Assembly (NCBI GenBank): GCA_020080175.1
Contig: JAGHQL010000209.1
Location: forward strand, 1 to 43,197
DNA length: 43,197 nt
DNA from: Glutinoglossum americanum
Taxonomy: Eukaryota > Ascomycota > Geoglossomycetes > Geoglossales > Geoglossaceae
Direction: 5' to 3'
The notes under the pieces are model-generated. The model was not told the DNA's origin, made no database searches, and was given only the letters and a program-made list of their open reading frames with translations. Made by a program: the position numbers and the translations under genes. Positions 1 to 43,197 of the stretch are shown here, piece after piece (position 1 is the first letter of the stretch; each line of letters starts with the position of its first letter).

Positions 1-33
1 CTACCCTACCCGATGGCCGAGTTTTACCCAGGG

Positions 34-807
34 TCGGGTCGGGTACCCGAAACCCATTGCGCAGTCTACCAGGCATTTTACCTTTTCTAGCAGTCATTTT
101 AGGGTGTCCTACGGCATCAATTAAATTTTCTTACCTCAGCAGGCTCAGGCCCGTGACAGAGCTCATGAAGCTAACCAGAAGGAGTCATGCTCTGTCATAG
201 GGCCTGAGCACTGGATGCTGCGGTTTAGCATATTGAAAATTTTGCTCAATGCTGAGGAACATTTTGTAAGTGTATATTAGGTACTGGAAAAGTATCCTCT
301 CTTGCCTGTTTAAAGAGCTTTTTCTTAAGTAATATAGGGTCGCGCTTAGGCTCTGCCTCACTAAATTCTAGTTAAACCGATTTATAGATATTGCACAACT
401 CATTATATTTAAGTATCTTGGTAATAAGAATATCCAGGGCCTTGTTGGACCACCTTATAGTATATTATTACCAGTTTACTGCTTATTTTGAACTCAGTGG
501 ACTTACGCGATACCCCAGTCTGCTGAGGTAATAAATTTTCGACCTTTTTTCCAATTACTCAATTTGGCTTAGCGCACAATATCTTGGCAAAATCTAACCT
601 AATTGGGTTTAACACAGGGTTTCTTGGCAAACCCGACCTTACCCACGGGTCGCCAAGCGGCCGGGTTGAAGGTGCCAAAACCCGACCCTACCCGACCCGA
701 TGCGCGGCCTAACCCCTAGTGCTTGACGAGGTATTTTCTAAATTGTTAGCATGCACAGCGCCTTCCCATCCTCTAGGCTGCGCAACGGGTTTCGGGTACC
801 CGACCTG
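34..807. mobile_element. Decayed DNA element with hAT-like inverted ends
   Basis: The stretch 34-69 (core CGGGTACCCGAAACCC, then TTGCGCAGTCTA) recurs as its reverse complement at 774-807 with only a few changes, giving inverted repeats of about 32-35 bp some 740 bp apart. A second, direct copy of the right-hand motif (CCCGACC then GATGCGCGGCCTA) lies at 691-711, so the right end looks duplicated or nested. Ends rich in CGGGTACCCG are known from fungal hAT-type transposons, which is why I favour that class. No open transposase frame is present and no target-site duplication was identified, so this is a non-autonomous or decayed copy. The assignment to hAT is inference; the inverted repeats are seen directly. 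Confidence 0.45.
343..376 (+). repeat. Dispersed repeat, copy 1
   Basis: CGCTTAGGCT, then CTGCCTCACTAAATTC and TAGTTAAA, closely matches 4899-4931 further along the window. Most differences are transitions. This copy sits inside the hAT-like inverted-repeat element. The family is unknown. Confidence 0.5.
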
Positions 808-822
808 ATGCGCGGCCTACTA

Positions 823-1537
823 TCCTCGAGTCGCTGGCTAGTATACAAGGTTATATACTATATAGATGGCACATCGACGGATACAATACGGAGTGGTTTT
901 TTGCAGGCGCTTTGAAGGATGCGGGATCGAGTTCCATAGAGGCAGAGCCCTAAGTTTAGTGGCTTTTTTGCGAGTTACACCGATTACTCCGCCTACCTAC
1001 AGTACTACTAACGTACAGCGCCCTTCTGTGCCATTCAAATACCCTAGTCATGTTTTGTGACGAAATCTAAGAGTCAGTTATTATTGCAAGATAGGCTACA
1101 GCGGAGCATGAGGGGGACTATATATTGATTGCTATAGTAATTGGTAGCTAGCATACATATAAACTCGAGAAACTGAGAGCGTTGGGGCTTTTATCGGGCC
1201 CTGAGAGTCGGTGGCCCGGTGTTATGCGTGAGATTGTCATAAAGGACAGTTCCTGCCGCCTACCGACGTAGATACTATATTTGGGAGTGTGATAGGGCCA
1301 TTTTAGGCCACTGTCGTTTGCGCCGTGGGGCGCATAAGAAAAAAAGGAAATATGGGATGGGAAAACCCAAGATCACAAAGTCATCGCGTTACCAGCTCAG
1401 GGCGCTCAAAGGCGCGAATCCCGAGCTTCCGGCTCCCAGACCCCACCCATAGGCCCCCGAGGAGAGTAAGAAAAAAAGAAAAAAAACTAACGGTTATTAT
1501 TAGTTAAGTGGGCGTCTTATCAATTGGAAGCGAGACT
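823..1537. other. Gene-poor flank, nothing recognised
   Basis: No convincing reading frame, RNA gene or repeat was found between the hAT-like element and the 3' end of the phosphate symporter gene. Short purine-rich runs near 1337-1350 and 1467-1490 are simple sequence. The part next to 1538 would hold the 3' UTR and polyadenylation site of the symporter gene. Confidence 0.4.
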
Positions 1538-3531
1538 CTATTTAAAGTGAGGGGCGTTGAGTACCAGGCCCATGAGTACTCCTCCGAGAGTGCCGGCGAT
1601 GGGGATGGTGGCGATCCAGGAGAGGACGAGGAGGCCGACTCGCTGGAAGTTGACTGCCTTCAAGGTGCCGTTGCAGAGGCCGACACCGGCGGTGGCGCCA
1701 GTGATGCACATAGAGGTAGAGACGGGAAGGGAGTACTGTGAGAAGAGGAGGACAGTTATGGCGGCGCCCATCTCCATAGAGCAACCTGGAAAAAACGAGC
1801 AGAGTCAGCAGATACCGTGTTAGCCCGGAGGCAAGGCGACAAACCTCTACTAGGCGAATGGTATGTGATCTTGTTACCCATAACTGTTCAAAAATCGAGT
1901 CAGCACAAGTATTCAAGGTATGTCACTGAGCTCCGCTTACCCTTCATGATGTTGTAACCATAGGTAATAAGGCCGACCGAGATAGTTGCAGAGAGAACGG
2001 CGAGCTGCCAGATAGGGACAGGGGCCTTGGAAGCAGCGGCATTGCCGGTAGACCAGGCGGAGTAAATGACAGCCCAGGGTCCAACTGAATTTCCAATATC
2101 GTTGGCGCCGTGGGCAAAGGATGCAGTGCAAGCGGTGAGGATCTGGACAAACGAGTAAGTGTGTTCGACTTCGTTGGAGTACTTCTCTGCGTGTGCGTAC
2201 ACACGGCGCATGCGTTCACCGTCCGGGGTGCCGGCAATACCACTCTGTGCAGTGTGGATGTCATAGTAGAGACCATAGAGAGCACCGCAAACGATCATGG
2301 CAGGAATGCGCTTTGCGAGAATCTTGATGTTGTGAAGCTCGTAGATCTGGCCGGGGCCCAGAGGGTTGTCATGGAGTGTGCGCATAGCCCAGCCCATAGG
2401 ACCGCGCTTCTTCATGAGCTTTGCACGCAGCTTTTTCTTGCCGGAAACCGCGAGCTCTTTGTAGGTGGGTTTTGCGGCCTCGTCAGCAGTAAGCTTCTCA
2501 TCGTTTTTCTCGGCGGAAGTGATGGCAATGTCTCCAGTCTCGGCCTTGTTGACATCATATCCACTGGCGGATTTCGTCGAGGGAGTGGAGGACTGTTCCA
2601 GCTGTTCCTCCTCTTCCTCCTGGACAACGGCGTAGTTGGGAACGTTGGCCCGGTCAGCCTCGGCAGGGGCTGGGCGTTTAAAGAGCTGAGGGCCCAGGAT
2701 GAACATCCACCACTTGACGGAGTGGTCTTTCTTGACAATCTTTGCGTGCACGAATGGAACAAAGAAGATGGCCGACAGGAGAGCAACGCCACCGCCTGTG
2801 CCCATGGTGACGGCGGCAATATACCACGCGGGCTTCTTGTTTAGGCCTAGTTTGGGAGAGCCCTTGTAGACGATGGACAGTGTGCAAATGGTACCAGCGA
2901 TGAGGAAGAAGAAGGGTGAGGTGTAGATGGCCCATGGCACGGGTCTCTTACGAACGTGCACAACGAGCTTGATGAGCAGGAAGATAGAAGCGGCAAAGCC
3001 GCCGGAAATGATAGGAGCCATCCCTAGACCGGCAAAGATAGCACCGAGACCCTTGCCCTTGTTCCAGCCCCACTGGACCTTGGCGGCCCCGACGGTCGCG
3101 ATACCAACGCCAGCGACGGCCGAGATAAGCGAGTAGGTCGACGAGACGTGGGCAGAGTGTCGCGTGCACCACATGACCCATGAAGAGGCGGCTGCGAGTG
3201 CGCAGGTGAATGCGAGCATCTGGACGCCTGCATTGCCACGGAAGGCCGAGTTGGGAATGATGCCATTCTTGATAGTGTCGGCCGTTCGTGCACCGACAGT
3301 AATTGCTCCAAGCATCTCAAATATGGTACCAAATATCATTGCCTGTCTGTACGAGATGGACCTCGACGAGACACTGGTCGCCCAGGCGTTTGCCACATCG
3401 TCTATCAAACCAATCAGTATCCATACCACAGAAGCAGGCCTGAGCTACTCACTTGCGCCGTTGTTGAAGGCATCGAGCAAGGCAAAAAAGGTGCCGATGG
3501 CAAAGACGTAAGTGTACTGGTCGAGCTTCAT
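1538..3531 (-). CDS. Na+/phosphate symporter, PHO-4 / Pho89 type (4 exons)
   Basis: High-affinity phosphate uptake across the plasma membrane, coupled to Na+, in the PiT/PHO4 family (Neurospora PHO-4, yeast Pho89). My model is exon 1 3531-3453, exon 2 3401-1941, exon 3 1883-1845, exon 4 1785-1538, joined in phase, giving about 608 aa, usual for the family. Splicing exon 1 to exon 2 creates the family signature FNNGANDVANAW near residues 21-32. The second family repeat is seen late in exon 2 as FAHGANDIGNSVGPW. Several hydrophobic helices lie on each side of a long charged cytoplasmic loop with a run of glutamates. All introns are GT-AG (51, 57 and 59 nt). Exon 3 is only 39 nt and encodes the conserved segment MGNKITYHSPSR. 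The gene looks intact. The promoter carries a TATA-like box and a CACGTT site, which fits phosphate-starvation control. Confidence 0.92.
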
Positions 3532-3610
3532 CTTGACGGAGGGCGAGCAGGTGTCAGCTCGATGATGGATACTGGAATACTGTGGCTAAGAGAGGGATAA
3601 CGAAATAGAG

Positions 3611-3662
3611 CCTTTATATGCCATATGGTAGGGTTCTTTTTAGATACGATCCATGCCACGTT
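3611..3662 (-). promoter_or_regulatory. TATA-like box and PHO-type CACGTT site of the symporter gene
   Basis: Reading towards the symporter gene, CATATAAAGG (3620-3611) lies about 80 nt upstream of the start codon, and CACGTT (3657-3662, plus strand) about 126 nt upstream. CACGTG/CACGTT is the known target of the bHLH phosphate-starvation regulators (yeast Pho4, Neurospora NUC-1). A hexamer occurs often by chance, so its use here is inference. Confidence 0.4.
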
Positions 3663-3870
3663 CCCATATCGCAGAGGATGATTCGTGGTACCAGCCATAC
3701 CGACTCAATTCAACCTCGATATTTCAGTAGCAGCCGTGCCAGAAAAAAGAATAATTATTTTGACCATTAGAAAGCACGGCTGGAGACTCGTGTTGGGTGG
3801 TTTTGGCCACAATAAACAGTTTTGGTAAATTTGATGCACGACGGGCTTGGAAGTTTGATGGGATTCTTGG

Positions 3871-3898
3871 CGCTTGGCGCTTGGCGCTTGGCGCTTGG
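3871..3898 (+). repeat. 7-bp tandem repeat, 4 copies
   Basis: CGCTTGG is repeated four times without a change, followed by a diverged TGCTGG. Confidence 0.9.
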
Positions 3899-4157
3899 TG
3901 CTGGTTTGGTTGTAGCCTAAAGCATCTCTCAACGAGAGTTCCTCAATCGCTACATGGGCCAGAAATGAGGATCGACTGGAAGGTCTTGTTGAGTTATGAG
4001 CGAGCAGCGGGGTAGAATCATGGGCAGGCCTGAGAGGAGGAGGAACACCTTGACTGTCTGTATTGTATATCTTACACAGTGGTGGCTGCTCGGGTCCTTG
4101 ACAGGTCTGGGTGGGGCTATTTCGCTCTTCCAATTGGGCATGATTCCCGCGCGCAAG

Positions 4158-4192
4158 CTATACCAAGAACTATACCAAGAACTATACCAAGG
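4158..4192 (+). repeat. 12-bp tandem repeat, about 3 copies
   Basis: CTATACCAAGAA is repeated nearly three times without a break. The period is a multiple of three, so it keeps open frames on both strands and inflates ORF length here. Confidence 0.9.
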
Positions 4193-4898
4193 CAGGTGTC
4201 CGCAATTTCTTTCCCGGCAAAGCTTAGGTCCTACTTGGCACAGGCATGCCAAGCCTCGCACGGCCCTGCCATCACAAAGGCCGAGTGCAGCTGCAACCAA
4301 CAGTGCCGAAAGCAGATACAGGAGGGCTTTGACTGGTGGGGTTAGTTCGGCAATCTTGGTATTGCCACCGGCGGGGGCGATCAGTAAAAAAATTTTCGCC
4401 CTATTCCAAGCTACAGAGCACTTGGTCGCAATGGATCCTCCAAAAGAATACCCTCTATCAGAAGTAGACAACAGCAATATGGGGCAGGCAACAGTGGCGC
4501 AGAAGCGAATAACAGCATTGGGAGAACGATATCAATAGCAAGGACGACAGTGAGTGGAGCATTAGTAAGCTGCTACGTCTTATAGATTCGGATGGGCAAG
4601 GGTGTCGGAATCTGCTGCGATGGCAAGAATGACAAGATCGCCTACACGACTATGGGCAGGAGAATAGGTTATTAGGATTTAGATGCTGATAGAAAAACTG
4701 TGCACAGGTGGAAATGTGGACACGAGTTCAAGAGATGAGTTGTGTATTGTATGTGTCTGTTCTCAAGTCTAAACTACACAGAAGAACTTTTGTTGGGTGG
4801 GCTCGCTTATCCACACAAGGGCTTGCCCTCTGAGCCGTCTCACTCGCTTACGTTATCTGACAGATGCATAGGTCCACCACAAAAGGATTCGGAATCTC

Positions 4899-4931
4899 GC
4901 TTAGGCTTTACCTCACTAAATTTCAGTTAAG
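4899..4931 (+). repeat. Dispersed repeat, copy 2
   Basis: Matches 343-376 over about 33 bp (shared CGCTTAGGCT and CCTCACTAAATT). It stands at the edge of the AT-only block that follows. A weaker likeness, TTTAGGCGGTACC then CACTAAGTTTCAG, occurs at about 5756-5783 on the other side of that block, so these could be remains of element ends. Confidence 0.45.
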
Positions 4932-4965
4932 ATTCCAGTTAAACTCCCCAGCCCCTCGTGATAAT

Positions 4966-5608
4966 AGTTTCTAACCCTTATTTCAACAATTATTATACCT
5001 TGTAATAACTATAAAGATAGGCTATCTAGTCTATATCTTATAATAACTATGGAGATTAGCAACCTGGTCTGTATTTATAATAAAATTTGAAATATATAAA
5101 CTTATAGTTTAATTTAATTGGTAATTTAAAGTTAATTAAATATTAATCTATTTTAAAATATAAAATAAATAAAAATAAACTTAATTTCAGTAGATAAAAA
5201 ATATAAAAAACTAATTACTAGTTTTTAAATAAGGAATTGATAAGTTATTTTATATATAAAAACTTTTAATATAAATTAAATATTACTTATATAATACTTG
5301 ATTATTTAGTTTTAGAAGTTTAAACTATTTTATTAAGTAATTAACTATAAATTATAATATTATATTAGTAAATATTTTAACAAAATAAATTAATTAATAT
5401 TTGGTTAATATCTAAATAATATTTTTAAACTTTTTTATAATATAATAAATTTATATATTTAAAAATGAATTAGTAAATAATTGAATAAATAATTAGTAAT
5501 AATTTAAAATTTATTTTTAAAAATTTAAAAGTTAAATTAAAATAAAATTGTATAAGTAAATTTAGTATGCTATGCGAGTAAATGTCTATTAATTTAATCT
5601 ATCTTACT
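4966..5608. other. Extremely AT-rich block
   Basis: From about 5040 to 5600 the sequence is almost only A and T, with very few G or C, and has no open reading frame. The edges are sharp and the flanks are normal. Such blocks in ascomycetes commonly come from repeat-induced point mutation (RIP) of a former repeat. No parent element can be recognised. Confidence 0.7.
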
Positions 5609-6019
5609 ATTCATGTCACATCCCCTCAGAAATCTTCGAGCGCAAATTTTTGTTTGACCCGAGTTGCCAGCCCTCGCTTACGTGAGGTGTATCACGGTCG
5701 TGGAGTGGACGGTACAGGATGTACGGAGGCCGGTACCATCTTCACTTAGACCAAGTTTAGGCGGTACCCACTAAGTTTCAGGAAAAGAACATCCTCTCAA
5801 GATATCGTTTACCTAGGCCTTAGCCAAAATCTAGTTGAGGATGCCCTCAGGTGGACGAACTTATTTCGGTTGGGCTGTCCACTTTGCGACCGTTGTACCC
5901 TCGTATAGTCTGCGCGGTAATTAGCATGCTTACGCAGCTGTGCTCGATGGTCCGCGCATCTCTCCACCGCGCTCACTTAACGTTAATCAATCAACCAATT
6001 TCAATCACCAACTACCAGA
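5609..6019. other. Upstream region of the four-TM protein gene
   Basis: No gene seen. The last 40 bases before 6020 are rich in C and A (ATCAATCAACCAATTTC, then ATCACCAACTACCAGA), typical of a fungal 5' leader, and support the start at 6020. Confidence 0.5.
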
Positions 6020-6912
6020 ATGCCTCACATTCACTCCGACTCAACTCCTAGGCTTCGATATTTCGCAGGCGCGCCTCGGGCCTTCCGTCCCAGCATCCTA
6101 GTGCCTCTGTGGACTATTCAACTCGCTTGGATGGGACTGCATTTCTGGCTTTTGGTCACTTTGTTCGACACGACAGTACCCGCGTATGTCTCTCTCAATC
6201 TTATTGGTAATTTTTTGAGAAGTATAGTTGTAGCTGGATTGCTTCGTCTCATTTACCCTATTCTGTCCGCTTGGCTCTCCCAAAAGGACCCTGCTTTTAA
6301 TCACCGTCTCAATCTCCCTGTATTCCCCCTCTCTTGCAGCCTCCTCTCATATTCAAAGCACTAATCACTTACTGGCTACCTTAATAGTGAAGCGGTCCTC
6401 CTCTTTATGCTCACCATATTCACCATTCTTCTTATTATCTTTGAGATACTCGTCTACTCCGAATGCTGTTCCGACATCCCCTACATCTCCTTTAGCTCGG
6501 CATTTTACCTCCGCTGCAACACCTTCAAATGTGCCACATGGGGATTGAGCGCTGTCATTACTATTATTGAGGATATCCAGACGCCCCCCAGTGGCTTTTT
6601 GGACTTTAAGGGTATTCCAAGTATAGTTGCGGGGATTTCGATGTCGGTCTCCTCACTCTTTATTTCTCCCTTCCTTTCTCTTGCTTCATCTCTTACCCTC
6701 TTCTGCTGATGCTGAATCTAGAGCGGCTTTGGGCTATTGCTGACGAACTCTCTAGGGTCATTTTCCTTCTACCAACTGCGTATGCAGTCATAATTGATCG
6801 CAGCGCGATGGGATACGCCCGTATGAGATATCGAGAAATGAATACCGATCCTGAGGAAGAAGACTTGATTCCTAATTACATTCGCTCGGAAGGTGACGGA
6901 GAAGGGTCGTGA
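6020..6912 (+). CDS. Predicted four-TM membrane protein, MARVEL-like layout (3 exons)
   Basis: My model is exon 1 6020-6183, exon 2 6388-6611, exon 3 6722-6912, about 192 aa. The donors are GTATGT and GTATTC, the acceptors TTAATAG and AATCTAG, and both junctions keep phase. Without the first splice a stop follows at 6362. The spliced protein has hydrophobic segments at about residues 26-48, 57-78, 100-116 and 139-154. A charged cytosolic tail follows (RMRYREMN, then DPEEEDLIP). Short loops and four helices resemble small fungal MARVEL-like membrane proteins; this is inferred from layout, not from a signature motif. The first intron (204 nt) is long, and an alternative acceptor at 6339 runs into a stop. 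Function is unknown. The CA-rich leader just before the ATG supports the start. Confidence 0.6.
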
Positions 6913-7560
6913 CTGTGCACAGAAGGGTTTTGTTTGGCGAGGCTTGATGAACTATCTGCGTAGGTTAGAATATCTCGTAGGTCAGAGGCGAATCTGGAGG
7001 CAAAAGGGACAGCGCTTTTTTCTCTCGGATAGTCGGTACGAACTAGCGGATGCAGCCATGCTGGGTGTTCCATATATTAGCAGGTTTCGGTGGGGGGGGT
7101 GGTACTCATCGTCGGTTGGGAAGACTAGAAATATGGCAAGCCACAGAGCTCGTTATCATCATTGATTCTCGATATGCCTCCTTCAGCTCCGGATACGGGA
7201 CGCCGAATCGACGGTAGAATGGAGCTCAAGTGTCATAGATAAATGTGACGGCCCAACAGCCAGAAATAACCCCGTTTCGCACAAGCTGAATTGATAGTAG
7301 GTATAGGCTGGTCCTGGGGTGGTGGATCGTTTTGCAATATTTCGGGGCGATGGGAGTTGGGCATGTTATGCTGGGATCAAATGATGATCCCCCTTGGTAG
7401 CCATACAAAAGCGCGACTGGATCCAATCGCTCTGGTCATGTGTCACAGGATCCCGCTCGCGACGCATGCGCTTGCAAGATTCTCGCGCTGAGAAGAATCA
7501 GCTGCGCGGTAGGGAGCTGGGACTAGCGGAAACCAAAGTTAACTCTAGATTTAACCTATG
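6913..7560. other. Downstream region, no gene supported
   Basis: An open stretch of about 90 codons (6893-7165) has no ATG start and no recognisable motif. The rest shows nothing. Confidence 0.4.
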
Positions 7561-7746
7561 AGAAGCTACGGTAGTGCTGCTCTTGGCGCCGACAGTGTGG
7601 AGGGCTTTGCTAGTGCCGTAAGTATATCTCGTACTTATAGCAGTATTGGTTTTGTGGGCCTTTGGAATGGCCTTTTGGTCTAAGTTGTCATGAATGGCAT
7701 GTTGACGGCGCTTCAGTGGCCCCTCTATGACAGCTTTAAGGTAGCT
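7561..7746 (+). pseudogene. Fragment of a mitochondrial phosphate-carrier gene (3' part)
   Basis: Frame 1 from 7561 reads IGFVGLWNGLLV, a stop at 7681, then VVMNGMLTALQWPLYDSFKV. This matches the last repeat and C-terminal helix of mitochondrial phosphate carriers (Mir1/Pic2 type), where the usual text is GLWNGLPVRIVMIGTLT followed by LQW-IYDSFKV. The stop sits where the conserved arginine is expected. The first two-thirds of a carrier (six helices, PX[DE]XX[RK] motifs) are absent upstream, so this is a truncated, inactive copy of a host gene. The likeness is from memory of the family and the fragment is short. Confidence 0.5.
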
Positions 7747-7803
7747 CTTGGGGTAAGCCTCTTCCTGGTTGTTACGGGCATTATATTAGGGGTTTTTAAG
7801 AGC

Positions 7804-8746
7804 CTGCGAGTGTGCTGATGGAACCTTTTCTATAGCTGCCGGCGACTAGAGGGCATTAGATGGAGGGTGGGTTAAGGGCTAGGATTTTCACCTTGACTGG
7901 CCTGGCAAGATAGGAGGTGTTCATTTGTGATATTTTTGTTTCTGGAAATACATAATAACTGCCAGATCTATCCCCTTATTTTCCACAAGCCGGGCTCGAT
8001 AGGAGAGCCTCTCAAAATCAATAGACACCCACCCTAATCTCCCGATATACTAGTGACTCTGAAGAACCTATCGGAGTCGGCCTGCCGTAAGAGAAGTCAT
8101 CGTTAATCGTCCTTCTATTCCTCCCCTCAGCATTCCAAACCCGCAACGCCAAAACAGCACCACCTACGCATGGTCAGCCTAGCCCTTACATCACTCAACA
8201 AAACAGCCAACCCTGGCCCCGGCCCCACATTAGGCAGCGAATGAAAAATTGAATTGAGGGATGACCGCTGCCGCATGCATTAGTAGCGGAGGAATCGCAC
8301 CTAATCCGCCCGATCCTGTAAGCGCATCCGTTTTACCTGGCTATTTGGGGAATAGGATTGCCATAATGGTGGTCCTTAGCATTGTGAACTCCAGGGCGCT
8401 CGCAGTGCATGGATAGCAAGGACAGTATTTGTGCCCGCTGAATGGAAATTAAATTATTCGACAGCCCACTCCCCAACTAATTCTCGTGGCGCATACAAAT
8501 CAACACACTGGGGCAGTTCCTCCTACTAAGCCCGCCGGTTGTGTGAGAAAAAGTGATAGTGATATCTCGAATATGAACGATAGAGTAAGGTATCCCCCTT
8601 GCTTTGAAAGATAAGAAAACCTCCCGTTGAAGAAGTAAAAGTGGGTTGAAATGAGATAAATATCTAGTCGCCCTCTTATCCTTTCCCGGCGAGCACACGT
8701 TGTTTTCCTGATACTGCCTCCTAAGGTCAGAGCTGTAGCGAAACAC
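7804..8746. other. Intergenic, nothing recognised
   Basis: No gene supported. The part next to 8747 is the expected 3' UTR of the Slm1-like gene on the minus strand. Confidence 0.4.
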
Positions 8747-10480
8747 CTACGACTTCTCGGCCGCCGGAGTAGGAGGAGTAATAGTAGCGCCGGTGACAGC
8801 AGGAGCAGGAGAAGGAGCGAGTTCCATCTTTCCGTCCGCTGCTGTTGGGGATGCAGCCACCGGGCTTACAGCTTCCTCCTTGTTCGCCGTGCCAGTTTCC
8901 GTTATTTTGGGGCTGGTAGCTGAAGGGGGCGACTCCGGAGCGTATGCAGGCGGCGGCTGAGGTTTGGTTTCCTGCACCACCGGGCTATTCGGCCCGCTTA
9001 CCGGACTGATTGGGGTCTCGTTCGTGACCTGCCCGCTGCATTGCTTGATAATCTCATGCCACTTCTCAGCGTCCCTGGGGGTGCTGAGTTTAAACGCCAT
9101 ATCGTGAGTTGTCGAGAATGCGCCGGTGACCTTGCCTCCGCTCAAATCCTTGCCCTTGACGTTGAATTTTACGCCAACTAGAGCGCCGACGATACAGTCG
9201 GGCAGGTAAAGGGACAGTTCTGGGGAAGGGTCGTGGCGAATATGATCGTTGTCCTTGAACTCGTGGAGGAACTTGGAGGGAGTAATGACATAGTAGCCCA
9301 AGTTGTAGCTTTTCAGGAGGCGACTTCTGCGCTCGAGGGTGCCTTCGATGAGTGGTTTCGTGGCCCTGTGGCTCTGATTTGGGAACGAGATGTTGGACAT
9401 GCTTCGTGGAGGTGCATTGGGATCGATGAGGGCGTGGTTGTGATGTGTGATGAAACTCTTCCATTCAAAGTCCCCAGGAATGCGCTGCGCGGTCCCGAGC
9501 ATGTCTTTATACATGGCGTTGGTGCGCTCCGCCTGAGCGTTGATAAGCTGGACGAACACGCCAAGGGCTTGTTGGATCACGTCGACGATATGAGCCTCGA
9601 ACTGTTGGAAGCTCCCCTGAACAGCAAGGATATCTTGGCGAGTAGCATTCTCCTCGAGAACCTGCTTGTCCAAGCGATAGTACACGCCACGCTGAAGGAT
9701 ATAGGGGTCGTTGTTCGGGTCCGGCCGGCCGCCAATGGAATCGAAGCTTGCAGTGTGTTGGCCCAGAAGTTCGACATGTTTCAGGGTGTTGCTGCGAGCC
9801 TTCTCAACGGCTTTTGCGCCTTTGGCAGCGCCGTTACTGAGTTCTTTGCTTTTACTTTTGATTTCGGCATGCAAACGCTCAAGGACCGGGAGAACGGAGC
9901 TTTTAAGGCCCTTTTCCGTCTCTTGATGCGAGCTTGCGATACCCTAGAATGTGTGGGCACAAATCAACATCTACCAGGGCGTTATCCGCGGAGACGCCTG
10001 GAGGACAAATTTACCTGGGTATTATGGCGTATACTCTCAAACAAGCCAGCAATGCCCCCTAGGCTTTGGTTAAAATGACTGCCTTCTTTCAACGGCTCTG
10101 AAACGCTCTAAAATGCGCGGGTCAGTAAACCACTTTCTGAGCGATAGGGCAGTTCTTGTCCACCTTTAGGACCTTCTCATACTCCTTTGAATGTGTCTTT
10201 TGAACCTTTTCCGTGGCGGCGACATACGCCTCTAAGTATCCACAAGCATGCTTCCACGCCTGGAGTCGCTCAATGAGCAGACTAGGTATCTTAGGTAGGG
10301 ATTAGTGTCTCGCGATTCCTGATTAACGTCTCTTCATAGAAAAGCAGGTGTAGACGCGATAGGAACTTATACATCTGACTCTTCATGAGGGACAGCCTCG
10401 CCCGACGAGCCTGTGGTCTGCCTGTGCGGCAGTGTACGAGTACCAGCGGTATCTGCTTTTCCCGGAGGATACGAGGCCAT
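8747..10480 (-). CDS. Slm1-like F-BAR/PH-domain protein (4 exons)
   Basis: A cortical adaptor of the Slm1/Slm2 type. Relatives bind PI(4,5)P2 at eisosome-linked membrane sites and serve TORC2 and calcineurin signalling. Exons are 10480-10373, 10289-10164, 10107-10015 and 9943-8747, all in phase, about 507 aa. Exon 2 begins the helical F-BAR-like region (LLIERLQAWKHACGYLE; EKVQKTHSKEYEKVLK). Exon 3 carries HFNQSLGGIAGLFESIR and exon 4 opens with GIASSHQETEKGL. The PH domain spans about residues 307-414 (from EGTLERRSRLLKSYN to AEKWHEIIKQCS). The tail is a Pro/Ala/Thr-rich disordered region. The second intron starts with a weak donor, GTGGAC, but has a good branch site (TACTGAC). The ATG at 10480 is the first in frame and yields MASYPPGKADTAGTR. 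The gene looks intact. An open frame on the opposite strand (9233-10078) is only its shadow. Confidence 0.9.
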
Positions 10481-10795
10481 CTCTAGAGCGATATGTTATG
10501 AATTATTGCCGGTTGTTGAAGGAAGCCGGGGGTGGGGATTGAGGTGGGTTGTGCAGGTTTGGAGGGTTCAAGAGTCCCTCAGCGGCAGGTGTTTGGCGGG
10601 GTAATTGAGCCAAGGATTCCATATTCGCGCCAATGACATCACAGCCGTCTTTGTTCGACCATCTCCGCGCGCTGCCAGATCGCATAGATCCTGAACGCCA
10701 TCTCCGGTGGCACCCAAGGGCTGCTTACCTAGTAATATACCTTACTATATATATATGAACGGGGTATGAACGGGGGCGAACCTCAGGGTTCTTGA

Positions 10796-11197
10796 ATGGG
10801 TGAGGCTGATGCGGCTGCTGGGGCGAGGGTGCGGTGTCGAGGATGACTAAGTACAGCCATTTGCAGATTTCTGTTGAAAGTCTTGGCATCTCTGGATGGT
10901 GCTCGGCGGGTGGGCGCTGCGAGGGAGAACCTCGAGAAGGCGCGCGTGGAGAGTGAGAATGTGTTTTTGGTGGAGGGGGATGAGCTCGAGACGATAGGAG
11001 ATTGTCCGTCCCCCTCTCCCCAATCTGCCTCCTCCCCTTCACCAACTAAACCCTCCAGCACCGACTCCTTCCAGGCCCTTCTCTCCGACTTCCTAACCTC
11101 CCCGAGATTACTTAGGCTTCATTTCCCGTTCCTTAAAGTGGCGAGGGATTTGAGGATTTCTGGGATGTGCGCAGCTGTTCGGCTGAGGCTGCTTTAA
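10796..11197 (+). CDS. Small hypothetical protein, uncertain model
   Basis: The frame 10874-11197 shows codon use like real fungal genes, a helical charged segment (AARENLEKARVESEN, then VEGDELETIGD), a Ser/Pro-rich linker and a leucine-rich end (FQALLSDFLTSPRLLRL). It has no ATG of its own. An ATG at 10796 lies in the same frame, separated by a stop at 10844. An intron from 10800 (GTGAGG) to 10880 would join them in phase. A TATA-like run (10745-10756) stands about 45 nt before 10796. It would be divergent from the Slm1-like gene. I do not recognise the product, and this may be a relic. Confidence 0.28.
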
Positions 11198-11483
11198 CCG
11201 GCCCTCCAAATTTGACCGGGCAAAAGCACAGATCTCTACCTTATTTTTTGCTCTCCTTTCGCTCACCCACTCATTACCCACCTGTCCTCTTGTCCTCACC
11301 TATAGCTCACCTATAGTTTTTTTTCTATTCAATTTACACTTGCTTCCTTTGTCGTCCCTATCACTTTTCTTCTTACTGAGCCGTCAAAGAGTCAACATTT
11401 GATATTGATGAAATCTACTCCATCCTGGTCGTGAAGTGACTAAATTAATCAACTGGGTAGCTTCTCAACTAATTAGGCAGTTT
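11198..11483. other. Intergenic, nothing recognised
   Basis: C/T-rich in places, with no reading frame or repeat that I can name. Confidence 0.35.
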
Positions 11484-11590
11484 TCGCAAGTAATTGCTTA
11501 GGTGGTAAAGCGATGTGTGAATTAATTCTAGTAGCAAGAGCCACTGGTTGCCGAACCCCCGTCTCAATAAAAAAAAAAAAAAGAAAAAAG
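11484..11590 (+). mobile_element. tRNA-derived SINE-like insert with A-tail
   Basis: TTGCTTAGGTGGTAAAGCG (11494-11512) closely follows the D-arm / A-box of a tRNA gene (usual form TAGCTCAGTGGTAGAGCG). About 33 bases further, GGTTGCCGAACCCCC (11546-11560) resembles a B-box with two inserted bases. The unit ends in GTCTCAAT and a run of A from 11569, broken once by G. A tRNA-like head followed directly by poly(A) is the form of a short tRNA-derived retroposon or retroposed tRNA. I could not make a full cloverleaf, so it is not called as a working tRNA. No target-site duplication was identified. Confidence 0.35.
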
Positions 11591-11614
11591 TCCCTTCCTC
11601 TGACATCCCCCAAT

Positions 11615-12193
11615 TCACTCCAGGTCTCGAATTCGACTAAGGAGTTTCTCCTTCTCCTTCTCCCATGCTGCTTCCCTCTCACCCCACAATTCCGTATCTC
11701 GGCGCCTCTTCGTCACCTCCGTTTGCAATTTACAGAGGGCTTCCTTCTCCCTCTTCTCCGCCTCGGCTCTCGCATCCCTTGCCACAGACTCCCCCTGCTC
11801 TGCTGCGGCCTTGCCCTGCCTTGCAGCGGCCTCTCCTGCCTTTGCCAAAGCTTCTCCGCGTACTGCGTTATCGAGTTGCCTTTTGATTTCCTCTCCCCAT
11901 GCCTCTAGCTGGTCAATTGTAGCTCTGACAACCCCCAATTCTGGCTTATTAGGGCCGACAGAAGTGAGGAAGAGGGTGGGAGCGGTGGGGTCGGGGATGG
12001 CAGCAGAGGTAGTAGCGGCGTCGGGAGAGGGGGAAACGGTAAAATCGCCTAGCTGGAACCCTTGTTCCGCTGTCCCGGGGGTCGTGGCCTGGGCCCTCCG
12101 CTGCGCTCTTTTCTCGATCCAGGCCCTAAATTCAATTTCTAGTAAGTATCCATAGCCTCGAATAAAGCTAGACGAAGGAGAAAGATATCGCAA
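11615..12193 (-). CDS. Hypothetical coiled-coil protein, 3' exon
   Basis: The open frame encodes a basic helix (EFRAWIEKRAQRRAQAT), a Ser/Thr/Pro/Ala linker (SPSPDAATTSAAIPDPTAPT) and a long Ala/Glu/Lys-rich stretch typical of a coiled coil (AEAEKREKEALCKLQTEV), ending LLSRIRDLE. The codons look coding. The first residues before EIEFRAW are probably intron: a fair acceptor (TTACTAG) ends at 12139, phase 1. The 5' exon is not certain; a possible one lies at 12625-12824. I do not recognise a family. Confidence 0.4.
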   Translation of the reverse strand: MRYLSPSSSFIRGYGYLLEIEFRAWIEKRAQRRAQATTPGTAEQGFQLGDFTVSPSPDAATTSAAIPDPTAPTLFLTSVGPNKPELGVVRATIDQLEAWGEEIKRQLDNAVRGEALAKAGEAAARQGKAAAEQGESVARDARAEAEKREKEALCKLQTEVTKRRRDTELWGEREAAWEKEKEKLLSRIRDLE

Positions 12194-12375
12194 AACTAGG
12201 TCTTTACTTCGAAAGAATGAAACCAGTTATCACCAATCCCACCATACACTTCCAAAGTCTCCACCACCACATTATGTGGCCGAGAGTCGTTTCTGCCTGG
12301 AAGAGGAGGTATACCGAGTCGAAGATTGGTGACCAATTTTCAATACCTGGGCATGAACAGTTGGACATTTCGGAT

Positions 12376-12592
12376 GGAGAAAGGAAAAGAAGAGCGTTTC
12401 GGGAGTGTGAAGGCGGAGAGAGGAAGCGAAGAGAGAATCGGATGTGAAGAGAGAGTAAGAAAGCGGAAAGAGAATGAAGAGCGAAGAGAGAATTGAAAGT
12501 GAAGAGAGAGTGAAAAAGCGAAAAGAGAATGAAGAGAGAAGAGAGAAGAGAGAATAGAGAGTAGAGAGAATGAAAAGTGAAGAGAGAGCGGA
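12376..12592 (+). repeat. Imperfect purine-rich (GA) tract
   Basis: About 215 bases almost wholly of A and G, made of variants of GAAGAGAGA and GAATGAAGA. Read from the minus strand it is a C/T-rich tract, as often seen in fungal promoters and 5' leaders or in an intron polypyrimidine region. Leu/Ser/Phe-rich open frames crossing it on the minus strand are products of this composition. Confidence 0.85.
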
Positions 12593-12624
12593 AAACCCCA
12601 AAAAAAATTTTCTGCCACACCTAC

Positions 12625-12824
12625 CACCACCACTCTTTCCATTTTGGCACGCTTATGCTCTGTTGTTGTTGTTGCTGTTGCCGTTGTTGTTGCAGTAGCC
12701 GACCACCAGATCCGGTAGGCTCGGAGCCACCGCTTTGTTCCACTTCCCCATTAGAAAGCGCAATGTCGCCATAGGCCGGCGGGGGGGGAACAAAGCCGCT
12801 ACTTGTAAAAGAAGGGAGACCCAT
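12625..12824 (-). CDS. Candidate 5' exon with a poly-Gln run, hypothetical
   Basis: From the ATG at 12824 the frame reads MGLPSFTSSGFVPPPPAYGD, then a Gly/Ser-rich segment and a polyglutamine run (about residues 44-55, LLQQQ then R then seven Q) encoded by TTG/CTG-type triplets at 12661-12696. It then meets a stop at 12621 unless spliced: GTAGGT at 12624 is a usable donor. A TATA box lies 70-80 nt upstream, which supports a real transcript start. Joining it to the coiled-coil exon (11615-12138) would need an intron of nearly 500 nt or an extra exon, so I keep them apart. No family recognised. Confidence 0.4.
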
Positions 12825-12893
12825 GAGTAAATTGCAATTCAAAATTCCCTCCAAATTCCCTCAAGAAGGGGGACGGCGGGAGGGGGAGGCGGG

Positions 12894-12905
12894 GTTTATA
12901 TATAC
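12894..12905 (-). promoter_or_regulatory. TATA box
   Basis: GTATATATAAAC, read on the minus strand, stands 70-80 nt upstream of the ATG at 12824, with a C/T-rich stretch between. Confidence 0.5.
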
Positions 12906-12973
12906 ATGTAGAGTCAGTGGGTGGTGATGTCATCTGTTGGGTGCTTTCATTAGCGTTTTCATCACGGGTGGAT

Positions 12974-13067
12974 GCATTTTCAATTCTGCTTGAACCAACG
13001 TTGAGGGTCTAGTAAACGGTGCGTTTTCGATTCCGCCTGAACCAACGTTGAGGGTCTAGTACACGGT
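12974..13067 (+). repeat. 47-bp tandem duplication
   Basis: 12974-13020 and 13021-13067 are two adjoining 47-bp copies sharing GAACCAACGTTGAGGGTCTA. They differ at five positions, four of them transitions with A or T in the first copy, the direction expected of RIP-like C-to-T change. Confidence 0.9.
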
Positions 13068-13614
13068 GGCCGGCCCCACTCCAAAGAGTCCGCAAACTCT
13101 CTAACTAGTCTCGAAAGTGCTTCTCTCGCCTGAGACGCAGGTGGTGGAAATAACGTTTAGTAAAGGCAGAGGAGGAACCTGTTACTCCCTATAATGGATC
13201 GCGAGTAACGCGTCACCACCCCCCGCTGCTGCTTCTCTCGCTCCTTCTATAATTAAATGAGAAAGATATTGCTTTTCCCCCGTATCGTTCTGTCATGCCA
13301 CGCACGTTTCCGCAGTTTAGCAATCGAGCGATGCGATTCCAAATACTCCTCACGGATGCGGGTGTTCCGACTAGAAGCGGCGCCAATCGGGAGAACCGTG
13401 TTGGTGACTAACGGGTGGCTGTGTCCCGCCTCAACACCAAAGAGGGATCGATCGAACTCGGCTTCGGCTTTGTCGCGACCGGCCTTTTAAGTCTCCAACC
13501 GCGCATTCGAGTTTGATTCCCGTTACACAGTCGCGCAGCATGCGATATGCTACTGTCGAATAGGCCTGTCAAGAGCAACCTCGGACGATTTTACCCCAAG
13601 AAAACATCTCAAGC
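13068..13614. other. Upstream region of the cupredoxin-b561 gene
   Basis: No gene supported. GTTTGATTCCC near 13512 vaguely resembles a tRNA B-box but no cloverleaf forms around it. The leader before 13615 is A-rich (CCCAAGAAAACATCTC). Confidence 0.4.
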
Positions 13615-14846
13615 ATGCTGCTGGTCGCTTCGGCTTTAACGAGCTCGCTCTTTGCGGCGGGGGTCGTCGGAAAAACCATCAGCGTCGACGTGGGGAAGGA
13701 TGGGCTTGTGTATGATCCCGACACGATCGTGGCGGCGGTGGGCGACCAGGTTCAGTTCGCCTTCTATCCTCTCGTAAGTCGAGTGCTCGCTGGGTTTCCC
13801 CGTGCGGATCCGTCTTCTGTTCTATCGCGACGCCGTTGAGCTGGAGCTGGCGCTGACTGTCGCTTTTTCCAACAGGACCACACGGTCACACAGTCTGACT
13901 TCGGTAGCCCGTGTGACTCGAACGGGGGCATTAACTCTGGTGTTGTGTCTGGGGGCTCGGGAAGTTCGGTATAACCGACTCGCCAACTGAACCTTGGACG
14001 TGCTAGAGCTGATGACGGGCTATAGAGCCAAGTCTTTGCTGTGGATATCAACGACACGAACCCAGTGTGGTTGTACTGTGCTCAAGTCGGACACTGCCAG
14101 GCTGGCATGGTGGCTGTTATAAACCCGTAGGCGATATTCGTGCATATACGCAGCCTGCTGCAATTTGCTTACGGTGTTCTATTAGGCCGAGCGGAGGCGA
14201 TACCTTAGCCGCATTCAAGGCAAACGCGAAGAACGCGATGGGTGGCGCTGTGCCTGGAGGTGTGACTGGCGGTAGTTTCGTCGCACCTGGATCCGTAGCC
14301 ATCACTTACTCCGGCCCCAGCCCTCAGAAACTCCGCGCTGTCCGCATCGCGCACTGCGTCCTCATGACGCTCAGCTTCCTTGTCCTCCTGCCCCTCGGTG
14401 CCCTCAGTACTCGCGTCTTCAACTTCCCCTCCCTCGCCGTCTCCCACGCCACCGCCCAGCTCGCTTCCCTCACCCTCGTCCTCCCCGGCTTTGCGCTCGG
14501 GATATATTTCCTCAAGACCACACACCAGTCTTATGGTTCGCAACCGCACTTTATCCTAGGAACCACTGTCGTGGCAATGCTCCTCCTCCAGCCCATTTTC
14601 GGCTTCATCCATCACTCCCTCTTTCAAAAGCTCGGGAGGAAAACGTTCGCCTCCTACCTGCACATCTGGTGGGGCCGCGTCATCTTCATTCTTGCTCTTA
14701 CGAATGGTGCACTTGGGCTCAAGCTCGCCAACAGTATGTTTGGAGACCAGAAACAAGCCATTATTCCTTATTCGGTTGTGGCGGGTATTGTGGGCGTACT
14801 CTATATTGCGGTGCTTGTGCAAGTGGAGATGAAGGGCAAGACGTAG
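13615..14846 (+). CDS. Cupredoxin-cytochrome b561 fusion, membrane redox protein (4 exons)
   Basis: Exons 13615-13773, 13876-13968, 14026-14126 and 14186-14846, all GT-AG and in phase, give about 337 aa. Residues 1-19 form a signal peptide. Residues 20-117 are a small fungal cupredoxin (KTISVDVGKDGLVYDPD; DHTVTQSDFGSPC; VWLYCAQVGHCQAGM) with type-1 copper ligands His55, Cys102, His107 and Met112 and a likely disulfide Cys66-Cys108. After a Gly/Ala linker, residues about 168-330 form a cytochrome b561 / ferric-reductase membrane domain: RIAHCVLM, SHATAQ, QPHFILG and YLHIWWGR hold candidate haem ligands His174, His205, His239 and His277. Fungal b561 domains are normally fused to a DOMON (CDH-cytochrome-like) domain; here a copper domain holds that place. 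Expected role (inference): passing electrons across the plasma membrane between cytosolic ascorbate-like donors and extracellular copper or iron. The linker PPSGGDTLAAFKANA is the usual end of such cupredoxins, so the fusion does not look like a mis-joined pair of genes. Confidence 0.85.
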
Positions 14847-16370
14847 GTGTGGAGGTATGTGCAAATTTGCGTGTGCGGGCGGGATCTAAAGATTGTGGAT
14901 GATCCTGTGAAGGTAGACGCCGTAGGACGTAATTATGTTCGCCCTTGAAGCTAAGAGGGCGGACATGACTGAAATACTCTGCTAATTCTTCGGGAGGACT
15001 ATCACAGAGTTCCTCACATTTGTTGCCTTTTTATCTAGCATAAGCTTGTCTTTTGTTTCTAGCCTGTGACCCTGAGTCCTTGCCAGGGGAGGGAACCGCT
15101 AATGAAGTATAATATAATATAATGTATCTGATTTATTCCATGTTATTTCGACGGGACATTCTGGGCTGATAGGTTAGCCGACCTATCCCGTTGGGATAGG
15201 GGATCTTGGTGAACGATTCCCTTGGGATGGATGTGCTAAATTCGCTAGATGGGCTGACCAGCGAATAGCACTACCATCTCAAGTGAGAACTTGTGACGGC
15301 AGAAGTTGGGGACATCTCCTAGGCGCGGTCCGAGACAGGCTTGCCAATAGCGAATTTTATATAAGGATTTGGGTCGCCGTCTGGCTAGGGTATTGAACGA
15401 TTTCGAGTTTCTAATCAGAGAACTCGAAGCCCCACAGCTGTACCTGCTCCTTGGGTACGAGTAGTTTCCTGATTAACCGTCTTTCAATCATACTAACCGT
15501 TAGACACATCTATGCTCCGCTGCAACTTGTTTCAGCAGGTCTTAATACGAGTGATTTAGTTAACTTCTGAGTTTCCTTCCTAGAAAACAGTACGTCAACA
15601 ACTGCGATGTGGAATTGGTTAGAATATATAGGTCGGTGATTTGGAATATTTCTGGTTTAACCTTGCTCTTTGCGAGAATTTGACAGAATTTGACGGGTTT
15701 TGGCACGAAGGACCACTTGTGGTAGTCGCTGCTTTTATGATAACCTGGGCGGTTGATGCCTATTGCATGCTAATTTAGGCTTAGAGATCTCCTCTCAGAG
15801 ACTCTGTGCTTAAGTCTTAGGCGTTGGCTAACCTAACTTGGGCAATTAGCGGCTGTTACTCTTTCCCCAGTTTTAGATACTCACTTAACTGGAACTTTAA
15901 AACAGCAACCACTTTAAGTTAGAGTCGAGAGATTTTCAGATTAACTACTCACAACAGCCTCAGGAAATCCGTTTATTTTAGAACTCCTTTTCGAGGAGTA
16001 CAGGCATTCCAGGCACATGGAACGACATCCTTCCTGTCCGTGCCGATCTCAGACATCAATAGTCGCATTGGGTGTTTGGTGCTCTTCCCGATGGTCCTTC
16101 ATTTTTCTAACCACTTTTGTATGCGAGGCTCATGACCCAGACCTTAACAGTCAACTTTAGCCGACCTGTAGACAAACACCCGACCATCAACAGCCTCAGC
16201 CTCAGCCTCGCCTGCAATTTTTTCCAGGCCGTATTCTTCTATTATCGACGACGCTTAGTCCATACGGCTAACCGAAGCGCAGTCTTGCCTATTCAGCAAT
16301 TCCAACGCTCATCTGACTAGTTTAGGCTGGAGATTAGCCTTGATAGCGTCGCCTAAAAAGCCTGGCTGAC
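14847..16370. other. Intergenic, one short perfect hairpin
   Basis: No gene supported over 1.5 kb. CCTATCCC (15182-15189) and GGGATAGG (15193-15200) form an 8-bp perfect stem with a 3-base loop, preceded by GATAGGT...ACCTATC (about 15169-15187), which shares an arm with it. An AT run at 15108-15123 may be the polyadenylation area of the fusion gene. C-rich leader sequence precedes 16371. Confidence 0.4.
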
Positions 16371-19193
16371 ATGGCGGCTCGTTATGTTCAAGACCCGCTT
16401 TCCTGGCCACAGAACCTCGAAGCTAACGGCAAATTTGGCGCTGCTGGCCTACATGACATTCTCGAGAAGAGAATAGCAGAATTCTTTCCAATAGATGTTG
16501 AATCGGGCGGTCTCACTCCTCCCCGATACACCGAGGTGGATATGCAGCAGATCTCTCAGCTCCTTCGCCAGATGGACTGTGTCGAATGGAGTCGGGTGCC
16601 ACGAATATACACCGTCTTGAGAAGAATTGGAAAGCTGCAGTTACTAGACTCTTTCATAGAGCAGGGGATAACGGATATCTGCTTTCCATTTTCTGCGGCC
16701 ACTCTTCCACAATCACTTGGGCCATCTTCGCGAGCAGCGTTTGCCAGGACACAATCCGTAGTTCTCACAAAAGCAATAGACTTGGAGAAAGGTGAACTTG
16801 GCGAACACCGATCCTTTGCAGACGACGAACGTCTGCCTTTTGAGGCCAGAGCAATTCTAGGGTGGGGGGCTAATGGTCAGGTAGATAAGGTGTTGAGTTT
16901 ACTAAGCTTTAATGAATATGCACGAAAACGCATTCGCCGCAGGGTTTTGCCTGAGGTTACGAAGGCCTACGAGCGAGAACTACAGATCCTCAAGCGGCTG
17001 AGTCACCGTCACACTGTTAAGCTCATAGGGAGTTATACCGATTCCTCTTACTTTGGGCTAATCATGTCTCCTGTGGCGGACTGCCATATGGGTGAATTTC
17101 TTGCTATGAGCCTAATGTCTTCTGATAAGAGATCGTTGCTGAGAAGTTTTTTCGGATGCCTGGCAACCGGGTTATCATATCTACACGATAGCCAGATCCG
17201 GCATAAAGACATCAAGCCTTCCAACATCCTCGTCAAAGGAGAAAGGGTTCTTCTCACAGATTTTGGTTTATCCTTTGATTGGAGTGACTTTTCAAGGAGC
17301 GAAACGGAAGGTCCAACTGGCAGGACTCTGAAATACTGTGCACCGGAAGTTGCGGCGTGTGGGCCTCGCAACTCATCCTCTGATATTTGGTCATTGGGAT
17401 GCGTGTTTCTTGAAATGGCTGCTACGTTGAAAGGAGAGACTGTTGCGACCATGGACAATTTTTTCAAGAGTTATGGCTCCGAGAATTCGTGCTTCCATGG
17501 GAATCCGGATGCTATCCGAGCGTGGATGGAAAGACTCAAACTGACTGAATCGGAATGTGGCTGTGTGCCGCTTGAGTGGGTTGAAAACATGCTGAATCAT
17601 GAACGCAACCTGCGCCCAAGTGCAAGACAGCTGATGCAGACAATTCAATCCAGTCAGCTGTGCATGAGCTCGCGTGTGGTCTTCATTGGAATTTGCTGCA
17701 ATGATGACTCTGCGTCGTTCCGTGGTGATATAGACTTGGGAGGAGTCACCTTGATGGAAGACGTTCCCAATTACCCAGCTGACGTAACTCAAAAGGCTCC
17801 GCCGAAGGACAGGAAGCGCGCTCTATCTATGGCAAAGCATAACAGTCGTCAAAACAACGGAACAATTGTCAGAAAGCTTAAGAAACCTGATACTTCTACG
17901 CTGTTTAAGGCTATAAGGAGTGGGGATGCCAGAAGGCTGAGCTGCCTTATGAACAGCCAGCTTGACCTGAATGCTCGACAAGATAATGGAACTACCCCTC
18001 TGCATTGGGCGGCAGAGAATGGAAACGAGGATGTGGCGAGGATGATTCTTGATAATGGAGCGGAAGCAGATGCCGTGGACAAACGTGGACAAACGCCCTT
18101 AATCTTAGGAGCTTGTAAGGGACATGAATTATTTGTTCGACTAATGCTGGATCGGAACGACGTGGATCCCAACTCCAAAGACGCTGACTCGTCGACACCC
18201 CTCTCAGTTGCAGCAGAGAACGGTCATGGTGGCATTGTGGGAATGCTACTTGGGTGTGATAACATTGATCCAGATTTGAGAGATAAAGATGGCTCATCGC
18301 CTCTCTCGTGGGCTTCGTGGGGTGGTCATGTCTCCGTCGTAAAATTATTATTGCAGCATAAGGGTGTCGATCCAGATGTGAAGGATATCACGTGGGGTCG
18401 AACACCCTTATCGTACGCAGCGGAGAGAGGATATAGGGATATAGTACAGCTGTTACTGGAGAGGGATGGCGTCGACCCACAAGAGATGGGCCCGGAAGGT
18501 GGAACGCCCCTTTCGTGGGCCGCCCGCGAAGGACAGCCAGCCGTCGTTGAGTTGTTGCTCCAGAGTAGGCGTGTAAATCCTAATGTCGCGGCCTTAAGGA
18601 CTGGGAGAACACCCCTATCATTTGCTGCGGAGATGGGACACTTGGCCATAGTTCAGCTTTTACTTGCGAGAGACGATGTTGACTTTGAGGCTACAGATGT
18701 TGACGGTGGGACCCCATTATCGTGGGCTGCGTTTGCCGGGCAGTTGGCAGTGGTTGAACTACTGTTGCAAAAGGGGGCAAATCCTAACATCAAAGATCGT
18801 AAATGGGGTGGAACTCCCTTTTCATTCGCCGCGGAGAGGGGACATCAAGGAGTGGTGAAGCGGCTACTGAGTCAAGATGACTTGGACGTCAATACAAGGG
18901 ATGACCGCGGCCAGACTCCACTCCTTCTCGCAGCTGCAGAAGGCAGGGAAGGGGTCGTGCGACTTCTTCTCCAGAAAGAAGGCATTAAACCTGACACTAA
19001 GGACGGCAGAGGCCGAACCCCACTGTTTTACGCGTCGAAAAAGGGATACTTAGAAATTGTGAAACTCCTACTGACTCAAGAGGGCGTGGATCCCCAATCA
19101 AAGGATACGTCAGGCAAAACGCCACTGGAAGTCGCAAAACTAGCTAGGAAGAATGGCGTGGTGACTTTGCTGAGGAAGCATACTGAAGCCTAA
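16371..19193 (+). CDS. Protein kinase with C-terminal ankyrin repeats
   Basis: Single exon, 940 aa. Residues about 160-430 are a Ser/Thr-type kinase: glycine loop GWGANGQV (164-171), candidate ATP lysine K186 in YARKRI, alphaC-like YERELQILKRLSH, catalytic loop IRHKDIKPSNILV with HKD instead of HRD (278-280), LTDFGLS (DFG 297-299), CAPEV (APE 324-326) and DIWSLGCVFLE. All residues needed for catalysis seem present. From about residue 510 there are about 12 ankyrin repeats (TPLHWAAENG, TPLSYAAERG, TPLSWAAREG and so on), ending at residue 940. In the middle the repeats alternate between PLSWAA and PLS[YF]AAE forms, which suggests expansion by two-repeat units. Residues 1-160 are an uncharacterised helical region. 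Kinase-ankyrin genes of this kind are frequent in ascomycete accessory regions; substrates are unknown. The relic of an NLR gene follows. Confidence 0.9.
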   Translation: MAARYVQDPLSWPQNLEANGKFGAAGLHDILEKRIAEFFPIDVESGGLTPPRYTEVDMQQISQLLRQMDCVEWSRVPRIYTVLRRIGKLQLLDSFIEQGITDICFPFSAATLPQSLGPSSRAAFARTQSVVLTKAIDLEKGELGEHRSFADDERLPFEARAILGWGANGQVDKVLSLLSFNEYARKRIRRRVLPEVTKAYERELQILKRLSHRHTVKLIGSYTDSSYFGLIMSPVADCHMGEFLAMSLMSSDKRSLLRSFFGCLATGLSYLHDSQIRHKDIKPSNILVKGERVLLTDFGLSFDWSDFSRSETEGPTGRTLKYCAPEVAACGPRNSSSDIWSLGCVFLEMAATLKGETVATMDNFFKSYGSENSCFHGNPDAIRAWMERLKLTESECGCVPLEWVENMLNHERNLRPSARQLMQTIQSSQLCMSSRVVFIGICCNDDSASFRGDIDLGGVTLMEDVPNYPADVTQKAPPKDRKRALSMAKHNSRQNNGTIVRKLKKPDTSTLFKAIRSGDARRLSCLMNSQLDLNARQDNGTTPLHWAAENGNEDVARMILDNGAEADAVDKRGQTPLILGACKGHELFVRLMLDRNDVDPNSKDADSSTPLSVAAENGHGGIVGMLLGCDNIDPDLRDKDGSSPLSWASWGGHVSVVKLLLQHKGVDPDVKDITWGRTPLSYAAERGYRDIVQLLLERDGVDPQEMGPEGGTPLSWAAREGQPAVVELLLQSRRVNPNVAALRTGRTPLSFAAEMGHLAIVQLLLARDDVDFEATDVDGGTPLSWAAFAGQLAVVELLLQKGANPNIKDRKWGGTPFSFAAERGHQGVVKRLLSQDDLDVNTRDDRGQTPLLLAAAEGREGVVRLLLQKEGIKPDTKDGRGRTPLFYASKKGYLEIVKLLLTQEGVDPQSKDTSGKTPLEVAKLARKNGVVTLLRKHTEA

Positions 19194-19499
19194 GGCCCAC
19201 ACCACCTGCGAACCACATATCCAGACGCCTAGATATTTGCGAAGCCGCACGCAAGCGACGTATATCCATAACGATTCACTGTATCGTAATAAGATCTACC
19301 TGGGGTTTGTTTACTCGGAGCGGTTTGTTATTGAAATCCTAGTCTGGGATTTCCAAGCGGCTGGCTTTACTTTTCTACTTTTACATGTCACGATCGCTTC
19401 TAGGGAAAGCTGTGTGCGGGCCACCCTGGTGAGGTAGGGTGAATGTTGAATCGTTGCGTTGGACAGGCGACCGAGCAAGTATGGGCTGTGCCTTCCGCT
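19194..19499. other. Downstream of the kinase gene, nothing recognised
   Basis: No frame or repeat that I can support. Confidence 0.35.
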
Positions 19500-20905
19500 A
19501 TTAAGCCTATCCCAACTCAGTGCCCTTGCCTACGTTGCCTCCCTCTGTGGATTCGACGGCAACTATCGCAATTACAAGACTCTTTGGTATGAGGAACTCC
19601 TTTATAAGCTGCTTCAATGACCAGCCTTTCTACCTCATCGCATTGAGACTACGGGATGGGATGGATCTGCGCTTTGCTGGCCAAGATGGCGGATGCTAAG
19701 GGCATGTTGGACGAATATCAGCTTTCTACACTGAGATCCATGCGACCATAATAAGTACCTGTTGGGCCACATTGGAGTATATCGCGCTGTATTCCCCTGC
19801 CGCTCAGTTGGGATGACAGAGACAATATTTGCTGCAGAAGTGACAAGCCATGCCCTTAGCTTTCGGGTGGCTGGGGTTTGGACTCATGGTTCTAAATCGG
19901 CTAATTTCATTTGTACGCTTTCTAAACGACGATGCTCGCTAAGAGGAGGCCGAGAAGATACACCGGCAGTCTCTGGAGGGATACGAGATGGCTCTCGGTG
20001 CAGGCCACACATTAGCGCTAGGTGCGGTCTACGATCTAGGTGTCCTTTACTTGGATCGAGGCAAACTGGAAGAGGCCGAGAAGGTGTTCCAGCGGGTGCT
20101 AGAGGGGTACAAGAGACCTCTCGATATAGACTACGCATCAGCGCTGGACACGGCACACAGCCAGGGTGCCCTTTGTTGGAAACAAGATGCGAGTGCTAGA
20201 GGGACGAGAGGGTTCTTAGTGGAGGTCACGCACGGCGCTCGCTACGGCCTACAACCTGGGTATCCTTTGCTAAGGACAAGGTAATCTGAAGGAGGCTAAG
20301 GAGACGTTCTGGCAAGCATTAGAGGCAAAGGAGAAAATTCTCGATGCAAACCGCACACCGGTGCCGGCCGCGGCCTACGATCTGGCATCCTTTACTGAAA
20401 TCGAGCCAAGCTGTCTGGGAGGAAGTACAATGGGGTTCGGAAAGTTTGAACACACCTCGCATCACCACGAAACCGCAACCAAAAGCTCCCCAAAACATTC
20501 TAAAATTACATCAAAAAAGCCTGTAGTCTGCAGTAGGCAAAATTTGGCACTTGAGACTAGAATTTTGGCTGTGACAAAGGCTGTCGTGAAAACGTGTTGT
20601 CCAGTTAATCCTACATTTTGTGAGTAAGAAGCCATTATCATCAGCGGGGCGTATGCAAACTTTCCGCACCCCACTGCAGAAAGAAAGAATGGTGTTGCCT
20701 TATCGGAAACTGCTGAATTGAATAACACGTAGGGAAGGTGGAGCTAGAATATAGGAGAGAGGCTCTTCCAGACCTCGCGTCACCTCGCTCGAAGGTTCCG
20801 CCCAATATCGGCACAGATCTTGATACCAACCCCGGCTTCCCGCAAGCTAAGTGAGGCTGCAGGGATGCACCAGCAGTCGCTAGAAAGTTCTCGGGGTAGA
20901 CTATC
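19500..20905 (+). pseudogene. Relic of an NLR-type gene with TPR repeats
   Basis: Several pieces in different frames recall the C-terminal half of fungal NB-ARC/TPR proteins. Near 19560-19617: NYRNYKTLWYEELLYKLLQ, like the WYELL segment after the NB-ARC domain. From 19943: EEAEKIHRQSLEGYEMALG, then YDLGVLYLDRGKLEEAEKVF and QRVLEGYKRPL, clear TPR repeats of the kinesin-light-chain type. From 20284: NLKEAKETFWQALEAKEKIL. Near 20850: a last trace, EAAGMHQQSLE. Frame changes and stops separate the pieces, and no P-loop or start is left. The MITE at 20428-20676 is inserted in it, so decay or insertion inactivated a former sensor gene. Assignment to TPR is firm; to NLR, inferred. Confidence 0.6.
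20428..20676. mobile_element. MITE with pogo/Fot1-like inverted ends, 249 bp
   Basis: The left end CAATGGGGTTCGGAAAGTTT and the reverse complement of the right end CAGTGGGGTGCGGAAAGTTT match over about 33 bp. The left flank is TA (20426-20427) and the right flank CA (20677-20678), as expected of a TA target duplication with one transition. Ends of the CAGTGGGGTGCGG kind are known from fungal pogo/Fot1-type Tc1/mariner elements. There is no transposase, so this is a non-autonomous copy. It interrupts the TPR relic. Confidence 0.75.
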
Positions 20906-22163
20906 CGCTAGCTGTGACAATAACTGAAACTTGAGTTTGTTATCTTATTGCCCGCCTCGGCGCGGAAAAGGGACACTCTTCAGCATTGTGGGAGGTAATT
21001 CTGAGCCCGCTCATTAGTAATAGTCTTGGCGAGGCCGGACTCACTCGCGGCTTCGCCCCTCATTAGAGTGAACCATCCTTCTACCCACCGGCTAAACTTT
21101 TGCCTCCACAACATTTATTCCGGTTGAGCTCTCCAACGCTTGTCGCATATTGCGCCATCTGTCCTACCCACTATCCACTCGGGCCGCCTATCCTTTTGCG
21201 CTCGAGACTCGCGTTCTGGTGTGTACATACATTCTGCAAACCGAAACGTCAACTCCCATTAGCCAGAATTCCAAATCGACGCCGGAATCCTCCAACTTCG
21301 GGACCGCATTCTACTACAAATGCCTGGGGAGATAAGATCGATGGTGGTAGGAGCACTTCATCAGGAGCCCCCTTGCTTCTGCGAGAAACGACTGCTAATT
21401 ATATAATGCTAAGTAGATCTATTCCCGCCTCCACAGGCGTTTGCTCCTAGACCATCCATTATCTTCCATCGTCTCCAGCCTAGGTGTTCTCCTCTAGTCG
21501 AAATAGGATACCCTCCCCTGTTGGTACGGTTTCCCATCCATCATTGCACATACGCTCCGCCCATCCCGTATCCCTTGCCGCTTTTAGAACAACCAACCGC
21601 GCGGCAGGGGCAACAGTATGGGATTTCAGCCGCGATTGGGTCTCCGCAGTTAAATGCAGCGAGACTTAACGGGATCTCTCATGCACTCTTTTGATTTCTT
21701 TTTCCAAGGGTTTTGTCCCTTTGGCTTAGCGGCAGCGACGATGGCCATGAGAATCCCCCCATGCGTTTATCGGAATGGATGTCTCGGCCCGGCGTTAACC
21801 TGCGGTAGGTTAGAACGGTTTAACACCAGCATCTTCTCGTCCGTCAGCTCGCTAGCCTTCATCCACAACAACGTCACCGCAAATGCGAGTCAAGTTTACC
21901 ATGCCTGTTCCACATCGTCAACAACACACCCGGCCTATTTCATCGAACTGCATCTGTCCATATGCCAACGCCATGCCAACCCGGTTCCAGCCGCGATCAT
22001 GGCCGTCCAGCCATCCCGCCCACTTTCTAGCCGAGTCACCGATGCATGGGATTTTTGAGAAGCACGCACTTGTGCGGACCGCAGACATGGGAAAGGCGAA
22101 TGAGGGTGAGCTTGGTTTAGTAGTTGGGCGATGGCTGGGGGGTTCACTGCTTATATAGTGCCG
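20906..22163. other. Intergenic, nothing recognised
   Basis: Open frames of up to 134 codons occur on both strands but have biased composition and no motifs. No repeat was found before the minisatellite. Confidence 0.35.
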
Positions 22164-22427
22164 GTGTTGATATCCCCCGTGTCAATACCACACAGGCTAA
22201 CTGGGTCGTGTTAATACCCGCCGCACCAATACCACACAGGCCAACTGGGTCGTGTTAATACCCGCCGCACCAATACCACACAGGCTAACTGGGTCGTGTT
22301 AATACCGGCCGTGCCAATACCACACAAGCTAACTGGGTCGTGTTGATAGCGGCCGTGCCAATACTACACAGGCTAACTGGGTGGTGTTAATACCCACAGT
22401 GCCAATACCACACAGGCTAACTGGGTC
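22164..22427 (+). repeat. 44-bp minisatellite, 6 copies
   Basis: Units start at 22164, 22208, 22252, 22296, 22340 and 22384. Each has the form GTGTTAATACC, a variable GC-rich centre, CCAATACCACACAGGC and TAACTGGGTC. The variation clusters in the centre of the unit (CGCCGCA, GGCCGTG, CACAGTG). The period is not a multiple of three, so it is not protein coding. It ends about 260 bp before the ATG at 22691 and so may lie in that gene's promoter. Confidence 0.95.
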
Positions 22428-22690
22428 GCGACGCCGCTATTTCTGCAAAATTACCTATACCAGAGAGTTCCTTATTCGCCTCTATTAGGGCTTCAACGCG
22501 GCATCAACATGACTGTTGTTAACACTAGCACTATATCTTCCTGTCCAATTGTCAGTCTAGCTTCCATCCTCAATGCAATCAACATCACGACTGCAAATTT
22601 TGGCCACACCTGTTCAAAAGCTTTACCATACCCACCTCAACAACATCACTCAAACTATTCAGCTACCATATCCCTCACTTGGTCCTCATC

Positions 22691-23635
22691 ATGCCTACCG
22701 ACTCGGAGTGTTTGGCTTTCTGGAACGAGGAGAACGCAAAAGGCCCTGACGCGCTCGAACACAGGGGGAAAGCTATCAAGGCGAGATGGCCTCTTGAAGC
22801 CGATCAAATGGCCTACTTCGCCTGGTCGAGGAGGAGAGCGGAAAAGGAGGAGATGGAACAAATGACTTCAGTTCCGCGAGAAGATGTAAAGACAACGATT
22901 CCAGTTTTGCGAGAAGATGTAAAGATAATGATTGACACGACGAACTACAATAGTAGCACCGACCGGGACGGGCTTGCGGGTGCTCTGAACAGAATGATTG
23001 TCCCATGGCTTCCCATTGGAAAGGATCCGAATGGCGATATCTACCGTATGGTGCCTGGAGTATATGAAGTGTGGCCAGATCGACCCGACCCCGAGACTGA
23101 CCGTGAGGTTCTTCTCAAAAATGTCCTCGGCGTCAACACTAATGTCCAACCGGAGATACCTGTTCAAAGCCGCAAGGCTAAGTTTTCAGAGAGCACCAAA
23201 CCCAGTGACGAGTCCGGCGACTTGGAAGTTGGAGGCTTCGTCTTTCACCAGATCGGAACCCTCGAGTGCTGGGCTGGCGGGCCGAGGGAGCTAAGCTGCG
23301 AAGATGCCGATAACGGACCTTGGGAGCCTACGGGATTCCATGTTGTGGTGAGATTCGGGAGGGACGGCGCCGCCAACGGGGTCTACGTCATCTATGACTT
23401 TTACCCTAAGGATGAATTTGGTGGTTATGATCGTGGTCAAAAGATTAGCGATGATTACTGGGGTTACCTTATATGTGGCGGCCAGCAGTTCTCTATCGCC
23501 AAAATTGCTGATAACCTTACGGAGCTCGACTTTAGTCGCACATTTAGCATTGTGGAGGCTGTCGACTATCCCGTTGAGATTGTCAGAGCCGTGAAGACCT
23601 CGGGGGGTGCTATCGTTCGGGCTACAGTTGCGTAG
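22691..23635 (+). CDS. Hypothetical protein, unrecognised
   Basis: Single exon, 314 aa from the first ATG (MPTDSECLAFWNEENAK); the frame is open slightly further up but without an ATG. Residues 1-60 are charged and helical (MAYFAWSRRRAEKEEMEQ). A short unit is duplicated near residues 60-77 (SVPREDVKT / IPVLREDVKI). The C-terminal half is rich in aromatic residues and predicted strands (ECWAGGPRELSCED; YVIYDFYPKDEFGGYD; DYWGYLICGGQQFSI), which suggests a folded domain. There is no signal peptide or membrane segment. Codon use is ordinary. I do not recognise a family, and no function is proposed. Confidence 0.65.
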   Translation: MPTDSECLAFWNEENAKGPDALEHRGKAIKARWPLEADQMAYFAWSRRRAEKEEMEQMTSVPREDVKTTIPVLREDVKIMIDTTNYNSSTDRDGLAGALNRMIVPWLPIGKDPNGDIYRMVPGVYEVWPDRPDPETDREVLLKNVLGVNTNVQPEIPVQSRKAKFSESTKPSDESGDLEVGGFVFHQIGTLECWAGGPRELSCEDADNGPWEPTGFHVVVRFGRDGAANGVYVIYDFYPKDEFGGYDRGQKISDDYWGYLICGGQQFSIAKIADNLTELDFSRTFSIVEAVDYPVEIVRAVKTSGGAIVRATVA

Positions 23636-24267
23636 CTAGATGTCTGTGTACTTGCTTTGTACTTCCCCTTTTACCTGTCGCGGCTTGGGATTGGGGGGAT
23701 TTTTCTTTACTCCAAATAATATGACAGACCTACATCACGGCCCCCATATTGTGACACCCCTCTCCGAGGGTCCAAAGTTCTCTCCTCTGTACACCTGTGG
23801 TGCTTGCGTCATATTTCATAGCAGGATGTTCATCTTCTGAAAGGAAATTCAGATAGATTTACAATTCTCTAACCTGCTCTCTCAGTGCATCTCAGGCCAT
23901 GACCGTAAAAAGGATCAAGTGTTCCCACAACAGTGTCGATTTTCTAGGTAGTATATGAAAGACTCCATATTCTCTCCTTATTGTGTAGGAACGCGTTTCA
24001 TTAGGCTTATAGGTTGCAAGGTCACCCATTGCGGAGCTTTTCTCGGTTACTGTACGTTACTCCTGTCAATTCCGTTGTTGTTTGCTCGTTGGTTTTATTT
24101 CCAGAAGTTTCTTACCACAATGCTAACCATCGTGAGCCATCGGGTGGTTTCCACGCGGTTATCTTAATAACACAACAGCCTAGTGTTAGACTCAAGCGCA
24201 AGTACTACCTCTCCCACCCCACTCCCTTGAACCCTTCATCTCTCCAACGCTCTCTTATCTATAAGTA
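23636..24267. other. Intergenic, nothing recognised
   Basis: No gene supported. C/T-rich leader (CTCTCCAACGCTCTCTTATC) just before 24268. Confidence 0.4.
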
Positions 24268-25649
24268 ATGACTTCGACTCAGCAACGCCTTAACGAATAC
24301 TGCACGGCCCGGCTACCTCAAGTCAAATTCGAATCCAACATAACCGCTAAAGAGGTTCGGGAAAACTGGACAGAACCGCTGCTGGTGCATTCGGTAGCCT
24401 CTGGGAGACTTTGTCAAGACCTAAAATTCTTCGTGGAAGGGTGGCGATACACTATAAACGGTATGCGAAGCCCTCTCTAAACCAACCCCACAGCGGGACT
24501 GTAAGTGTTCTGGAAAGTACTAATTCAGATCTTAGATGCAGCTGGACAGTTCCTTCTTAGTACCTATCACCATATGGTTGTCCTCCTAGCGCCAACTTTT
24601 GAGGCATTCCGAAATGGGCTTCGGGAGCACCTTGAGGTGCAAGCCAGTGACCGATATCTGAAAGGGATATTACCCTCTATTGGAGATCTGTTAGCCCTAG
24701 CAGGCAAGAGGTTATCGGATCTCCACAAGTCCTGGGAATATGCGGTGAGAGATCTGGAGCTCAAAACAGAAAGTTATGATAACCTACTTGGCCGTGCCGT
24801 GCCTACTGCATCTCCTAGGGCCCTTTTGATTCGCGTGCTGGTGAATCAGGAGAGCATATTAGACGAGATCGCTATGGGTGCTGACACTGCCCTCGGTGAG
24901 TTTTGGCTTTCAACAGCGATCTAGATATTTCATTGAGCTACAGAGTGATCGTTTCCGAGTCCTTTTGGTAGCTAGGGATCTCATGTGGTAATGTGCTAAC
25001 TATGGATTTACAAGCCGATATTGGGAAATACCTGAACCTCCCGGCAGCTCCGGAATTTAGCGGAGAGAAATTCAGGCTGAAAAGAGTAATCGCCGATGGA
25101 ATACCGAAAACGATCTTCATATGCAATCACGTTACAAATGGCAACCGTGTGCTCTATGTCGGCTCGAACCAAGCGGACTGGGGAGGGCTATCCGAGATTG
25201 GGAAAATCAGGAGGGCTGATCGTGATTATAGACTCGAGCCGTATATCCCACTAGTTAAGAAAGCGTACGATGCCCTTCGGGAGGCTGAGAAAAATATTAT
25301 TCTTCCAGATTCCATGGCCAATCTAACTAGCAACGCTAGAACCTACGAGATTCGCATGCGAGCCATATCTGAGATGAGCGACGCGCCCCACCCTGACTTC
25401 CTTGGCAGAAAAACCGAGATCGGCCAGGCATTTGACAAATTGATGAGGCCCCGGCAGTGCTGTTATTTCTGCCAAGGTATGGTAGGGTACAAGGTGCCCA
25501 CCAAATTCGAATCCGCGGGTGATAGAGAATACCTGCTCCGTCAGGAGTGGCACCTGAGGGGTGATTATGCCCATTCTTGTGCGGAGATTGACGCCAGCTA
25601 CCAGTGTGGCACAAACTGGGCTGAAAATGGCAAGGACATAAAGTATTAG
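24268..25649 (+). CDS. Hypothetical helical protein (3 exons), unrecognised
   Basis: Exons 24268-24460, 24536-24895 and 25015-25649, joined in phase 1 both times, give about 395 aa. Intron 1 has donor GTATGC, branch TACTAAT and acceptor ATCTTAG. Intron 2 has donor GTGAGT, branch GTGCTAAC and acceptor TTACAAG. The N-terminal two-thirds is mainly helical (LLSTYHHMVVLLAPTFEAF; GDLLALAGKRLSDLHKSW). The C-terminal part carries a compact cysteine cluster (RPRQCCYFCQGM) and three further Cys (AHSCAEIDASYQCG), possibly a metal site, though the spacing fits no zinc finger I know. No signal peptide or membrane helix. Function unknown. Its place between the NLR relic and the HET cluster makes an accessory role likely, which is inference only. 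Confidence 0.65.
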
Positions 25650-26463
25650 GATGGTTACCAGCTGGAGGCCTTCGGAGGAGAACACACGAAAAACGAGGTA
25701 ACATCCAGCTAATGTTTTTACCACTCAGATTAAACTAGTACGTATGTGAGCATATAAGCAGGCCGAAGAAATAGAGTTTTTATTGGCCACATAATGAGTA
25801 ATGTGAAGGGCAGTTCTATGCCCGCATTTGTGTCAACGTTGTGTATTTTGAAGTGAGGCGCGAGGCTTCACATCGGTGGTAGTAAAGGCACTTGGTTTGG
25901 TGATACATTGCACCACGAGCTAGCTGGAGGGATCGTGTTTTTCGGGAAGATCTGTAAGAAGCTGCGTTAGCTAGGCTAATTTACTAATAGAACCTCACGT
26001 AACTTAACCTGTTAGGATCATATCCATTTCCCAATATTCCTTTTTCCATCCCCTCTGTTTCTAAAGAGAAGCCGGCCGCTTTCATCCTAACGTTGACAAT
26101 TAGTCCCCATTCTTAAACGATATATGATGTATCTCCGAAGGGACCCACACAGGAACTATTGGCTGGGGTACAAGCACGAGTATAAGCAGCAGGTAAGAAT
26201 GCTCAAGGGGTGATTACCCAGAGAAGCACATACAGTCAAAAGGCAGCAGAATTGCTTGAGGGCCGGCTTTAGAAGGGTGCTATTGGGCATATGTAACTAG
26301 GTTTTCTATATAACTAATTGGCTTCATTATTTCGTTCTGTTTGCTGTGGACCTCCGGGACAGTCGTATTCGACTTCGTAACTAGATTGCCCGGAGACAAG
26401 CCGTGGTCCGGCCATAGTCCGGCCTCCATAGACGGTCCGGATAGCAGGAGTAGAAGTTCTATT
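25650..26463. other. Intergenic, short GTCCGG repeats
   Basis: No gene supported. TCCGG or GTCCGGCC recurs three times at 26407-26440, just before the stem-loop cluster. Confidence 0.4.
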
Positions 26464-26574
26464 CTAGCAGCTCGTATCTACTAATAATGGATACGAGGTG
26501 CTAGTCAGCCCCGTAGGGCTAAGAACACCGGAGTGGACCCTAATAGCAGGTTCCGACTGCTCCCGGAACCTGCT
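26464..26574. other. Cluster of three stem-loops
   Basis: Stem 1: CTAGCAGCTCGTATC (26464-26478) pairs with GATACGAGGTGCTAG (26490-26504) apart from one G-G mismatch. Stem 2: AGCCC (26507-26511) and GGGCT (26516-26520), loop CGTA. Stem 3: AGCAGGTTCC (26545-26554) and GGAACCTGCT (26565-26574), perfect. Three strong hairpins within 111 bases are unlikely by chance. It lies about 120 bp past the stop codon of the long HET gene (minus strand), so it may be in that gene's 3' UTR, a separate structured RNA or a small foldback element. Confidence 0.6.
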
Positions 26575-26696
26575 GTTTCTAGCACCCTACGATCGCAGCG
26601 TGTGAAGGATATTTCCGTCTGCACTTAAATTCTCAAGGCAATATGGCCACCCTTTGATGTAAAACTATACCAAGAATAGTGAGATCTCCATAATTA

Positions 26697-29600
26697 CTAC
26701 AAAACACGCCACCTGACCTTATATGTCTTGGCGATCACATCCTTGTATGCATTTCTCTTTGTGATCATGTAAGTCCCTACTTTTATGAGCTCTCCAGACG
26801 AGAGTTCCTTGAGAAGTATGCCATCTAAAAACCCCAAGTTATGGTGAAGGCACACTGCAAAATTTTTGGTAGTCGGAATGAACGAGTCCACCCAGGTGTC
26901 GAGGTCAACATTCTTATGAACCTGCACGAGAAGAGAGGCAGGCTCACTCAAATCTGGAGCCACAATGTCGCAGGTTAGGTTCCTGTTCTCGGGATGGTTT
27001 TGGCCAGAGTATGACAAGATCCCCGCTTCACGGATCTCGACGCTTTTATCGGGAAGCATCTCCCATGTGGACACCGCGGGGTGGTCTGTGCCTGTGTACC
27101 CCTCTGAAAAGCTAGGTGCTCTGCTGAGAAGAGAGGAAGTGAACGGGGCCATTGACCCTACACCTCCTCGTTGCACCTCACCGGAATTTAGGGACAATAC
27201 GAGCATTTCTAGCAGTTCTCCTTCGGCCAGAGAAGATGCGTAAAAGTCAGCACCAATCTTCTTGGCGGCCTCCCTCAGAAAAGCCAGGGGATACTGATCC
27301 GGCGATTCCGGGGGGATTTCTTCGATATCGGGGCCCTTGGGATTGTTGTACCAGTCCACAACGTCAATCGCCGACATGATTGCTTTAGCACGATCCTCTT
27401 CACAATATCTTTGATTGCCTAGGGTCAGAATAGTGGCTCGTGAAGCGTTGAGCAGGAACTCCAATCCGCTCAGATCAAGCAATTCCCATAGTTGTTCAGT
27501 CGCCTTAGATCGGACTTCAATCCGCATTGGGGTATGAGTCGATTGGAGTTTGCCGGATGCCCCGAGCTCCGGAGACTCTTCTGCTCTGCTTTGAGATACT
27601 TGGGTAAAATTACCCCCTTCGGCCAGGGCAATCAAGTCATCCATCCCAACAATAGTCTTGCCATTCTCTCCAACCGCCAGGATATTCCAGTCCTTGGTAC
27701 ATAGTCGCATGTCCGGCCGAAGGCACAGTTCTTGAAAAGTCCACAAAGAAGAGAACCAGCCATTCATCAGCTTCTCTGGATTTGCCGTTTGGACTGAGGT
27801 CGAGTCAAATATTTCTAGAGGTAAATCGGCATTCTGCATTGCCAAATCTAGAACTGGCTTAGGTACTTCCGACCCATTTCCTTCCTGCAGATAACGGATA
27901 CTGAGTCGGCGAATAGCGGCTTGCAGACCTTCCCAGCTATCAATATCATTGAGCCAAGCTAGAGCGAATTTTGCACGCCGAAATATCCTGGCTTGTCGTC
28001 CGATTTCTCTCTTCGCAATTTTGATGAGATCCTGGTCGGTAGGCTTTTGTGGGATGCATAGGAGATCGAACCACACGTACGGCAAAGCAAATGGTACTGA
28101 AGCGAGTATTTCCGGAAGCTCCTTCACTCTGAATTTGGAATTCTCTGGTATCATCCATCTATTCACGCCGTCAACCCGCACTGGAGGAGAATTAGGGATC
28201 CTCCAACGACCCCACGTGTGACTTATAGCAGTGTACTGCACTTCACCTGTGATTTTCCTAGCGACTACGGTGCGTCTCTGCTTGACGTCCCATAGATAGT
28301 AAGGCAAGTCGTCTTGGGCGCCAGTGTCTTCCAGCCAGTGGCAAGAGGATATTGCAGCACCAATCTTAGATCCAGGGTCTCCATGAATAGCTATTGCCAG
28401 TCGTTCTCGCTCGTCTGCCGACAAGTTAATATTTTCCGCACCAAGGGTAATATTTTGAGCTGTTGTCGCAGTTGATCCCACACATTGGCTATCTTCCTTA
28501 ACCATTACGCCCCGTATCAGAGGCGCCGTAACTTGGCCGCTACCGGCCACGGTAGCCCCGTTCCCATTTACCCGGTAGACCTTAGGGTTACTCGGCCGTG
28601 GATTCGCGTCCCCTGGTCTCGGTTCTAGGCCACACTCTTTGAGAAGCGACTTGTAGCATGTTGTGGCGATTCGCTGACAAGCTGCAATTTTCGCTGCTCG
28701 CATTCGTTGTCCGGATAATACCTTCCTGGATAATTGCCCAGAGTAGTGGTAGGGTAGAAACTCGACCTGATACAACAAAAACATAAAGGTGCAATACGGG
28801 GTCCCCAAGGCACCAGAAATGAATCTCTGCTGATAGTATCGACGCTCTTCATCAGCGATAGCTGATTCTGATATCTTTAGAATTTGGAAAGTGTCATCAT
28901 CCAGAATCCCGGCACCGGCAGCCCTCTCGAAGGCTTGGAAGGCCTTCTCTGAGGTTGACTGATCGTCGATTTCGCCATTCCACCACTCGATGAGAAGCCG
29001 GGCTGAGTTGAGCTGCGGCGTGGATAAAGTTGATCTGAACTTTTGGTGGTTGATACTATCCGATACGAAGCTTCGCAACAACGTATTCCAATTTTCAAAA
29101 GCCCTCCTGTATCCAGGCAGAGAGTCATCTTCGACGCAATCCCTCCGTACACCATGGAACTGTTCCACCATGAGCCCAAGGCTGTAAGAGTCGGAGTCTT
29201 CGTGTCCCTCAATATTCTCGAAGTCTGCTAAATCTACACGCTGGCTAGCCTCTAGTATTGCCTCTCCGCTCGTTGTAGCCTGTAAAATGGGGTCAGCTGT
29301 AGTCAGATCCCCCGGTTGGCCGACGTGTTCTCTTATGACGGTGAGTCCTCCAGTCACCTGCTGGTCTCCAACGGAAAAGTTCGCCGCTGCAGCGATATTA
29401 GCCCATCGTTGCAACGGCTTCGATGTAGGGAGTCGAAGATAAATTTGCAACAAGCTTTCCAGGCCATTTACAAGGGCGAGTTGGGGGATCGGTTCGCATT
29501 CAGCTTGAGTCTTTTCATAACTAAAAGGAGTGTTGAGAAAGATGTGGGGCGGAAGCTGTTTTGCGCAGGTCATCACCGTAAGCGCTACGAAAGAATTGAC

Positions 29601-29783
29601 AGCTGGCTGGAGGCCATCCCTTCCACCATGATTTGGCGGTTGATTACCTGGCGTCCTCTCCCGACTGGCGCCGAGAAATAGATCAAGCTCTTGCGCGAAG
29701 TTCGAAATACCCTCTAGGAAGTTGGAGGTAGATATTCGCCCGCGCTTCACGTCTTCCATGAATGTGGCCACATTACCCGCCAT
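26697..29783 (-). CDS. HET-domain protein, long form (family a)
   Basis: Single exon, 1028 aa, from ATG 29783 (MAGNVATFMEDVKRG). HET domains act in heterokaryon incompatibility, where they trigger death of fused non-self cells. HET motifs: YTAISHTWGRW (about 517-527), YVWFDLLCIPQ (569-579), IGRQARIFRRAKFALAWLND (594-613), and WFSSLWTFQELCLRPDM near 685. Residues 1-500 are a helical N-terminal region I cannot assign. Residues about 430-455 hold a Gly/Asn/Thr-rich segment (VGSTATTAQNITLGAENINL) that breaks the helical pattern. The C-terminal part (NFAVCLHH, then GILLKELSSGELIKVGTYM) matches that of the HET gene at 36976-39081, a paralogue shorter by about 330 residues. It looks intact and is the outer left member of the mirror-ordered HET cluster. 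Confidence 0.9.
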   Translation of the reverse strand: MAGNVATFMEDVKRGRISTSNFLEGISNFAQELDLFLGASRERTPGNQPPNHGGRDGLQPAVNSFVALTVMTCAKQLPPHIFLNTPFSYEKTQAECEPIPQLALVNGLESLLQIYLRLPTSKPLQRWANIAAAANFSVGDQQVTGGLTVIREHVGQPGDLTTADPILQATTSGEAILEASQRVDLADFENIEGHEDSDSYSLGLMVEQFHGVRRDCVEDDSLPGYRRAFENWNTLLRSFVSDSINHQKFRSTLSTPQLNSARLLIEWWNGEIDDQSTSEKAFQAFERAAGAGILDDDTFQILKISESAIADEERRYYQQRFISGALGTPYCTFMFLLYQVEFLPYHYSGQLSRKVLSGQRMRAAKIAACQRIATTCYKSLLKECGLEPRPGDANPRPSNPKVYRVNGNGATVAGSGQVTAPLIRGVMVKEDSQCVGSTATTAQNITLGAENINLSADERERLAIAIHGDPGSKIGAAISSCHWLEDTGAQDDLPYYLWDVKQRRTVVARKITGEVQYTAISHTWGRWRIPNSPPVRVDGVNRWMIPENSKFRVKELPEILASVPFALPYVWFDLLCIPQKPTDQDLIKIAKREIGRQARIFRRAKFALAWLNDIDSWEGLQAAIRRLSIRYLQEGNGSEVPKPVLDLAMQNADLPLEIFDSTSVQTANPEKLMNGWFSSLWTFQELCLRPDMRLCTKDWNILAVGENGKTIVGMDDLIALAEGGNFTQVSQSRAEESPELGASGKLQSTHTPMRIEVRSKATEQLWELLDLSGLEFLLNASRATILTLGNQRYCEEDRAKAIMSAIDVVDWYNNPKGPDIEEIPPESPDQYPLAFLREAAKKIGADFYASSLAEGELLEMLVLSLNSGEVQRGGVGSMAPFTSSLLSRAPSFSEGYTGTDHPAVSTWEMLPDKSVEIREAGILSYSGQNHPENRNLTCDIVAPDLSEPASLLVQVHKNVDLDTWVDSFIPTTKNFAVCLHHNLGFLDGILLKELSSGELIKVGTYMITKRNAYKDVIAKTYKVRWRVL

Positions 29784-30500
29784 TTTTATGATAGCCAGTA
29801 GTTATATTATCGCTAGCAACGCCAGCAGTACCGTATTGCAAAATGATAACGAAATAACTCACTGGTATGTTCTTTCTTGAAAGCAGGCAAGGGAAATAAC
29901 TACAAGTTGTAGCTGTCTGGAGGTCACTCGGGCGGCTCGGGTAAGCTTATGTAAGGCGCGACATGTGGTAGTTAATATCATTGCGCGGGCGCTATCACCA
30001 TAATATCATCGAAGCGAACCGGACCTCATGGGGCATGCTCAGCCCGATTGAGATTTTACGGGAATCCAATCCAGCGGCATTGGGAGTGTTATTGCTGCAT
30101 AGAGTAAGACACGGGTATTATGGATTACAGTCTTCGTTCCAATCGGAAGTCCCCTTTATTCTACCTTCTCGTTTTAGGTCTAATCGGTCAATGCCTAATT
30201 TAAGGATGTGGGATAGCTGGTTTCTCGGCTGCCCCACGGTGGCATATTGTAACATATCCTCTGTCCCCTCCCTAGCACAAGATTGATGCTCAAACTGTCG
30301 CGTTACCCTTGTTTGACTCAGCAAACGTGAAAAAGCAAAGTGTGCCGTACTGAAAGCGCCAACTAGATTCTAGAAATTATAGCATAAGGGTATTCCATGT
30401 GCAAAGCTAAATTCTTTTAGTCCTAGAGAAAGCTTGTAGTCATGGTGGATTCTAAGGCGTCTTTTGCTATTTCGAGGCTACATCGTTATTAGCTCTACTT
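29784..30500. other. Intergenic, promoter side of the long HET gene
   Basis: No gene supported. Should hold the promoter of the long HET gene (minus strand) and the 3' end of the four-TM protein gene. Confidence 0.4.
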
Positions 30501-31883
30501 TCAATCTTTGAGTCGAGAGGGCTCACATTCGGTCTGTGAAGATACAGGCGCGTCCGAGCTTAAAGTATTGCTTCCAGCGATAAGGGATGGATCCTTCTGG
30601 GCGAGCGGGAAAGTGCTCCTGCGCACAACCGCCGAGTTCGGCCCTGGCTCCAGATCTCTCTTTCCGTCTGGTACCATCTCCTGACCTAAGAGTTTCGCTA
30701 GAACCTCTTTACCGTGTGCGTAACTGTCACAGTAAGTTGAGGTCAAACTCGCCATCAGCCTAGTATCACCTTCTCCACTTAGTAGTACAGTATTCTCGCC
30801 CATATTTGCTATAGGCCTAGTCCAGCCTCTAGCAACGGCTTTGGCTGTCGAAGTCCAGCTCTGACCGCCATAATATCGATAGATATACAGTGAGGCGCAA
30901 CAGTAGAGCTGATAACAGAGCCAGACATACTGTAGCTCTGTTGGCATCAAGACAACCGAGCAAAAAAGTCCAACTGGGAAGACTAGTCCGAATCCAACTA
31001 CGGTGATTATCTGTACAACTTCGCGAAAGCGGCCTCTGACGGGGTGCCCATAATGGCGAAAGAATTGAAGAATTAGAGAAGTGTTTCCCTCCACGACTAG
31101 GAAGCCATGTTGTGGGAGATATATTTCAAACTTCGATTCTGATTCATTGACGGTATCTGAAGCTGGAACGGTGATCATATGTTGTCGGGGTATCGTGAAA
31201 AAGGCATTAAGGAGCTTCAGGGTAGCTGGTATAAACCACAGTGAGGCAAAGCTGGATCTCCAGATACAGAGGACTACAACACCAGTTACTAAACCGGCAA
31301 ACTCGGAAAGAAGTAGAGCGGCGTAAATGCGTAAGGTGACCGCTCCGGTTTCGTTCCCGATTTGGTGAGACAATAAACGCTTGTGCCCAGAGTCATTAGT
31401 GATCCTCAACGTGCTAACAGCAATCCTCGAACGTATCTTCGCTGGTTTGGAGCAGGCCTCAATATTGGTACTGGTTGGATTTTCGGATGGAATTTCCATC
31501 AACGACACAGCCTCTACCAACAAACCATTCCGCACATGCTCGCGTGATTGCGTGCCATTGATATGCAGCGTGTATTCAAGCTTGCTATCGTGGAAGAAGG
31601 CTGTTCCTAGCATATGGCCAAGCTCAGAGCCTCGAAATAGGCCGTTCACAAAGAATCGATCAAGTGTCTTCAGTGATGCCTTATATAACGGGCCCCCCAT
31701 AGGCATTAAAAATGCAACCTCGATGACATCGTGGAAGGTGGTAATCTCGTTATAAAACCTTTGGGGCCAGAGAAGGCGTTGGAACAAATGTTCGGGAGCA
31801 GCCTCTGAACCAATGTAGCCAATCACGGTACCCAGGGCGCTCAATATGGGCCCGTTACCCGAATTAGCCGTCTGTACCGGCAT
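30501..31883 (-). CDS. Four-TM membrane protein of unknown role in the HET cluster
   Basis: Single exon, 460 aa. Residues 1-180 are soluble-looking (LLWPQRFYNEITTFHDV; LEYTLHINGTQSREH). Hydrophobic segments lie at about 183-207, 211-230, 288-312 and 318-337, with a soluble loop of about 55 residues between the second and third (KFEIYLPQHGFLVVEGNTSL). The C-terminal 120 residues are hydrophilic and Ser-rich. There is no signal peptide. I do not recognise the family. It lies between HET genes a and b, transcribed like a and divergent from b (about 630 bp between starts). The matching interval in the other arm of the cluster has no such gene. Confidence 0.75.
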   Translation of the reverse strand: MPVQTANSGNGPILSALGTVIGYIGSEAAPEHLFQRLLWPQRFYNEITTFHDVIEVAFLMPMGGPLYKASLKTLDRFFVNGLFRGSELGHMLGTAFFHDSKLEYTLHINGTQSREHVRNGLLVEAVSLMEIPSENPTSTNIEACSKPAKIRSRIAVSTLRITNDSGHKRLLSHQIGNETGAVTLRIYAALLLSEFAGLVTGVVVLCIWRSSFASLWFIPATLKLLNAFFTIPRQHMITVPASDTVNESESKFEIYLPQHGFLVVEGNTSLILQFFRHYGHPVRGRFREVVQIITVVGFGLVFPVGLFCSVVLMPTELQYVWLCYQLYCCASLYIYRYYGGQSWTSTAKAVARGWTRPIANMGENTVLLSGEGDTRLMASLTSTYCDSYAHGKEVLAKLLGQEMVPDGKRDLEPGPNSAVVRRSTFPLAQKDPSLIAGSNTLSSDAPVSSQTECEPSRLKD

Positions 31884-32510
31884 TTCCTTTGGAGTGTATC
31901 GCTACCTGTGGAAGTCCCAGGAAGGGTTAGCCCTATTTAATATATCTGTACAGAGGAGAGGAGTTACCGTAAGTTTGCCTGGGTTAGCCGCCAGCAAAGT
32001 AAGGCTTCAATACGTGACGGGGCTGCATCAGCGCAGAGCCCTTTGCTCTGTGCGGTTATGATTTGTATTGGCCAGAGAGCGAGAAGGGCGAAATCCGACG
32101 TGGCGGTGGTCAAGCGAGTCGGAGGTTAGTCATCCTACATTACCCCGCAATATCCCTTGCTTTGGTGGGATTGGCCAGACTCGGCCTCGCCAGGCCTCCG
32201 TGATTTTCTCTGAATCTTGTACTACGGAAAGCAGAATGCGACTGAGATTTCATATTATACAAAGGAGTGACCCTGAAGTTATATATCCCACTTAGGCAAC
32301 CAGCAAGTGCTAAACAATACGCGATTACTCAGCAGCGGCCCAAGCCTTAGAGTAAGCCACAACCAGATCGTCCTTCAGCACACCATACGCAAGTTCACAT
32401 TAAGTCGGTCTTAGAATTGCATCACTCGATATATTTATGTATGGCATCGCTATAGCCTGCCGTATCCCGTGCCGGCAAGGTCAACACAGTGCTCAATTCC
32501 CAATCCATGG
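31884..32510. other. Divergent promoter region
   Basis: Lies between the divergent TM-protein gene and the HET b gene. No gene supported; no clear TATA or operator was recognised. Confidence 0.4.
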
Positions 32511-34367
32511 ATGACTATGAACCACGCTTCGGAATGGAGTTTGAAATGGTCTAATAGCCACGCCATTGGCAAGTGGCCTCGCAGACTTCTCCATGTCCCT
32601 ACAATGACATCTTACGAATGGCAGCCTGGCCACAAATATGGACCTTATATTGGGCCACAATATAACGCTCTGTCTTACACCTGGGGCAGATACAGGCTGA
32701 CGACAGAGGAAATCCAACAGATGCCTCAGGTGATAGCTATTGGAATTAGTGGCATCACATGGGAGGTCCCTCGAATCCATCCAAATCACTTTACTGCCGC
32801 GGAATTCCAAGCCGCGATACAGCGGGCTATCCACCCAATAGCGACTGGGATACAGATGCTCGCATCCATGGATCAAATGCAAGATTCGCCCTCAGTTGAT
32901 TTCTTGTGGCTTGACATCGCCTGTGTTGACCAATCACCGAATAGTGCCACAGGCGCGGCCGAGATCGGAAGGCAAGCGATGATATTCCAAGGAGCCGATG
33001 CAGTCTTTGTTTGGCTCGTCGGCCACACAGAAGTGCAGTTGTCTAGCTGCCTTGCATCACTCTTCCGTGATGCAGATATAGCCCAAAAAAATCACACCAC
33101 ACGCCCCGCGCACGAAGCGGGTCAGCGTTGGTCTGGTTCCACAACAGATCCTGGAGACACTTCGAAATCAAACCTTCACGGCGATGAGCCATGGCTTAAC
33201 GATGCCATCACACAACTAGACCTTCTCCTTTCAGATGGGTGGTTTTCCTCTCTCTGGACGTTACAAGAAGCCTTTCTCTGCTCGCAAGCTATCCTCATCT
33301 CGCGAGATGCTGAGACGGTCGATATTTTCACAAAAACGCTCGACGGCCTGTTCCGAGCCTGCAACATTCTCCACACCGTCTGCCTCCGGAGCATCCGGCT
33401 CAAACTCGGTGGAGGTTGCACCGCCCACCCAGCAGAAGAGTCTCTTATCCAAAAGTCGACCAACAGCGGCCTAGCTGCCCTCGCGATGCGAAACCCCATG
33501 TCTCTATATACCGTTGCAAGATATCGACAAACCACATTTCCTCTCGACCGAATATATGGCATCATGCAAGTATTTGACCTCCGCCTTGGTAAGGCTGCCC
33601 CGGGCGCGGTCCAAACGGATCCTTGGGACCTTCCACAGCTCCAGTTGCAGCTTGGTATTGCGTTACTAGAGAAAGACCCGACCATGAGCCAATTACACAT
33701 ACATGCGACGCGGCCACCGGTGGGACAGGCCTGGCGTGTGAGCGATTCCTCAATTGTACCCGATTTAGTGAACCGGATCCCGATGTTCGGGACGAGCACC
33801 ATATTTGGCGAATACCGAACGAATTGCCACCTTAGCACCAAGACATATAGGAGCCAGACTTGGGGATACTTCGGCGGCATGATTTGCCCGCTTGAGGTGC
33901 TGCAGAGCGCTTGGAAAGCCGCCGAGCAGCAACCTGAATATGCCGCTCCTCTTTCTAGGGGAATAGGGAGCATACAGCAGATTGCACTTGACGCGACGGA
34001 GTTCATCCTACCTGGGGAGCTTTCCGAGGACCCTCCTTTCAATGTTCCAATAAAGAATGGAAGGCACCACCAATTCGGAGATCAGGTCGTAAAAATGGTC
34101 AAATCTCAGTCTTTGGAGGTGTCAGTGCTGTACCTCGGACAGTTCTATGACGAACGCCGCGACAAGATGGATCTTTCGAATAGGCATGGGCGATTCGTCG
34201 GGGACAAGGTCAATATTGGGATCCTTCTCGTAAGGAAAGATGATGTTTGGATTCGCCAGGGCCTCTGCATATGGGATATATCTCCGTTGGATTCAAGGAG
34301 TCCAGTTTGGGCGACGCTTACCTGTCAGTCATTGGATTGGCAGAATCAGCAAGGCTTATTTGGGTAG
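32511..34367 (+). CDS. HET-domain protein (family b)
   Basis: Single exon, 618 aa from the first ATG (32511; an ATG at 32517 is possible). The N-terminal block KWPRRLLHVPTMTSYEW leads straight into the HET domain: YNALSYTWGRYRL (51-63), FLWLDIACVDQ (131-141), IGRQAMIFQGADAVFVWLVG (152-171) and WFSSLWTLQEAFLC near 243. Later come RYRQTTFPLDRIYGIMQVFD, which recurs in diverged form in the neighbour, and a C-terminal domain ending QNQQGLFG. Its closest partner in the window is the HET gene at 34726-36366, placed tail to tail 358 bp away; they share WPRRLLH[VI]P[TS]M, the HET motifs and the DRIYGIMQ segment. Probable role: incompatibility or cell-death trigger. Looks intact. Confidence 0.88.
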   Translation: MTMNHASEWSLKWSNSHAIGKWPRRLLHVPTMTSYEWQPGHKYGPYIGPQYNALSYTWGRYRLTTEEIQQMPQVIAIGISGITWEVPRIHPNHFTAAEFQAAIQRAIHPIATGIQMLASMDQMQDSPSVDFLWLDIACVDQSPNSATGAAEIGRQAMIFQGADAVFVWLVGHTEVQLSSCLASLFRDADIAQKNHTTRPAHEAGQRWSGSTTDPGDTSKSNLHGDEPWLNDAITQLDLLLSDGWFSSLWTLQEAFLCSQAILISRDAETVDIFTKTLDGLFRACNILHTVCLRSIRLKLGGGCTAHPAEESLIQKSTNSGLAALAMRNPMSLYTVARYRQTTFPLDRIYGIMQVFDLRLGKAAPGAVQTDPWDLPQLQLQLGIALLEKDPTMSQLHIHATRPPVGQAWRVSDSSIVPDLVNRIPMFGTSTIFGEYRTNCHLSTKTYRSQTWGYFGGMICPLEVLQSAWKAAEQQPEYAAPLSRGIGSIQQIALDATEFILPGELSEDPPFNVPIKNGRHHQFGDQVVKMVKSQSLEVSVLYLGQFYDERRDKMDLSNRHGRFVGDKVNIGILLVRKDDVWIRQGLCIWDISPLDSRSPVWATLTCQSLDWQNQQGLFG

Positions 34368-34725
34368 GATGATTATCAGTGTCTTTTAGGATGGTAATAG
34401 AATAAGACATCATTCTGTTTAGCTGCAACGCTGGGCAGAGATAGTGCTGAAAATAACACATACAATCTACACCTACAGGGGCAGAGCTAACGGTTTACAT
34501 ATATGATCGACGTAAAATGTTTTCAAGGGGCAATATCGTTGCGATTGCGGATGCTGGTATCTCCATGAGGTAGGAGGAGACATGATCGTTCCAGATGCCA
34601 TGCCTACTGCTGGGGTTACCGTTATACTTTACTTCTATAAAGCACTGCTTTGCAGCCGATGTGCCCATGGCAACACTAGCTCCTCTGTTAATATCCCCAG
34701 CTTCTACCACCATAAGGGCAAGCTC
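34368..34725. other. Convergent 3' region, centre of the mirror-ordered HET cluster
   Basis: Lies between the stops of HET b and b'. An open frame of 73 codons (34495-34713, minus) is in the same frame as b' past its stop, but the paralogue b ends at the matching point, so I take the stop as real. The symmetry centre of the cluster (about 34.5 kb) falls here. No inverted repeat was seen at the DNA level. Confidence 0.45.
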
Positions 34726-36366
34726 TTAGCCTAATTGACCTTCAAATAATTCCCACTGTGGGCAAGGCAATTCAGGTTGCTCGGCCAACGAGAAGTCTTC
34801 CCCTGCATTCCACGAGCAAACTCCAACACGTTCCCACCACCCCTCCTCTGGCCGCCGTAGCAGGACTAGCCCAAGAAACCAATTCGCGTAGACGGGTCCA
34901 TACTCTCGCGTCCTAACGAGCGTCTCCCCCAGGAGAAACCAGATTAGGTTGGCCTCCCCGAGGAGGGCCACGAGTGACTTCCCAAGTTCGAACTGTCGAT
35001 TGTCCGGGGGTAGGTTGAATTGCGATAGCCGCGGCGGGAGACGTCCGAGGGTATGCGAGCTGTCGTCTAGCATAATTTTCTGCGGTGTATCCAAGTAGGG
35101 ATCCCAGCGCAGATGCCAGTACTTCAGGAGGTTGGCGAACGGCCAGCTCTTGCCTGATACGCGTATTTGCCCAGATATTGGATGCGTAGTGATCTGACAA
35201 TGAGGTATCTCTGGAGAAGGATGCGATTCCGACGTGGAGGCAGAGAAGGCGGCCGGTGGGTAGTATACCTCGAGTTCTTCGGGCACCCGCGAGTGCTGTG
35301 TGATTCGCCAGCTCTTCCCGTGGGGCGGAGTCTGGACGTGAGTGAACATCTGTGATAGGATGGGTGAGCGCGAGATCAACGCCTTGCCAAACTTATCTTC
35401 TAGCTGTTCAAGCACTGGTTTGTGGTCTGGACTGCTAGAGGAGCCGATATCGAGACCATAGATCTGCATGATGCCGTAGATACGATCCTCTTCGCGGCTC
35501 GTCTTGCGGAAGCGCGCGGCGCCATACTGCATATTTGGGTTGCTGCAGTAGAGAAACTGGAAACCCACTTGCTCAATCATACTGTATAGCTTATCGGCTG
35601 TCTCTTTGATGGAGGGGTCGTGGAAGAACGAGCTATACTTGGTTCGAACGCGTGCGCAGTCTTTGTATATATTCTGGCATGCACTTATCAGCGATGCGAG
35701 GAACGCATTGCCGTCTCTAAAACCTAATAGCACAGGCGAGGCTTCGCGCGACAGAATCATAGCATCCCTTCGAAGGATAGATTCCTGCAGGGTCCAGAGA
35801 GACGAGAACCATGGGTCACTAAAGAGTATTTCAAATGCTCCCACCAACGTCTGGAGACACTGGAGGACGCCGGGACCGGATTTCTCGTAGTGTAACTCCG
35901 GGCCATGTTGAAAGACATCGTCCAGACAGCGCTGCAACTCGCTGGGTGCAAGCCTGTTCAGCCAAACGTATACCCGATGCGCGCCTCGAAAGATCCCAAC
36001 TTGCTTCCCCACCTCGTCCATCTTTACAACATCATCCTCTTGATCGATGCAAGCGATGTCGATCCACACGTACTCCACATCCTCACCGACTCTTTCGATT
36101 ACGCGGCGGAAGGCCTCCACCGTGAAATGCGACTCCTGCACCGCGGGTATCTTCCACGTCGTTCCCTTGATGTCGATTGCGGGGCCTTGGCTAATCTCCC
36201 AACGACCCCATGTATAAGTCAGAATGCCGTAGGGTGGTTCCTTCTGACCTCCGTATGTGCCGCCCCCTTGGCACTCTTGTGAGACCATACTTGGGATGTG
36301 CAGGAGCCTCCTTGGCCATATCCTCGAAACGCTACCCCACCAGCGGGACTCATACTCGCTCCCCAT
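34726..36366 (-). CDS. HET-domain protein (family b')
   Basis: Single exon, 546 aa from ATG 36366 (MGSEYESRWWGSV). IWPRRLLHIPSMVSQE precedes the HET domain: YGILTYTWGRWEI (46-58), YVWIDIACIDQ (99-109), VGKQVGIFRGAHRVYVWLNR (119-138), then WFSSLWTLQESILRRDAM near 185. FRKTSREEDRIYGIMQIYGL matches the segment in family b. The C-terminus (LPCPQWELFEGQLG) corresponds to the end of b. It is about 70 residues shorter, mainly in spacer regions. Divergent from HET a' (36976), about 610 bp between starts. Looks intact. Confidence 0.88.
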   Translation of the reverse strand: MGSEYESRWWGSVSRIWPRRLLHIPSMVSQECQGGGTYGGQKEPPYGILTYTWGRWEISQGPAIDIKGTTWKIPAVQESHFTVEAFRRVIERVGEDVEYVWIDIACIDQEDDVVKMDEVGKQVGIFRGAHRVYVWLNRLAPSELQRCLDDVFQHGPELHYEKSGPGVLQCLQTLVGAFEILFSDPWFSSLWTLQESILRRDAMILSREASPVLLGFRDGNAFLASLISACQNIYKDCARVRTKYSSFFHDPSIKETADKLYSMIEQVGFQFLYCSNPNMQYGAARFRKTSREEDRIYGIMQIYGLDIGSSSSPDHKPVLEQLEDKFGKALISRSPILSQMFTHVQTPPHGKSWRITQHSRVPEELEVYYPPAAFSASTSESHPSPEIPHCQITTHPISGQIRVSGKSWPFANLLKYWHLRWDPYLDTPQKIMLDDSSHTLGRLPPRLSQFNLPPDNRQFELGKSLVALLGEANLIWFLLGETLVRTREYGPVYANWFLGLVLLRRPEEGWWERVGVCSWNAGEDFSLAEQPELPCPQWELFEGQLG

Positions 36367-36975
36367 CCGATCTAACAGAACAAGATATAAAACACTGGTA
36401 TTAGCGGTGTTGACCTAAGCACGACAGGACGAACGTAGACAGTGTCGGACTCAAGATTTCGATATGATAACACCAATCGCAGAACAACCGGAAGGCTGAT
36501 AAAGTGTCCTATCTATTAGGTAAGTTATTTCTCTTGGAGTTTTTCTTATTGGCCGATGGAGTCAGTGTGCTGAAGCGACACCATCGAATTGGAATGCAGG
36601 TATGTGGTCTCGTTACAGCCTCGCCTTCTCAAACATTTAATTCGTGAAAGGCAGCTATCGAGAACCCTTGGCATCAAGGTCGCGCGTTACAGAATAAAAC
36701 TACCGTAATACTATGGTCGCAGGCACCACTGCTCCACTTGCTGGCTCTTTCCAGAGTGGTGCGGGACGAATAATTAAAAGGGCTGGGCCTGCTGTTCTTC
36801 TATAGCACCTAAACCAGCGATTACTTCGTTACAACGATATAACTAACGAAGGTTCCGGCCAATAGCCTAGCCGCACCAGCAAGGCTTAACCGAGGACCAG
36901 AAGTCTGAAGACATCTCTGTTTGGTAGGATACCAGGTCAAAAGTGTTGGTTCCCATCATCCAGGCCAATTCAGGC
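36367..36975. other. Divergent promoter region of HET b' and a'
   Basis: No gene supported. In the other arm of the cluster the equivalent interval (29784-32510) is about 2.7 kb and contains the TM-protein gene. Confidence 0.45.
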
Positions 36976-39081
36976 ATGTCAGAAACGATCGGAGATCAAG
37001 TCGAGCTCTTTTTAGGTAGCACTGCTTCTGAAGTCGGCCAGGCAGCAAATAGAGCTTCCTTCAACCGCAGTCGTTGGCTCGAAATCCTCAAAAGCCCATC
37101 TAAATTGGCGGAATTTTTACCCCGCTTGTCAACTACCCAGTTAGGTTCTCACCAGCTTCTCCAAGGATGGTTACTCCTTAGGCTCGAAGACGAGTACTTC
37201 GATTCAGAGGCAAAAGTAGCCCAAGAGCTCGTCGGACTCCAGCCTGAGGCTCCAAATAGTCGGCAATCCTACCACTATCATCTAGCCAATCTTCTAAAAC
37301 AGGAGTTCTCCCAGCCGGCACAGGATTTGCCTTCAGATCTCTATCTTGCGATCTTACATCAGTCTCGGCGAGATGCTGCGCTGTACGCCGCCAGCTATAG
37401 GCTGGCATGCTCTTGTTACAAGGCAGCCTTACGTCCGACCTTACCCCAGGGACTAACTAACAGCCCTCAGCCGCTCCGACCACGATATGGCGCCTCCATC
37501 GACCCCTGCCCGTGGCTAGAACGCAAACCCCAGGAAGGGGACTTACCATTCTACCTATGGGATGTCAAGGGAAAAAGAACCAGAGAGGTCAGTGAAATAA
37601 TCAAGAGTACTGGCAAAGTCCCCGACTACGTGGCAATCAGCCACACCTGGGGTCGCTGGAGGAAGGACGATGAGCCGTGGGTTTCGTTAGACGTGCCGTG
37701 GAAGATCCCCCAGAATGGGAGGTTCGAGGTCGTGGACCTGCCACACACTCTAGAACGCTTTCCATGCAAATACATCTGGCTCGACCTTCTCACCATTCCG
37801 CAGGAGGATTCGCCTCCGTCGATGCTCGAGATTCAGCAAGCGGAAATCAAGAGGCAGGCCACCATATTTCGGAACGCGAGCACCACCGTAGCCTGGCTGA
37901 ACGACGTCAGCACATGGGTTGGCCTACCCGCTGTGATTCGCTATCTATGCTTTAACTTTCTCAAAGGCTCCGTCCCCGATGACGAGGACAAGAGCGAGCT
38001 CGACTCGCTGCTAGACGCTGCCTCGACAGCCGCTGGTGGTTTCACGGAGCTTTTCCAGACACACGAGAGAGAGGGGGTGAACCCTGAACTCCGGCAGCCA
38101 AACCCGTGGTTCACGTCACTGTGGACCCTACAGGAAACGTGCTTGCGGCCCGACATGTGGCTTTGCGATGCAACGTGGAACTTTGTGGCTGCCTCGGAAG
38201 AAATGCCTGTGGCTTTGAATGACTTGATCGCTCTTGTTCTGGTCAATCATCCAACTATTTCATCCTCAACAGCAGTACCCAAGGGTGCCCGGGAGCTCGC
38301 ACGACTATTCCGTATAACCGGGCTGATAGGTTTGCTGCAGCTATCACGGCACTCCATCATCACAATGGGCAACGGAAGGCACTGCACCAGCCGCCGTGCG
38401 GAGGCCATAATGTCCGCGGTAGGAGCAACCGAATGGTTCGGGACAGCGAGTGATAGCCTCGAGGAGGACCTAGTGCTCGAGCTCTATCCCCTTGCTTTCG
38501 TGAACGAAGTCCGCGAGAAGCTCGGATCCGCATCCTTCTTCTCCTCGACGCCACTGGGGTGGGAATTCCATTACGTTCTCCGCAGGTTCTGCAGTGACAA
38601 ACGTAAGATACCGTATGGATTTGAGGCATTAGGTTCTCTTTTGCCATTCGGTCCCGGCGCTCATAACATCGCATTTGACACTGAATCTAACCCTCACATG
38701 GCCGAGCATCCCTCTCTGGATAGTTGGACAGTGGAAGATACTGGGTGCGTCCGCATCCTGCAAGCGGGTATTGTATCTTCGTCTATAGAAGGGCCGTTAG
38801 TTGGAGACATTCGTTGTATTCTCGTTGCCCCGTTAGCAGATAATGACGAGAACCGCCTTGTCGTTCAAAAAAACGAAGATCTGCACAGCTGGATCAAAAG
38901 GTATAAGCCAGACATGCCTAACTTCGCGGTCTGCCTCCTCCACTCTCCGCTCGCCAGTCGCGGCATCATTTTGAAGGAGATCGCACCTGGCTTTCTCCTC
39001 AAGATTGGAAGCTACTGGCAGATGGAAAGGCCGGGCTATGAGGGGCCCAAAACCCAGATGGTTAATTGGTTGGTTGTCTGA
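36976..39081 (+). CDS. HET-domain protein (family a')
   Basis: Single exon, 701 aa from the first ATG (MSETIGDQVELFLG); the frame is open 11 codons further up without an ATG. A helical N-terminal region of about 180 residues leads to DLPFYLWDVKGKR and the HET domain: YVAISHTWGRWRK (218-230), YIWLDLLTIPQ (266-276), IKRQATIFRNASTTVAWLND (291-310) and WFTSLWTLQETCLRPDMWLC near 375. The same order and wording (DLPYYLWDVK, AISHTWGRWR, LWT[FL]QE-CLRPDM, NFAVCL, ILKE) occur in the long HET gene at 26697-29783, its paralogue. The Gly/Asn-rich segment of the long form is missing here. Looks intact; outer right member of the mirror-ordered cluster. Confidence 0.88.
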   Translation: MSETIGDQVELFLGSTASEVGQAANRASFNRSRWLEILKSPSKLAEFLPRLSTTQLGSHQLLQGWLLLRLEDEYFDSEAKVAQELVGLQPEAPNSRQSYHYHLANLLKQEFSQPAQDLPSDLYLAILHQSRRDAALYAASYRLACSCYKAALRPTLPQGLTNSPQPLRPRYGASIDPCPWLERKPQEGDLPFYLWDVKGKRTREVSEIIKSTGKVPDYVAISHTWGRWRKDDEPWVSLDVPWKIPQNGRFEVVDLPHTLERFPCKYIWLDLLTIPQEDSPPSMLEIQQAEIKRQATIFRNASTTVAWLNDVSTWVGLPAVIRYLCFNFLKGSVPDDEDKSELDSLLDAASTAAGGFTELFQTHEREGVNPELRQPNPWFTSLWTLQETCLRPDMWLCDATWNFVAASEEMPVALNDLIALVLVNHPTISSSTAVPKGARELARLFRITGLIGLLQLSRHSIITMGNGRHCTSRRAEAIMSAVGATEWFGTASDSLEEDLVLELYPLAFVNEVREKLGSASFFSSTPLGWEFHYVLRRFCSDKRKIPYGFEALGSLLPFGPGAHNIAFDTESNPHMAEHPSLDSWTVEDTGCVRILQAGIVSSSIEGPLVGDIRCILVAPLADNDENRLVVQKNEDLHSWIKRYKPDMPNFAVCLLHSPLASRGIILKEIAPGFLLKIGSYWQMERPGYEGPKTQMVNWLVV

Positions 39082-39412
39082 CGTGACGAGTTCCAGAAAG
39101 CAGAACTGGTGAAGGCGAGGCGGCTGAGATGTGTACGTATTCGCATTGCTCTTGGTCGAGAAAGAACTGGCAACTGTAAACTTAGCAAAGACTCTCGCTG
39201 GATAGTTCTTTACCAGCTTCACTCGAGTCACTAAGAGGATTAGTAAGGATTATAGGGGTACAATTTATGAAAGTAGGACTCTCTAGTGCTCTACTAATAT
39301 GGCCCCCCTTAGTGAGTAAGAACTGTTTCAGCTAGGAAACGTCTCACCGCAAAACATAAGAAAACTATCGTGTCTGCAGCCTTAGCAGTTATGACGCTTT
39401 GGTAGAAAAGTG
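39082..39412. other. Intergenic, nothing recognised
   Basis: 3' region of HET a'. No gene supported. Confidence 0.35.
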
Positions 39413-39514
39413 AAGCTAGACGGGGGGGCCGATGTCAACGCGCCGCAGGCTGCTTCGGCCCAGGACCACTACCGGATCATCCAGCTGCTGGAATCAGCTC
39501 TACAATCTCAATAA
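39413..39514 (+). pseudogene. Orphan ankyrin tail
   Basis: The frame reads KLDGGADVNAPQAASAQ, then DHYRIIQLLESALQSQ and a stop. This is the end of an ankyrin-repeat array of the type found in fungal NLR proteins (LLxxGADVNA; ALQAAS; IIQLLE). Nothing upstream continues the array, so it is the last stub of a lost gene. Confidence 0.55.
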
Positions 39515-40704
39515 TACTGCTAACCACCCCTCCCACCACCACGATCTTTGCGTGCTTTTCATACTCTATTCCGTTGAGAGGCGGAGCCTCGCTACAATGT
39601 CACTAGGCTGATCCCTACCGCTTGTTAGTCGATTATTTGTCATACGTGCTTATATTGGCACCATGAGCTTTTTATAGTAGTTCTACTACGCGGCCTTCTG
39701 CTATTGTTGCCTTATGTGGCATTACTACGGAATGCTGATAGGGGTAAAATTTCTCTCATCTTGTAGGCCAGATAGGGCTTAGGATGAATTGCAGTTAACG
39801 TTCACTTTGTGCCATGTAGCCTACTCGCAGTGCTTTTAGGTCCCCAGGGATCTGTCCACGGTAGCAATATATCAATTTTCTATGTATTTCCTTTCACTCG
39901 AGCGCAACATGAGGAGGGATCCCGTCGGAGAGTCTTTCTTGAGGACGTGCAACCACCATCCGGATTCATTCGGTCGAAGATTACTTGATGTCCGGCCAAA
40001 GGTTCGTGGAGTAGTTCACATCCTATTCCCCGATAACACGGTGCGCGATCAGTGAGATGTATTCGTACCAGCGAAATTGCCCAGAATTGTTCCGTTAGAA
40101 AAAGACCAGTTCGGATAATCACCCGCCTAAGACGAGTGCTCTTATTAGATAGAGGATAAGATTTCTCGTGAATATGAATATATAATCCTATGCTTACGGC
40201 CAATGATCTCATCGGGGGACACTAAATATGGTATTTACACGATTCCTTAGACTTGCGACTAGGATCGCGCATCGAATAGGGACCATTTAATTAGTGCCCA
40301 TTTGTACGCGAGAAAAGCGGCGCCAAAGCCACCATCACAACATAGGCTACGGGTTGCCGTTTTAAACTCTCGTCGAAGCGAATACCTGCTTCTTATATGG
40401 GACCACCGAGATAGAGTGGGGGTAGTTCTATTTGTATTCATCTGAGTTGTAGTTAGCGATAAGCATTAAGGTATCTAGCATAGAAGGCGGTGTCTCATGA
40501 AGAGGCTGCGCACTTAATTATGGAGAAGTTAGGTCTGCATTGGTTCATAGAGTAATGGTCGTCGCTGATAGGATGGAGCAGTAGCGGGGTTGAATTTGCC
40601 TGCAACAGCATCTTCCCGAGTCACCCAGCATCTCCGTGACGGCAACAACCTTCTATTAATTCCACACCCCAAATCGAGCCCATTCGTCCTACTCATCGGG
40701 GCCC
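39515..40704. other. Intergenic, nothing recognised
   Basis: No gene supported over 1.2 kb. Short frames on the minus strand (39880-40212, 40259-40441) have no motifs. Confidence 0.35.
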
Positions 40705-42010
40705 ATGATGGCACGACCCCACCAGTTTCGCATTGAAGACTACACAGTTGGGTGGGTCTGTGCTTTGCCGGTCGAACTTGCGGCAGCAGCGGAGATGCTA
40801 GATGAAGAGCACGACGATCCGCCCCAAGATGCAAACGACACTAACATGTATTCGCTCGGCCGAATCGGCGAGCATAACGTCGTCATTGCCTGCCTGCCGG
40901 CCGGGCAGATGGGTACGAACTCGGCCGCCGCTGTCGCATCGCAAATGAGATTGAAGTTCACTTCGATTAGATTTGGCCTCATGGTGGGTATCGGTGGCGG
41001 GGTGCCGGGCGCAGGGCACGACGTCCGACTTGGCGACGTGGTGATCAGCCAACCGCACTCGCAGCATGGCGGAGTCGTCCAGTACGATTTTGGGAAGGTC
41101 GGAGCAGGCGGGAACCCTACTCGGACGGGCCATCTCAATGCACCGCCAACCATCTTATTAAATGCGCTTGCGAGGCTCCAAGCGAATCGCCTGAGAGGAC
41201 GGAGCAACCTCTCCGTGCACTTGTCCCCGCTAGTGAGTCGCCTACCAGACTTTGCGTCCCCGGGAGCGGAATCCGATATACTATTCGAATCGACCTATGA
41301 CCATGTCGGAGGGCCACGGTGCGAACAGTGCAGCAGAGACAAGATCGTAGCGCGGACCCAGCGCATAGGCGAAAAGGTTGAGATCCATTGCGGCACGATA
41401 GCCTCCGGCAACCGAGTCATGAAAGACGGCGTCACCAGAGACGCGCTGAGCTCGCAGCTCGGCGGCGCTCTTTGCTTCGAGATGGAAGCGGCGGGGCTGA
41501 TGGACAACTTTCCGTGTCTTGTCATCCGGGGCATTTGCGACTATGCGGATTCGCATAAGAATAAAGGGTGGCAGCCGTATGCCGCTGCGACGGCGGCTGC
41601 GTGTGCGAGGGAGCTCTTGTCAGTCACCCCTTCGGCTGAAATAGCCAAAACGCGTACCGTCGATGAAGCTATCAACAGCCAAGTGGGTAAGTCAAACCTG
41701 CATCTTCCAGATGACATCTGATCCAAAAGCCATCCGTTTCTCATATCTATTTTCCCGTACCAAGCCGCTGTGCTGTCGGCAATGAAATGCATTGCCGGAT
41801 CGTTCCCTATCCAGTCGCTCACTTCCATACTCCCAACCGCCGCGCGATTCTCGCATGTTGATAGAAAGCACTGCTGACAAGAGCCCGCAAAAAAAAAAAG
41901 GCACGACGAGGATCTTCCAGGGAGGGTCCACTTTCTCTGGCTCGAATTACGCGTCATCCGGTAACATTAGTCAGATCGGAAACATAGCCGGAAACGTCAC
42001 TTTCTACTGA
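40705..42010 (+). CDS. PNP_UDP-domain protein with amyloid-motif-like C-terminal tail (2 exons)
   Basis: Exon 1 40705-41686 encodes a nucleoside-phosphorylase-like domain of the kind found at the N-terminus of fungal NLRs: YTVGWVCALPVELAAAAEML (12-31), VIACLPAGQMGTNSAAAVA, the phosphate/ribose loop GLMVGIGGGVPGAGHDVRLG, and CFEMEAAGLMDNFPCLVIRG followed by CDYADSHKNKGWQPYAA, with the usual EMEAAG and catalytic-type Asp. A perfect donor (GTAAGT, 41687) and acceptor TTGATAG (41864) join in phase to exon 2 (41865-42010), giving 375 aa. Exon 2 encodes a Lys-rich linker, then GGSTFSGSNYASSG and NISQIGNIAGNVTFY, ending the protein. That tail resembles fungal amyloid signalling motifs (HET-s/HRAM-like I-G-N core, G/N/S-rich strands). 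Unspliced, the protein would stop at 41721. No NB-ARC or NACHT domain follows, so it would be a stand-alone effector. The branch site is weak, so exon 2 is less certain than exon 1. Confidence 0.75.
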
Positions 42011-43197
42011 TAAAGCCTTGCTTTCGACTTGGCTATTGTCATCCACCTCTGTATGATGATGTATGGAGGCAGTGGTTTTATGACATTGCCAATAGCGGCA
42101 ATGCTTGCTGCTCGTGATACCCATGTGCTGGCAGCTGATTTATGTGTCACCGTGTCTGAGAAGTGCCCTCAAGAAGACTCGTTTATGTAGTTCTTTTTTA
42201 TATACTAGCAATGGTATAGTCTATCCGTTGCCCACATACAGCGTCCCATGGAGATTACCCCTCTCCGGTGAACAGCATGCCTTCCAACATTAGCCTCTTC
42301 CTCATTTCTCGTTTCGATTGTGATTTGTCCCCCGAAAGTGAAACGCAAGATAGTTTAGATTATCATTCTGATCAGATAGCACCAGTGTCGCCACCACGGA
42401 ATTGAAAAGGGACGGCACTAAGCTTGAGCATTTGCTATCTACCAAGCCACTCTTAGGGGATGATATCCCGTATGCGAGGGCTAGTCCAGCCCCTTCCTCC
42501 ACAAAGCACCGTAACTTCACAAATCCAAACGTTATATTAAGCAAGCAACCATCTCGCTTCGCTAGAGGTCGATCAGAAAAGCTTAATATTAAATAGAAGG
42601 AACCCAGTAGACCACGTCCCGATATCGCTGAATGCATCGCTAAAAGTAAGAGACGCAAATGCAGCCCGCCATTCGAATAAAAACTAAGGGTATAACGCCA
42701 TACTAAAATCCAAAGCCCAATTCCTATCCTGACCGCACATGCTACATTGTCCGCACCTGTCGCGTTTGAGAATGACTCCTCGGCTATATCTATGTTGTTC
42801 TTCAGCCAGCACATGGTCGGGTTGCCAGCCGTCATCGCGAAGGCCTCGCCTCTACATACTGTCCCGATCTGGGAGGGGGTTCGCGCGCGGCGCCGCGGCT
42901 ATGAGGCCGAAGGCACAGTTTTTGTTGCGGTGGACGGTGGAATTCACGTGGTCCACGGTGGCGATGTTCTGGAGGTTGGACCCTGGCAATCGTGAGAATA
43001 ATCTTCTTTCTCGAGCCACGAGGGTGCCGCTGATCTTTGAATTGTACAATGAGTTGGCGTTTAGTTAAGCCGCTCGGGCAGAAACTTATTGGAAAGGAGG
43101 CGAAGGACGAAGGCACATAGACTGTATGGTAGAATTAATGGAATTGACTGCTTAACTAGACTAAACGTAATGGAGTTACTAGCTAGCTATATAGAAA
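42011..43197. other. Right edge, no gene supported
   Basis: No NLR partner for the PNP gene begins here. Frames at 42302-42835 (minus) and 42739-43068 (plus) lack motifs and overlap each other. A gene could start beyond the window. Confidence 0.35.

Follow-up and report, generated by a model that had tools for sequence, protein, structure and literature searches.

A Predicted Cupredoxin-Cytochrome b561 Fusion in the Fungus Glutinoglossum americanum as a Candidate Transmembrane Oxidoreductase

Blue-copper proteins are usually soluble electron shuttles, and cytochrome b561 proteins are transmembrane haem wires. A locus of Glutinoglossum americanum raises the question of whether a fungus has joined the two in a single polypeptide chain and, if so, what such a protein would do. 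The locus occupies positions 13615 to 14846 of the window, i.e., the whole 43,197-nucleotide stretch of contig JAGHQL010000209.1 that was analyzed.

The original prediction described this gene as a set of four in-phase exons. In silico splicing at the GT..AG introns reproduces that model and yields an ORF of 1014 nt, which corresponds to 337 amino acids and a stop codon, all on the plus strand. Exon 1 (13615 to 13773) begins with the ATG at 13615, the first one in frame past the upstream stop, and encodes the start of the cupredoxin domain preceded by a likely signal peptide (residues 1 to about 19), as suggested by a hydropathy peak over residues 1 to 19. Exon 2 (13876 to 13968) contains the codons for the His55 ligand (13879 to 13881) and for Cys66 (13912 to 13914), and exon 3 (14026 to 14126) those for Cys102 (14077 to 14079), His107 (14092 to 14094), Cys108 (14095 to 14097), and Met112 (14107 to 14109). 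Exon 4 (14186 to 14846) encodes a Gly-rich linker (residues 119 to about 165) and five hydrophobic segments and ends with the stop codon at 14844 to 14846. The exons are separated by intron 1 (13774 to 13875, GTAAGT..CAG), intron 2 (13969 to 14025, GTATAA..TAG), and intron 3 (14127 to 14185, GTAGGC..TAG), so that exons 1 to 3 end in phases 0, 0, and 2, respectively. As all three introns carry an in-frame stop, the frame is continuous only when all three are removed. Each intron also has a branch-like site of the CTNAY type, namely, CTGAC, CTGAT, and CTTAC, located 23, 17, and 18 nt from the respective 3' ends. For all four exons, a codon score derived from 8 further large ORFs in the window gives positive values in the frame proposed (0.09 to 0.24, the highest value being that of exon 1) and negative values in both alternative frames; the introns score at most 0.02 in every frame and are not coding-like.

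The weakest point of the gene model is the intron 3 donor, GTAGGC, which looks poor against the fungal consensus GTAAGT/GTATGT. Retention of intron 3 would produce a predicted soluble form that stops after residue 118, where the cupredoxin domain ends. This stop is only a hint, as it arises automatically in any phase-2 intron beginning with GTAG or GTAA, and we rate low the idea of intron 3 retention as a designed switch between secreted and membrane forms, because the stop is dictated by the phase and the donor sequence.

The copper half of the protein has a complete type-1 ligand set (His55, Cys102, His107, and Met112). All four residues are found at the originally predicted positions, and the His, Cys, His, and Met ligands of plastocyanin fall on them in the alignment with PDB entry 1pcs, the top one (E=0.22) of 9 PDB sequence matches to the cupredoxin part. 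Profile scores are low: PF02298 matches with E=0.0095 (16.4 bits versus a cut-off of 20.8) and PF00127 with E=0.14 (13.0 bits versus 21.2), the failed cut-offs being those of two specific families and not of the cupredoxin fold. Among the NCBIfam models, pseudoazurin (E=0.009) and plastocyanin (E=0.039) are matched, both under the curated cut-off. At E≤5, Pfam lists four families for this part, with PF02298 in first place and PF00127 in fourth, separated by the unrelated AcetylCoA_hydro (0.03) and Cas_csx3 (0.048). One reversed and nine shuffled sequences of the same composition served as controls; at E≤1, none of the 10 matched a cupredoxin family in either Pfam or NCBIfam, and unrelated families were matched by 1 of 10 in Pfam (best E, 0.17) and by 4 of 10 in NCBIfam (best E, 0.043). 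The pseudoazurin value is therefore modest by itself. Residues 20 to 135 contain two cysteines that are not ligands, Cys66 and Cys108. Plant phytocyanins (PF02298, the subthreshold match listed above) are characterized by a C-x4-H-C-x3-M motif and an extra cysteine pair, both of which are shared with the protein described here; phytocyanins contain a disulfide, and Cys66 and Cys108 could form one of this type. Phytocyanins are soluble or GPI anchored and have no b561 part. Judged by the alignment register and the ligands rather than by the score, the N-terminal domain is very probably a cupredoxin.

The membrane half is recognized by the Pfam model Cytochrom_B561 (PF03188, residues 174 to 297), which scores 29.4 bits in the full protein and 31.6 bits on the b561 domain alone (cut-off, 23). 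Hydropathy reveals five hydrophobic regions past the N-terminal one, and the four candidate haem histidines suggested by the original prediction, His174 (14352 to 14354), His205 (14445 to 14447), His239 (14547 to 14549), and His277 (14661 to 14663), stand up well: each of the first four regions has one of them inside or adjacent to it, in successive helices, with a b561-type spacing of 31/34/38. His174 and His239 are located within hydrophobic runs, and His205 and His277 are one residue ahead of theirs. The residue numbers given for Dcytb imply a spacing of 36/34/39, and the same source, in its available sections, assigns H1 to H4 to TM1 to TM4 in DOMON-type CG8399 proteins and to TM2 to TM5 in other groups (PMC10691727). 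The layout found here is that of CG8399 and not the TM2-TM5 one. The protein also matches DUF2427 with E=0.00035, which is under the cut-off of that family. The Pfam listings include no DOMON or CDH-cytochrome model, either for the full protein (E≤1) or for the separate domains (E≤5), with HMMER filters discarding most matches above about 0.1. A single-sequence structure model of exon 4 is of low confidence (pLDDT, 54.6; pTM, 0.30); a PDB search with it returned 35 matches, none of them at E≤0.001 and none a b561 structure, and phmmer likewise matched no b561 structure. In sum, the domain pair put forward originally holds, with b561 above its cut-off, the copper ligands aligned, and no DOMON or CDH-cytochrome model listed; a domain search of the spliced 337-aa protein bears out its b561 part and leaves the cupredoxin families under their cut-offs.

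The charge distribution suggests how the protein would sit in the membrane. The loops between TM1 and TM2 and between TM3 and TM4 and the C-terminus have net charges of +1, +3, and +1, respectively, and the two remaining loops have none, which, by the positive-inside rule, places the charged segments inside and the N-terminus outside. Residues 156 to 171, directly before TM1, carry a net charge of +3 and would be outside in this topology, counter to the rule. With the N-terminus outside, the inner face of the membrane would carry His205 and His277 and the outer face His174 and His239. The labels used for the cytoplasmic haem in the available part of the insect study, where it is coordinated by H2 and H4 (PMC10691727), correspond to the former pair.

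At the presumed inner site, the basic residue at H4-7 is retained as Lys270; according to the sections available, this is the only one of five ascorbate-contact positions that is wholly conserved among CG8399 proteins (PMC10691727). Two of the three basic positions that bind ascorbate in Dcytb are nonbasic here (H2-7 is Phe198 and H2-3 is Ala202), and three positions conserved in CG8399 are altered, with the basic H1+23 replaced by Asn197, Arg at H3+21 by His260, and Glu at H2+21 by Phe226. The donor may thus belong to the ascorbate class or be of another kind. The outer ascorbate/metal residues of Dcytb are also replaced: Phe at H1-3 by Arg171, His at H2+22 by Leu227, Tyr at H3-3 by Ser236, and Phe at H4+25 by Met302, the last position having been left out of the CG8399-group analysis in the available text of the insect study (PMC10691727). 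In the same text, H2+22 is nonpolar in CG8399 proteins, the Dcytb residues for ferric reduction are conserved to a limited extent, and a proposal is made that assigns the acceptor to the DOMON domain (PMC10691727). Loss of the outer residues is what would be expected if the acceptor site had shifted to an extra domain, and this argument, applied to the protein described here, would make the copper domain both acceptor and exit. The +3 stretch before TM1 and the altered ascorbate-site residues leave the anatomy untouched.

Several known systems are built on related plans. The closest in layout are the DOMON-b561 (CYBDOM) proteins, such as Arabidopsis CRR and insect CG8399/SDR2, which likewise combine an N-terminal extracellular redox domain with a b561 core and, in the available portions of the two papers, are proposed to form an electron bridge from the cytosol to the outside (PMC10784552, PMC10691727). 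Their outer domain is a haem-binding DOMON, in contrast to the type-1 copper cupredoxin seen here, and several cytoplasmic residues conserved in CG8399 are different here. As no DOMON was found, the protein is outside CYBDOM membership; to judge by the sequence, its anatomy is a real variant of the CYBDOM type, with copper apparently taking the place of the DOMON haem. The original prediction noted that fungal b561 domains are usually paired with a CDH-cytochrome or DOMON domain, and one example agrees: Imp1 of Magnaporthe oryzae, which, like the present protein, has an N-terminal redox domain and a C-terminal b561 and differs in that the former is a CDH-like cytochrome of the DOMON superfamily and the protein is localized to an organelle, as described in the accessible part of the report (PMC6281275). 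Cupredoxins and transmembrane haem helices also share a chain in DspNOX of the sponge Ephydatia muelleri, whose extra helices match DUF2427, the same family that is matched below threshold here; unlike our protein, DspNOX is an NADPH oxidase that has two cupredoxins at its C-terminus along with PAS and IDP regions, and the available text makes the sponge b561 assignment in species other than the cupredoxin-bearing one (PMC9524095).

The view that this architecture has not been described holds for the open-access literature, where, among the matches listed and in the portions of the papers available, no cupredoxin-b561 fusion appears and DspNOX comes nearest in design. “Cytochrome b561” and “Plastocyanin-like” are separate fungal entries in the available part of PMC3841193, and b561 goes unmentioned in the main text of PMC10714830. 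The architecture may already be present, unnamed, in automatic annotation. The collections searched for relatives consisted of viruses, prokaryotes, and plasmids and are silent on fungi. Scanning with the protein picked up 2 pattern-matching stretches in viral contigs and 28 in prokaryotic genome contigs, with no relatives in either set. Neither the cupredoxin nor the b561 codon pattern occurred in the viral contigs, and a looser b561 pattern identified 7 loci in the genome contigs, none of them a relative (best tblastn E, 0.26). The plasmids yielded no relative by tblastn. PF03188 was not found in one Streptomyces genome or in 14 control genomes, a comparison that is uninformative.

The genomic neighborhood was surveyed through the 109 window ORFs of at least 90 codons, 20 of which were scanned against Pfam, with a family found for 8: a PHO4 transporter, a BAR/PH protein, an ankyrin kinase, four HET proteins, and a PNP-type phosphorylase. 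Taken by themselves, these families suggest that the window is fungal and most likely derives from a filamentous ascomycete. The possibility that the gene belongs to a redox or metal neighborhood was discarded, as nothing tied to iron or copper was recognized among the neighbors (20 of the 109 ORFs having been scanned). The window contains no Rfam match or tRNA. The HET-domain ORFs are clustered at 26700 to 29801 (minus strand), 32415 to 34364 (plus), 34729 to 36414 (minus), and 36928 to 39078 (plus), and among them is a 466-aa ORF (30504 to 31901, minus strand) that has no Pfam match at E≤0.01. The phosphorylase-type ORF (PNP_UDP_1, E=1.5e-15) is located downstream of the HET genes, at 40660 to 41718; domains of this type are found in fungal NLR-like proteins as well. 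A single long ORF (16347 to 19190) downstream of the cupredoxin-b561 gene encodes a protein kinase domain with many ankyrin repeats after it, and upstream of the gene, positions 12966 to 13069 contain an imperfect direct repeat whose identical core of 24 bases begins at 12991 and again 47 bases later at 13038.

The protein is probably a single-chain transmembrane oxidoreductase that follows a CYBDOM-like plan, with a type-1 copper domain in place of the DOMON haem. The likeliest electron path is suggested by analogy with DOMON-b561 proteins, for which the available portions of the two papers propose a flow from cytosolic ascorbate through two b haems and an outer haem domain to iron (PMC10784552, PMC10691727). 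The protein would reside in a secretory membrane, whether the plasma membrane or some other, and its cupredoxin would face outward. A cytosolic donor, either ascorbate- or erythroascorbate-like or of some other kind, would pass electrons to the inner haem (His205/His277), from which they would move to the outer haem (His174/His239), on to the type-1 copper, and finally to a one-electron acceptor outside the cell, for example, ferric or cupric chelates, quinones, or a secreted copper oxidase. Electron transfer between haem and copper, with its direction and partners, is what we infer from this comparison.

The same anatomy, a copper domain joined to b561, would be expected if copper were a cargo rather than a relay, with the cupredoxin-like domain capturing Cu(II), the b561 part reducing it, and Cu(I) being handed to a CTR-type importer. 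A buried type-1 electron-transfer site binds copper tightly, and the His-Cys-His-Met set together with Cys66 and Cys108 resembles such a site; further, no copper transporter was recognized among the 20 of 109 window ORFs scanned. Thus, even though b561 proteins are able to act as ferric reductases, according to the available sections of the two papers (PMC10784552, PMC10691727), we consider metalloreduction for copper uptake unlikely.

The low profile scores to the matched copper families could also mean that the cupredoxin part is redox-dead and works as a cell-wall or ligand-binding module, leaving b561 to carry out ordinary ascorbate-dependent reduction; with the four copper ligands and the spare cysteine pair all intact, this seems very doubtful. 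The gene might, alternatively, give two products, a small secreted cupredoxin from transcripts that retain intron 3 and a b561 protein starting at Met136 or later, in which case the fusion would be a minor or misread form. Such an arrangement would be in line with a donor so far from the consensus and with the stop that directly follows residue 118 upon retention, but that stop, being automatic past a phase-2 GTAG/GTAA donor, is a weak sign of regulation. Moreover, the codon score and the frame run through all four exons, the CTTAC site is located 18 nt from the end of intron 3, and the single 59-nt intron separating the cupredoxin end from exon 4 offers scant space for a terminator and a promoter, all of which renders the two-product arrangement improbable.

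The reading preferred here remains the haem-to-copper oxidoreductase. We tentatively suggest, with somewhat less confidence than in the single-chain enzyme itself, that it represents an unnamed class of fungal oxidoreductases, in which a haem-haem-copper wire would lead from the cytosol to the outside and type-1 copper would replace the DOMON haem. A natural fusion of this kind would tie a fungal cupredoxin to a set redox partner and would allow copper-haem transfer across a membrane to be measured in one protein. It would also be a candidate component of fungal extracellular reduction, in iron and copper uptake or in providing secreted copper oxidases with electrons.
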